From positions 1 through 64,000 of the forward strand of contig JBCAML010000008.1 of assembly GCA_038503075.1 (NCBI GenBank): DNA of 64,000 nt, written 5' to 3'. The notes under the pieces were generated by a model that saw only the letters and a program-made list of their open reading frames with translations, did not search any database and was not told where the DNA came from. Shown here piece by piece: positions 1-64,000 of the stretch. A program made the translations under genes and the position numbers. The first letter of the stretch is position 1, and each line of letters opens with the position of its first letter. Source of the DNA: Gyromitra esculenta. Its lineage: Eukaryota; Ascomycota; Pezizomycetes; Pezizales; Discinaceae.

Positions 1-52
1 AACCTAAACCCCTAAACCTAAACCTAAACCCTAAACCCTAAACCCTAAACCC
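1..52. repeat. Telomere repeat tract (C-rich strand)
   Basis: The first 52 bases are units of CCCTAAA mixed with CCTAAA and CCCCTAAA, so the G-strand repeat is TTTAGGG with length variants. A C-rich strand read 5'->3' at the start of a sequence is the orientation expected of a left chromosome end. Most filamentous ascomycetes use TTAGGG, so the seven-base unit is unusual. The tract is short and probably truncated by assembly. Confidence 0.9.
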
Positions 53-2034
53 GGTGTACGCCGGATTAGGAAGGTGGTACAACCCTTGGCATCTTGGCAC
101 GGAACGGAACGGATGTTATCTCCGAGCCGGCTTGGCGTCTTGGCGTCGGACTTAGCGGAGCCTCAGCCAGCTCGGACCGAAAGTTGAGCCGAGCGAGGCC
201 GAGATAGCCAAACGGACCGAACATCCGCCCTGCACGTAACATGCATCGTGGCCGAATCATCACGCACTATCACCTGCATGTTTATAGTTTACCTCTTTCC
301 ATATCACGGGATATTAGATGGCACACGTCTTTCAATTACCCAAAAGAGTAACCAAACTCTGCCGTCTCGCCCGTCGATCGAAATTGCATCATCGCGTGTC
401 GGCCGAAAGGTCTTCCGCTCGGATCCCCCTAACATCCGCATCCGCCAAGAGGGTTGTATATATCCCTGACTGTCTCACCTAACTGAGGAGTCAGGAAATC
501 AGACCAAACAGAGTAGACCTTCAACAACCCACACGGTCTTAGCTTTCGACTACCCTTCCTGACTCCTTACCGCGACTATACCCAGGAAACTAACGTTTCC
601 CCTTCACATAAACGAAATCCACTCGATTCTGGGCATCCGGCATATCGAGGTGCGACTATACGCATTCCGCTGCAAAATCGCCCTAATGCACTAGGCGCAG
701 ATCAACGTACCAGAGCTCTATATTGGCAACGTACTAGACGTACCGGCGCAGCTAGACGCATATAGACGCGCAAGCGCTGAGGGGTGCGTCCAGGCGCTTG
801 CCCGTGCGCGCACGCGCAGACAGGTTTTTGCTGATGTTCTCTACAGATTGCGAATGCTCTCCATTTAATTATCTATTTTATAGAGCTCTTTCACTTGATA
901 GTTATTGGTTCTCTCTTTCTCGCTTAAACTATTTCCGACGGTGGCCGATTTCCCCATCGTGGCCGGATTCCGGGTAACTTCCTCTACAGTAAAAGAGGGG
1001 CGCAACCCGGAAAGTACGCTGCCGGCTATGCCAAGCCTCTGATTGATGAGCGAGTGATTATCTAATCTCATCCAACGGCGCCACATTTGGTCTGACGCCA
1101 CAATCACAGCCACCACCGCCACCCCATTTACACTCCACTCCACATCAACCATCATCACCCACCAACATGGTCATCATCACCACCATGTTAACCACCACCA
1201 TCTCTGCCATCTCAACACTCATCCATCATGATCCTCTATCGCACCTATGGCAAGCACTAATCCCCATCCCAAAAACAATCACAGAAACTCTTCCTTCTTC
1301 TCACGCCATCCCAGGGACTGGTGTCTTGCCGAGTACCTCTCCTATCGTCACCATCCCTCTCGCGACCCAAACCGTATCCTCGATAGCTGGCGACCAGCGC
1401 TACAGGATATCGCGTCCTGTAGGCTGAAGTGTCATACCGATGCCCAGCGTGTTCGGGCGAGTAATCTTCTAGTGCGGTTCGATGAGAAGGTAGGGTGTCG
1501 CTGTGCCCTATTCTGAATCCCACTCGGTCGCGTGTACTTTGCCTTTTACACCCTTCCTTTGATACCTTTTTCTGTTCCGGTCGTCTCTCCCTCCCTTTCT
1601 GCCCGCAACCACTGGCTCGGAGTCCGTCGGATTCCTTGCCAGACACCATGTGCTGGATGGACCAGAAGATCGGCTCGATCTCCTGATTCTGTCCATGCGT
1701 CGGTGCCCATCTGCTCCATTCGGGCGGCTCGCTCGTTTGATAGCGGTAGGATTTGGTTTTCCCTCATCTATCCCGTGATATACGTGTACTTTGCCTCCCC
1801 CCAACCTAACATGCATTTATATTATCTTCCCTGCCCATTCACACAGATAGCAGGTCCATCTGTCTTCTGTGCGATGGGTAGACGCGTTTTAGCTGCTAAA
1901 CTTTCTTGTAGGGTACCGGATCAGATCGACTTTACGGGAGAGGGTGGCTGCAAGATCAAAAGAAGAAGAAAACACCCGCAGGGCAAACGATCAATTTCGC
2001 GCCAGTCTTTCATTCAGATGTCGGGAGTGCCTCG
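53..2034. other. Subtelomeric stretch without a supported gene
   Basis: No gene can be firmly supported here. Around 750-830 there is a GC-rich run with several GCGC and CGCAAGCGC-like short palindromes. An open frame on the plus strand from 1247 to about 1490 has protein-like composition (Trp, Tyr, Arg and His rich) and ends near a possible GT donor. It could be a 5' exon of the broken gene that follows, but no matching acceptor was found. Confidence 0.4.
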
Positions 2035-3462
2035 ATGACACTAAACAGTGCGGCTACGGCCAGCGGTGATCCTGGATCCTTACAACAACCCCTTAGTGAC
2101 CATGGCGATGAAGAGGAGGGCGAATACGAAGATGAAGTCGAGGACCAGGACTGGGATCAAGGTCAAAATCAGGACGAGGATGACGAGGATGTCCCTTTAC
2201 CTCTTACTAATCGAGCAACCTCGTCGGCTACTCCCTCAGCTACAATCCCCTCGAATTCCACCATCGACCTCATCGAAGCCCTCACTGCGACCTACAAGCT
2301 CCAGACCCACCGTTGGCTCCTTTCATCCGGCCGCCATGTAGAAACTGTCCTTTATGAGAACTGTCGCCTTATGGATAGCCCCGTTTTCGCTGCTTCACTA
2401 GCGCCGTCTTTTACCATCGACCTTGATGATCCTACTGTTCGTTCATGGTTTGATGATGACGAATGGAAGGAGATCAAACAGTCTGTTCCGCCACTTCCCA
2501 TAACTTCTCCTGCCATTGTTAGAATGTTTCGATCTCTTCGCCGCTTTGATGGTTGCAAGACCCCCACAGAGATACGTGCGGTATTAGCCAGTACCTCTTT
2601 CCTAAACCCAGGTGAAAATTATAGTCTAGATCGCGACTTCCTCCCCATGTGGGCTGATCTTGTCATTCGTAATTTGTATTCTATCCCTCCCCCGCATATG
2701 AGCGTGTGGTCATATTGATTGTGGATGATGGATAGAGTAACCGTCTGGGAATCTCCCGGGTATCCATTGCGTCGTAAAAACCTTGAGGATTTTTACAGCA
2801 ACCTCATTTGGGCACCAGTTCTAGACCAGTGCTTTCTTTCCCTTCCGTCTATTACTATCATCCGCAAAGAATCTGCCTGTCACTCCACTGCATCTAGAAA
2901 AAACCGTACCCGTACCCTTGAAACCCGAATGCGCCGGGGTAGGCGCCTTGACGGCGCGATCCGGAGCATTGAAGATGACTCACTGGAGTTTGGAGGTATG
3001 GAGGTAGCTCGATCTGCAGCGGGTGGAGTAACGTCGACGAAGCGGCTTGGTGATGCCAAAAAGTTATTGAGAGCGTTGAGGGATATGTTGGGAGTGATGT
3101 GTGGGCTAGTGAGGGAAGATGACGTACCGAAATTGCAGGTGGTAGGGGTGCTGTGTGCCGGCTTGAAGATGCAGGTGATTAGGATGGGCTGTTGGAACGC
3201 CGGGGGAGTAGCAGTGGTGTACAGGGAGGGGATTGTTGGTGTACCGGTAGAGGTTGAGGGGCTGACTGAGTTGAAGAAGATGTTGGTTATGGTTGCTAGT
3301 ATGAAGGGGGTGGTGGAAGAGGTGGCGAAGGCGATGAGGGAGAGACATCAAAGGCCAAGTGATGTGCCAAAGTTAGACGAAGAGCTGCTAAGGGAGATGA
3401 TGGAGGAGCCTGTAGCGGGATCGAAGCTGGCATGGGCTGCAGATACGCCGCCAGAGTCATAG
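2035..3462 (+). pseudogene. Subtelomeric gene with one in-frame stop; possible PD-(D/E)XK nuclease-like protein
   Basis: Two open stretches in the same frame are separated only by a TGA at 2716-2718. Together they would give about 475 residues. The N-terminal part starts with an acidic low-complexity run (residues about 20-60). The C-terminal part has a basic segment followed by RRLDGAIRSIEDD and LEFGGMEVARS, then an amphipathic helical region containing KRLGDAKKLLRALRDML. An Asp, then Glu, then a second Glu in that spacing resembles the core of PD-(D/E)XK nuclease-like proteins in large fungal families. This is inference from pattern memory, not a database result. No intron bridging the TGA is visible, so the copy is probably a pseudogene; a base error or readthrough remains possible. 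Its position about 2 kb from the telomere fits a multicopy subtelomeric family. Confidence 0.5.
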
Positions 3463-4479
3463 TCTTATTTATTCTCTTGTAGAATACTATTTACCATTAT
3501 CAAAAAGTATGGAGTTATTTCCTACATTACTAAACATCTGTTTCCTCTCTATAGCAAGCATTCGAATATTTGTATTAAAACTTGTCTCTTCCTTAATCCA
3601 ACTCTATACATGGTTGAACTGCCCTATAAGAATATGCTTAGGGTGTACCAGTATATCGTTATAAGACGAGTATTAGTTGGAAAAACTTTTCAATATGGGG
3701 GCTTCCCGGGTGTGGCTTTGGAGGCGGATATTAGGGAGAAACATAGGCTCGAGCATATGGGCACTTGGGAGGTTCTCGAGACCTATTATCTAGTGTATTG
3801 ACGGGAGCGCGCTATGGGCCCAGAGAGAAGTAAGCAATACAAGCAATCGATCTCGTTTGTCCCTAGTATTACAATAATACTCCTATACCAAAACCGGGTG
3901 ACTTTTCGTGACTATGCGAGTTCTATAGGGAGAGCTTTAGAGCCCTACTAAGCGAGCTTAGGGTGCTCTAGGGAGAGAGCTTTTGTGGACACCTGAATAT
4001 TCCTGCATGCGCCACCTCCAGTAGCTCTCTGAAGTCTTTGTAGCCCTGTGGGTGTTTTATGGTGTGTTCTTGCTTTCTGTGATGCCATAACGAGTGATAT
4101 TCAATGACTTGCTTAAAGCACCAAGAGAACACTATGTTTTTGGTGTTTTGTTGGTGCGTTCTTGTGCATTCTCTCTCTCTATTGTCCTTCCCATCCCTGC
4201 CTATCTTTATTATTTATTATATGTCATTTGTTGTGGTATGTTTTTTCGCTAGTCCGAGATCTACTGTGGTGTCCCATTTCGACATGATAAGGAACCCTCC
4301 CCTAGTCACCTCACCCACATCCCCCTGAACATGCTGTTTTCTCACCGGGAATCGATTCAAGGGGTTGTTGCTGCACCCAAGCAGTCATATCTCCATAATA
4401 TCTTACAGTTTGTTTTGTTGCTGTAGTGCCAAGTCTCTTGCTCTAGCCCCGATTTCCTTTGTAGATTCGAGGCCCAATT
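3463..4479. other. Gene-free stretch
   Basis: No supported coding sequence. The sequence is AT-rich just after the broken gene (likely its 3' flank). Short open frames at 3610-3801 and 4104-4328 have no recognisable features. Confidence 0.4.
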
Positions 4480-5040
4480 CGGGGGCCTAGCCGGGATCCA
4501 TTGGGCTGTCTATTCAAGCCCTATTCGGAGGTCTATTGGACGGTCTGTAGCGCCTATTCGGAGGCCTATTCAGCGGTCTATTCGGGGGTCTTTATAGGCC
4601 CTATTCGGCGGTCTGTATGGCTCTATTCGGGCGCCTATTCGGGGTCTATTTGGCAGTCTATTCGGCGGCCTGTCAGGGGTTTATTGAGGGACGATTCGGA
4701 TCAATATGGGCAGTCTATATAGGGCCCATTCCGAGGCCTATTCGAAGGTTTATGGGCTCTACCTAGTAGCCTACCTGGCGGTCTATTCAGAGGTCTACAT
4801 AGGGCCTATTCAGAGGCCCATTCGGATCTATATGGGCGGTCTATATGGATCCAATTCGGAGGTCGATTTGGTGGCCTATTCGGGCGGCCTATTCAGAGTT
4901 CTATTGGGTTGTCTACTGGAAGGGCTTTAGGTTGTCTGTATGGGTCCTATTCGCCGGTCTGTATGTCGGGCTTTTTGTGGTCTATATAGCGCTTATTCAG
5001 AGATCTATATGTGGCATCTATATGGTGCTTCTTCCGGGGG
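4480..5040. repeat. Degenerate minisatellite, motif CTATTCGG(N)GG
   Basis: About 550 bp consist of imperfect iterations of a 10-12 base unit of the type GGTCTATTCGG, GGCCTATTCGG or GGTCTATATGG, with variable spacing. The unit is repeated dozens of times, and every frame is affected by the periodicity. Short frames through it give Tyr-Ser-Glu-Ala-Tyr-Ser-like peptides; these are a by-product of the repeat and not good evidence of a gene. Confidence 0.8.
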
Positions 5041-5084
5041 CACCGAGGAGGTGGTATTTAGATCAATTATGCTGTTTTGTCCTG

Positions 5085-5440
5085 AGAGCCTGCTAAAGAA
5101 GCGGGGGTTTCCTTCGCCACGTCGAACCTCTCCAACCTAACAGAAGTCTCAGGTATTCATTCACCACGTCGCACTCCGCCGGTCTGCAATGGAGATCGGG
5201 GCCTTCGTTCGCTGCCTCGAGCGCCCTCTTGCCAAAGAAGGGGAAGCTTCCTTCGCCCCGTCGAGCCCTCCCTCCCCAAGCTTGCTAGAGAAGCAAAGAC
5301 TTCCTTCGCCGCGTCAAATCTCCTGACTTACTAGGGGAGGGAAGCTTCCTTCACCCCGTCGAACCTCCCTACCCTAGAGCTTAGGACTTCATTCGCTTCC
5401 TCGAACCCTTCCCTGCTAGGAAAAGACCCTTCGTGCGGTC
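5085..5440. repeat. Degenerate tandem repeat, unit about 60-75 bp
   Basis: The segment CTTCCTTCGCC-CGTCGAACC, followed by a CTCCC-rich stretch and an AGAAG(C) box, recurs about six times with substitutions (near 5108, 5155, 5190, 5250, 5305, 5350 and 5390). It abuts the minisatellite. No coding potential is supported. Confidence 0.65.
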
Positions 5441-6572
5441 GAAGCAGCTAGCAGTTCGCTTTTCAGAAACCGTTGATTGGTCGTGCCACGACCATTCCTT
5501 GCAAAAAAAGGGTGATTTCCCCTATAATATATAGATTTAGACGAGGCCGCTGCCGCTAGAGGAAGAGTAGCAGCAGCGGATGGTCTTCGATATCTTTGCC
5601 GGAACTTCCGTACTTTCGACCGAACTATATCCACGGCTCCCATAGTTGTAATTTTCGGAAATAACTGTTGACCGATAGCATAGAGAACCTAGATGCTCTG
5701 CAAGGCTTACTCTACATTTATTACGAAACGTAGCGTGCGGGATAGATACTCAGTAATATACGCCAACGCAAATGCGCGTAGCCGTTATTTAGTGAATGGT
5801 GAGATCTAGCAAATAGGGCCTGAAGCGCCCCACCTAATCTTAGCCTGCAGAACGGTAGTATTTCTAAACCACAAAATAAGTAGCATTATCTGCGAAAGTC
5901 GATGGAAGTTCACCATCAAGAATTGCAGACTCGTAATACGTGTCGAGAGATTTCAATAATGCATCTTGAGTTTCTAGGCCGCAATTATAGAGCGTTATGT
6001 TTTTGGGAATTTCGAGCCTTCAAAGGTCACGCAGCTCTTCTTACTATTGCTACCGCAACTACGTTATTCTCTATTTCGGTAGTTTTCTCGAGCAGATATA
6101 TAGCTACAGTTGCATGCGCATCGAACAATTGCAAGTCCTGTTCTGTTTTAGAGCACCACAACGCAACTGAAGATGGGTGGGCAGGGTTTAATAACAATAC
6201 CATGGGTTAGCTAAATACACGTGTGGTTTGATTAAATAGAGAGGGTCAAATAAAATACTAGGCGAAAACATTGGGGACTTAAAAATTAGCCGGGCTAGAA
6301 AAAAAGATTTCTTTAAAAAGAATTTAATTTGTGGATAAATATATTCGCTATCTGGCCGCTGGCCAAGAAGCGCTGTGTAAAAAGTAAATAAATACATGTA
6401 ATCAAACATATGTGCGTCAGTGATGAAAATTTATACACTACGTGTAGCACGGACCTGCGCACAGCCCAGCACCAGACAACACTCCGCGTGGAAGCTCTAA
6501 TCTCCATCACCACCACTCCCACTACAGCGATGGCAGAACATCCGCTGCTGTACCCAGTTTCCCCAATATCCC
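5441..6572. other. Gene-free stretch
   Basis: No supported gene. AT-rich sequence separates the tandem-repeat fields from the 3' end of the GH128 gene. Short open frames at 5902-6210 and 6313-6597 show no domain or signal peptide that I recognise. Confidence 0.35.
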
Positions 6573-7432
6573 TTAAGCTGTCTTCCCCAGGTACCATAAG
6601 CCAATATCAGTCAACTTGCCAGAAGCGTCCAGCATGGCCCCGTTTGGTCCGACGTTGCTAACGTCTGATCTGAATGCTCCAAACCAGCTGTAGCGCTCGA
6701 CATAGCTCAATCCGTCAAGATAGGCAACCGTGGTGTTAAAGAATGACTCTGTCGTTGCTCTATTCCATCTGTCAGAAAAATTCCTTGGATAATATAGCTA
6801 GGAGGGGGTACAAACAGATCTACATTCGCAAACCCCAGCTCCGTCACCCACAACTTTTTCCCCGGGAATGCCTGATTTGCCCACCCCAGCTGAGATGCCA
6901 ACCCTGGAAAATCTCCATACCAGTGTAGCGGGATGAAGTCGATCGTGCACCCTGTGCATGCATTCACAAAGGCCGTCAACCAGTCCCTGCCAGACGACGC
7001 ACCAGAAACAGCCGGCGCACCCAACTTCACACCATACGCCGCGAGCGGCTGAATGCTTTCCTTCCAGGCTTCTGCCGCACGCTGCGGGGTGATCTGGCTG
7101 CCTCCCCAGTCCAGGATCATGTCGGGCTCGTTGAAACCGAGAACATACTTCACGCCCCCTGCTGAGCGCACGTCGTTGACGAAAGTGTTGGCGTAGTCAC
7201 CCCAGAGCATGGGCACGAATTCCAGGCCGGCAGGCGTGCCTGTGACGGCTGGTGATGGCGTCGATTGGTAGCTGTAGTACCAGGTCATGGAGTTCTTGGA
7301 CCCGAGGAAGATATTATCATCGGTGGGGTGTGCAGAAGAAGGAATGTAGACCAGCCCGCGCTTTGGGGTTGCTGATGCCTGAGCCCCGAAGGCGGCAGTT
7401 AGGGTGAGGAGGAGAAGCGAAACTGCACGCAT
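6573..7432 (-). CDS. Secreted GH128 family glycoside hydrolase (Asl1-like glucanase)
   Basis: Two exons, 6816-7432 and 6573-6768, joined across a 47-bp intron (6769-6815, GTTTGT...CAG, phase 2), encode 270 residues. The N-terminus is a signal peptide with a Leu-rich core and cleavage near ASA (residues 19-21). The start at 7432 was chosen because it places this signal peptide at the N-terminus. The catalytic glutamates expected in GH128 lie in GFNEPD (about E102) and WVTELGF (about E198). The C-terminal exon carries YVERYSWFGAF and a closing LTDIGLWYLG. The family hydrolyses beta-1,3-glucan, so the enzyme probably acts on cell wall or extracellular glucan. Length and order match the family. 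The exon junction is inferred from phase and from family continuity; without splicing the frame runs into an unrelated tail. Confidence 0.88.
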
Positions 7433-9968
7433 CGTGACTGTAGTGCTGTGGAGCTGTGTGGTGCTGCGGGGCGACTTTTTCGAGGAGGGACTTTGGCGGC
7501 TTCTTATACAGATTGCAAAGGCCGACACTGAACTTGAAATCTTGCCTGCTGGATGCTTCTTCTACCGAATTTCGAGCTAAGTGATCGCAAAATTACAATT
7601 TTAATAAATTGATAGGATGATGCATGGATCGGAGTAGGACACGAAAGAGCGTTTGCAAATGAATCCTGTACTGCCTTCCTAGAAAGTCAAATAATTACAA
7701 TAGACCGTATGTCTCTGCCCCGAAAGTTGGACTGGCCTACAAAGCTGAGTGGACCGAATATTCCCATTCGGTCACTACTCTAGGGGTCGACCCGTTCACT
7801 TAGGAGCGGACAACGACCAGACCTTGGATCAACCCTTGAGAGTGAAAAGCTTATCCCCAGTATCAGTCCTTCGGACAATTTCCTACCATAGGAGATGCAA
7901 GCAAACAATCTTTGACAGAAATCAGAGAAGGATCTGGAAAAGCTTTATTTCCGCTGTTTCAACGCTTGAGGATCATGGGCAATATAAAAATTAAAAGCTT
8001 AACTTAAAAAAGTTTAAACGCAGCCTTGGCTAAAATTTGAGAGTTTCAGACGCTGATAATTGAGGATTAGTATAATCCTGCCTCATGTAGCTGGGATTTC
8101 AGAGATCCGTACGTATACAAATAATAGTTATCCTGATCCGATCAAGGTTTCAGGGTTTCTACAATTTGGTCAAGGATACTGACGGGGTGGAGTTAGGGTT
8201 TCAATCTCCTATACCTGTCGTCGGAGCTGCTCCGCACGAGGCAGGTCAAGCATGCCGCTCTGGCCGAAGCAGCCGGCCGGATGCCTTCTCCCATAACGTC
8301 TCGTGACAACTTCGGGCAAAAGCCATTATTTGGGTCGGCCGGATGGCTTTCCGGAGGAGCATGTGGGAAACATGTGAGGCCACATGTAACCCGAGACATC
8401 GGAAACGCGGGCGCGGATCCTTCTGTGGATGGGCAAGCAAATATTCCTCAAATTGACAGGCCCACCTAACGACACTCTTTCAACTAACTTAGTTACTTGT
8501 AGCACACATGAAGAACCGTATCAAATTTTCTCGTACCAAAAGTAGTAAAAGGCTGCATAGTACGAAAGTAATATAATTAACGGATGAATAGTTTCTTGGC
8601 CGAGACGTACCCTAGGCGATCAAGGGGTAGTTGCTGGGGTACGTCTAGGTTATGGATTAGAGCACTACAACCTACTAGTATGTCGTAATGAATTATTTTG
8701 ATTTAAGAAGGTCAGTCTCCATTCTAAGTTCTAGTCTTAGTGTTGACTAATCCAATTAAAAGATCTCTTCCATTCGCTTTGTTTTAGCCGATTAGATTGA
8801 TTTTCTTTTCGTTTTTGGCTTCGGAATGGTGTTTCGCTAAAACACATTTGTGAGTAGAAATAAAGGCTTCGCTGGGACGTTCTACTAATAATAATCCTCT
8901 TTGCTGCCTGGCGCAAATGAAGTACTCTTTTGCAGTCTAACTCTACCAAGTATAGAAATATGGCCTAGCCCCTAATCTTCCTCACAGGGGGTTGATTGAT
9001 ACCGAATGAACCCACTCGATAGTGAGTTGATTCCTGCCACAGAGAAAAGAAACACATGCGTCAAAGTCGGAGACAGACTACAGTCGCACCTTGTTATAAG
9101 GGACATGCATAGTTTGTGGGAATTTTTTTGTTATAGCAAATTTTGGGTGGTGCTGGGAACTCAAAGTTGCACTCAACTTCCGTCCGTTACTGCAAATTTC
9201 CATTATATCGAGATTCCTTATATCGTGGTCCGACTGTATGTTCGCCCGAAACTTCGGTAAAATATCGATGGAATTTGTGACAATGATCACGCAGCAGGAA
9301 ATATAGCCTGCCCATTAAATTCCTAGTACAACGTTGTACATACATTATGCGGGACGCTTGGCACTATTTGTAAGACAATGGCATTCCACACCTCATTATG
9401 ATTGGTCGAGGTTTGGGACTGCCTCTGCCATACCAAGAGATTTTTTCGAAATTTCTGCCAAGCCCTATATCTCTTCGCAAGCTGGGGGTTGTGTTTTTGA
9501 CCTTGTCAAATTGGCTGCTTTTGGTGTAAAACACCCCTTTTACGAAAACTATTGTACTCCTAGTACAGTATATAGGGCTTGATGTCCTTGTTTGATTCCT
9601 ATTTCTCTTCTCTCTTTACCCGCTTCGCACAGATACCGAATACATTCACTATTCCTGACAGAAGAAGCTTCCTAATGCGTGTATAGGTCAAGAGTAGCAA
9701 GAGCCGAAAAAGTCCAAGGGCGGTTTGAGTACAAGAGAACTCGACGGACAAAGAGTTTTGGTCTATATAGGGTGCGATATAGCTAGGCTATATCGATAAT
9801 AATTCAATACTCTTTAGTAAATTCAATAGATATGCTACATGTAGTTACCCTATCGAGTGCGAGATTATGTCTTAATAAAAAACCTCCATATCCGATGGCA
9901 TTTTTTTGTCGAAAAAAACAACCATACACATCGCATAAATAAAGACTAAAATGCATCTTCATTCGCAG
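7433..9968. other. Gene-free stretch between GH128 and rvt
   Basis: No supported gene. The first few hundred bases are the 5' flank of the GH128 gene. The segment 9100-9260 contains motifs such as TTATAGCAAATTT and ATATCGAGATT that look like worn transposon sequence, but no clean termini were found. Confidence 0.35.
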
Positions 9969-12632
9969 CTATTGGTCCCATCTCATCCTCCGACTCTTCC
10001 ACGCATCCACCATCCCCACAGGTAAACTCCCAGGTCTCACCACTTCCAACCCGCCCCACTTCGCAATCATTCCCTCGCCATAACATGCCATAACCCACTG
10101 CCAATATGCACTCATCTCCTGCAGACCAGTCATCGATAAATCGGCCCTTGAGCGACTGTTTTTACGCCAGGCCCGTAACCCCCCGGTTTCCGCTGATACC
10201 CTCTTGAACGCAGCTTCGATTTCGCTCGTCGACTCGATGGTGCATTCTTCTGGTTCGTCTAACAACCGCGAATACGCAATTTTCCAGTTCGTGGACCGTT
10301 CCACGCGGTGCAGCGCAAACTCTTCAAAAGGCATAAATTCATCGGTATGGAAATTGTAGGTGATATTATTACCCCTAATGGTTGTGCCGTCATCCCAGCG
10401 CTCTTTCGCCCGCATCCATTTCTCTTCGTCAACTTCAACCTGCCCAGCAAACTCACTCTTGGGATCCTCCGAGATGCTGCCGCGTACCGCGTACAGTGGG
10501 ATGAACGGGTTTTTGATCTCTAGGCCACCCATAGAGATAGGCCAGTAGTACCATCCATCCGGGATATCGCGGACAGAAAATCGCTCTTCAATCACATCGG
10601 CGAGATACGCTGCGACGGACCCGTTATGTTTTGGGAAAAGTTCAAGATGGATTTGCTGGAGGGCAGTGATCACCATGTCAATATGGGCCTTCCCGAAACA
10701 GTGCGCTGGAGGTGAGGCGAAGTTGGTAGCGAAGAAGGAGGATACATATTTGTTGTACACCTGCACCCACGCAAACACAGAGTTCTCACATGCGGCAAGC
10801 TGGAGACGGAGCTCGGCGATGTGGCTGGCGACCTGTGACTGGTCGATCACGAACTTACCAGAAGGCTCAAAAGTTAGAAAACCGTACCGGATAGGCCCCA
10901 CAGGGAGGCCTGGATGAAGAGGTTGACCAACGCACACGCTGCCCGTCTTGTTAGAGTTAAACTCCAAACCGACAAGGCCAGCGAATGTGCGCATTTCTTT
11001 CCAGGCCTTAGCGCAGATTTCGGGATCATTATCCCAGAGCCAGAGGTCGTCGAACAGCCGATAAAGAAATAGTCCATCCGCGCGCTGATTGACTGCATAA
11101 TCCATACAGAATAACGTGGCCTCGCCGAAGGCCTCGCTCAAGCTGTGCGCCATTGGAACACCACGTCTACGTGTTAGGGGTGGCTCGTCGGGTTTGAATT
11201 TGAGTGGAGCTGAGAGGAATTTTTCGAAAAAATTGAGCCAGGTCTCGGAGACACCATAGAATTTGAGTACCGTGAGAATGGAGGTGTGAGACAGGCTCGA
11301 GCCAAACGAGAAAAGGTCAGAACCAATGACGGTAAAGCTATCATGCAGAGTCGTGTTGAGGAGGCACTCGGTAGCCATTATATATAGCAAGGTCTGCTTG
11401 GTTTGAACCGGGTTGAGCGTTGTGGGTCTGTTTCCAGCGCTCGAGTCGTATGCTTGGCTGATTGATTCCATGCTTTCCGGGAGCTGACCTAGGAAGAAGT
11501 ACTTTTCTTGCATGGATCGCCTCGTATGCTCGATGGTGATGGGTAGACGGGCCTCGATCCACTGATAACCGGTTGGGCTCTCGGACAAGAAACACTCGCG
11601 CCTTTCAAGAGTCGTCTTGGACAACGGTACAGATGATGGCTTCCAGGCCCGCGATTTGAAAATCTCACGAAAAGAGTGCTTGAACTGGATGCCCCATTTC
11701 ATGCCGATAAAATGCAAGAAAATCGCTTGTAGCAGCTCCTCTTCCATAAAATTGCGGTATTTGCCGTTCAGGTACCTCCTCATCTCGATAGTGACTCCTT
11801 CAGCAGGCCAAGACCAGGATGACAGTGATCCGAGACGCATGTTCAAGACATCGGCGACTTCCTTGAGGATAACTTTATTGAGCATGAATTCATTGAGGGT
11901 GGCACGCTTCTCGTTGGAGAGTAAGTCTTTGGTAAGCAGCGATTGGATGGTGTGTTCGAGGTCTTGGACGGTAAAAGTAGAGCGAATCAATTCCCCACCA
12001 AAATTTTTGATCTGCTCGCGCACTAACTTGAGTTGGTTCTTTGATTCTTTCGACCCCGAAAACAGTTCCTCAAGATACGCCTCGATCTCAGCGGAATCGG
12101 TATCATTGGAAGTGGCGACGTAGGCTTCAAACTTCGCGCGTTCTTCGTGCATTTCCTTTCTCCCTGTCTGAGCAGGAGGGACGGACTCTCCACCACTAGC
12201 CTCAACCTCCTTCTTCCGTTGGTTTTCCGCCGGATTACCAACCCACTCGGTGAGCAATTTTCCGAATAGCTCAGCGTATTCGTATTTTACTGCCTCGGTT
12301 TCGAGACTGTGGGTCAGCTTTTTTTCCCACTGCCTCAAGCTAGAGTCTCCAACGCTAGGGTCGTGCTCCGCTTGTCGGAGAAACTCCTGCACGTTTTTGA
12401 GATACGGTGAGGAGGAGTTTCCGGTGCTCGACTCGGTCGAAGTGGCGTCAGAGCTACGCCAGGAGCCCACGCCGTCCACCAGCAGACGCACCTTTTCACG
12501 GGGGTCGTTGGCAGCGGCGACGGAGGACATAACGTGTTTTTTGTGGGAAGTAAAATCAGCGTGTTGCTTGGAGAGTACCTCAAGCTTAGTCGCGGTAATG
12601 GAATTGAGGGTTTGGGTGAAGGTCGAAGACAT
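9969..12632 (-). CDS. rvt: Cellular reverse transcriptase RVT (single-copy, non-mobile RT)
   Basis: One intron-free frame. I prefer the start at 12632 (MSSTFTQTL..., 887 residues) because fungal RVT proteins begin with this Thr/Leu/Glu-rich coiled-coil segment. An in-frame upstream ATG at 12770 would add 46 residues. In numbering from that upstream ATG, the RT core has motif A in IGSDLFSFGSSLSH (Asp485), RRRGVPM near 535-540, the catalytic motif LFDDLWLWD (Asp574-Asp575) and GLEFNSNKTG near 601-610. A long N-terminal helical region precedes the core and a large C-terminal extension follows it. There is no endonuclease, RNase H, gag or flanking LTR, as expected for rvt genes, which are domesticated cellular genes. 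The family is reported to polymerise dNTPs and NTPs; its cellular role is unknown. The ORF has no stops or frameshifts and the catalytic aspartates are present, so it looks functional. It lies about 10 kb from the telomere in a gene-poor region. Confidence 0.9.
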   Translation of the reverse strand: MSSTFTQTLNSITATKLEVLSKQHADFTSHKKHVMSSVAAANDPREKVRLLVDGVGSWRSSDATSTESSTGNSSSPYLKNVQEFLRQAEHDPSVGDSSLRQWEKKLTHSLETEAVKYEYAELFGKLLTEWVGNPAENQRKKEVEASGGESVPPAQTGRKEMHEERAKFEAYVATSNDTDSAEIEAYLEELFSGSKESKNQLKLVREQIKNFGGELIRSTFTVQDLEHTIQSLLTKDLLSNEKRATLNEFMLNKVILKEVADVLNMRLGSLSSWSWPAEGVTIEMRRYLNGKYRNFMEEELLQAIFLHFIGMKWGIQFKHSFREIFKSRAWKPSSVPLSKTTLERRECFLSESPTGYQWIEARLPITIEHTRRSMQEKYFFLGQLPESMESISQAYDSSAGNRPTTLNPVQTKQTLLYIMATECLLNTTLHDSFTVIGSDLFSFGSSLSHTSILTVLKFYGVSETWLNFFEKFLSAPLKFKPDEPPLTRRRGVPMAHSLSEAFGEATLFCMDYAVNQRADGLFLYRLFDDLWLWDNDPEICAKAWKEMRTFAGLVGLEFNSNKTGSVCVGQPLHPGLPVGPIRYGFLTFEPSGKFVIDQSQVASHIAELRLQLAACENSVFAWVQVYNKYVSSFFATNFASPPAHCFGKAHIDMVITALQQIHLELFPKHNGSVAAYLADVIEERFSVRDIPDGWYYWPISMGGLEIKNPFIPLYAVRGSISEDPKSEFAGQVEVDEEKWMRAKERWDDGTTIRGNNITYNFHTDEFMPFEEFALHRVERSTNWKIAYSRLLDEPEECTIESTSEIEAAFKRVSAETGGLRAWRKNSRSRADLSMTGLQEMSAYWQWVMACYGEGMIAKWGGLEVVRPGSLPVGMVDAWKSRRMRWDQ

Positions 12633-14121
12633 ATTGAAGAAGAATGATGAACGAAGTGAAAGCGAGAAGGCAGGTCTCTGAAGATAGTGGTATTGTCCAC
12701 TGAATAAAAACTGGCTGTTTCTGAAACCATTCAAGTAGGGGCGTCTCAAGGCCATGGTTATAAACACCAAGCATCCCGTAAGAATATCAAAATCGTCGAT
12801 GCCTAGAGCAGAGTTTCCCCTCCAACACGTGTGACTGAATACGAATCACCAGAATCATCTAGAAACGAATATCAACAACCGGCAATGTAGACTACACCTA
12901 ATACAGCTGTTTGAACATGATTCTAAAAGTGCATTCTACTTTGATAAGCCACGGCCGGGGAGACGGACAAGGCTCGCGGGCAATGCCCTTCCCCCTTCCG
13001 TATAAGAATCGAGAATTGAATTCAAGCTATATGCCAGGGATATCCGCGAGAAACCGAAAAGACTGTGATGGCAGCGTAAAGATTTCTCTCTACATGCGGG
13101 GCAAGGCAGATTAACGAAACTCGTAGAATCTTACAAATTGTGAGCCATTCTGCTTCCACGAGAGTCTATTACGACGAAGCGATATCTCCCAAGCCAAAGT
13201 TGACTCACTCCCTCGGAATTGATGAGGAGGAGCCAGAAGAGAGGGAGAGAATGTGGGGAAGGATGTGCAGAAAGGAGGGGAAGGGTGGATGATGTGGGGT
13301 CAGTGTTGCCTAGGGCTGAGCCTTGATCGCGATGGACGTTGGAATTGTGTTGTGCCAAGGTGTCTTGGCACTGGTTTAGCCCAGGCCGGCCCTTAGTTGA
13401 ACAGGTTGTTTTACTACACGTACCTAATCTTGTAGGCTATGCTTGAAACTTGGCTTGAAATCCTCTATGGTCGATGCCTTCCTATAGCGATCCGAGGCGC
13501 TTCCATGTAATAAAGTGGGCTGAGACGCGCCTGACAACTGATCTGACAACTTCAGAGTGTAAGATCCAGAAGAGAGGCTCCCATCCCTTTTCGAATGCCA
13601 GTACCTAAAGCTTTTCCCATCCTCAAGAGAGAAACGATATGTCGTGGCAACCAGAAACCACATCAGAAGAGGTCACCTATGCCAGTTCTGCGGGCGCAGT
13701 TCTGCAAATAATAAGAAAAGCGAAGGTTTTATTTCTCGAGCTACTGTAGATTACATATCGGAAGATACATAGTAGCTACTAATTTTCATGAAAAACGTAT
13801 TACAGTCCATTTATTAGTAATCATAGAACTGCATGTAGGTGCTGTAAGTGTGCAACCTAGGCCTCTAGTAGAATTATTGTAGAAAAACAAGGGTAAGCGA
13901 ACGCCTAAGCAGCCAATACCGCAGCCAAAATCTTTCCGATGAACCTGGAAGACCATTAAAGGCTTTAGATCCTGAGTTGCCACAATTCTACAATAATTCT
14001 ACCGGAGGCTGTAATCGATCCCAAGCTCGGGCTTAAATTCTGGTTTCCAGCTGTCTCGTGCCCAGACACAAATGCTTGGCGCCAAGGCTCGTTCCTCACA
14101 CGACGGCAATACATAATTGTA
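12633..14121. other. rvt upstream region and gene-free stretch
   Basis: The first part is the rvt promoter and 5' leader (with a possible in-frame extension to 12770). No other gene is supported. A stretch near 13130-13380 has only short open frames. Confidence 0.35.
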
Positions 14122-14354
14122 CAGTCGCGTCCGCAAAGTCCTGGCACCCCACAGCCTATTGATAGAAAACAAAATAGTTGTAGATCAAGCTAGGGGACAG
14201 CAAATCGAAAGTGATGAAAACTATGGGAATACTGACATACTAAATAACGTCTAATAGTTTTATATAACCACCTTCTATATGAATCGTCACTCTATTCAAC
14301 CAGCAAGTCATGCTTGTTAGAGATGATGGTGCCAAGACTTTCCGGACAGCACTG
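14122..14354. mobile_element. MITE, 233 bp, TA target duplication
   Basis: Terminal inverted repeats start CAGTCGCGTCCGCAAAGTCC at the left. The right end, read inverted, is CAGTGCTGTCCGGAAAGTCT, and similarity continues into TGGCACC. Both ends are flanked by TA, as for Tc1/mariner or pogo-type insertions. There is no transposase frame inside. The termini resemble those of the element at 51536-51735. Confidence 0.7.
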
Positions 14355-17300
14355 TACAATAAACAAAGAATTATGGAAAAATAGGTTGGGCACAAGACAG
14401 AGTTTTCAGTACTCTAGTCTTGATTCCGGACTCGACAGGAAGGCATCTAGTATATGTGTTCTAATAAATGTCCTACTCGCCCATAATGGAACTCAATTCA
14501 ATCCTACACAAAGGCCGAGTCTTGAATGGAAACAGTTGTCCCTGTCCCAACGAAGGCCAAATTTACGTTCGCTACAGCAAATATCCGTCATAGCGAAATC
14601 ACTAAGACTTATAATAAATTAGCATTACAATTGAGTAAGATTTAATTCGTAACAACTTATGCCAAGGTTTGCTATAGCGAGGTAGTCTCGTGCCAAGACT
14701 CCTAGTTAGTAGAGTACATGTAATTGCACTCGAGGCATGAGGCGAAAGGTTTGGCGCGAGACTAATAGCGAGGTGCGACCGCCAAACGAATAACTCTGTA
14801 AATCGCTTTCTATAGCTCTAGCTAACGTTAAATGAATTCCACATCACTTTCCTTAGAACGTATAGAATAAATCGGATTTAGGCGCGCCTTATGCTTTTCG
14901 CTGCTTGGATTCCGATGTACCCAGTTTTTTATCAGCCAGCTCGTGAGAAAATAGGGAATGTCAGTTTAACATGTTACATAAGGAACAGAAATATTAATCC
15001 CGCGAGAATGGACTTTTTCTTATGCTATATTGATCCTTATACACAGGGGCTTAGCTTACCCCAGTTCCGGAGACTTATATGCTCGCTTATTGATTATGAT
15101 AAGTATAGCGACGCTCAATTGGGTAAGCAAAGGCTTATTTTTTTCATCTAACCGAATCAACTTTTATTTGCTCATAGGCTCGAAAACGTGGTCGAATAAA
15201 GTTGAAGACAACCAACTCATGAACACAGTAATTTTTCGATGACAAGAGTCCAACCGTACGTTAAGAAGTTAGAGTTTCCCATAGGCCCGTAATATACATA
15301 TATATATATAAGGGATACCGGTAAGTAAAAATAAGTACAGGGCAGTAGAGTCTAGACAGAGAGAACCCTGAAAAGCAGTTCCAAATAGCTGCTTCGTCTA
15401 GGAATATTTATAGCAAGCATGTAGTTGAAGTAATGGAATGGGTCGAATGGTACAGCCCCAGGATGATGGGGTGTCATGCTGAGATAAACCGGTGAAGATA
15501 AACTTTACGGTAGAAAAAGAAAACAATTAGCAGGAGTGAGACTTGTTGTCAACACGCGGTGTCACAAGAGAGACTGTATTCTATCGCTAGTTGCAGATCT
15601 TGCATGAAAGTGCAGAAAGCAATTATAGAATATATGAAGCATCGCAACCGCCAGGCAATAACACCTCTAAAGCTAAGGAGGCTATTAAAATAGCTAAATT
15701 CTTTCTCATCTTCGCAGAGATAGTAGTCCATCGGTACTTTAACATGCCCAAAGCTAGGTTATTTACCAACCGATTCCGATAATTTCATCTCTACTTATGA
15801 AAAGATATCATCACAATGTAGCTATAAGTTCCTTAAATCGAGGGCCACACTTGGGCTCTCGCAATTCCTTAGGGCTTATAGCTGTCGTAACTGGTCCCCG
15901 CTCTTGAAATTTTACTCGCCAATAGTAGTAACGCCCTGGGTATTATACTAGATCGCCTAACCATGCAAAGCGCTTACAGTTCAATTATGCTTGCGCGAAA
16001 TAACAATCCTGGAATATTTTTTCCTAATACCAGCAGCTTGGACCTGATGCAAGCTACTAACAGCTCAAATTCCGGTAGTCCCGGAACCAGGCCCCCTCCT
16101 AACTTGGGCCTAGCGCTCTGGGGTACATTGTTGTGTTTAAAGTGCGTTTATTGGGCGAACCGGCTCACGGCAGATAAACTATATACTGTGTTATGTGTTA
16201 ATCACAGTGCTCTACAGGTATGAGAAGGCTTAGCTTCAATCATTGCCTCCACACCATGCACTATGTTCCACACAATTAGAGTGTCCTCTTAGAACTGTGG
16301 CTCGCGATTGTCATGCGTGTATTTGTGAAGGCTAATTGTAATTTTTATTTAGGGAATGATACACGTAGAGTTGCTCAAGGGTGTATGCATACGCTCTTCT
16401 CCCATCACTTAGAAGAGTAGTATTACTATTAGATCTAGAATCCAGAGGCTCTAACTATCATTATTGAAGATCTACAACACCCTGAACATACATGCGAACC
16501 TGCTAGGATAGTTTATTACTCCGCTGCTTAGGTTAACTCCCCAGCTCTCATACTAATGATCCGCCGTACCATCACCGCTTTGTGATAGAGGTGGGGGTAT
16601 GGAGGTGGAACGTCAGGGTTTCCCGCTCAGTAGGGTCGTCATAGGAATAATGCACATGCGAGATCTATACTATCTTCATACTCTACCCTAGCACATAGAG
16701 TACATATAGATTAGGTATGTTGCGCTGGGAGATCGGAGATTTTATGTCCCCTGCTTACTCTTGACGACAAGCGTCGATGATCTTGACCGTGCTTGTAGGG
16801 TTACTAGCGCACGGCGGATACGATCGGATGGCGAACAAGGGTCTGGGCTTGGCAAGGACTATCGATAGATACAGGTTTTGGGGGGGCAGAATCTAGGAGA
16901 TAGGATCTATAACTTAGATAGGTAAGGACTATTGAGAAGGTAGAGCACCAGGGGCGCCGGGGTAAGTCTGTCGATATCTGGCAGTGCGAACACTCAACCC
17001 TCCCACCCGCCCGATGAAGCTGGGAAGGATAACTACTGTGAAAACATAAGTGCCTTGTTTGGAGAGTTTGATTAGAAACATATCAGGCAAGCTACAGGCT
17101 TTAATTGAAGCTTGAGATGAATTATGGTATGTATTTATTCCAGTGGGCACCCCGCCACCACCGCCAGGTATCAACAGATTTTCCCTAGCATCCGTAGTCT
17201 AGGACTATAGGAAAATTACAAAAAATCTGTACCTTATCCAGAGTCCTGTACCCTTTCAATAGTCCTTGCCCAGCCCAGACCCCTGTCTGTAGTCCGATCG

Positions 17301-18656
17301 TATCCGCCGTGCGCCCGTAGCCCCTGCACCCCTCAGAGAAAGCTACATACATCGGTAGCGTGACGATCAATAGCAATTACTGGGTTCAACCACGGCAATT
17401 AAGCTGCAAAGGGGGAGTTTTCAGTACATAGTTTCCGGGAAAAGGTGCCATACAAGAAGAAAAGGCACTGGAAAGGAACACAGTCATGACCACGATCGGA
17501 TTAACGTATCAACTTACCAACCAATGTAGAGCCCGATGTTAGTTCCACCACCTAGGTATGACGTCTCTTGTGTTCACACCCGCAGTTCTTCCCAATTGCG
17601 ATTGTGGGCGCGACAAGTATTTGGGAAGCTTTACTTAGGGTTTCGGAAAGCATTCCACCCAGTAATATAGCTGTGTAATCTAGCCTGTGGTTGGGGCATT
17701 CACACGCTGTTGGTACCGGTTTGAACTTTTACTACATGTAGTGTCGTTAACATTCTTGACCCATGCACTCCAGCAGACCACGAGCGCTACACAAAATACT
17801 CCGATGCATTAATCTTCTCCTCAACACAGTCTTTGCATAACACGGGCCCAAATTGAGTGTAAACTATTAATTGGTAGTAAAAATGACTTTCCAGCAACAT
17901 GAGGCTGCACGTCTAGTTTGGCTCACCGGGATATGGCAGTGCTCCTACGTGTTGTCATGGTTTCCTGCGAGGTTCTAGCTCGACAGCAAAACTCGAGGAA
18001 TTTCTTTTTACTTATGATGCAGTACATTGATCGCGTGGATTTGAAGTTCTAGTGTCGTCGACCCTCAGCACGAGGCGATGTAAAATTGGCTAAGTAAATC
18101 GAAACCTCAAACGCGCATTACGATAAAGTTATTTATACCAGCAGCTCTGGCCCATTGCTATTCTAAATAGTAAGCATACAGGGATAAGTCGCAGCAAGAA
18201 ATATTTGGATATGCGTGGCAGAGCTGGTGACGGTTTTGAAAGATTTCGCGACAATCCACCAGCCAGCTGGCGCTTCTCCCTGTTAAATCCAGACCCGTAA
18301 TCACTCCGAACAAGTACCTCACCCGTGGAAGAGACATGATGTGCCCCCTCAAACCTGCTTTTGATAGATCACGTCGAGAGATTGGGCCCGGAAACAATCG
18401 GATCCCGAAAGTAATCAGGACCCCATCAAGCAAACAGCCTCATAATGGTTAGCATAGTCTGCTTCTCGGAAAACATATAAGAAGGAGCGTATTTCCCGCT
18501 TCTTTGCTCACCACTACCCCATCAACAGTCAATAGTCCCCCACTCTTCATAGCTTCCACTTCCCATTTCCTCAATTCCTTACGACTTCAGCTCTTCACAA
18601 TTTCAACTCCTCATATCTTAATTTCCAGAAACCCCTCCCCTCCCCAAGCTCTCAAC
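14355..18656. other. Long gene-free stretch
   Basis: About 4.3 kb without a supported gene. It is AT-rich, with scattered short frames. A (TA)n microsatellite lies at about 15293-15310. The last 170 bases hold a TATA-like ACATATAAG near 18472 and a C/T-rich leader that belong to the small secreted protein gene. Confidence 0.35.
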
Positions 18657-19092
18657 ATGCGTTCAGCTTTCATGATTTTCGTTGCTACTCTCTTCCTCGT
18701 CGGGAGGTTAGTGCTCTACCATCCCTAACACTGGCACCCACTCAAGTTCTACCTTTGCTAACAAAGGATAACTTCTTAGTGCCATGGCTGGTTACAATTG
18801 TAAGTGCCAGGACTCCAGTGGCCAATACGACGGTGCCAGCGAATACTGCTGCTCTCTGGATCAGTGGTGGAATCTTGGTACCTCCTTCCATCCCGACCAA
18901 CACCATCAGGTACGTTTGAGCCCGCTCTCATAATCGAGATTCAAGTATATAATTTTTTTTATTCCAGAAATACTGACAGTTTTACAGTGCAGCAACCCTT
19001 CGAACGGGTTGAATAGCGGCGCTTTCGCAAACTGTTGCAGAGGTCAAGGAGTTAGCTCTAACCCGTACGGTGGTGCATACTGCTGGCAATAG
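18657..19092 (+). CDS. Small secreted cysteine-rich protein (effector-like)
   Basis: Three exons, 18657-18706, 18780-18909 and 18988-19092, with GT-AG introns of 73 and 78 bp and matching phases, encode 94 residues. Residues 1-20 form a signal peptide (MRSAFMIFVATLFLVGSAMA). The mature protein is about 74 residues with eight cysteines in the order C, C, CC, C, CC, C, so four disulfides are possible. The second intron falls immediately before a cysteine codon. The mature part is rich in Gly, Ser, Asn and Tyr and has no known domain that I recognise. Such proteins in fungi are commonly secreted effectors or antimicrobial peptides, but the role here is not determinable. A TATA-like box and a pyrimidine-rich leader precede the start. 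The exon structure is inferred from reading-frame continuity and splice consensus. Confidence 0.8.
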
Positions 19093-19917
19093 ATGGTTTA
19101 AATCTATTCACGCCGCTGGAAGTCACGACTTCCCAGCTCGGTTTTCAGGTTGAGAAGAAATACGGTAGTCGGTTTGCTAGTGATTTTAAAGTAGAGGAAC
19201 TGCCAGGTCTTTTTATAGTCACTCGTTAAGTTCTCATTTGTGAAAGCGGGACCAAGATGGGTTTTTTTTTAAGTAAGCCTTGTTGTGGAAGGGATATACA
19301 TATGTACATGTAGTCATTCTTTAAGCCTTCAATTAAAAAACTCGATCAAAATCTACCCAATTTCGACATTAAGTGAAAACGAACTGAATCTTAAAACGAT
19401 ATATATTCGAGTGACAGATCTTGCAGCCCCTGTGAAAGTTATACATCACCTATGAAGCTTGTGTAAAATTTCAGAGATACCTCTATAGCAAAATAATATT
19501 GAACTATAATCTTCAATAGTTGGGAGTCCTTCTGTAAAATAAACGAATGATGATCCTGACTCTAGAAACCACATTAATGCGGCCCATGTAGGAATACTTG
19601 AACGACTGGCCATTTTTTTTGTTTAAAAAACACGATACTACATAAGCCTCTAGACGTTACAAGGTGGAAAAGATAAGTTATAACCCAACGTGAGAGGTTC
19701 TAACCTACAAGGGTTTTGAAATGGCTTCCTGATATTTATCGGTTCTGGTGCTCGGTCGGAGACCTGTGGGAAGATTCGGTTGGCTCGGTTGGCTCGGCAG
19801 AAGCGCAGGAATAGGAAGAGTAGTATGTATACAGTATATTATGGGCACGAAGTAGTATATATACCAGGGGGAGGCTTCGCGTCCCCAAGCAGGCAATCGA
19901 TCCCATTCGTTCTATTA
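19093..19917. other. Gene-free stretch
   Basis: 3' flank of the small secreted protein gene and AT-rich intergenic DNA; no gene supported. Confidence 0.35.
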
Positions 19918-20162
19918 TTACAGAAGATAGTATGACTGTCTAGTTGTCTCTCGCTGCAAAGCGGGAGGTTATGGGTTCGAATCTCATATTCCCCACCCCC
20001 GGATACCCACCTTCTAACTATAGGCTGGGCTGGGTTTTGGGGGTTTTCCCAGTCACAATGCCCGAATTGGGACCTGATGCCTGCAGTAAGTCGCTGTAAC
20101 ATACTGGTTGCATGCGGGTAAGAAATATTATTAATATTATTCCTATTATTATTGTTACAGAA
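19918..20162 (+). mobile_element. tRNA-derived SINE-like element
   Basis: Bases 19940-20000 look like the 3' half of a tRNA. There is an anticodon-arm-like hairpin with loop TGCAAA, and a T-arm with loop TTCGAAT on a five-pair stem (ATGGG/CTCAT with one G-T pair), which supplies a polymerase III B-box GGTTCGAATC. A body of about 150 bp follows and ends in a TTA-rich tail (20125-20152). The direct repeat TTACAGAA occurs at 19918-19925 and 20155-20162, consistent with a target-site duplication. The 5' acceptor strand is not recognisable, so this is not an intact tRNA gene. Confidence 0.55.
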
Positions 20163-21724
20163 AAGGGATTTGAGACCGCCTTTACGAAGGTACGGCGCTA
20201 TCTGATCATGAGACTGTATCCATTTGGGAGATAGTAAGAGGGGAAGACCTTAGTTGAAGGGTATGGTTTAGCCAAAAAGTCGGTGTTTAGGAAGGACTGG
20301 AGTGTGTTTTTTGTTTTGTTTTCTTATCTTGTGTTTTAGTTTTTGCGAGTTTTTAGTTTTTAATTTTCAAGGGTACCATAGCCTCCGAGTTGAATGTGCC
20401 TAATGAATAGGAAACAACAACAACAGAAAATGGATATTTACTTAAGACGAGTGATATTTTATGATCATGATCACCATAGCAATGCATGGATTCTCAGGCG
20501 ACCCATAACAAGGCCCATTGCAAATAATTTCACATCCACTAAAGTATATCTGAATTTGGTTATGTTACCCCATTTTGGACGCAGAGCTCAAAACTGTTCC
20601 TTCATACATTTGTATCCGCGGGCCAGGGCTAGGGTTAAAATTTTCGGGATCTGGGCCCCCATAAATCAGACCACCTAACGCTAATACAGTACCGCTTCAA
20701 TCGTAGCTGGTACATAAGCTTACCTATTGGAGCTCCAGCAGGATGGATATGACCGGCTCCCTAATATCCTATGACTTGTGGATTTTGCAGGTTAATCTCA
20801 AGTATGTACTTCGTCATATCAGAGTGGTAGGTAGGGACTGTGGTCTTAAGTTCTCCAAATCTTTCAAACGGATGGTCTAGCTTTTTTTCGAACCAAGCTT
20901 CCAGCCTAGAACTTTTCTCGAATCAACAATTTTATGTGTTTCATAGTGATATCGTCTTAATGAATACTGATGCTGGAGAAGTCTTGGGGCGAGATTTCAC
21001 TTGTTTATTAGTACTGTAGTACTGCCAAGCACCGACAGTACCTCTCCACTGGATCTGCAGATCTGGCACAACAGAAGCTTTCTATGACATATAAGACCCA
21101 GATACATTCGGAGTCTTGCACATAAAATAGACCTATTACTTTGATACTAATGAGCGTGAATGAACTCTTTTACCGTTAACGACATATTGTCTGGTATAGG
21201 GAGGTAGTAAGCAATTGTTAGAAATGGACGCCAAGCCGCTACAGACGTCCACACCAGCTTTTTCAAACCGTGTGTAGAGTACTCTAGCAAGCATTGAATT
21301 TGCATTACCATCCTAAAAGAACCTTACATGCTAACGTCGGCTGAGAAAATACCGCCAAACGCTGTTCGCTACCCACAAGACAGCCGAAAAAAACCAGAAA
21401 GTAACAATCGATTGGTCGAGCCGGACGCACTCGCGCAGCACTCTAACTAATCAGGATAAACGAAAAATCACTGCAGAGAAAACAGCATATCCCCTAATGC
21501 TTTTAGCATTACTCGCCCGGAATAACCAAGGTCCAGATAAAGTTTTGCTTTGCACTATACACGTAAAAGGGAAACTCCATTAATGGGCTCATTATACATA
21601 AATCCACATAACCAAACCGACAAGTATATAGAAACGGGTACAGGAAAGGAGCCACCACCACATGGTTGGCTATTCCTAGGCCTGCAGTGTCCAACACCAC
21701 GGACTCATGCTCATCCCAATATAT
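20163..21724. other. Gene-free stretch
   Basis: No supported gene. A short frame at 20394-20678 has no features. The 3' end of the Helo-like gene follows at 21725. Confidence 0.35.
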
Positions 21725-24348
21725 CTATCTTTCCTCCTTCCCTCCTCCCCTCGCGGCCCACTTCTCTACGCAATTAATTCTTTTATCACAATTCTCCAAC
21801 GCCATCTTAATGCTCGCATCGAGCAGCTCGAACTTGTTCTTGAACGTATTTATCTCTTGCTCATACTTCTCGCGAACTTCGCTATCCTTCGTATTTTTTA
21901 ACTCCTTTACTTTGGAGACATTAGAACTAGTAGTCTTCAGATCCGCAAGCATGCTTTTGTATTTCCAAACATTCCCGTGAAGTTCTACTTCCCGTAGTGC
22001 GTTAATAATTAGAATGTACGGGAGCTGCGCTTCTTTGAGAAGCTCACGATACGAGAGGATTTGACTCCTCATGCGGCCGACCCGTTTTTCGGTAAGGGAC
22101 CTCTCAAGCAAAACATGGATACTGGCGATATATGGGTGCGCCGCGGCCCAGACTTTGTCGACATATTCGCGCTCCTTGCTGAGTCCTCTCGCGATGAGTT
22201 TGTCGATCATAGCAGTCAGTCCACCGGTGCGCTCGCGTTTTCTGCTTGCCCACAAAGAGGCACTACCAAAATCTCAGAAAATCTGCTCTATCGCGAAGAA
22301 ACGGTGAAGTAATGATTATGAATCGGAGCTTGGTGACACCTACTGTTCTTTGACGATCTTCTCAAGATCACTCTCGGAAGACTCTACAACTCCGAATGCA
22401 GCTTCCCACTCCTTGAATATTTTGTCCCTCTCCCAGAATGCTTCCTCCACCATGTCATATCTCGTCTCGACCTGATTCCACAGCTCCAACCATACTTCAA
22501 GCAATTCCGTCAACTCGATGCCACCACTCACTAACCACCTATCCTCGCCTGCCAATGCCCTTGGTATTTCCCCCATGATGTCGGAATACCTATTCGAGAG
22601 AAGTTGAATGCTTTGTTGGAGCCTGTCCTCTATCTTTCGATAAACATAAATGTTGTATATTTCGCGCTCGCTGAACCCTATATTGTGTACTTGAAGTTGT
22701 TCCTGGCCAGACTGGGATGAACGAGTGCACGAAAGGTTCAGTTCTTTTCTCGTTATATTTTCTTGCTCCCATCGAGCCCACCGCCTTGCCGCCGATTCTT
22801 TATAGAGTTGGTTGACCGTTTGGCTAAAGCTGAGGTCCTGACTGACAGAATTGATGGTATATCTAATTTGTTGCAAAACCGCAGATGGCTGGGTCTTTCT
22901 GGCGTCTTGTTGATGCAATATGTTTGTGAGTAGAATTTGCTCGTAATAACCAGTAGTATCTACTACTACCGGGGGTGGCTTCGGCCACTGTAGCTCCAGA
23001 GGTGGTTGGTCAAACACCAATAGCTGCTCAAATTGCTTTTGGATCGGCGGGGACGGCATGGATACAGATACATTTCTCGCGGATGGTGGCGGTTTTATTG
23101 GGCGTAGATTTTTAGGGCACAGTTTTTTCTGAACCATTTCTCTTGATTGCGTTTGCCCGAGTGTAGGTGACGCTGCTGCTGCTATTGACCGTCTTCCCGT
23201 TCCCGTTCTTTGCGGCGGTTGAACCTGTACCTCCTCTGGATACGGCAGTGACCATGTTCTTGTCAGCGGAGCTGATGGCTGTGCCTCTGGCGCATGCAGT
23301 GTTGGATTTGCTCTTGACGACTTCAACCAGTCAACAATTTCACCTTGAGTATGAATGATTGCACCCAAAGTATCGGCCGAGGAATTCAGATCAGGGACAT
23401 TCTGGGGTACACTGTGGCTCGAAGTTTCGTACAAGTTAATACTCGGAGTCATGACCGTGATCTGGTTTGCTGGAGTATTTGTATTTCTTTCCGAATTCTT
23501 AGAGTGTCTATGCTTACGCCGAGATAGGCGTAGATCAGCCTTAGGATGGGATTCGAGAGAACTATCTTTTCTGGCAGCCCTCGGCTTTTCCGCTTCTTCC
23601 TCAAATACAGCATCTAGGCTGCTTTCGAACACTGGGGAGGATGGCCGGGAGGAAGACACAGATGAAGTGCTGGAAAGAAATCTCTGGATTCCAAAACTAG
23701 TGCTGGCTTGATATGTTGCAGCGGTGCTCTCGCCATCCCCAGAGTCCATCAGTCTATCAATGATCTCTCTCGTAGCATCCTCCAGTCTACTTTGCGAATT
23801 TTTAAACGAAGCAAAGTCTGTACTGCATAAAGTTCAACCCCCGTGCCATCATATCAGCATATTAATCCACTCTCTACCGTTGCACTAATTGGATCAAGTG
23901 ATTCTCACTAAGTTGCCAGTGCCAAAGTGATATTTAAAGTCGCTTTATGTGCTTCAAGCTGTGTCCTCAGAGCCATCAACTCCTTCTCCTGAAAAGTCCA
24001 ACGCCACCCTTTCCACTTCTTTGCCAATGCGCCATCACCGTTTTTTATCTCGTGCGCCTTCACCAACACCTGCAGCTGGATAAACTTATCCATGCAACTG
24101 TCGAGGACATTCTGAAAGTCTGCCGATAGCTCTTGATGCTGGATTGATCCCTGACTGCTGGGATTTCCGAAGGCGGTCTGAAGCTTCTTGAGGATTGAGC
24201 AGAGGTCTGTGAGTTCTTTAGCAAGGTCGTTGATCTCTCCGGGGGCTGCGCGAACGCTCTCAATGAATTGGGAGAGCTGGATGGAAGTCTTAACCCCCAC
24301 AGCAATGAGGCTAACGATAGAAGATGCCACTGAGGCCGGATCTGCCAT
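21725..24348 (-). CDS. Helo-like N-terminal domain protein with long coiled-coil C-terminus
   Basis: Three exons, 23909-24348, 22344-23822 and 21725-22262, with GT-AG introns of 86 and 81 bp (both phase 2), give 818 residues. Residues 1 to about 110 begin MADPASVASSIVSLIAVGVK and continue with a Gln-Leu-Ser-Gln-Phe helix, APGEINDLAKELTDLCSIL and a further helix. This is the pattern of the fungal Helo-like/NACHT-associated N-terminal domain related to HET-s HeLo domains. A Ser/Pro-rich low-complexity stretch follows (about 165-420), then extended helical and charged sequence to the C-terminus. There is no NACHT or NB-ARC P-loop, ankyrin or WD repeats, so it is not a complete NLR. It may be a scaffold or a NLR-associated partner; that is inference. 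The Met at 24348 was chosen over upstream in-frame Met codons because the domain starts there. No lesion is seen. Confidence 0.8.
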
Positions 24349-27300
24349 AGCTGTACCGAGGGGCGAACAAAACAGCAGATAAACCAGAAGCACCTGCCTC
24401 CCAAACTAAGCTTTTGCCCTATTCACGACAGGTATGACCAAGGGGGGGTGGCCGAGATTGGTGAGGCTGAACTACATGAACACAGAGTTTGTGCAACACT
24501 TCTCCCAAAGAAGTAATCACCAGCCTCACGGATCCCTGGTTTCGCGGGGTTGGATTGAATTATCATCAGATATCTATGAACTCCCCCCCTTGCACACAAA
24601 GCCTAGAATCAGAGCAGCAGCAACAGTATGCCTAGATCAGGGAAGACAAACCTGTTTGCCGACCTTTTAGAAAAGACGGGGAATCCTCTTAAAGTGGAAT
24701 ATCTTCAGGTGCGCTATAGGGGGGTGCTGTTCCCCTATCAGGCAAGCACGTTACTAGTTAGAGCCTAATAGAGACTCTTTTCAAGATCGCATGACGGAAG
24801 CTATCAGTTTTGGTGGGATATACCTGGAAGAAAAGAGGTTGAGAACACAATAGTCGGACTCACACCCAGCCCAATAATACCTGAGGATCCTAGAGAGAAT
24901 GCGAGATATTTTACCAACCTACAGGTTCTCATGAATCGGGCATGGGCAAGGAGTGTTCAGAATAAAAAGTATAGTGTTGGTCGGAACCGGAGGCAGCGTA
25001 AATGTACAATCCACCAACTAAGGAAAGGTAAATAAAAACTAAGGTACGGATAGGCAATAAAGGAGATTCGGATGAGCCCAGCGGTACGCGAGGCGAATCT
25101 TCTAGGCCAAAAAGGCGAAGAAAAATGGAAACAGGTACAAACCCTCCACCAGGTAATGAAGTGCCATTCAATGGACAGAAACCCTTGGAGCTACAGGAAC
25201 AAGCTATAGGACATATCTCGAAAGGTACTGCACTATGCTATCCTCCACGGTGAAAAAAAGTAATTAACGTCCCAGATAAAGAGACGCTGCCCAACAAAGA
25301 AGACAGCGTAGCGGCGAGCGAGCGGGGGGGGCATGGAGGTTCCTCGAAAGGTACAATCGGAAGCTATTTACTAAGACAAAGTACGTGGCTGAAGGCTAAC
25401 GTTTCGATCATAGCATCATCCTCCTTCAGACCATGGTGAAAATAAGCGTGAACCTGCTACGAGCTGGTGGACGAGATATATTTCTTTTCTATAATAATTA
25501 GCCCCTTCCTCTAAGGCATATATAGAGTATATGCATATGTACGGTACAAAAGAGGGAGATAAAATTGGTACAGTACTAGCCAACCAGCATGGTATTCCGA
25601 ACGCTGGACCAACACGAGCCCTAGTATTTTATGTAGCTCGATTCTTCAGGAGATATAGTTTTATTCACGTATTTTTAGTAATGTGGTAGCAACCCTACCC
25701 CGTATTTTGTTCGTACTAATGAATTCGTATCTCCTAGTCAGTTCCGTTTTTCGCACTTCTAGTGAGGTTACTAACAGCAGAAACTAGCCAGAGGGGGTGT
25801 CGCGACGACCTTTTCTCTGAGAATTCTGCCAATAGAACAGTTGTCACAGCGTGGTCCCACCCTTTCGCCACTCTTCTAGGAATAGCTCCTGTGCCTGAGA
25901 ACGAACGAAGGGATCGTGAGCCTCCGACTGGGCTGTGTTGCTACCAACCTGTTACATACGCCACGAGACAGGGTAACCGCCCACACATACGTGTAGCCAA
26001 GACTTCTGCCATGCAGCGTTAACACAGGTCTATGTATTACAAATGTTACCTCCTGCACGGCACTGTGAAATACCAACCTTTACAATTAAATTAGCACAAG
26101 ACCAACAAACATCCTCCCCATTCCCAAACAACAGCCAGAACAGGAGTCGAAAAGCCACTCCTAAATATTAACGTTCCATTAATACTAGTAGTATGCTTCG
26201 CGAGCTCCAACTAAACCGCCAGAACCCTGTAACCGACCCCTAACCCCTGCAGGCTACCAGATAAATTACAATCACAATATATCACTCGCAGATGAAGTGC
26301 CACCATATGTTGAAACTATTAGCATTGCGCCCTAACAGTACTCAGGGCTCCGCCCCCTGTAGATCTTTGATAACTACATGTAGACAGGGTTTGGAAGACC
26401 CCCGGATTCCGGGAGCTCTCTATTGGTCAATCTCCTGTATACATGTGTGTACTGCCTGCTTTGTTTGTACAGTATCTCGTTCGGCATCCTAGGCTTGAGC
26501 TAAAATAATACTCGATCGTGGTCCTAAACTCCAACACCATATACCTCATCTACAAAACAATTGCCGCTAGCAAAAAACACACACTACCCCAAGAACATCA
26601 TTTCCACTAAAAGGCAAATGGTCTACCTTTCCTTACGAAAGCAACAAGAAATATTCTTTACCGGGCTTATTAATGCCAATGATCGATAACCCATATTCCA
26701 GCGTCTGATCGGTAACCACTTTGAACGATAGTCCCCCTTGTCCTGCCATCGATACCGTATTGTGCTCTACCGTTCTCATTCAAATATGGTACAATACAGT
26801 ACGGCACAGTACGGTAATCCTACCAAACCCATCCCTAAAAGCAACAAATCAGAAGTAAACCAATAAAACACCCTACAACCACACACAGTATGTACGAACA
26901 GAAAAAAGCTACATACATGTATCCACGCCGAGGCTTGAACCTACCAAACACAGCCCGAAGAGAAACACAGTAGGTATGTACAGTACTGATGTCGCCACCT
27001 CGTCCTAACAAAAAAATTTGATCCATAGTCTGGGGTTAGGGCACACTGCCGCGAACCGGGGCGCACCTTCAGTTTTTTTTCCTTTCTTACCACCTCTTGT
27101 GCTTTAGCATAAGTGGAATTTTCGTGTCGTTTAGTTTCACGGTCGGGCGCCTAGGCTAGCTAATCACACGTGATGAGTGAACTAGGCATACGGTCCACCA
27201 AAAATACTCGTGTCGTCAGATTTATAGTGCTGAGTGACTAAATTTTGATTAAGGTCGGAACTATCATGAGATACGGGAAAAAGTAGCATTCTGAGAGTGA

Positions 27301-28030
27301 TAGCAACTTCAGCACACTTTAGACAATGTATCTTAATTGTTATAATTTTCTATACCATGTGGCTGTTGAAGAACCAAGTCCTGCGGGGTTTCACCGGCGC
27401 CTGGGACCCATTTTCGCACTCAACATTCATGGTCAGACTTTAGCCATCTGGCATTATAAATCTGGCGACATGAGCAGAACGGGGAAAATATAATTTATAT
27501 CCCCACGCCAACTATAGGCGTCCGACCGACAATATACGACGGTATAATCATGCTGGTGCCAATCGGCAAAGCCAACAAATCCACCAAGCCTAAATCAAAT
27601 CCATACATCCAAATCGCCCTTCAATAAATACACACGCTAAAAAAAAATATGCGTGTGATCTTTTAATCATGGTGTCCTATCCCACTGCAGAGTACCAAAC
27701 GAATAGACGCAGACAAAAAGTGATCAAAGTAAATGTCCTGGTTCTTAGCCTAGAACCCTTCCTGAAAATAAAAAGGAGTAAAAAGAAAGGTAGCTCCAAA
27801 AAATAAACAATTAAAAAAAAGGCGACTATCGTCGCTCCCTCAAATCGGGAGGTTCCATACAAATAGGACCTAAATAAATGCAAAAACATTGCAAATGTGA
27901 AGGGAAAAAAAAATCACCAGTGATAATTCTAACGGCTAGAGATATACGCCGTCCTTCATCCGCTCAACGAGAGGAATCCCTCCATCTCTTTGGCAGATCG
28001 CATAGCCCAAGCCCCCTGCGACATTGTTGA
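24349..28030. other. Long gene-free stretch
   Basis: About 3.7 kb with no supported gene. The segment 24600-25250 has long, nearly open stretches interrupted by several stops and could be a decayed element, but no motif identifies it. Other parts are AT-rich with homopolymer runs (for example near 27640 and 27815). Confidence 0.35.
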
Positions 28031-29337
28031 CTATGCGGGGCCCCCGTCCAAAAGCAACTCGGCAAATTGGTCCAACTGAACGGACTTGAAACTCCCCCTC
28101 CACTTGTGCTTGAACTCTCTCGCGTTATATTGAAGGCTCAAGCTCTTTTTGAACGACGCCAACTCGACTTTCCATCCTCTCTCCAGCGCCCTCTCCACGA
28201 CCCTGAAAAACCCCGGGCTGTATTCTCCCGCCGCGGCATCTCCCGACGCCAACACGATAGTGCTCGGGGCGAAATCCAGGATCGATTCCAAAATCTTCAG
28301 ATGCAGTATCTCGTCAACAGCCTGCTCAACCTTCGCAATGCGCGTCTTCTTCGCAGTAGAAGATTCCGAACCAGACGAAGACGATTGGTATTTGCTGAGT
28401 CTCTCCTTCTGCACCTTCTCGAGTATGCTGGTTTCGTAACCGAGGGCCTCGGCTTCGTGAACGACCGGTGTTATCGGTGAGCTCCCGACGAGGACCTTCT
28501 TGGCGGTCGCCCGTCCCCTCTCGAGGATGAGCGATAGGTTGTGAAATGAAAACGAGGGTGCACGGATGCGGGCGTCTTTGGGACAGCCTCTAAGCTTTTT
28601 GATGAGCTCATAAAAGCCAATCAGGATCTGCAGTTGAGAGGTTTAGCACAATTTGAAGCCTGAGAGGCTCAAGTAGCACTCACGTTTGAATTGTCTATGA
28701 AAATATGGATATTTGAGTTGAACGGGTTGAAGGGCCGAAGGTTCTTAACATTGAGGTGAAGCAAGGTGGGTGCATCAGTGGGAAAGAGGGTAACGACCAT
28801 CTGTATCAGTTGAGCTTTACGCTCGCTCGCCGACGGACGCGACCGAATCACTGGGCGCCGAGGCGGGAGGACCTTCACGGGCGAGGCTGCTAAGCCATGG
28901 CTGGGAGGCGGGGGGATCGAGGCAGGGATGAGGGTGCGTGGGATGGTGGCACGAGGGATCTCCTCGGTTGTATCGGTGTAATCGGTGTAATCGATGGCGG
29001 GAGATAGGCCAGGATCAGGGGTGGAGTCATTGAAGGTGACGTTTGTGCTCTTCTTTCTCTTCTTTCTTTTTCCAGGAGAGAGGAGGGACGGTGGTGGTGG
29101 GGTGAACTCCTTGGGGTGAGCCTTGGGGTGGGGGGAGGTGGCAGCAGCAGCAGCAGCAACAGAGCTATCGGAGCGACAGTCTTCCAAGAATTGCCACAAG
29201 GTAGAGAAGTCTCCCAGCGACTTTACAACACCAGCAGCAACGACCACCGAGGGATCCCTCAGGAAGGGATTGGAGGGAGACGGAGAAAGAGCATCTAGAA
29301 GATCGATCACCGGAGAGAGATCAAAGCCAGTCCTCAT
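28031..29337 (-). CDS. NYN-domain (PIN-like) RNase-type protein
   Basis: Two exons, 28684-29337 and 28031-28627, joined by a 56-bp intron (GTGAGT...CAG, phase 0), encode 416 residues. The N-terminal 200 residues are Pro/Ser/Thr-rich, with a basic KRKKRKK patch around residue 90 that may be a nuclear signal. The NYN domain starts at HIFIDNSN (Asp215), which spans the splice junction into ILIGFYEL. It continues through DEILHLKI (Asp323) and VLASGDAAAGEYS (Asp348), the acidic residues expected of a PIN-like metal site, and ends with the helix and strand WKVELASF...LSLQYN. The fold is typical of limkain/MARF1-like nucleases, so RNA cleavage or binding is likely. It is divergently arranged with the R3H gene, also a predicted nucleic-acid-binding protein. 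Confidence 0.85.
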
Positions 29338-30259
29338 AGACGGCAGTGGGGGGAGGGGTTGGGTAGGGTTGAGATTTGATGGTGGCGAGGTTCACGGGAT
29401 AGCCTTGAGAAAGCAGAGTTGGATGGTTGATTGACTATCGATTGAATGAGTGGTGGATGGAGATGACAGCGATGACAGGAAGAGATAGCTAATGGGACAG
29501 TCCTTTTGGAATGAGGACGGGACGAGGGGGGAGTATCGACATGTATATACTCTGGGGGGGTGGTGTGGTGTGGTTGAGGGTTAGGTTAGGATATTTGTTT
29601 GCTGGTGTATGGATGGGCGTGGGAGGGTGAGGGCGAGGGTGAGGGCAGGGAGAGAGAGGGAGAGAGGAACAGAGGTGAGTTGTTTTGACGCGGGGAGTTT
29701 TGTATGCGCGGAGCTCTGGAAGGCAACCAACATGTGGAGTAGTCAGCAGCAAGGCGTCCAGCCAACGAAGTGCTCGCCTTAGGCTGTGTGGCAGCTGTGG
29801 AGCAGCAGAGGGTGGAGCACAGCAGCCTGGCCCGGCTGTGATGCAATATACTCTGCTGGGCATCCTTCACGTGTCGCGATAAGGATCGAGGGCTAGGGAA
29901 CTGGCCAGGTCTTTCTGTATCCGGTAGCCGTGCCACTGCCGGGCCGGGCCTGTTGCTGTGCTGCAGTGCTCATCTCTCCCTCTCTCCGCTTATCTATCGA
30001 TAGTGCCTGTGCCTGTGCCTGTGCCTGTGTCTACCTCCAGGAAGAGATCTATCTGTCCCTCTCTTCTCCCATCCTTCGGCCCTTCTCCAATTATCCATCC
30101 TTTACCCTTCTCCCTTCCCTTGCCCTTCTCCCTCCCTTACCCTTCTCCCACCTCTCCCTCGCCCCTTCCCCGTCTGACTCACCCTCCCATCTCCATCTCA
30201 TCTCCCTTTCTCCTCCCTCCTCCCTCTCCCCCCTCCGCTGCTCAATCGTAATCGTCATC
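29338..30259. promoter_or_regulatory. Shared divergent upstream region of the NYN and R3H genes
   Basis: About 920 bp separate the two starts. The region is strongly strand-biased. From about 29480 to 29690 the plus strand is G-rich, which is C/T-rich in the direction of the minus-strand gene. From 30050 to 30240 it is almost pure C/T (TTCTCCCTTCCC-like). Such pyrimidine tracts upstream of both starts are typical of fungal leaders. Short frames inside are low-complexity artefacts. Confidence 0.5.
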
Positions 30260-31406
30260 ATGGCTATCCATCCTCTGTCTCCCTCTCCTGCCCAGCCAGC
30301 TCCTTCTCCTCCTGCTGCTGCTGCTCCCGCTGCACCAGTCGAGCCAACCACCCCAACTCGTGCTGCCAGAGTGCCAGCTAGCGCAGCTACCACCAGCGGT
30401 GTCACGCTGTCCCTCGCTCTCGGCAAGGAACCGCCAGCTGTCAAAACCAAGGTGCGACGACCCACAACTGCTTCCTCTGTCAACCGACGCGAGATACTGC
30501 TCCGTGGGAAAGAAGGAACGAGACGTCGTCAACGCTGGGAGAACGGTACTGTCCTCTGCCAGCGAAATCCGTCATCTACCCATTCATCCATTGCTGATTG
30601 AGTCATAGACCGTCTCCTCTCCAATCCTCATGCTGTGCCCCCTTCAGCTGCCGATTGGGAGCCCAGACCTCTGCATCCGAAGAGGGATGTTCCCTACGAG
30701 TGTGCCTCCTTGTGGGACACCCCTGCTTTCCAGAAGCGCCACCAACGTAACCAGCCAAGGCACCGAGAGCCCGCGGACAAGGTCCCGAAGGATCTCAAGG
30801 CGCGTCTGAAGAGGTCTCACGGTGCCCTCGGTTTGCTTCAAACGTTGGAGGAGGAGGTCCGCAGGTTCGTTCTCGGTATCCAGGAACAAGAAACGCCCGA
30901 GGAGATCACAGAAGACGAGCGCCCAGAAAGCCCCGTGCACGTCAACATCGAGGATGTGGAGGACGAATCCGACGAGGAAATCGTTTTCGTCAGCAAGAAA
31001 ATGAGATACAAACTCAAGAGGCAGGAGTCGATGAAGTCGATTGCAGAGGAGCTGGAAACTGAGAGGGTGCTGTTTGAGAGTCTCTTGTCAGATTCTAGAG
31101 CTTCTTTCGGGTTCGTACCCACTCCCCCCTGCTATGCCAAGTGTTTCGTTTATCTTGGGCGGTTTTGTGCCCTTTAATTGGGGAAACATTGCTGCCAGTG
31201 TTTTTTCTCCATCCTGATACTAAGACTCAATTTGCTGCAGGCGTTGGTTGGTTCATTCCATTGCGGCATATTACGGTCTCAAAAGTTGGAGTGTCACCAC
31301 CGGTGATCCTGCAAAAAGGCTAGCATATGTTGGTCTCAAGGACAACACCTCCACATCTTCGGGTGTTACCAGAAGCATGCCAAAGCCGCTTTATCTGATG
31401 CTGTGA
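30260..31406 (+). CDS. R3H domain protein with R3H-associated N-terminal domain
   Basis: Three exons, 30260-30545, 30609-31110 and 31241-31406, with GT-AG introns of 63 and 130 bp (phases 1 and 2), encode 317 residues. After a Pro/Ala-rich leader (residues 1-60), the R3H-associated domain runs from RRQRWEND through LLSNPHAVPPSAADW to VPYECASLWD. A charged, acidic middle follows (about 190-230). The last exon supplies the R3H motif in RWLVHSIAAYYGL...SWSVTTGDPAKR, with the Arg-x3-His signature. R3H domains bind single-stranded nucleic acids; this two-domain architecture is conserved in eukaryotes (R3HDM4-like) with poorly known function. The start was taken at the ATG following the C/T-rich leader. 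Confidence 0.85.
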
Positions 31407-33505
31407 TCGTTATTAGCATCACCGAACTCTGAGCGTTAGACTTTTTTTTAAACCCCCTTTTTGGCTAGACTGAACCTTTTTAATTATCTTTCCACCATAC
31501 AAATTTCACTCGATGGATATATATATATGTGCTTATAGCCACGTGTGGTGTCAGTCAAGCTGTGTTTTTATGCGTAGTTCAAAGCTTTTGTCCACTTCGT
31601 TTTGTCCCCAGCGATTCGCTGGCCTACTTCATGTCTTCTAATGAATGCCCTGTTTTGACTTATCCTGCTTTATGAACGATAGATGCACTGTTTTAAAGAA
31701 ATATAGTACGAATCTCTGAAAATCTTGCCAGCTTTTGACCGTATTACCTGGAATGATGAAATATAGGGCATGGAATGTTCTCCTAAACTAACCTACAAAT
31801 ATTACTGTGCTGTGTTGGCTCATAGTACCCCCGCTGTAACTCATTATGTATAATACGATTCGGAGCAGTGAACAGCAATGATATCGGGGATCAGGAATCC
31901 TACGAATATATCAAAGTAAGTGCATTCCCTATCTCCAGACACAGCAGGTGTAAACATCGATACTGTACAGATGCTTCACGCAGCCTGTCTTACCTTACGT
32001 ATCCAACAACAGCCTGTTTACAAACGAGCTGTCAGGGTGGAGATTCCCACACGCTACCTACTTACCTGTTTTTAATACATAACGCGCTAGACCAGACTCG
32101 GTAGCCTCCGGCCAGGTTCTTGGAAATTCTCTGGTAAGAGAAACCATTAGGTAGGTAGGTCTATTTACGTTGCACTACAACCACTACATGTGCTTACCCG
32201 ATACGGGAGAGGCGTGGATAGCCCTGTCGTTTCTATTCGTTGGTCTTGCTTTGATTCCTTTTTTGGTAGTAGTAGTGGTGGTGGTGGTGGTGGTGGTAGT
32301 AGCCCTGGCTCGTTCCCACACCTACCTACCTGCCTACCTACTCTACTGCGCACCAGATCCCACACCACGCAAGCACCGGCAGGGAATGAGCCCTGACAAG
32401 CAAACCAACATCGCCATCCTACCCCCGAGACCAAGAGGTATTGCGCGCACCCCGGGGGGGGATGTTGGATACTTCCGGCTTGCGGTGTGCGAATTTCGTA
32501 TCACGCCCGCGTTCACCAGGGACTGCCAAAGTTGGTATATAGACGATTTCACAGCCCCCCTTTCCCCCACCAGGCCACCTCCCTTATGATTATCCGGACA
32601 GGTGAATATGCTAGCTAGCGTCGTAACCAGTTTGTTTGCCGGCCGTGGTTGGGTAGGTAGGTGTTTTCTATCAAACGTCAGCGTCAGCCAACTAATCAGC
32701 TGCTCGGGTGCACGTAGACGTGAAGCTGTCTTTGTCGTAAATCCTATTCTCTGGATCCAGGAACTACGGCTTGGTGAAATTCTTGGACTAAGCTCCTCAT
32801 CATAGTGCTCATCTGAGAATGACACCTGGATACAGTTAATACTCTGACAAGCCTCGACCGTGCTGCAGAATACTGTGGCGTGACTGGATATTCCAGTACA
32901 GTGCGCGGAGCTCTATCACCACCAGCCTCGCTCCAGTGTTGGAAGTGGAGGGTTGTTGTTATTGTTTATTCGTTAGGTGCACCCAACCCGGATGGAAATG
33001 GAGGGCAAAGTGCTGGGAGTGCATATTATCGAGGGGTATGAAATTAGCAGATCTTCAGGTATTTTCTGTCGGCTTTTCTAGGAAATATCCAGCGGCTTGG
33101 AGGAAATAGGTGTAAATTTTGGCGCGCCCAGACCATTCCAGCCGATCCCCAAACCAAACCCCAAAGCTTAAGTTCGAATAGCTTGGAACGGTACTACAAT
33201 TATAGACGCATGCGCTAGAAGGTATATCAGCCTTAAAACGTGGGATCTCTGATCAATACCTAGCTCTATTGGTATTGCTGGGTTTAATGCTGAGTACTAA
33301 AGCAGTGCCGCTCATGAAAACCAATTCTCAAAGATTTCCGATAACAGGAATCTTTATATTTAGGGGTTCGAATAACATACAATTATTTCCCTATGATGAT
33401 CAACTTGACAAATATTTAACCCAGAAATACACAAAACTACATCTGAGACAGAATACCGTACCATACTAACGGCGTTTAGCACTTATCCACCACACTCTCC
33501 CTAGC
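31407..33505. other. Gene-free stretch with a GGT microsatellite
   Basis: No supported gene. The pure trinucleotide run at 32265-32302 (GGT/AGT) and nearby TAGGTAGGTAGG and CCTACC runs are the visible features. Frames crossing them (for example at 32170-32589) are low-complexity. Confidence 0.4.
32265..32302. repeat. GGT/AGT trinucleotide microsatellite
   Basis: About a dozen GGT or AGT triplets in a row, flanked by TACC-rich short tandem runs at 32321-32340. Confidence 0.85.
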
Positions 33506-33941
33506 CTAACATTCCACCAAGAATATTTTAACAGACGTAAGTTTAAGAACTCCTTCCCAATGCATCTGATTAATCTTACACAAGTCAGTTGAAAAAGCCC
33601 GAGTGACTGTAGCCCCACCAAAAATGTGAGCTATCACTGCATTTAGTTTCTACAGAACCTTGTCAGAAAGCGCATAAAATAATAACATCGACCAATTCCA
33701 GGAAATTACACGAAAACTACCAACCTCCCAGGTCTGGATCGAATCAACTGGACACAATATCGGGTAGCTTTTGCCAAACCTCGCCTTGCCGACTATAATC
33801 AATTTGGCGAGGCCAGGCCCCGGAGGGCTGAATTGGTCACCGAAAGGCTCACCCTGTGATGCGTTGAATGACCTTAGTTCAACATGATGGTCCTTGATGA
33901 AATGATTGTTTAATAGGACTCAAACTTACAGCAATTCGCAT
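33506..33941 (-). CDS. Small tandem-array gene, copy 1
   Basis: Exon 3 (33506-33649) and exon 2 (33725-33853) are open, joined by a phase-0 intron, and match the other copies in layout. Exon 2 carries GPGLAKLI, then ILCPVDSIQTWE at the donor. Exon 3 starts KLNAVIAHIF and ends VKIFLVEC. The first exon is uncertain: the only ATG in the right frame before a good GTAAGT donor (33930-33941) gives just four codons. A longer ATG frame nearby is out of phase by one base, so the copy may be damaged at its 5' end. Function is unknown. See copies 3-5, which have complete reading frames. Confidence 0.45.
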
Positions 33942-34652
33942 CCCCGAAAAGATGCCTAGATGTGTGATATTAGACATGCGCCGAGCCTGAGGTTATCGCT
34001 GTTGTTGAGGAGAGGATTATCGTAGTTTTTTTTCCCAGCAGATTCTTCTCTCTAGGTCTTGTAGAGCGCGGGTGTCTAAGTACTCAAAGGCGAGTTGATT
34101 CACGGATTGTGTTAGGCAACCACTCATGCACCCCGCTCAATGTGAAGCCACGTCGCACAGACTTCAGAGCTTATGGTATGCAAAACCGAGGTTTATAAAG
34201 AAGCAGAAAAATCCGCTTCGAGGGGCAAGGAATCGATCATTGAAATAGCAATGTTTAGATGGATCGCGATTCTTGTTGGAGTCCTTATACCCAGTACCTG
34301 GTGATTGGCACCAGTATTAGCTACAGGGCACCCAGGACTGCTTTTCGGGAAAGAAGAAGCAGTACCAAAGATGGGAAGCTTCTAATTTTCTAAAGAGAGA
34401 AACAGAGCTTATTTTCGTGTCATGGTTGGTATAAGTGATTGAGAGGTTGGTTGGTACAGGACAGAAAGCGGCCTCATCCTGTACTTTGCTACCATGCTCT
34501 CTAAGAGCCATTAAGAGCCATTCAAGCCCTTACACAATCTAACTACACGTATTCTATCCCTAGGTAGAGCATTCGAAGTCTTAAGGCGTCCTTCGAGCGA
34601 TGCTAAATTTACTGAATATTCATACTTGGATGTATACAGATTCCAAACCATC

Positions 34653-35020
34653 TTAGCACCTCAAAAAGAATATCTTAACATCTGTAGCTGCAAGAACCTC
34701 AGCCCAATGTTCTCCGTGGATTTCACACATTTCAGATGAAAACATTGTGAAAATTTTCCCCGCATCCTGGAAAGAATACGCCCATTGTGTGTTTAAGTTT
34801 CTATTGTTCTAGGTTAGTTGGTTTGTATGGGGTACCAGGCCAGTTTAAGATTTAGAGGGGACCTCAGCCAGAAGTCGACGGGACTCCACTTACGGCCCAG
34901 GTATCGATACTGGTAATAGGCAATATCCTCGGGCTGTGCCAGTCAAATCTAGTTTCCCTTCTACACAACTTAACTAAGCCTGGGCCTGGTGCATTGAACC
35001 AATCCCTAACAGGAGATATC
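34653..35020 (-). pseudogene. Small tandem-array gene, copy 2 (broken)
   Basis: Exon 2 (from 34894 upward) carries NAPGPGLVKLCRRE and ILPITSIDTWA, followed by a GTAAGT donor. Exon 3 (34653-34800) starts KLKHTMGVFFPGC but is 148 bp long instead of a multiple of three. Its second half, which encodes EMCEIHGEHWAEVL, lies in a different frame, so a frameshift splits it. No open first exon was found. I read it as a pseudogene. Confidence 0.5.
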
Positions 35021-35787
35021 TATTTGGAACTGCAAATCAGTGTAAAAGGAACCCACGCGGGACGATGGTAGTGGATAGAAGGCAAGTGTGTCTACTGACC
35101 GAATCCAAGACCGTAGGAACTTGAGCACCTATTGATTGGGGAGACATATATGCTTGATATTGCTGGATAGAGAGTATCTGTAGCTCTTATCCGATCCTTG
35201 GTGTTGCGTTGATGGGGACGCTGATTCCCCGCCTGGCAGTCAAACCGCACATAAGATTCGTCAAGGTTCATCCAATTTTAAATCTAAACGTAGGATGTAA
35301 AATTAAGCCGGTAACAGAGGAACAAGACAATTACTACTATTACATGTAGCTAATTTTCTCAAATAGCCCCCCCAATCTCGGGCGAAATTATTTTAAAGAA
35401 ACCTGGCTGACCGCGATATCACGTGATGCTTTGCCCTTACAATCACTTAGCACTAATACTTTTCCTCTCCGCTCCAGCAGCTTAGAGTCACTTTTTGGTG
35501 TTCTATGTGGACTTGTTGCACTATATCACTCCTTACCTTTCAAACGGCTAGGTATATCTATGTGCCAATTTTTGACCCGCGTAGACAAAGAAGACGGGCC
35601 CTAGGGCTGCGAAAATTATAAGCTACGTGTACTACAGCTAGTACATATATCCTCTCATCTTTTGATGCGGCGATGTTTTTATAGGCAATATATAGGCACT
35701 TTATTAGCTGAAAACTCAGCGCCTGTATATATTTAGATACACTAATTACGCCCATTTTTACGCCCACCGCAGCCACGAATGTCCAGT

Positions 35788-36230
35788 TCAGCATTCCACG
35801 TGAAATATCTTGAGAGTCGTAGCCGCAAGCACCTGCTGCCAATGCGTCGGGCTTATCACACACATATCGGGCGAGAAAACCCGGATAGTTTGTCTGCAAT
35901 CTGGAAAGAGATAGCGGACCGTTGCATCAAGTTTCTATTATTTTTGTTAGCCAGGGAATCCAAATAACGGGGAGACGGGTTGACTGACCTCCCACGAATC
36001 AATGCTTTCAATGGGGCATACCCTTGGATGGAATGTTAGATTCCCGACCTTGGCTCTGAGCAGCTTGGCTAGGCCTGGCTCAGGAACACCTAGGGAAGTC
36101 TCTGAGCTGGCGATCTATAGAGCCACTTTGAGTTAGCATGAATTATAGACTTATAGTAATTCGATAGCGATGGGTGGAGCGGAGCAACCGAGAATCGACC
36201 AACCGAGTAAGGGACCAGAGAAGCGCCCAT
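35788..36230 (-). CDS. Small tandem-array gene, copy 3 (99 residues)
   Basis: Exons 36204-36230, 35989-36114 and 35788-35934 are separated by phase-0 GT-AG introns of 89 and 54 bp and give 99 residues. Exon 1 encodes MGASLVPYS. Exon 2 encodes EPGLAKLLRAKV...RVCPIESIDSWE. Exon 3 encodes KLDATVRYLF...SPDMCVIS...HWQQVLAAT and ends HVEC. The intron before exon 2 has a good branch site (GCTAAC). There is no signal peptide or membrane segment, so the product would be a small cytosolic or nuclear protein. The fold and function are not recognised. All three exons are open and in phase, so this copy could be expressed. The gene model rests only on comparison between copies. Confidence 0.5.
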
Positions 36231-37005
36231 GGTTCTAAGGGATCGATATCAAGCCTAGATGGGAAACTTTGACTGAAGATGGTATTTCGTGACCGAGGTT
36301 AATGGAAGAGCCCTCTATTTTAGTGCGAAGTGGAAGCTCGGGTAGAGAATCCAGACCTCAGGCAACCACGCAAGACATGTACATCACCTGATGCAGTGCT
36401 GCTTATACGCGCGTGTAGTGTTGCGCAGGGCATGTATGTATTTACTAAACTCCACCAACCCCGGCATATATGCGTACAACATAAACAGCTATTCAATAGC
36501 TATATTCTTATGTAGGATAAATGACCATTATTAACGAAGGGGCGCTATGGCATATATAGCACATTACCAAGCACCTAATCCACTCCTTCTCAGCGATCAT
36601 TGGATACACACATCATAAAATTTTGCAAGGGGCGAAAATCAATCTTATTACTTCATTACATACAGTGCCATATGGTAGAGCTCAGGATCTCTGTGGAAGC
36701 TTTGGGATAACCTATTATAGGATAGGTATTGCGCGGTAAGGAGATTTTATTGAAGGATGGTAGGAGTACAGCTGTTATACAGATGACACTGATAAACTAT
36801 TTCCGCAGACTGGGCAGGCTATGAGGGCTATGGCCCGTGGATATTCAAAGAGTTCCTAGCCATACATGCATCTTCCTTCTACTAGTTTTGCTTTAGCTCC
36901 GGTACCCCATAACCACAGAATCTTGCCCCCAAATGACCTACCCCCGGCATCCATTATAGTTAATTAGGAGAGGTTTTCATATAAATAAAACCCAACTACC
37001 TTTCA

Positions 37006-37515
37006 TCAACCCCAGATCACATAGAATATTCTAATAACTGACGCATCAAGCACGTCCTCCCAGAAGACGCTGCGAATCACGCATTTGTCAAATGACCACA
37101 GCACAGGTTCCCCGTACTGTTTCTTTAAACTATCCTTGTCCGGAAACCTACGATCGTAAAGAGTGTTCAAAGTGAATTCAAGTTTCTACAATCTTTGGTT
37201 AGTAAAAGTCCCTGTAAAAATTACGCTCAGGACTACAAGATCTATGGAAGTTTACGTACCTCCCAGGTATTAACCTCACCTAACGGGCACAGCCATACCC
37301 TCGGATCCGTCCCGTACTCCCAGCCAGCGGGTTTTACAGAACCGTCCCCGTAAACAGAACGGATGAATTTCACAAGGCCAACTGGTGGAGCAATACTAAA
37401 AGGATTCAAAGCCGATTCCTGTAAAATTTATCAGTTACATGCAGTATCGGCGTTTTTAGTTGTGGACTGGAGGGCGCACGACTGCTTTATTGCTGCTTTC
37501 TGCTAAAGTGCTCAT
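37006..37515 (-). CDS. Small tandem-array gene, copy 4 (124 residues)
   Basis: Exons 37480-37515, 37260-37418 and 37006-37185, with phase-0 introns of 61 and 74 bp, give 124 residues. An in-frame ATG at 37536 would add seven. Exon 1 encodes MSTLAESSNKAV. Exon 2 encodes PPVGLVKFIR...RVWLCPLGEVNTWE. Exon 3 encodes KLEFTLNTLYDRRF, then WSFDKCVIRSVFWEDVLDAS. The first intron contains the branch-like AACTGAT before TTTTACAG. This is the longest copy, with insertions in exons 2 and 3 relative to copy 3. No signal peptide or known domain is seen. Confidence 0.55.
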
Positions 37516-38167
37516 CGTTTGAGAGGCTGCGGCCATGAAGCCAAGATGTACTCCAGTAAATGTTTGTGGTTTTTGTTTGCTACGAGGATAGCAATTAAGA
37601 TAAGTAAGGCCGCCTACAGGACTTACCCCACTCCAACCCCAATGTAAAGCGCTTAATGTCACACAGCGCCGCACACGCGCATGGATCATCATTAATCCAA
37701 CATACCTACGTCGAATCTCGTATCCATGGAATATTGTTATCCCCAGGGTTTCCCGGTCAGGGAGGTGGGGGTTATGGTAGCCTTTGTCTAAGGGGTTTGG
37801 ATGGAAAAAGAATGTTATTAAACGCGAGTGATTCGTGGTGACGTCACAATAAGAGCATCGAGGAAATTCACGGGTTTCCCACAGTTCTTGGGAAGTTTCA
37901 GATTTCAGTACTAGTATTTGTTTGACCGTTTCATTAATAGTGATATGAGGTTATCAAGGCTTGAATCGAGCAGGGGCCGCGCTAAATTTTATCACTAAAC
38001 TTTATGCCAGATCAAGACCTTGGCCTATAGAGTGCCAGATCCAGTTTTCCAGATATATCTACCAAGCTCAATTGTAGGGTACTGGTTAAACTATTCTAAA
38101 CTCGAGGTTAAATCCGCTTATAAAACAACACTTCTTGGCATACAATCAACAAGCCAACTTCCTTTCT

Positions 38168-38609
38168 CTACACCCATTTTACTGTGAATTCTTTCACGGC
38201 TATTATAGCAAATACTTTCTCCCAGAACATCTGTGGGATAATACATCCATCAGATGAGGTGACTTCAGGCTCAGAGGAATAATTTTTCTTCGGGTCGAGA
38301 TTGTAGAGGATACATAGAGTTTGCCTGAGTTTCTATATATATTGTATGCAGTTAACAAAAAAAACCCCCTAGAAATTATCAGTTCAACACATAAGACTTC
38401 AGAATCACATACAGCCCAAGTATCGATCTCATCTGCAGGGCACAGCCATACGACTTTAACTTTAGTATGGCCGCCAACTGGCCGGCAAATTCTCACCAGT
38501 TGATCACTACCGGATGACCGCTGTGGAAAAGATTCTATTCAGCTTCGTCTGATGCGATGGGGTAGATGCTAATACTCACTACGTAGGCAACCTTCGAGGA
38601 CATTGACAT
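38168..38609 (-). CDS. Small tandem-array gene, copy 5 (100 residues)
   Basis: Exons 38580-38609, 38413-38520 and 38168-38332, with phase-0 introns of 59 and 80 bp (donors GTGAGT and GTATGT), give 100 residues. Exon 1 encodes MSMSSKVAYV. Exon 2 encodes GSDQLVRICRPVGG...VVWLCPADEIDTWA. Exon 3 encodes KLRQTLCILYNL, then DGCIIPQMFWEKVFAI. The splice site falls after the conserved Trp-Glu/Ala and before Lys-Leu, as in the other copies. Sequence divergence from copies 3 and 4 is large while the exon layout and key residues are kept, which suggests old duplications under some constraint. Confidence 0.55.
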
Positions 38610-38850
38610 TTAGCAGAATTTAGCTAGTTGGTGATTCCGAGACAGCAGATATTGGGACAGGTGTTGATTGCGGTGCGGGTTGCGTAAATTCAGTTTATTA
38701 TCTCTCACACACGTATATATATAGTACGAAAGAGAAAAGCGGGCCATCCGGTTATCACTAGTGAGTTTTATAGCGATTCATGCCAAGCCTCTTTACTTTT
38801 CAAGGCAGCAGCACTACATTACGCATATATTCTGACTGGTTTTCCATTAC

Positions 38851-39364
38851 GGCCGGTTTACAAACCGGTCGGCCTATTTACAAATGGGACCACTTCGAAC
38901 ACCGGTTGGCCCATCTACAAAGTGAAGTTAAGAGATGATCACGACTGATATTCAAAGTTTCCTCCAAGGCAAAAATTCTCTTCTCCCCCAACAACCACCT
39001 CCTAAGCCTCTCACAGTTTATATAGTCGCCCTTAATGCTATACTACTAGTACCGAACTTGCACAATCTACCGAAATTTGCTCAATATAGAAAATTCAGTA
39101 CTATGGGGTAGCATTGTGAAAGGAAGAAAAAAAGGATTCAGTATGCCAGTGTTAAGTTTCGGTATAGCAAGGCACAACTATATCTATGATGTTGAGGGTA
39201 GGCTGATACTTGGCTGATATTTGTTTTGAAAGAGCTCCCAAGCTCGCTCACTGATAGCGTATTCTTTGAATATCGGCCATCTCTTAACTTCACTTTGTAG
39301 ATGGGCCAACCGGTGTTCGAAGTGGTCCCATTTGTAAATAGGCCGACCGGCTTGTAAACCGGCC
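38851..39364. repeat. Fold-back element with arms of about 105 bp
   Basis: Bases 38851-38957 are nearly identical to the reverse complement of 39264-39364 (GGCCGGTTTACAA..CCGG at the outer end, GATATTCAAAG at the inner end). About 306 bp lie between the arms. The arms contain internal short palindromes such as CCGGTTTACAAACCGG. No coding sequence is seen. It sits inside the small-gene array, upstream of copy 5. Confidence 0.8.
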
Positions 39365-39772
39365 TGGCCACTTTGTAAACAGACATTCTTGGAATATTGG
39401 TCACAACACATATGAGCACGTCCCTGTCCATCGCCCATGGCCAATGGGGTACGGTGAATCGTTCGCGTACGCGTACATACGCGTACGACGGGAGTCAGGT
39501 AAAATAAATACCGCAGTATTTCGTGGTCAGGCCTTGAGGTCTAATGTGAAGTAGAGAGGTAGAAGTCTGCATGAAAAGTCTTAGATTCTTGCTGTTTAGG
39601 CAATAGTAAGAACCAATGTCCACTAGTCCAAGGGTTACGCCTGGGTTGGGTCAGCTATGCCAATCCAAAGCTCAGGGAAGCCATCCGAAACATCCTTAAG
39701 CTTTATGCGGACTTTTGTCCCTCCGCTCTACATTAGGCCTTGAGGTCTAATCACGAAACACCTGATACCATA

Positions 39773-39922
39773 GAGCGGTGGAGGGGTCAGCGAGGCAGAG
39801 GGTATAACGAGGCTTGAGTAGAGTAGCAAATGGAATATTTCGCCACAAAATGTACATCAGTTTGTTAGCCAAGACCGCCAAGCCTCGTTATACCCTCTGC
39901 CTCGCTGACCCCTCCAGTGCTC
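39773..39922. mobile_element. MITE, 150 bp, TA target duplication
   Basis: Terminal inverted repeats of about 43 bp start GAGCGGTGGAGGGGTCAGCG at the left and, read inverted, GAGCACTGGAGGGGTCAGCG at the right. The flanks are TA on both sides. A second, more diverged copy lies at 51104-51231. Confidence 0.8.
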
Positions 39923-40078
39923 TAATCTAAATATTATTTTTACACTTGCAGAGATCAACAAAGGCGTATACAAAACCGAGGGAAACATCCAGAATAGAAA
40001 AGGCCACATCAAGTGAGGTTTAATATTTTACGTTATCAGTGCTTCTCCTTAATTCCTTACCAGGACGTACTTCAACAT

Positions 40079-40330
40079 TCAAACACAGTTTCGATACCGA
40101 CATTGAGACTGGATATCGCGGTTGTAGAGAATGAATATGGCGTTCTCAAGCTCCTCTTGCATTGAGTTAGCAAAGGTATCTAGAAGCCCAAGCAAGTAAG
40201 CGGTAAGAATCTCAAGCACAGCCCACGTATCTGCTTCATCGGTAAGGCACAGCCATGGAGTGCCACTGCAAATCAATTTCATTAGACCTGGCGATGAGTC
40301 GCATGTGAAAAGGGCATCAGTTCCTCTGAA
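40079..40330 (-). pseudogene. Small tandem-array gene, copy 6 (degenerate)
   Basis: The exon 2-like part encodes SSPGLMKLICSG...PWLCLTDEADTWA before a weak GTGCTT donor. The exon 3-like part starts ELENAIFILYNRD and stops early at 40079-40081, lacking the Cys-Ile...Trp-Glu region. The exon 2 acceptor is out of phase with the array consensus. I regard it as a truncated relic that marks the edge of the array. Confidence 0.45.
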
Positions 40331-40340
40331 ACAAGCTCAA

Positions 40341-40695
40341 TGCCCTGAACGAAGTGCTCTGAACGAAGTGAAGGGTTATGGAGTAAGGAAAGAATTAATC
40401 TCGATGCTGATTGGTCAGTCGATCTGACCAGTAAATCCTGATTGCCCCCCTCCAAAAATAAGGATGAGAGAACCCTAACCCAGTGTCAGGACTCCAGAAG
40501 CATTGTGTAGGGCGCCACCACAAAGCGGTGTTATAGGAGCAAGCTTTTCACAGGTTTATTAAAGCTCGAGGCCCCCAGTGTTCTAAGTACATTGGATATG
40601 GTTCTTCGTTCAGGGCATACGACCCCCTACAGGGCGACGGGGCTAGATCCAGTGAGGCATATCACTAGATAATGGATTGCTGGGGGGGTCGTCTC
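40341..40695 (-). repeat. Dispersed repeat, copy A (inverted relative to copy B)
   Basis: About 355 bp match the reverse complement of 49831-50195 over nearly the whole length with substitutions and one larger indel. The shared landmarks include GAGACGACCCCCCCA at one end and CTTCGTTCAGGGCA at the other. GCCCTGAACGAAG recurs internally as an inverted copy of that end, suggesting a nested inverted-repeat element. No coding sequence is seen. Confidence 0.8.
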
Positions 40696-41476
40696 TAGTT
40701 TAGATTAGTTCCATGAGGCAACAGGTATCCGTAGTGATTAGATTAAACCGCTGTGCTTTCTTCGACCTTAACTAGAACTCCATATTTGTTTTAGACATCC
40801 TAGAATACAGATGGATAGCAGCCTAAGGTAAGGTTTTTGTCGATTTAAGCCGTGTGGTAGCTAATGCTCGTATCTAATTTGTCGGTACAGCGATCAAGAT
40901 ACCCAGTATTGACTATAACTATGAAAGAATTCAAGGTTTATATATCAAAAAGAGTACCCCGCAGCACAGTGTAAGAAAGAAGCAAGCATCAAAACAGCAG
41001 CTCATGCATGTAGGTCGCACCTCGCAAGATAGCAACGTAGCACAAGGCCACGCCACTCAGACGCCCTACTCTACAGATAGAGTGGGTACCTGATATTCTG
41101 AGATGGAGCAGTCAGGTACCGACAATGGACTCCTCGGAGAGCTTCCCCTCGATGCAGTGGGTAGGATGTATCCCCAGTGAGCGATGACTTGTAATTATCT
41201 AGACAAAATCTCGACAGCCACTCTGCAGCACCCGGTGATCGTGAATAACGGTTTGATTCTCAGGCCCATACCAGCAGGCACACAGGCTGGGGCTCTCTGC
41301 TACAGTAGTCCGTCGCATTTGCCATACCAGGCCGACCAAAACAGGTTAGCGCGATCACGCCCAGCCGAGGCTCCTTCTGTAGTTGACGACGGTGTCCACA
41401 ACCAAACCTCCAACCCAAAACATCGCCTTCCCCATGCCTCGATAGTCTTCGCTCCTAGCAAAGTCACCGAAACAAA
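40696..41476. other. Gene-free stretch; SPC3 upstream region
   Basis: No supported gene. The last 200-300 bases are the likely promoter and leader of SPC3. Confidence 0.35.
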
Positions 41477-42213
41477 ATGCACTCCTCCCTTGTCCGCGTC
41501 CAGAACGTGTTCGGCTTCTTCACATCGGTGGCCTTTGTTGTCGCTGCTCTGGTCGCTCTGTCAACGGTCCTATTCCCCAGCGATCTCTCGTCTGTCAACG
41601 TCGATGTCACCAACTTCAAGCTGTGCGTAGAAGCTCGCTGACCCACTATCGCAAAAATATACTGACAGTTGACTTGCAGCTCCAAAGGGCGTGTCCGACA
41701 ATATCATGCCACGAAACCAACAGAGTTCGCGTCACTTAATTTCGACCTTCAAGCTGGTACATATTCCTGGAGCTCTCCTGGCTTGGCAATGGAAGCTTAC
41801 CTGAAAGCACAGACCTAAAACCTCTATTCAACTGGAACACGAAGCAGGTCTTCGCCTACGTTTCTGCTTCCTATCCCGGCAAGAAATTTGTATGTCGTCT
41901 CGTCTCTACTCCCTCCCAGCACCGCCTAGCTAACTGAGCTCATTGGTCTTAGTCCGAGAATGAAGTCGTGATCTGGGACAGGATAATCACATCTCCATCA
42001 AAGGCGAAACTGAACCTCAAGAACCAGAAACCCAAATACCGCGTCAACGACATCACCAACAGGATCCCAGCGCTTACGAATATCACTTTGACGTTTCACT
42101 GGAATGTGCAGCCACATGTTGGTGCGTTGACATGGGGCACAAGCGGGGAGTCGGAAGTCTTTACTGTGCCAGCTATCGAGGAGAAGAAGAAGCCTAGCAG
42201 TCAGAAGGCGTAA
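41477..42213 (+). CDS. SPC3: Signal peptidase complex subunit 3
   Basis: Four exons, 41477-41622, 41680-41756, 41813-41889 and 41953-42213, with GT-AG introns of 57, 56 and 63 bp and consistent phases, encode 186 residues. The N-terminus MHSSLVRVQNVFGF is followed by one membrane span (about residues 13-35). The lumenal domain then contains DVTNFKL, LNFDLQADLKPLFNWNTKQ, VFAYVSASYP, NEVVIWDRII and ITLTFHWNVQPHVG, which are hallmarks of SPC3/SPCS3. The protein is the essential glycosylated-type accessory subunit of ER signal peptidase, working with the Sec11 catalytic subunit. The length is normal, and a Lys-rich tail closes the protein. No lesion is seen. Confidence 0.95.
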
Positions 42214-43224
42214 TGCAGTTGTAGACTTGGGAAAATTGTAATACCCAGATCTCGGAATTTGCCGTGTCTGAGCTCGCTAGTTGTTCCTACTTAAAAAAAA
42301 ACTTGATGCTTTTTTTTCTAGTATCTTTCTTAGAACGTTATGAGGTGTTTGCGCACGTGGGATAGAAATACACGCTTTTCGGCAATGGCTCGAGGTTTCC
42401 TAAAGCCTAAAGGTTGGCGAGGTCCACTGGAAGTGGGTACAGAGGAAATGCTACAGTGCCGATTCTCAGAGTGATTGAATGTATAGACCGTGATTGCACA
42501 AGTTTCCGGTAGTGAATGCAGTCGTAGTTTGTAGTTTCTAGCCCAACGAAGAAAATTTGACGAAAATGAGCCGAACACCTTCAGTGAAGGGTGTCACTGA
42601 ATGCTCGTCACTTCAAAGGATGTCACTCGCGAATGTTGGATATGGGTCACAGTCGCTGTACATTCGAACCCTAATGCTCCATATTAGGAAGCAGTTTCCA
42701 GGATTTTCTGTTGGATATATAGAATATATCTATAGGCTTCCTAGTAGTATGTCATCGCTATTAATGGGGGTTGCTCGGGCCGATCTATTCGGCGCCCAAA
42801 GAGCCCCCATAAACCTGTTATATATGACTCCATAGGGAGTATATATATGGGGGCTTTCCCCCGTTCTTCTATTCTGTTTTCTCTTTACTGCTTTACCGGT
42901 CTACTGAGCATCACGAATATCACATATCTATTCATTATATTCAACATTTTTATCTTCGAGAAGCCGAGTGATAGTGCATGATCAAAATCTAGCAGAACAG
43001 GGGATGCCTGAATCGCAGCAAGTTCTCTATACTGTTAATTAGAACGAATTGTAGCGATCCCCGTCAAACATCTTCTTTTGTATATATGAATATATCCCAC
43101 GCCGCTGCCTTTGAGAGAAAAAGAAAAAAGAAACAAATTATAACGCCCTCCACTACCGTACACGTAATACTTTCTCGCCCGACACACCATATCGTGCAAT
43201 ACAAGCCCCCCCCTTCGCCCCCAT
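42214..43224. other. Intergenic region between SPC3 and PRP18 (convergent)
   Basis: No supported gene. It contains the 3' flanks of SPC3 and PRP18, which converge. A palindromic TATATA-rich cluster lies at 42710-42855. Confidence 0.35.
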
Positions 43225-44318
43225 CTATCCCATGAGCTGCAAAGGATCCTCCGGGGGCCACCTCGTCTGGCAGAAGCTCAGACAACGCTTAATACTCTGC
43301 AGGAATTTCCGAGTGACCTCGTCGGACATGATATGTGCAGCCATGCCCTTCTCGTGGAGCTTCTCGCGCGCGGAACGTTCGTGGATCCCAACCATGGTAA
43401 CACCGATGGGCCATGCTCTGCACGTCTGTCAGTATTGAGAATTAAGCAGGTGAAGTGAAGGGGGGGCTCATACGCATTTCCAATACTCAGTCTTAGGTAC
43501 AGATCATTCGCCTTGACGTATCTCCTCGCCTGGGCTTCGACGACAATCTCACAGACCTTGCTGTACAGCTCCTCCTTCAGGTCCTTGTTCTTGAAATGCT
43601 GGAATAGCGGCCCCATATACAGCTTTGCCTGGGCCATGCTCCTGGTCGCCGCCTTCCCCTGGAAACTCTCCTTCACGGCCAGCGGCCGCTCCTCCAGCGC
43701 CTTATCCCACTCCCGCAGGACCAGTGAAAACCAAGCTGCGAGCTGTCGATACACTTTGTCGTCGTTCACCGCAACGTCCTTCATGTCCAGCACCATCTCC
43801 TCCTCCGTCAGCGGTGGCGCAGCAGCTTCGGCCCTGGCTCCAGCGGCAGCAAGGTGGCGCTTAACGCGTCGGATCCTCTGCGTGTGGGACTCCCCAAACA
43901 GCCTCGCGGGCTCTCCCAGAGCGCGCAAATGCGTGATGGCCTCGTCCTCCGTCATCTCCCCCGGCACCGCGGACGCCTCTTCCTCAACTCCCCCATTAGC
44001 AGCCTTCACCGCTGCTGCGGCAGCTTCCGCGACGTCCTCTTCCTTCTTCCGTCGCGCTTCGGCGAGCTGCTTCTGTTTGAGCTTTGTGGCCTCCCGACGC
44101 TGGAACTCGGCTTCTTCTTCCTGACGCTTCTTGTCGGCTTTGGTGCGGCGGTCGGCTTCGAGGCGCGCTTGCTCGGCTTCGTAGTCGCGGCGGCGCTGGG
44201 CTTCGACTTCGGAGCGCTTGAGGTACTTTTTGGGGGGGGCGTCGGAGGTCGGCTTTGGGGCGGGTTCGGATTTGCGCTTTTTGGAGATTTCGGAGGCGAG
44301 GATGGATGCGAAGTCCAT
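43225..44318 (-). CDS. PRP18: Pre-mRNA splicing factor 18
   Basis: Two exons, 43474-44318 and 43225-43417, with a 56-bp intron (GTATGA...CAG, phase 2), encode 345 residues. Residues 1-115 are a highly charged Lys/Arg/Glu helix starting MDFASILASEISKKRK. A splicing-factor motif typical of PRP4/PRP18 follows around 120-155 (THLRALGEPARLFGESHTQR). The conserved Prp18 domain covers about 190-345: [37 protein letters not shown] and DEVTRKFLQSIKRCLSFCQ. Prp18 acts with Slu7 and U5 snRNP in the second step of splicing. The intron interrupts the conserved GNA-AWPIGV loop. It is divergently arranged with GCS1, 278 bp apart. Confidence 0.95.
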
Positions 44319-44596
44319 GGTGTTTGCGGGCGCGGTGCTATATCGCGAGTAGGTGTGCTGTCGGTGTCGGTGTCGGTGTCGGTGCTGTCGGTGTTGTCGG
44401 GGGAGTGCAGATGTCGCGGTGCTGTCGGGCGGTCAAGAGCTCCGACGTGGTGGGCCGGGTAATGCCGCGGTGTTACTGGAGAGCCGCGGATTAATGCAAG
44501 GGCACACACTCCCGCACCGCCGCACTCCCCCCCGATCCCCCGGCCTCTACCCACCTACCATCTCTACCGCACATCCCGCACATCCCGCAGCTCACA
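44319..44596. promoter_or_regulatory. Bidirectional PRP18/GCS1 promoter with GTGTCG repeats
   Basis: Only 278 bp lie between the two start codons. It contains a short run of GTGTCG hexamers (44359-44400) and a C-rich stretch near 44505-44540 on the GCS1 side. Confidence 0.55.
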
Positions 44597-46039
44597 ATGT
44601 CGAAAATGTGGGAAATAGACCCGGAGACCCGGAGGAAGGTAGCTAGCACCGACTCCCGCGCCCCCTTTTCCAATCGCTCACCTCTTAGCTCCCGGGATCT
44701 CTTCTGTATGGCTTCATTGACTGACTGGCCCACCGCAGCTTCTCGAGCTCCAGAAACGCGACGGGAACAGCTCGTGTTGCGATTGCGGTGCGCCGGCGCC
44801 GCAGTGGGCGAGTCCGAAGTTCGGCGTATGTGATCTCTCTCTGTGGCGCGAAGCCGGGGAAGGGGGGAAGCTTGCTTGCTTACACTGTGTCGGGGACAGA
44901 TCTTTATATGTCTCACCTGCGCGGGAGTTCACCGGTATGCTTGCGGTCTGGAGTGCTCGATGTGGCGGGAATGCGGTGCTGACCCGGGGGTGCGATTGCA
45001 GCGGTCTCGGAGTCCATATCTCCTTTGTCCGCTCCATCACGATGGACTCGTTCAAGGCGGAGGAAATCCTGCGCATGGACAAAGGCGGGAATAAGAAGTG
45101 CAAGAGCTTCTTCGCCGCAGTTCCAGAGTTCTACGAGAGCATGAGCATTGCTGAGCAGTACGGGAGTCCGTTTGGGGAGGACTATAAAGAGAAGGTGCTA
45201 TTCCCTTTCCCTGTTTCTACCCTCCCTCTGTCTATTCTGCCCCTCCTCTCCCTATATCTGGTGAAGCTGACCAGCTTCCTACATTCTAGTTGACCGCCGA
45301 TGTCGAAGGGCGCGAGTGGGTACGCACTGAACGTGCCAAACCAGCCCCTAAGAGCTCCGCCGCCGCCGCCGCCGCCCGCTCCGTCTCCCCAGCTTCACTA
45401 TCTTCCACTACCAGCAAGGTTCAAAACGAATCCTACTTTGCCCGCCTCGGAAACGCAAACGCTACCCGTCCAGCAGACCTCCCGCCGTCCCAGGGCGGCA
45501 AATACTCCGGCTTCGGATCCACCCCGGCGCCAGACATGGGCGCATCCAGCAATGCCGTGGGAGCGCCCACGCTGGACGACTTCTCTCGGGACCCGGTGGG
45601 CGCGCTCACGAAGGGCTTTGGGTTCTTCACGACGCAGGTGGCGAAGAGCGCCAAGACCGTGAACGAGACCGTGATCCAGCCCACCGCGCAGAAGCTCGTT
45701 GAGGCGGACATCGCGAAGCACGTGGCGGTGGTGGGACAGAAGGTGAGTGACACGGGGAAGTATGGGTTTGAGACTATCAATCGGTTTGTGGACAACGCGG
45801 GGGGACCGGGCTATTCGCGTGTGTCCCAGAACAGCGGTGGTGGTGCGGGCGGGTTGGGCGCAAGGAGGGGTCTCGACGACGACCACGGTGACTTTTGGGA
45901 TAATTTTGGAGAGTCGAGCGGGGAGAGAGAGAAACACAGCGCGCTCGGGACCGGGGCGGTGAAGAAGAGCACGATGACGGGGATGGGAGGCGGACAGGTG
46001 GCGGGCAAGAAGAGCGATGATTGGGACGATAATTGGTAG
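44597..46039 (+). CDS. GCS1: ADP-ribosylation factor GTPase-activating protein
   Basis: Five exons, 44597-44638, 44739-44825, 44900-44934, 45002-45194 and 45290-46039, with introns of 100, 74, 67 and 95 bp, encode 368 residues. The ArfGAP domain (about residues 1-120) has the zinc finger CCDC...ICLTC, followed by AGVHRGLGVHISFVRSITMD with the arginine finger. A low-complexity Ala/Ser stretch follows. An ALPS-like curvature-sensing helix is seen in TKGFGFFTTQVAKSAKTV, and a C-terminal tail ends DDWDDNW, resembling coatomer-binding tryptophan motifs of Gcs1. The protein stimulates GTP hydrolysis by Arf1 in Golgi-ER and post-Golgi traffic. Three introns fall within the GAP domain. Phases agree at all junctions. 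Confidence 0.93.
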
Positions 46040-47221
46040 AATGCCATATTCGAGAGCCAGGCGTATGGAGTAGCGGGAAAAGCCAGAGAGCGGCTTTTTT
46101 TGGATGCCATAAAAAATACAGATAGAGGATGGCTGACGCTGGCGGACAGTCTTTTGTGGTCGCTGTTTCCTTGAACTTACGTCTAATGTTATTCTCGTGC
46201 TCCTTTTCCTTTCTCGCGGCCATTTTGTCTATACGCCTGAGGGCGAACGTGGTGGGTTTGTGTCTGAAAATGTGTATGTGGGTGTATGTGGGTGTATGTG
46301 GGTGTATGTGCAGTTATCTCTGCTTCATGAACGAAGGGTAGAAATGATAACTCTCGCGTTTAATGTGTTGTGCAGTGGTGCTCGTAGCTATGACAAGGAA
46401 GACTGCAGGTGAGCTTGAGCTTGAGAATATGTGTTCTTGGTTATCTCACGTTTGTGCTCTTCGCTGGCTGCAAGAGACATACCATACCATCGAGAGCCTA
46501 GGACAGGAATTGACAATGCCTCCGATCACAATGGATCACTCGACACATTCAGACCCCTTGCGTGCACTAATTTGCCTGAGCCATCGCTGTTTGTTTGAGT
46601 GTGGTATGTCAACTACAATTGAAGATCTATTAAATTCCTGGTAATAAATACTTCACATTTTCTAGTGGCGAGTTGATTTACCAAACAAGATTACAGGAGG
46701 TAGCATAGGTAGAGGACAGGAGCCCAGCGTACCCTGGGCGAGCTTTATACCCAGCGAACCACTGCTATGTCGGCTGGTAGAATTGACGCTGTCCTATTTG
46801 GTGCAACTTCCTTACAGACATGCACTCAATGGCGAAGTAATTCGTAGAAACGCATGGACTCAGCTCCACTACAAGGTAATTCGATGTAAACACCACGGTG
46901 TCAATTCTCATAGCCGCTGTAGGTGGTTTATGCTGTATCGCCATCCGATATGGGAACAGGTCAACGCAGTCAAGCTAACTCCAAATAGTATATGTTGATA
47001 CAGGGAAAAAATACGAAGAGACGAAAACAGAGACTACGATAGAAGGACTATCTGCCAAAAAAAAACTCCGCAGTGAAAAGACCGCCACTATGATTAAGAG
47101 ATTCTATCATCCAGTTATTCATTCTGGCCCTCAAATTTTCTCCCTTCCGCCGGCAAAGCATTCTAATATCCAGCATAAGGACGCTCTTCACCCTGCTCCA
47201 GATCCGTAACATCATCTACTC
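46040..47221. other. Intergenic region between GCS1 and SAP18 (convergent)
   Basis: No supported gene. It carries the 3' flanks of both genes. A perfect 10-bp tandem repeat is listed separately. Confidence 0.4.
46271..46310. repeat. 10-bp tandem repeat (GGTGTATGTG)x4
   Basis: Four consecutive units of GGTGTATGTG, the first with one change. Located in the 3' flank of GCS1. Confidence 0.9.
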
Positions 47222-48030
47222 CTAATCTCTATATCTCCTCCCGCCGCCTCCACTGCCCCTCCTACCGTATCCTCCACCGCCCCCGCCACTACCATTCCCA
47301 CCTCTAGTGCTTCCCGCTTCCCTCCCACCGCTCCCTCCACTACCAGCAGGTACATTGTCTTCGACTCTCTCCCCCCTCCTCCACTCACCCTGCGGCACAC
47401 CAACACCTCCTCTGGCACCCCCTCTCACTCTGAACCCACCAAACCCATTCTCCCTCGGACCGCCCAGCACGCCTCCCCTCCCACCACCAAACCCACCACC
47501 CCCGCCAACCCTGCCCCCGCCAGTTGCGCCAACCCCGCCGTGTCCCTCGGGATACACGGCCACATCGATCCAATCGCCCACCACGAACGCAACCTCCGAC
47601 AGCGTCTTCTTCCCAACGTTATCCAGCGCCGCATCGCCATTCGGGACCACCGCGCCCAGATCCTTCGACGTGTACCGCGCCGCGCCGTACCGCGTATCGG
47701 CAAAGATGAGCCGGAACCCGCACCGCGAGCGCGGCGGACAGATCGCTGGGAGAGCGGCGGACAGGAGCATGGATAGCTCGGTGAGCGTGCAGTCGCGCCA
47801 GGTGTAGATGGTTACGTAGTCGTGGGGCTGGGTGTGAGCGCGGAAATCGTCGAGACTGGGTATGTTAGTGGGGCCGTTTGGCAGAAACGGGAGAGGAGAG
47901 GAGAGGAAGGGAGGAAGAGGTACCGGTGGAATCCGCCTTGTCTGTAGAAGAGCTTCAGCAAGAACGGGGTGGTGGTCTTGCGGTCGACCTTGACGGGGGC
48001 CACTGTGGTGATGGCGTCGGCCGCGGACAT
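47222..48030 (-). CDS. SAP18: SAP18 (Sin3-associated polypeptide p18) with Gly-rich tail
   Basis: Two exons, 47924-48030 and 47222-47855, with a 68-bp intron (phase 2), encode 246 residues. Residues 8-140 contain the SAP18 domain: KVDRKTTTPFLLKLFYRQGG at the start, then HRLDDFRAHTQPHDYVTIYTW, TELSMLLSAALP, CGFRLIFADTRYG and a closing DWIDVAVYP. The family is a ubiquitin-like-fold subunit of the Sin3 histone deacetylase complex and of the ASAP/exon-junction complex. From residue 145 on there is a long Gly/Arg-rich tail with RGG-type boxes, common in fungal SAP18 and suggestive of RNA binding. The start chosen is the first Met of the frame that leads directly into the domain. Confidence 0.92.
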
Positions 48031-48556
48031 TGGAGCAGCTTGAGGATGATTTCTGGTGGAGGAGGTGGAGGTGGTGGAGGAGCAGACTGGTGATGATGGT
48101 GGACTGGCGATGTGGAGACTTTGCCAATGGTGTTGAGGTTTCGCGACGAGGTTGGAAACGCGACGGTGGGCATCTTATCTTATCTGATCAACCAGCCCAG
48201 AGATGCCAGCTATGCTGCACCGTCGAGATATCTCGGTTTCTCTATTCTACAGTAAATGCACTTTCATCGTGGCAATATCACAGGTATGGGGTCTCAAGGG
48301 GAACAGAGTGCTCAAGTTCTCTGGCTGAGCGGTCTCCTCGCTTTCGTTCTCGTTAATCTGCAATAAAAAAAAAGACAACATGATATTTTGTACAGTATCC
48401 AGACTGATCCTACAAGTCCCTGGCACAGCTCCACTCCGCCTATTAACCCCTTCGATTCCCATGTCCCCTAGATATATCATGTATCCATTCCCACGCCGAC
48501 TCCCGTCCGCATTACCATTCCTGAAAAAACACCCGTCATCCCATCCCCCTGCAGCC
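48031..48556. other. Intergenic region upstream of SAP18
   Basis: Contains the SAP18 leader (a GGT-rich run at about 48050-48090, CCACC in the gene sense) and the 3' flank of EMC6. No further gene is supported. Confidence 0.4.
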
Positions 48557-48952
48557 TTACACCCGTAGCAGCCCGAAAAACAGCGTCCACGTCAAAATAA
48601 AGCCCGCCAAACTACCTCCACTCAGGACTTCAGTCGTCCACACTTCGCTCGCGCTCCTGAAGTACCGTGATGGCTTTCCGCCTGTGGTCAGGAACACGAT
48701 CAACAGGCTGACGAGACACGATCCAACGAGGTAGAATATAAAGCCCCAGTACGACTCAAGGCCGAGGATGCCCGCGGCGACACCGAATATGGAGCACGTT
48801 AGGGAGCGGATGTCGGTGATTGTCTAGACACGAGGGTTAGGGGACAGAGCGAAGGATGGGCTAGGGGAAGAGGCTACCTTGGTGTTGTGGGCGACGTTCT
48901 CGGGGACGACGGGGTTGATGAGGAGCTCACGTTCATCGGCAGCAGAGGTCAT
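48557..48952 (-). CDS. EMC6: ER membrane protein complex subunit 6
   Basis: Two exons, 48878-48952 and 48557-48823, with a 54-bp intron (phase 0), encode 113 residues. A short cytosolic head (MTSAADERELLINPVVPENV) leads into ITDIRSLTCSIFGVAAGILG, followed by YWGFIFYLVGSCLVSLLIVF, then SGGSLAGFILTWTLFFGLLRV. This gives three membrane segments, which is the EMC6 pattern (Rab5-interacting family). EMC6 is a core subunit of the EMC insertase for tail-anchored and multipass membrane proteins. The length is normal, and no lesion is seen. Confidence 0.93.
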
Positions 48953-49830
48953 GGCGAATGTGGCGCTGGATGTGGTGTTGGGCGATGGTTTCTTGAAGGG
49001 CAATTGTTTGGTGGTGTTTGGTGGTGTTGAAGCTTTTCGGAGCTCTCTATCGTGGCAGTTCGTGGGAGAACTGTGCTGTGCGCCAAGCCTTTTTCTTGGC
49101 GCATCCATGCTGGCCCAATCGGGAGTAACTCCCCTTTCAGGCCAGGCGATAGAGACCAAGCATGCATGCAGTTATGCATATATTCGTTCTATGGCTATGG
49201 ATATTTTGTGCCGTATCAGTGCTCTAGAGTTACTAGCCCAACCTGCATAAGCACCCAGTATACTCTATACTACTACTGCAGTTTCACACACAAGTAGTCT
49301 CCTTAGCAGCTTGTGGATTGCAGCCTCGACCTCGAAGTCTTATAGCGCAAAATCTGGTGTCTCGCAGAGATGAGGGAAGGGTTAAGAGTACCTATTGTCT
49401 AGCTTAGGTACTTGCGTTAGGGAGTATCCGATGCAGTAAATGCGTGATACCCACAGTGTGTACACGTAATTGCCTACGACAACGTGGTTATCATTATTAA
49501 TTGTTTATGATTCAATTCGGCACATACAGCCCTTAGGTTAATGTTATACCATGCCAACGTGGTAGAGTGTTTATATGCATCCATATCGCATAGCCCAGCC
49601 GCAAGCATTTATCAATGGTTCCACGGAACACGTGACTGGGTGGGTATATATCTTGCAAGCCTATCTATTAGAGGATCACGAACCAACTCTCGGAAAATAC
49701 CAAAACCCTCTCCAGCAGTGGTGTTACCGTCGTATCACATATACGTGATAATCAACGATTCCCAACGGGCGGGGCCAATCACGCTCCGTCAGCCACCACG
49801 ATGTGCCTATTTGGAGGTATGTATTTACTG
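48953..49830. other. Gene-free stretch upstream of EMC6
   Basis: EMC6 promoter followed by DNA without a supported gene. Confidence 0.35.
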
Positions 49831-50195
49831 GAGACGACCCCCCCAACAATCTATTATCTAGGGATATGCCTCAGTAGACCTAGCCCCGTTGCCCTGTAGG
49901 GGGTCGTATGCCCTGAACGAAGAACCATATCCTATGTACCCAGAGCACTGGGGGCCTTGAACTTTAATAAATAAGCCTGTGAAAAGCTCGCAGTCGGGAC
50001 CTCACAGCGTTCGATCCCGCTACCACTTCACGGTGGCGCCCTACACAATGCTTTGAAGCCCTGATATTGGGTTAGGGTTCTCTCATCCTTGTTCTTGGAG
50101 GGGGGCAGTCAAGATTTACTGGTCAGATCGACTGACCAATCAGCATCGAGACTAATTATTTCCTTGCTCCATAACCCTTCACTTCGTTCAGGGCA
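49831..50195 (+). repeat. Dispersed repeat, copy B
   Basis: Inverted partner of 40341-40695 (see there). Copy B carries an extra segment near 49995-50030 with TTCGATCCCGCTACCA, which is absent from copy A. The copies bracket SPC3, PRP18, GCS1, SAP18 and EMC6. Confidence 0.8.
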
Positions 50196-51103
50196 CTTTT
50201 GACGTGGTTCCTAAAGATATTCAAAGTTTGATAACAAATAGGCGTTGAGAGAGAATCAGACGATGCCTGCCTAGCTATGCCTTAAGGGGTTCTTGGGCGA
50301 AACAGAACTAACCTAACTGAGGATTAACTTCAGTTAAATTGAACTTATGTCTTTTCCCTCAGTACAAAAACACGCGTAGGGTACAGTTCCCCACACGTTG
50401 ATGGGTGGTGATTTATCGAGGACTTCGCGGAAAATTAGTAAGGCGTCGACTGCATATCGCGACTGAGGTTGTTGGAATAGAGTGTTGATCGTGTTTTGGA
50501 GCATGTGCAGTCGCTTGTGATCACTCGGCGAAATCGGGTTCTCTCTTAACTAACGTGACCTTACCAGTGCTTCGAACCTGCCCTCTGCGCGGAATCTACT
50601 TCAATGGCCCCATACACCCCCAACAACAACTGCACAACCCTTCCCAGCCCTCGAATCGCGAGAACTTCCAGAATCCCTACACCCGCGTTCTGGTATCTGG
50701 TTGATCAGGATACCTAGGACCTATGGCCTAACTGACTTCTGTGGATTCTACTCGCCAGTTGGTTTTCTTTTTCCTCATCGGGAACTTTTGCCTTGCGCCA
50801 CGCTAAACATCCTAGCCGAGTCTCGGCAAAAAAGATCGAGAAACGTGAGACTTGGGATTCGGGGTTGTTATTGGCTCCCAGAGTTTTGAGGAAGATTCCA
50901 GCAGTTGGATTGGCCACAGAGCCCTGGTTTCTCGATCCTTTTTTGCCGTATGCTGTATGGCCTAACTGACTTCCGTGGATGCGGTGGATGCTCTACTCGC
51001 TAGTTGCTTTCCCTTTTTTTTCTCATCAGGGACTTCTGTCTTGCACCATGCTAAACGCCCCAACTGAGTCTCGAAATCCCACTAAAATATCAGCTCTACT
51101 CTA
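50196..51103. other. Gene-free stretch with a local duplication
   Basis: No gene supported. Bases about 50725-50850 and 50955-51075 are two diverged copies of one sequence: both contain GGCCTAACTGACTTC followed by TTTTCCTCATC(G/A)GGAACTT-like and GCTAAAC boxes. This indicates a small direct duplication. Confidence 0.4.
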
Positions 51104-51231
51104 GAGCAGTGGAGGGGATCGCAAGGCAGAGGGTGTAACGAGGTTTGACAGGCTTGGCTAACAAATTGATCTCCATTAGGTGGCGAGGTATTGAGTTTGT
51201 GAGTTAAGCCTTGCTATGCCCTCCACCGCTC
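51104..51231. mobile_element. MITE, 128 bp, TA target duplication (same family as 39773-39922)
   Basis: The left terminus is GAGCAGTGGAGGGGATCGC. The right terminus read inverted is GAGCGGTGGAGGGCATAGC. The flanks are TA. The left arm continues GGCAGAGGGT(G)TAACGAGG, as in the other copy. Confidence 0.75.
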
Positions 51232-51535
51232 TAGAGCAGTTTGAGATCGTTTAGGAGTTGATTGGTGTTGAGTGATTGATTTACATAGCCACATGTGCTC
51301 TGGGGCCTTGGCTGCAGCTCGTGGCTTGAATCGCTTTCTGCCACAACCAGCGCCTCATCAACGAACAGGTTGCTAAGACAACGGGGAAATGCTTGGGTTT
51401 AAGGGTATACAGAGAGATCTACTAGGTAGGTGCTCTATGTGCGAATTCTGTCTTTCAATCAGTACCCACTGGATACCTAGTACATTCCCAAATTGTCCGA
51501 GGTAACAAACAATTCCTAGAGCACCAAGATGTGTA

Positions 51536-51735
51536 CAGTTGCGTCCAGCAAGTCCCTGCGGTTTTTGAAGTATCGTGATGCAGAGCCGATGCCAAACCTC
51601 CTCAAAATTATAGAATTTCATTCTATTTATCTTTATTATCATTTAAACAAATTCGCATGTGAGTTCTGCCTATCCATTTCAAGCCTATTGCGTTATGGTA
51701 CTTCAAAAACCGTAGGGTCTTGTTGGACGTGACTG
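51536..51735. mobile_element. MITE, 200 bp, TA target duplication (family of 14122-14354)
   Basis: The left arm is CAGTTGCGTCCAGCAAGTCC and the right arm read inverted is CAGTCACGTCCAACAAGACC; similarity continues for about 45 bp per arm through GGTTTTTGAAGTA. The element is flanked by TA on both sides and has no transposase frame. Confidence 0.8.
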
Positions 51736-51830
51736 TACGAGACAGCAAGGTGCGGCTGTGCTTTTCTGCCGTCTCGACGTAGCCCCGCTCGCTATTTATT
51801 CCCAAGTTTGCGCATGCCCTACCGTATGAA

Positions 51831-51972
51831 CTCGGTCATACCGAAGTGGCCTGGACTGAGACTGCAGAGGATACCCACACTCTGAATGGCTGTGAGTAAG
51901 GATTTGATTACACTAATTAAGGTGTTTATTTTATCAGGCGGTCTCAGTCCAGGCCACTTCGTTATGACCGAG
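51831..51972. repeat. Near-perfect hairpin element, 142 bp
   Basis: CTCGGTCATACCGAAGTGGC at the left matches the reverse complement of the right end with one or two changes, continuing CTGGACTGAGAC. The arms are about 32 bp with an AT-rich centre. No TA duplication is visible at the ends. Confidence 0.75.
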
Positions 51973-52002
51973 ATTGTACGGTATCTATTCTAGATCTGTG
52001 TA

Positions 52003-52135
52003 CTCGGGACAGGCATGAAGAATCCGAAAATGCAGGCAGAAGTTGGCCAATCGACTCGATGATGTGGCTAAGGAGGTCAGATCAAAAAATCTTATCAGCA
52101 AAAGACATGTTCGGATACTTCGTGCCTGCCCCGAG
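52003..52135. mobile_element. MITE, 133 bp, TA target duplication
   Basis: Arms of about 32 bp start CTCGGGACAGGCATGAAG at the left; the right end read inverted is CTCGGGGCAGGCACGAAG. Both ends are flanked by TA. Confidence 0.75.
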
Positions 52136-52255
52136 TATGTATGTACTCTAGGTTACATACTTAAAGCACAAGGTTAAGGATTCGCCAACTTTATCCGATC
52201 TACGGTTCATTGGGCTGCATAGCCACGAGTGAAACACGCCGATTATCTGCCCTTT

Positions 52256-52433
52256 CCCTTGGACTGGTGAGACACACAGATTCTTCGCCTTCCAGAGTTG
52301 GGAGGTATGCGGCGGCTCATTCACCTTGCTTCAGCAACTTTATGGCATTCAAATCATTTCTCTGGTGGCAAAGTGACTTGACCACAATTCAATTCGGAAG
52401 GCGGGGAATCTGCACGTCTTACCAGTCCAAGGG
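52256..52433. repeat. Inverted-repeat element, about 178 bp
   Basis: CCCTTGGACTGGTGAGAC at the left matches CCCTTGGACTGGTAAGAC read inverted from the right, followed by an imperfect match to CAGATTC. The ends were not delimited by a clear duplication. Confidence 0.6.
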
Positions 52434-52633
52434 ATAGAGGTGTGTACTCTTTTATTTGGTGACATGCGCCTATGTTAGTTAGCTGCGTCTCAGTTCAGAA
52501 GACAGGTGGGCCGCATACCATCCAAGGGATAGAACTTAGGTATCCCATAGACTGTTAAAGCTGACCCCCCCTGTCGAGGGAATCACTTCCATTAAGTAGG
52601 TTTCAGTTGCCTCTGAGCTGGACCACAGCTATA

Positions 52634-52998
52634 CTCGTATTCTCGCGACGTTTCCGAACTGGCCTGGGTCCACATGAAGGTGCAGACCAGTAGAGAAGTA
52701 GCGAGCGGTAAAACTCAGTGAGATTTCAGCCAGTCAACGAATAGTGAACAGCAGATACCTGAAATCTAGCCAACCAAGCATCAGTGAAAGCTGTGGTCAC
52801 TTAGGTCTAGGTTTAGATTATAAAAGTTGAGAGTTTTGGACCTCTTCTGAGCCTCAGAACTAGGTATGCAAGTCAAACACACTTTATTTCAACTGAGATT
52901 CACTATTTAGTTGGTTAGAACCTACTTCTCGCTAGTTCTTTACTGGTCTGCCCCCTATGCGGACCTAGGCCAGTTCGGAAACGTCGCGAGAATACGAG
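52634..52998. mobile_element. MITE, 365 bp, long terminal inverted repeats, TA target duplication
   Basis: Arms of about 65 bp start CTCGTATTCTCGCGACGTTT at both ends (right end read inverted), continuing CCGAACTGGCC and, with changes, to AGACCAGTA(G/A)AGAA. TA flanks both ends. No transposase frame is present. Confidence 0.85.
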
Positions 52999-53252
52999 TA
53001 CAGGGGGTTCAGCATTTTTTCAACAGTTTATGGGGTAACAAGCCAATCAATAATGGCGGCCGGTCTTTCTAGACAGTACGAGGAACGATGTCTGCCGCCA
53101 TCAGACTGCCACGATGTCTGTGTGGAGGGTGGGGTCTGATGAGCGCACTGCGCACGCTTTGATATCCTTTCTGATGCAGTACAGCATCGCAAAATGATAT
53201 TGATGAACCTGATGAGATTGAGGGATATGAACTGGACTAGCTCGCGAAGGAC

Positions 53253-56200
53253 TTGACAGACTGTAAGGTATGGGAGGTCATCACTGGACCCGATGCGCCT
53301 AAAAGTAATCCATCTGAGGGTAACGGGGCCCACACATCGCCTACGGAAGGCGCTCCTAATCCAAAAACTGAGGCCATACCACAGGTACATAATCCAGTTA
53401 TGAGCAATGCATCCCCAGGCATCACAAACCAGACGGCACTAGCATTGGTGAAGGCTCGCACTCGCCTAAGCGTGCTGTCAAGTGACTGGAATCTAGATTC
53501 TAGAAAAAAGGTCGTAGTTTTGCAGAATACTATCGAGATGTCAATGAACGAGGTTTTTGCCAACATTATCCTAAATGACGATTTCGGGGATATCGAAAAG
53601 TTTGAATGGACAATACCAGTGAAAGCCAAATTCAACGACAATCCGTCTGCATACGAGCCTACGGAGCCCTTGGAGATCACGCTTACTCTTAGGAGAGGAA
53701 AGGACGAAAATTCTGGCTGGAAAATAGATCTGAATGAATTAGAAGCTATTTTATGTCTCTGGATCTCCTCCCTTGTAAGGGTCAATAGGATACGGGCAAA
53801 GGAAAGCAAACCTCGATTAAAGAATATTCGATTATTAGGACTAGCTACCCAGAAGACAAAGGTGAACTATAGACTATGGATATAACGCGGGACAACACCA
53901 TACGTACCACTTCCGGAGAACGAAAAGGCTAGGTATTTTGGATGGGTTTCTAACAAAGTTAGCGGTGGTGGTAGTTCGGAAGCTATGCCGCCCGACTTTC
54001 TCTGCATCGATTCGAATACAGAGATAGAGTTATTGTGCGCCCAGGAGCTGTATGTTTTATTTCTGTCAAAGTTAGTGGCTGGGATAAAGGAGGTTGGGGG
54101 GTGTACGGCGCGGCGTACCGCCAATTCAAGTGCAGAAATTCCGGTAATGAACAGCAATCTCAACGACGACCATTGGGGAGAATTCCGTCTCAACAATACC
54201 AACTTGGCGTCGCTTGCAAGAATCTATCATGAATGTGGCCTTGGGAGTCTTGAAGAGGCATATTCCTGTATTATTCCAGCATTCAGTGTCGTGGATAAGC
54301 TCGTATATCCACACCAGGCGTACATCGAAGCTCGTAAAGCCTCGAAAAGACTAGAAATGGGAAAATCATGGGAGAAAACCACTGAGATCGATTCCTGGTT
54401 ATATGACGACTCCAAAAAGATGAAGGCTGGCTCGTACGAGGCCACAGCCATCACTGCCGAGATCGGAAAACGCCTCCTAGAGCTGACCCGAATGCTTGTC
54501 GCACGCGAAAAGGACCGTAAAACGGACGAAACCTTCTGGAAGATGTGGGATACAGCGTACTCGCGTTGCAAAGTGTTTGAAGTAACCTCAGAAGACCGCG
54601 CAGCCAGTGCAGTGAATTTGTACAGTACCTATAAAGCGGCGAGGACTTACAAAAAGGACCTTCGTATCTCGGATCTATTCAAGTTTACGTTTAGCACTAT
54701 AAAGGATTTAGACCCCACTAAGTACCGGACGGCGGTGATTGTCGCAGATCTTGTCCGCGCAAGAAGAGATCATTTCCTGCATAACAATGAACTGGAGGAA
54801 TATTTTTCAAACCCAACATATGTAACACGAATGTGTGTACCCAGGGCAGGCGGTATTGAAGATCCTCAGCTCCCGATGGATCTTCAATTGATTAGAGGGC
54901 ATCGAACGCCGCTACAGTTCGCAGCAGAGAGTAGTAAAAAGGAGCTAGTGAAAAAGCTGTTAGGTGTTAGGCCTGACACAGTTAATTCCGAGCCAGCTGA
55001 ATATCTTGGGCGAACACCATTGCAGGCTGCATCGGGGGCTGGCCATATAGGAATTGTTGAGGTGTTGATCGGAGCTGGAGCTAAAGCAAATGCTGCACCA
55101 GCACGTCATTCAGGGCGGACAGCTTTGCAGGCGGCGGCAGAGACAGGTCATCGAGAAATTGTCGAGTTACTCCTAAGGGAAGGCGCCAATATCAATGCCG
55201 AACCAGCATTCTATTCCGGGTTGACAGCGTTACAGGCAGCGGCAGCGGCGGGTTATAAAGAAGTCGCAGAGCTTCTTTTGAAGGCCAATGCCGCTGTTAA
55301 TACACCGCCAGCACCCCATTCTGGACGAACGGCATCGCAGGCTGCGGCGGAGGCAGGCCATCAAGAAATCGTGAAGCTACTCTTAGAAAAAGGTGCCGAT
55401 ATCAATGCGGAACCAGCCTTCTATTGCGGAAGAACAGCCCTTCAGGCGGCGGCAGCGGCAGGTCATCAGGAGATCGTCGAGTTACTCCTAAGGAAAGACG
55501 CCGATATAAATGCTGAACCAGCATTCTATTCCGGGCTGACGGCGTTACAGGCAGCGGCAGCGGCAGGTTACAAAGAAGTCGTGGAGTTTCTTTTGAAGGC
55601 CAATGCTGCTGTGAGTGCACCGCCAACACCTCATTCTGGACGAACGGCATTGCAGGCTGCGGTAGTGGGTAACCATAAAGCTATAGTGACGCTGCTTCTC
55701 GGGGCCAATGCTGATGTGAATGAGGAGCCAGCAAAAGAATTTGGAAAAACGGCGCTGCAAACCGCCGTCGAGAACGATTATGCAGGGATGGTTGTGTTGC
55801 TACTTGCGTCAGAGTTCAATACTGGGGTTGCTCTAGTTACCGCGTCGATGCGGGGACAAAAATTAGTAGTAGAGGCGCTTCTCCGGAATGGTGCAAATCT
55901 GAAGACAAGGGATACAAAAGGAAACACGGCACTTCATCTCGCAGCTGGGCACGGGCATAGGGAGTAGTGGAAGTGCTTGCGAAGAACGGGGCAAATGTCG
56001 AAGCGATGAATTACCGTGGTGACTTAGCACTGAGTCTTGCGGCTAAGCAGGGGCATGAGAAAGCTGTGGGTATTCTCTTGAAGAATGGAGCAGACATCGC
56101 GGCGATGGGCAGCAATAGGTACCCGACGTTGCACTATGCGGTTGAGTCTGGGAATGAGAAAGTGGTGGATCTTCTCTTGGAGAATGGGGCGAATATTGAG

Positions 56201-57154
56201 GCAAAGGATGAGGCCGGAAACACGGCATTACATCTTGCAGCTTTTAAGGGATATGAGAAGATGATAGGGGTGCTTCTAGGCAAAGTGGACATCGAGATGG
56301 TGGGGACGGTAAAAAAGGGTATACAGAGCACGGCACTACATATTGCAGCTTTCGATGGACATGAGAAGGTAGTAGAGATGCTCGTGAAAGGCGGAGCAGA
56401 TATCACGTCGACGGATAGCTTCGGATACACTGTAATACGCGTCGCAGTCACTTATGGGCAAGAGGAGGTGGTAGAGATGCTTTTAGACAAAGTGGACATC
56501 GAAGCGGTGGGGCCGGTATCCCGCGATATACAGGGCACGGTGCTGAATATGGCAGCTTTTGAAGGGTATGAGAAGGTGGTGGAGGTGCTCATCAAAGGCG
56601 GTGCGGATACCACATCGAAGGATAGTAATGGATACACTGCGCTTCACCGCGCGGCATCAAAAGGGCATGAAAAAGTAGTAGAGTTGCTTCTGGGCAAAGT
56701 GGACATCGAGTCGGTGGTAACGGAGACATGGGAAAAAGAACTGCAGGTCACGGCACTACATCTTGCAGCTTTCCATGGACATAGAAATGTAGTGGAGGTG
56801 CTTTTGAGAGGTGGTGCGGACGTTAAATCGAAGAATAGTGATGGATATACTGCGCTGCACATTGCCGCTCAGTCTGGACATAGCAAGGTCTTAGGGGCGC
56901 TTTTAGGCAGTATCGGCGTTGAAGAGAGGAGTGGCGATGGATATACAGCACTGCACTTAGCAGCCCGGTATGGGAAAGACGAGGCCGCGAGGAGGCTTTT
57001 GGGTGGCGGTGCGGACGTTAAAGCGAAGGATAAAGATGGTCTCACCGCGACGCAAATTGCAGCGAAATTTAGACGCCCAGGACTTGCAGAATTTCTTTTG
57101 AAGGTGCCAGAAACAATGGTGGAAGGTGAAGCGGACATTCAAATCGAGGGTTGA
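53253..57154 (+). pseudogene. Large ankyrin-repeat gene with a stop codon and a frameshift
   Basis: One coding sequence of about 1,300 codons is broken twice. The first break is a TAA at 53883-53885, in the same frame on both sides. The second is a one-base loss near 55963-55967, after GHRE and before the continuing ankyrin consensus. The first 210 residues and the next 270 or so form a non-repeat N-terminal region (LNELEAILCLWISS, RYFGWVS, IPAFSVVDKLVYPHQAYIEA). From about 54880 on there are roughly 20 ankyrin repeats. Repeats between 55080 and 55740 are 35 residues long instead of 33, with insertions such as AEPAFYSG. Repeats after 55967 alternate canonical units with longer ones (KVDIE..G). 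Ankyrin arrays bind protein partners; in fungi many such proteins belong to STAND-like recognition families, but no NACHT is visible here. The start at 53253 is tentative. Both lesions could be assembly errors; otherwise it is a young pseudogene. Confidence 0.75.
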
Positions 57155-57704
57155 GGGGGGTTCTGCGGCGTCGTATACGCACTGGAAGAGTTAGGGGGTT
57201 GGTTGTAGCTGCTACCAGCATTTCTTGGATTTCTTGGATTTATTCATTTTCTAAAGGATTTATCATGCCAGCGTTAGGCTTACGTTCAGTACATGTGGTT
57301 TTGCTACGCTTCCTCTCGTTTCTCTCACCAATCTCTGTTTTTTTATGCTTCGTCTCTGTTTTCTTTCCTTGACCTATCAAGTTGAATTTTAGTTATGGGT
57401 TTAGCTGCGAGATGTAGTGTCGCTGCGAGATCCGGGTGGCAAGGATCATTGACTTGAATGAAGATATCGACATACTTTACGTGTATGTATGCATTGTTCA
57501 TAGAGTGGGATGGATGGCTGAGCCGGGCCAATGATCCGTATGTGTGTTTTGTGGAACGAGAAGCCAAGCCTTGCACCAATCCAACCGAAGACTAGCTTCC
57601 GCTGAGCCTCCCCCGCAACTCCACCCCAACGTCGCCTCCGCCATCACACCACGCCTCGCCGCATCCCCGCTCAATCCGCCCAGACGCCCTGCTGCACCGC
57701 CGCC
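57155..57704. other. Intergenic region upstream of SEC65
   Basis: No gene supported. The last 130 bases form a C-rich leader (CCCCGCAACTCCACCCC) typical of this genome's expressed genes. Confidence 0.45.
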
Positions 57705-58517
57705 ATGTCCCGCCATGCCCGCATTGAAGAGGTCTCCGACTCAGATCCCGAAGAAATGGACATAGCCCTCTTCGACCCCCGCAACGCTGCTGCAGCTCCC
57801 CCGTCCTACGCCCAGTCTACGCACATCCCAGGCCGCCCCTTCCCTCCCCCCAATGCCGGTTCCAACCCCACCCTTCTGGACCCAGCACGCCTCCCAACGT
57901 CCTCCGACCCTTCGACCCAATACGTCAATGCCGGCGACGCGAACGCCTACAAAGCGTTCCAGTGCCTTTACCCCGTCTACTTCGACGTCTCCCGTTCCCG
58001 CGGCAAGGGACGTCGCGTCCCTAAGTCTCTCGCCGTCCCCAACCCCCTCGCCCGAGAAATTGTCGATGCCTGTGCCTCACTGAAGCTGAAGACCGTGTTC
58101 GAGCCCGGCAAGACGCACCCGAAAGACTGGGCGAATCCAGGCCGTGTTCGGATCTTGCTGAAGGAGGAAGACGGGGAGCTGAAGCACGCAACTATCAAGA
58201 ACAAGATCATGCTATATAAGGCGGTGGCGGAGTACCTGCAGAGCCATCCTACGACCAAGGAAGCGCCGCTGAGACTGCGGTTGCCGAATATGCCGTTTGA
58301 CGGGAAGCCGCCGGAGCCACCGGCGGTGCCGAGGGGGTGGAAGATGGGGACGATACTACCGCTGCATAGTGCTGCGGTGAGTGGTGGAGGGGTGAGCGAT
58401 GATATTTTCAAGGAGATGATGAGGGATATGGGGGTGCCGGGGATGGAGGCGGGGCCGAGCGGGGGAGATCAGGTCGTAAAGAAGGAGAAAAAAGAGAAGA
58501 GGAAGGGGAAGCGGTAA
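57705..58517 (+). CDS. SEC65: Signal recognition particle subunit SRP19
   Basis: An intron-free frame of 270 residues. A disordered Pro/Ser-rich head (1-80) precedes the SRP19 domain (about 88-170): FQCLYPVYFDVSRSRGKGRR, VPKSLAVPNPLAREI, LKTVFEPGKTHPKDWANPGR and VRILLKE. These are the residues that contact helices 6 and 8 of SRP RNA. The C-terminus is Lys-rich (KKEKKEKRKGKR). SRP19/Sec65 assembles Srp54 onto the SRP for cotranslational targeting to the ER. The start is the first ATG after the C-rich leader and leads directly into SRHARIEEVSDSDPEEMD, a common beginning of fungal Sec65. The length is typical of fungi. Confidence 0.95.
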   Translation: MSRHARIEEVSDSDPEEMDIALFDPRNAAAAPPSYAQSTHIPGRPFPPPNAGSNPTLLDPARLPTSSDPSTQYVNAGDANAYKAFQCLYPVYFDVSRSRGKGRRVPKSLAVPNPLAREIVDACASLKLKTVFEPGKTHPKDWANPGRVRILLKEEDGELKHATIKNKIMLYKAVAEYLQSHPTTKEAPLRLRLPNMPFDGKPPEPPAVPRGWKMGTILPLHSAAVSGGGVSDDIFKEMMRDMGVPGMEAGPSGGDQVVKKEKKEKRKGKR

Positions 58518-59236
58518 TCATCGGGGCTTTGGGTATGCAGCGAGGATGTAAATATATCAAAATGCTATTTTACGAAGGAAAGCGAGTGTTGGTGGGGCTG
58601 GGGTGTTTTTTTTGCACGCAGGGTATACACGCGGACTGCCACGAGAAGGCTAACGAGCTTCATGCTCTAGAAAAGTAGTTGCCATGTTACTAATGGGATA
58701 CATTTGTGCGCGACTGGTACATGGTGTATGACGGAGAGGACGGCGTAATTAAACTCCATCATACAGTGTCATCGGGTAGACACCAATACATGCAGTTATC
58801 TGTTACATGGATAAGATCGATTCTCAATAACACACTTACCAGATCCTTTCGAATCCCCAATTTCACCCTCGCTGTAGGCACTGCAGACACTACCATTGAC
58901 CACAGCTACAAGGCTGGAGTGCATGAGAACATATTACTACCTCCTGAGGAATACATCTGGCCTAACCGCAGGCAGAGTCTAAGATGTGACACCTGTGATT
59001 GATTGCTGGCTACTGAAATCGCGGCTTTATAGTCTCACGAACAAAGCCCACACCAAGAAAGATCTATGCCCTATATATCCAACAAACTCTCAAATCAGCA
59101 GCACGAGTGATAAATCGTGATCTCGATAGAAAGATGTTCATTCATATAAATATATCGCTCCAGCAGTTCGCCAAGGAAATATGCACAATGCGCATATTTC
59201 CACATTATCACGTCAATGGCAAGGCACGGCGACCTA
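58518..59236. other. Intergenic region between SEC65 and the ankyrin gene (convergent)
   Basis: No gene supported. It has AT-rich 3' flanks. A short frame at 58706-59002 has no features. Confidence 0.4.
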
Positions 59237-60778
59237 TCAGTTACTATCGGTTGGGTCAGTAGGCCCAAAGAGTGCCCTTGTACGGACCTGACCGCGAACT
59301 GCCCAGCGATCTAGTGAAGAGAAACGATTGAGATTAGCCACCCATCTCGAATAGTAATAGGAAATCCTATTTCGAAAAGACAAGGCGATATACCTTTCTT
59401 TCTATCATCCTTCTTCTCCGCTTTCTCACTCAAATGCAGTTGCACGTAGTATCTCCTCTTCTCTCGTTGCCGCTCCCTTATTCGGTCTAATTTTAGATCC
59501 CAGTCCTCTCCTTTACCCACTTGCGCTAAGTATTGGTGGTTTAAATTAGTATCGCATGGACTGATTGTTGAATTTGAGGGGTCATCAGTCGACTTACGTT
59601 TGTACTTTAGTAGTCTCATTTCATGCCTCTCTAATCCTCTCATTTGCTTTTCGGTCATCGCTCTCCGCCTAATAATTAAATCCGCAGGCTTAACCAGACC
59701 GTCTAGGTTCTTGACTTTGGAGAGAAAACGGAGGGATTAGCATGATGCACAAGATGATATCGCGATTATCCACTCAGCAAATAATTTACTTACTCGTTCT
59801 ATTCTCGTAGAGTTGTACAACCTCCTCATCTGGAATACACCCATCATTGTTCATAATCTCGGCATTGGCTCCCATTTGACGCAGCACCGCTACCGTCTTG
59901 AAAGCTTCGCATTCTGCTGCTATATGAAGCGGTGTTCTGCCCGTGGAGTCCTGAACATCAGGGTTGGCCCCCTTCTTGAGAAGCATATGTGCCACTATAT
60001 ACTGGTCGTTTATCGCCGCAAGATGGAGGGGAGTAATACCGCCAGGCTCCACAGCATCGACATCAGAGGTTTGAAACAGATCCAGAAATATCTCCAAAAT
60101 CCTTTTCCTCTTCAGTCGGGTTGCGTGGTGAATTAAAGTAGTATCAACGCCTCTCGGAGGACCCAACTTGGCTCCAGCAGCCAGCAGGATTTCTACCATG
60201 GCCACGACGTTCCTTCTCGTTGCGGTGTAGAGTGGGGTTTCCCCGTGTATGTCATCGGCTTCGATATTGGCTCCTGCGTCTAGCAGTACCTGCAGTACTC
60301 CCTTCTTTTTGTTCCAGATTGCGTGGTGCAGCGGCGTGAAGCCTTGATCATCAGCAGCGTTGATATCTGCTCCGAAATCTAAGAGCAGCTGGACCGCTTC
60401 TGCCTCACCCTGTGCCGCTACTAGGTGGAGCGCGGTCTGTCCGTCCTCGTTTCGGGCATTGATATCAATAAGCCTTTTTTCTAATATTAGTCTAGCTTCG
60501 TCTTCCTTCCAAGGATCGACTGCCCAGTGAAGCGCTGTTCCTTGTTTCGGTATTCGGGCAGGACTCTGATCGAATGGGCTTCGGAAAGGTAGTTTCTTCT
60601 TCTTGGGCTTTCTGATTATCTCAGGTGATTTCTCGTTCAACGGTACGCCTCCTGCTTTGAAACCGCCTGGTGACACCGCTTCTCGCCCCTGCTTGCTAGC
60701 CAGGGCCAGAGCTACTGACGGTGGCGGAGGATTAGGGTCGATTGGTTGTAGGTCAACGACGGAGCGTTTTATCCTCAA
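59237..60778 (-). CDS. Ankyrin-repeat protein with basic C-terminal coiled coil
   Basis: Exons 59794-60778, 59394-59714 and 59237-59310, with introns of 79 and 83 bp (GTAAGT...AAAG and GTATAT...CTAG, both phase 1), encode 459 residues. About seven ankyrin repeats (residues about 78-325) include GQTALHLVAAQGEAEAVQLL, GFTPLHHAIWNKKKGVLQVL, GETPLYTATRRNVVAMVEIL and GRTPLHIAAECEAFKTVAVL. After NLDGLVKPADLIIRRR the tail becomes highly charged (MRLLKYKRKS, then LDRIRERQREKRRYY), likely a coiled coil or nucleic-acid-binding segment. The closing exon is the least certain: an unspliced reading would end in a different short tail. The gene is divergent to POB3 and, unlike the larger ankyrin gene nearby, has no lesion. 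Function is unknown. Confidence 0.78.
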
Positions 60779-61225
60779 GAAACGGCGGTCCAGTCGAAAG
60801 AAGGGTTCAAGATCTTTTGGAAATTATAACTATTCAGCAACAGCAAGACCTACTTTCTTCGAGAAACCAACTAACCAGGAACCACATACAGAATGAGGGT
60901 CGCTTTGCTCTTCTAGCAATTGTCCCAAAATAGCTTATATTCATAGTGAATTTATTTATTTTGTCTATCCGTCGAAATACTTGGTTATCGCTTTCGACTG
61001 GGATGTGGGAATTGATTAGCAACGTCCGTGGTTTCTACGAAATTTCAATATCACGTGATAGTTACCCGGCCTAGAGACGCGTTAGTGACTGACTTAGCAT
61101 CCGTTCCCCCTGCGCGCCTTCTCGACAACAAACTCTCTTTGACAAAGAAGTTCATCCGCCTCGCTCACTTCCTCTCGCCTTCCATATCAACCTCCATCCA
61201 CCGCTACGAATCAATTTACGAAATC
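60779..61225. promoter_or_regulatory. Divergent upstream region of the ankyrin gene and POB3
   Basis: A 447-bp region separates the two starts. The POB3 side has a C/T-rich leader (CCGCCTCGCTCACTTCCTCTC near 61158-61200). No other gene is supported. Confidence 0.5.
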
Positions 61226-63199
61226 ATGCCTGGCGATTACGAAACCTTTGAAAACATCTACCTGGACCTTTCACGCCAGCCGGGCAAATGTCGATTTGCT
61301 GCGAGCGGGATGGGGTGGAAGCCCAGCGGTGGCGAGACCTGGACATTGCAGAATACGGAAATCAGTAATGCGCAGTGGTCGAGAGCTGCCAGGGGCTATG
61401 AAGTGAAGATTTTCACGAGGACTATGGGGATTGTACAGCTTGACGGATTTCAGTCGAATGTGAGAAACCTATTTTTTATTTTTCATTGGTTTAGTGTTGC
61501 TCGGTTCTAGATCCCCTGAGAGAGATTCCGAAAATCTGAATTGTTTTTTTATTATTATTTTTTGGTTTGGGGGGGGAGGCAATAGCTAATGAGATATTAT
61601 CTTTTTCAGGACCTCGAGAGAATCAAAGACACCTTGAAAGCCTACTACAAAATAAATCTTGACCAGCGAGAACACGCTCTCAAGGGCTGGAATTGGGGGA
61701 AGGCGGAATTTTCGAAGCAAGAGCTCTACTTCAACGTCGCCAATAAGCCCGCATTCGAGATACCATTTTCCGAGGTGTCGAACTCTAACTTGGCCGGAAA
61801 GAACGAGGTTGCTGTAGAATTCGCCACTGCCGATGGCACCACTGGTGCGACCAATGGAGAGCACGGCAGGAGGAAGAAGAAGAGCATCCAGCTAGACCAG
61901 CTAGTCGAGATGAGATTCTACGTACCAGGGACGGTCAAGAAGGGAGAAGGTGACGAGGACGGTAGTGATAAGGAGGGCGAAGGAGAGGAGATGAGCGCAG
62001 CAAACTTGTTTTACGATACCTTGAAAGAGAAGGCCGATATCGGAGAGGTCGCCGGCGACACATATGCTACATTCTTGGATATTCTCTTCCTCACTCCAAG
62101 GTATATTCGTCTTCTGTACTGGAAGATTTCACAATACTCACAAGCTTTAACAGAGGTCGTTATGACATCGACATGTATGAAACTTCTTTCCGTCTCCGAG
62201 GAAAAACCTACGACTACAAGATCCAATACGACAATGTTAAAAAGTTTTTCCTTCTCCCGAAACCCGACGATGTCCACCACATGATCGTGATTGGTCTGGA
62301 TCCTCCGTTACGACAAGGTCAGACGAAATATCCCTTCTTGGTCATGCAATTCAAGCGCGAGGAGGATATGGAGTTTGATTTGAACATCACGGAGGAGGTA
62401 TTAAAGGAGAAGTACGACGGGAAGCTCCAAATGCACTATGAGAGTTCTGCGTACCAAGTCGTGGCACAGATCTTTAAGGGTTTAACCGGCAAAAAGATCA
62501 CCACGCCCTCCAGGGATTTCAGCAGCCATCACCAGCAATCCGGTGTCAAGTGTTCTCTCAAGGCAAACGAAGGTCACCTCTTTTGCTTGGACAAGGCATT
62601 CTTGTTTGTGCCTAAGCCTGCGGTCTTTGTGGCATTTGATAGAATCGCCCACGTTACCATGTCTCGGTAAGTTACCCCAAAGCCAAAACCTCCACCGCCG
62701 AGTCCTAATATTCCTTTTCAGTGTTGGTGGTTCCGTCTCTGCATCTCGCACATTTGACGTTACCGTAACCCTTAAACAAGGTGAGGGCGGCGGAGAATAT
62801 CAATTCAACAACATCAATCGCGAAGAACAATCCTCACTCGAAGACTTCTTCAAGACCAAAAACCTCCGCATCAAAAACGACCTCGTCGACGACTCCAACG
62901 CGTTGCTTCAAGCAGCGCTTGAAGACGAAGACGACGACATGGACGAAGATGTTGCCGTTGCCCGAGCTGATCGTGGATCCGCTGACGAGGATGAGGAGTC
63001 CGTTGATGAAGACTTCCAAGCCGAGTCAGAGTCAGATGTCGCAGAGGAGTATGATTCTGCACATGAGAGTAGCGGGAGCAGCGATGATGAAGCAGGACCC
63101 GATGCGGCAGCGGATGCAGATGAGGATGAAGAAATGGAGGATGCGCAAAGCGAGGCGGAGGCGCCAGCGAAGAAAAAGGCAAAGACTAGTAAAAAATGA
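61226..63199 (+). CDS. POB3: FACT complex subunit POB3 (SSRP1 family)
   Basis: Four exons, 61226-61459, 61610-62100, 62154-62666 and 62722-63199, with introns of 150, 53 and 55 bp and matching phases, encode 571 residues. The N-terminal Pob3 domain starts MPGDYETFENIYLDLSRQPG. The SSRP1 region carries EFSKQELYFNVANKPAFEIP and TYATFLDILFLTPRGRYDID. The middle PH-like tandem has FFLLPKPDDVHHMIVIGLDP and GVKCSLKANEGHLFCLDKAF, and the domain ends near FDVTVTLKQG. A long acidic tail of Asp/Glu/Ser closes the protein, ending in a Lys-rich PAKKKAKTSKK. As in other fungal Pob3 proteins, there is no HMG box. FACT (Spt16-Pob3) reorganises nucleosomes during transcription and replication. The length is typical. 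Confidence 0.96.
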
Positions 63200-64000
63200 C
63201 TATCCGACATGCAAGTTAGAGAGTCAAAGTAGGTGATGATTTGTCTTTATTTTTGATTGGGCTCAAAATAAGCGTCGGTATTGCAATTTCTACTGTTAGC
63301 AAGGGGATTCTAGTCGGGGGGAAGAGGAAATGACAGGTTGTTTTTGGTGGCTGTATCATAGTTAAAACGAGGTTGTGATTTCTTTCTTTTTCTTTCAATA
63401 GTTATGCGGCTTGACTGCATATAGGGAGATTGGGTAGTAGTTTAATTTTCAATAGCCCCTCACAAATATAAATTAGGAACGGTACTGGGACCAATTCAAG
63501 ATTTAGGCCTATAAAAGTGGAGGCTGAAGATTCAGCACGAAGTTGCTAGGCGATGATTACATGACAGAAACAGTTGCTCCCCCAATCCACCCCTCGCGTT
63601 TAGGAATGTTGATTGGGTAACGGCGAGAAAGCCACGGTATCCATAGGCCCTGTGAGCAAGTGCAATTCGTCGAGGTAGCTATGAGTGATTTCATATGATT
63701 TAAAACTAAGTTTGGTCCATGAACACGGCTTGAGAACCGACCAGACCACCGCAAAACTATTAGGTTAATTTGATTCAAGGATAAGTCGGTATAACACCAT
63801 GATATCGGAGATGGTATGGAAAACCGAACAAAGTATCATTAGCGGTGGCATAACGGATGGAGCAGATACATGCAGTTTTGTCTACTTGAAACGTGTGCAA
63901 CTTTTTGTTCAAATCCCAACTATCGCTCTAGTAGAAGGGACCTAGTTCAAGGCGGAACGGGCTGGGGCATACGGTGACTACATGCATTCCGGTTCACAGG
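63200..64000. other. Gene-free stretch downstream of POB3
   Basis: 3' flank of POB3 and intergenic DNA; no gene supported up to the end of the window. Confidence 0.4.

What the first reader, a model, noticed from the sequence alone, without database searches (positions are those of the whole stretch)
33506..40330. Tandem array of about six copies of an unrecognised three-exon small gene
On the minus strand, copies near 33.6, 34.8, 36.0, 37.3, 38.4 and 40.2 kb share one layout: a tiny first exon (9-12 codons), a second exon ending in [L/V]CP-x-x-[E/S]-[I/V]-x-[T/S]-W-[E/A] exactly at the splice donor, and a third exon beginning K-L and containing a Cys-Ile and a Trp-Glu/Gln pair. Both introns are phase 0 where complete. 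Copies 3, 4 and 5 have full open frames of 99, 124 and 100 residues; copy 1 is open in exons 2-3; copies 2 and 6 are broken. The spacing is about 1.1-1.3 kb, stretched between copies 5 and 6 by inserted elements. Protein divergence is high although splice junctions and motif residues are kept, which suggests long-standing duplication with diversification, as in recognition or effector-type families. I recognise no known domain; the proteins lack signal peptides.
Basis: partly seen in the sequence, partly recalled or inferred. Interest (0 to 1): 0.85.

Follow-up and report, generated by a model that had tools for sequence, protein, structure and literature searches.

The report
Morel tandem array of ubiquitin-like genes
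A row of six old, much-diverged copies of a tiny split gene near a chromosome end of a probable morel fungus likely encodes free-standing ubiquitin-fold proteins, distant relatives of a known fungal domain, which is a modest but real addition to that kind.

Summary
Six tandem copies of a small split gene lie on the minus strand at 33.5-40.3 kb: four with open frames, two broken, the sixth a weak remnant. Exon 3 profiles from copies 1 and 3 plus an outside homologue detect copies 2, 4 and 5, and the reverse. Silent sites are saturated in 15 of 25 exon pairs and spacers share nothing detectable, so the duplication is old. One homologue was found elsewhere (P0001, metagenomic) and no other locus in the 47 Mb genome. 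Pfam finds nothing, but the copies look like distant relatives of the fungal ubiquitin-like domain ULD_2 (PF22893). Their phase-0 intron after Trp-x falls where ULD_2 genes have theirs, followed by exactly ten residues to F/Y. Profile similarity is weak but above most shuffles. A low-confidence model made without ULD_2 rows has a matching core order, and its structural matches are mostly ubiquitin- or PB1-like. Most likely these are non-conjugated ubiquitin-fold binding proteins; function is inferred and transcription untested.

The parts
33930..33977 (-). copy 1, putative exon 1 (16 codons, GTAAGT donor)
   Evidence: phase-0 ATG frame ending at GTAAGT; not conserved in sequence, inferred
33725..33853 (-). 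copy 1, exon 2
   Evidence: frame and flanking splice sites; matches copies 2 and 3
33506..33649 (-). copy 1, exon 3 with stop
34894..35004 (-). copy 2, exon 2 (degraded copy)
   Evidence: no acceptor in register
34653..34800 (-). copy 2, exon 3, broken by a frameshift
36204..36230 (-). copy 3, putative exon 1 (9 codons, GTTGGT donor)
   Evidence: inferred
35989..36114 (-). copy 3, exon 2
   Evidence: homologous to P0001
35788..35934 (-). copy 3, exon 3 with stop
   Evidence: exon 2 to exon 3 read through the intron matches P0001 at 61 percent
37483..37515 (-). copy 4, putative exon 1 (11 codons; exact start and donor uncertain)
   Evidence: weak donors GTCGTG or GTGCGC
37260..37418 (-). copy 4, exon 2
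37006..37185 (-). copy 4, exon 3 with stop
38580..38609 (-). copy 5, putative exon 1 (10 codons, GTGAGT donor)
   Evidence: inferred
38413..38520 (-). copy 5, exon 2
38168..38332 (-). copy 5, exon 3 with stop
40220..40294 (-). copy 6, exon 2 remnant (weak)
   Evidence: E 0.01 with the copy 4/5 profile, 0.38 with the five-copy profile
40079..40156 (-). copy 6, exon 3 remnant, early stop (chance-level profile score)

Best explanation
The array is an anciently duplicated family, found at one locus in this genome, of small (about 100-124 residues) free-standing ubiquitin-fold (beta-grasp) proteins, distantly related to the fungal ULD_2 domain that elsewhere in this genome sits in larger proteins. 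Each is made by splicing short exons; the last intron lies between codons at the start of the main helix, as in ULD_2 genes. No copy ends in Gly-Gly, so they are probably not conjugated like ubiquitin. They most likely act as non-covalent binding modules (adaptors or decoys). Shown: the copies, homology among copies 1-5, old divergence, one outside homologue, the shared intron position. Supported but not shown: ULD_2 ancestry and fold. Inferred: the binding-module function.
For: Homology among copies and coding status. Age: spacers show no similarity by sensitive BLASTN; in 25 exon pairs pS is 0.52-0.89 and saturated (no finite distance) in 15. Outside homologue P0001: 66 percent identical to copy 3 once its presumed intron is left out. 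ULD_2 link: (i) the two ULD_2 genes of this genome that I could read have a phase-0 intron after Trp-x (CKKWS|GMEELIKQAF at C12, CSRWQ|NFQDALEISF at C21), as have copies 1-5 (TWE, SWE or TWA|KL...), with ten residues from intron to F/Y in all seven. (ii) Of 120 listed ULD_2 homologues (184 found), 90 start exactly at the Met after this point, 19 are contiguous across it, 10 run into unrelated residues there, and 1 lacks my motif; in 9 of the 10 the residue before the Gly is Gln, as a CAG acceptor gives. (iii) hhalign sets Trp-x and the helix in register without being given introns, E 0.0039 and 0.0034; 2 of 400 column shuffles reach the latter score. (iv) With the ULD_2 HMM, 0, 1, 20, 27 and 48 of 4000 shuffles of copies 3, 1, 5, 4 and P0001 reach the true score. 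(v) The copy 3 model (pLDDT 55.9, no ULD_2 rows) and a ULD_2 model (pLDDT 81.7) share the core order strand, strand, helix, strand, short strand, helix, strand, and the top structural matches of the first are mostly PB1, UBL and SUMO-like domains.
Confidence: 0.68

Rival explanations
1. A real, constrained small-gene family whose resemblance to ULD_2 is accidental or convergent: an orphan fold, or another beta-grasp group such as PB1.
For: No curated family hit; weak profile score; PB1 domains lead the structural lists.
Against: The intron coincides with the ULD_2 intron in position and phase, with the same ten-residue spacing to F/Y, and that intron is seen across fungal ULD_2 genes.
Confidence: 0.22
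2. A decaying relic: once-functional tandem genes now drifting, with open frames kept by chance in short exons.
For: Copies 2 and 6 are broken; repeats lie between copies 5 and 6 and upstream of copy 6; 12 of 16 exon pairs overlap the codon-shuffled control for pN; no expression data.
Against: Four copies keep frames, splice sites and motif residues although silent sites are mostly saturated. pN of copies 1 and 3 (0.35 and 0.34) is below the lowest of 100 codon-shuffled controls (0.42 and 0.44) in both exons. P0001 keeps the motifs.
Confidence: 0.08
3. Non-coding satellite-like duplication with chance reading frames.
For: Steps of 1.1-1.2 kb between copies 1 to 5.
Against: Similarity lies in the protein frame of the exons and spacers are unrelated.
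Confidence: 0.02

Closest known systems
ULD_2 fungal ubiquitin-like domain (Pfam PF22893)
   Same: Position and phase of the intron, Pro-x6-Trp-x before it and ten residues to an aromatic residue after it; D-x-x-x-I then Trp in the second half; core order of predicted secondary structure.
   Different: Array proteins are short and free-standing, give no Pfam match, and carry a Cys-x-Ile; ULD_2 in this genome lies in larger proteins (410 residues at C21; an open frame of 808 residues holds the part before the intron at C12).
PB1 domains (p62, aPKC, NBR1)
   Same: Beta-grasp fold; lead the structure lists for the copy 3 model.
   Different: No sequence match found; PB1 charge motifs were not examined.
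Ubiquitin, SUMO, ISG15
   Different: No C-terminal Gly-Gly in copies 1-5.

Membership tests
ULD_2 (PF22893) | Match above the curated Pfam score | tested here: not met
   no ULD_2 row up to E 10 for copies 1-5 and P0001; the C21 protein as control scores 70.1 bits
ULD_2 (PF22893) | Profile similarity above chance | tested here: inconclusive
   hhalign E 0.0034, reached by 2 of 400 column shuffles, but probability 9.5 percent; single-sequence shuffles
ULD_2 (PF22893) | Phase-0 intron after Trp-x at the start of helix 1 (a feature seen here, not a published definition) | tested here: met
ULD_2 (PF22893) | Beta-grasp order of secondary structure | tested here: inconclusive
   same core order in both models, but copy 3 pLDDT is 55.9
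Conjugated ubiquitin-like modifier | C-terminal Gly-Gly | tested here: not met
   copies 1-5 end in VEC, LRC, VEC, VIWG, VKWV
PB1 | Acidic OPCA motif or basic lysine cluster (recalled) | not tested
   fold matches only
Secreted effector | N-terminal signal peptide | not tested
   no predictor run; exon 1 uncertain

The most novel reading that the evidence does not exclude
A lineage-specific array of free-standing ubiquitin-fold decoys in morels that diversified to bind or block larger ULD_2-bearing proteins, for example in self/non-self or stress signalling, with a family-specific Cys chemistry (Cys-x-Ile plus a terminal Cys in copies 1-3).
Probability: 0.12. Interest if true: 0.6.

Novelty: new variant of a known kind. 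Interest (0 to 1): 0.36.

Why it matters
It would extend a little-studied fungal ubiquitin-like domain to short free-standing tandem genes that its curated model does not detect, and it shows one way to find such genes: a conserved intron position inside the domain. If it holds, catalogues of morel genes may lack other short split genes of this kind (inference).

Tried and rejected
Pfam scans of spliced copies and read-through forms gave nothing for ULD_2; one row for copy 1 (PAF-AH_p_II, E 0.062, under its cut-off, partly over intron residues) was rejected. A PDB sequence search with copy 5 gave one row at E 1. Genome rows outside the array at C10 (E 1.86) and C3 (E 0.28) were taken as chance; the C10 stretch was read, the C3 one was not. 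These searches are not sensitive: queries from copies 1, 3 and P0001 did not reach copies 4 and 5, so diverged copies elsewhere may be missed. A third ULD_2 place at C5 carries stops and was only described. A search for relatives of the C21 ULD_2 region found nothing at E <= 0.001 among 17 candidates, so the ULD_2 profile rests almost wholly on C12-type relatives. dN/dS proper could not be estimated: codon-shuffled exons aligned the same way also give pN below pS, so pN below pS alone is not used; 12 of 16 pairs overlap that control. RIP indices were not distinctive by eye. The repeat upstream of copy 6 resembles sequence upstream of the C21 ULD_2 gene (by eye), but it is a dispersed repeat with 52 listed matches, among which that C21 place is not; I give it no weight. 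An alignment with exon fragments (A6) put exons 2 and 3 on top of each other and was dropped. Paper searches: PF22893 gave 0 papers; ULD_2 gave 10, 8 listed, none of those on the domain; the rows listed for searches show nothing on this family (listings and starts of abstracts only). In PMC7014384 I saw passages on telomeres only. On those searches I found no paper on these genes; subscription journals are mostly outside the library.
Full report
What is there. The window is the first 64 kb of contig C8 (2.04 Mb) of a 47.1 Mb genome in 23 contigs, starting with telomere-like CCTAAAC repeats at 3-52. A ULD_2 domain of this genome is 100 percent identical, over the 81 percent of the query covered, to a protein of Morchella conica, so the organism is probably a morel; this rests on one conserved domain. 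On the minus strand, six copies of a small gene lie at 33.5-40.3 kb. Their exon 3 ends lie at 33506, 34653, 35788, 37006, 38168 and 40079, so the steps are 1.1-1.2 kb except the last (1.9 kb), where a foldback element of 514 bp and a second inverted repeat sit.

Is it real. Exons 2 and 3 are open in copies 1, 3, 4 and 5, with phase-0 junctions; copy 2 has a frameshift in exon 3 and copy 6 an early stop. The copies fall into two groups, {1, 2, 3} with the outside protein P0001, and {4, 5, perhaps 6}. An exon 3 profile from copies 1, 3 and P0001 detects copies 2, 5 and 4 at E 8e-13, 8e-7 and 6e-6, and the profile of copies 4 and 5 detects copies 1, 3 and 2 at 6e-7, 2e-6 and 1e-3, in 2611 six-frame segments of the window. 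Exon 2 crosses the groups only weakly (E 0.008 to 0.16; chance rows at 0.055 and 0.17). Copy 6 is supported by a 45-base repeat and by E 0.01 for exon 2 with the copy 4/5 profile, but scores at chance with the five-copy profiles (E 0.38 and 19). Sensitive BLASTN among the spacers finds no similarity. Intron 2 has a CTRAY motif at -16 or -17 in 4 of 5 copies. Exon 1 is plausible but not conserved; copies 1 and 5 have good donors, copy 4 poor ones.

How old and how constrained. In 25 exon pairs pS is 0.52-0.89, giving no finite distance in 15 and dS 0.88-2.15 in 10; pN is 0.31-0.54. Because protein-guided alignment itself lowers pN, I compared 16 pairs with codon-shuffled exons (100 each). Four of the 16 lie below every control: copies 1-3 in both exons, and exon 3 of copies 3-4 and 4-5. 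The other 12 overlap the controls. So constraint is clear for the closer pairs, and dN/dS proper cannot be given.

Distribution. Whole-genome searches with exon 3 of copies 3, 5 and 4, with P0001, and with exons 2-3 of copy 1 find only this array apart from chance-level rows (the first at E <= 0.001, the others at E <= 10). They are not very sensitive: the copy 1, copy 3 and P0001 queries did not reach copies 4 and 5. In a protein database of 5.77 billion sequences the array profile found 1 protein among 262 candidates, P0001 (104 residues, contig of 3036 bases, E 7.8e-22).

What it resembles. The likeness to the fungal ubiquitin-like domain came from memory and was then tested. The genome has ULD_2 matches at three places. 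At C12 the domain reads ...FPFELCKKWS|GMEELIKQAF..., at C21 ...IPLFLCSRWQ|NFQDALEISF..., both with a phase-0 intron at the bar; array copies read ...CPIESIDSWE|KLDATVRYLF... and similar. Pro-x6-Trp-x before the intron and ten residues to an aromatic after it agree in copies 1-5, C12 and C21. Of 120 ULD_2 homologues listed (184 found), 90 begin at the Met just after this point, 19 are contiguous across it, 10 continue into unrelated residues, and 1 lacks my search motif; in 9 of those 10 the residue before the Gly is Gln, as a CAG acceptor gives. The intron therefore seems to be widespread in fungal ULD_2 genes, though starts at a Met may partly be the gene-caller's choice. Sequence scores alone are weak: hhalign E 0.0039 and 0.0034, probability 8.5 and 9.5 percent; 2 of 400 column shuffles reach the second score. 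With the ULD_2 HMM, 0, 1, 20, 27 and 48 of 4000 shuffles of copies 3, 1, 5, 4 and P0001 reach the true score; copy 2 was not included (HMMER listed 2769-3357 of each 4000, and I take the unlisted ones as lower). With the array HMM, 59 and 105 of 4000 shuffles of C12 and C21 reach theirs. No copy matches ULD_2 in Pfam.

How it probably works. A free-standing ubiquitin-fold protein without Gly-Gly, so not conjugated; most likely a non-covalent binding module. The partners are unknown; larger ULD_2 proteins are one possibility, untested. Membership in ULD_2 as Pfam defines it is not met; I call it a probable distant relative.

Verdict. An old tandem family, ordinary in kind but matched by no Pfam model, with a likely ubiquitin-like fold. 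Interest is moderate.

Noticed in passing
38851-39364: Foldback element with 87 bp arms (99 percent complementary); four near full-length relatives on C9, C14, C10 and C20 and many arm fragments.
   Followed up: partly
40440-40720: Dispersed repeat, 52 listed matches in the genome, one more at 49827-50110 of the window; a similar stretch lies upstream of the C21 ULD_2 gene (by eye).
   Followed up: partly
39771-39924: Inverted repeat with 46 bp arms and 62 bp between them.
   Followed up: no
23908-24393: Minus-strand frame with a PigL_N domain (E 2.4e-14) and a weak SesA match under its cut-off; such domains are known from N-termini of fungal NLR-like proteins (recalled).
   Followed up: no
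53985-57154: Two ankyrin-repeat frames with internal tandem repeats of 105 and 207 bp.
   Followed up: no
9969-12770: 933-residue minus-strand frame with a weak reverse transcriptase match under its cut-off (RVT_1, E 0.005).
   Followed up: no
33506, 34653, 35788 (ends of copies 1-3): The last residue is Cys in copies 1-3 and P0001, and the Cys of D/E-x-Cys-x-Ile is kept in copies 1-5 and P0001; the 20 ULD_2 rows have no Cys at the latter place.
   Followed up: no
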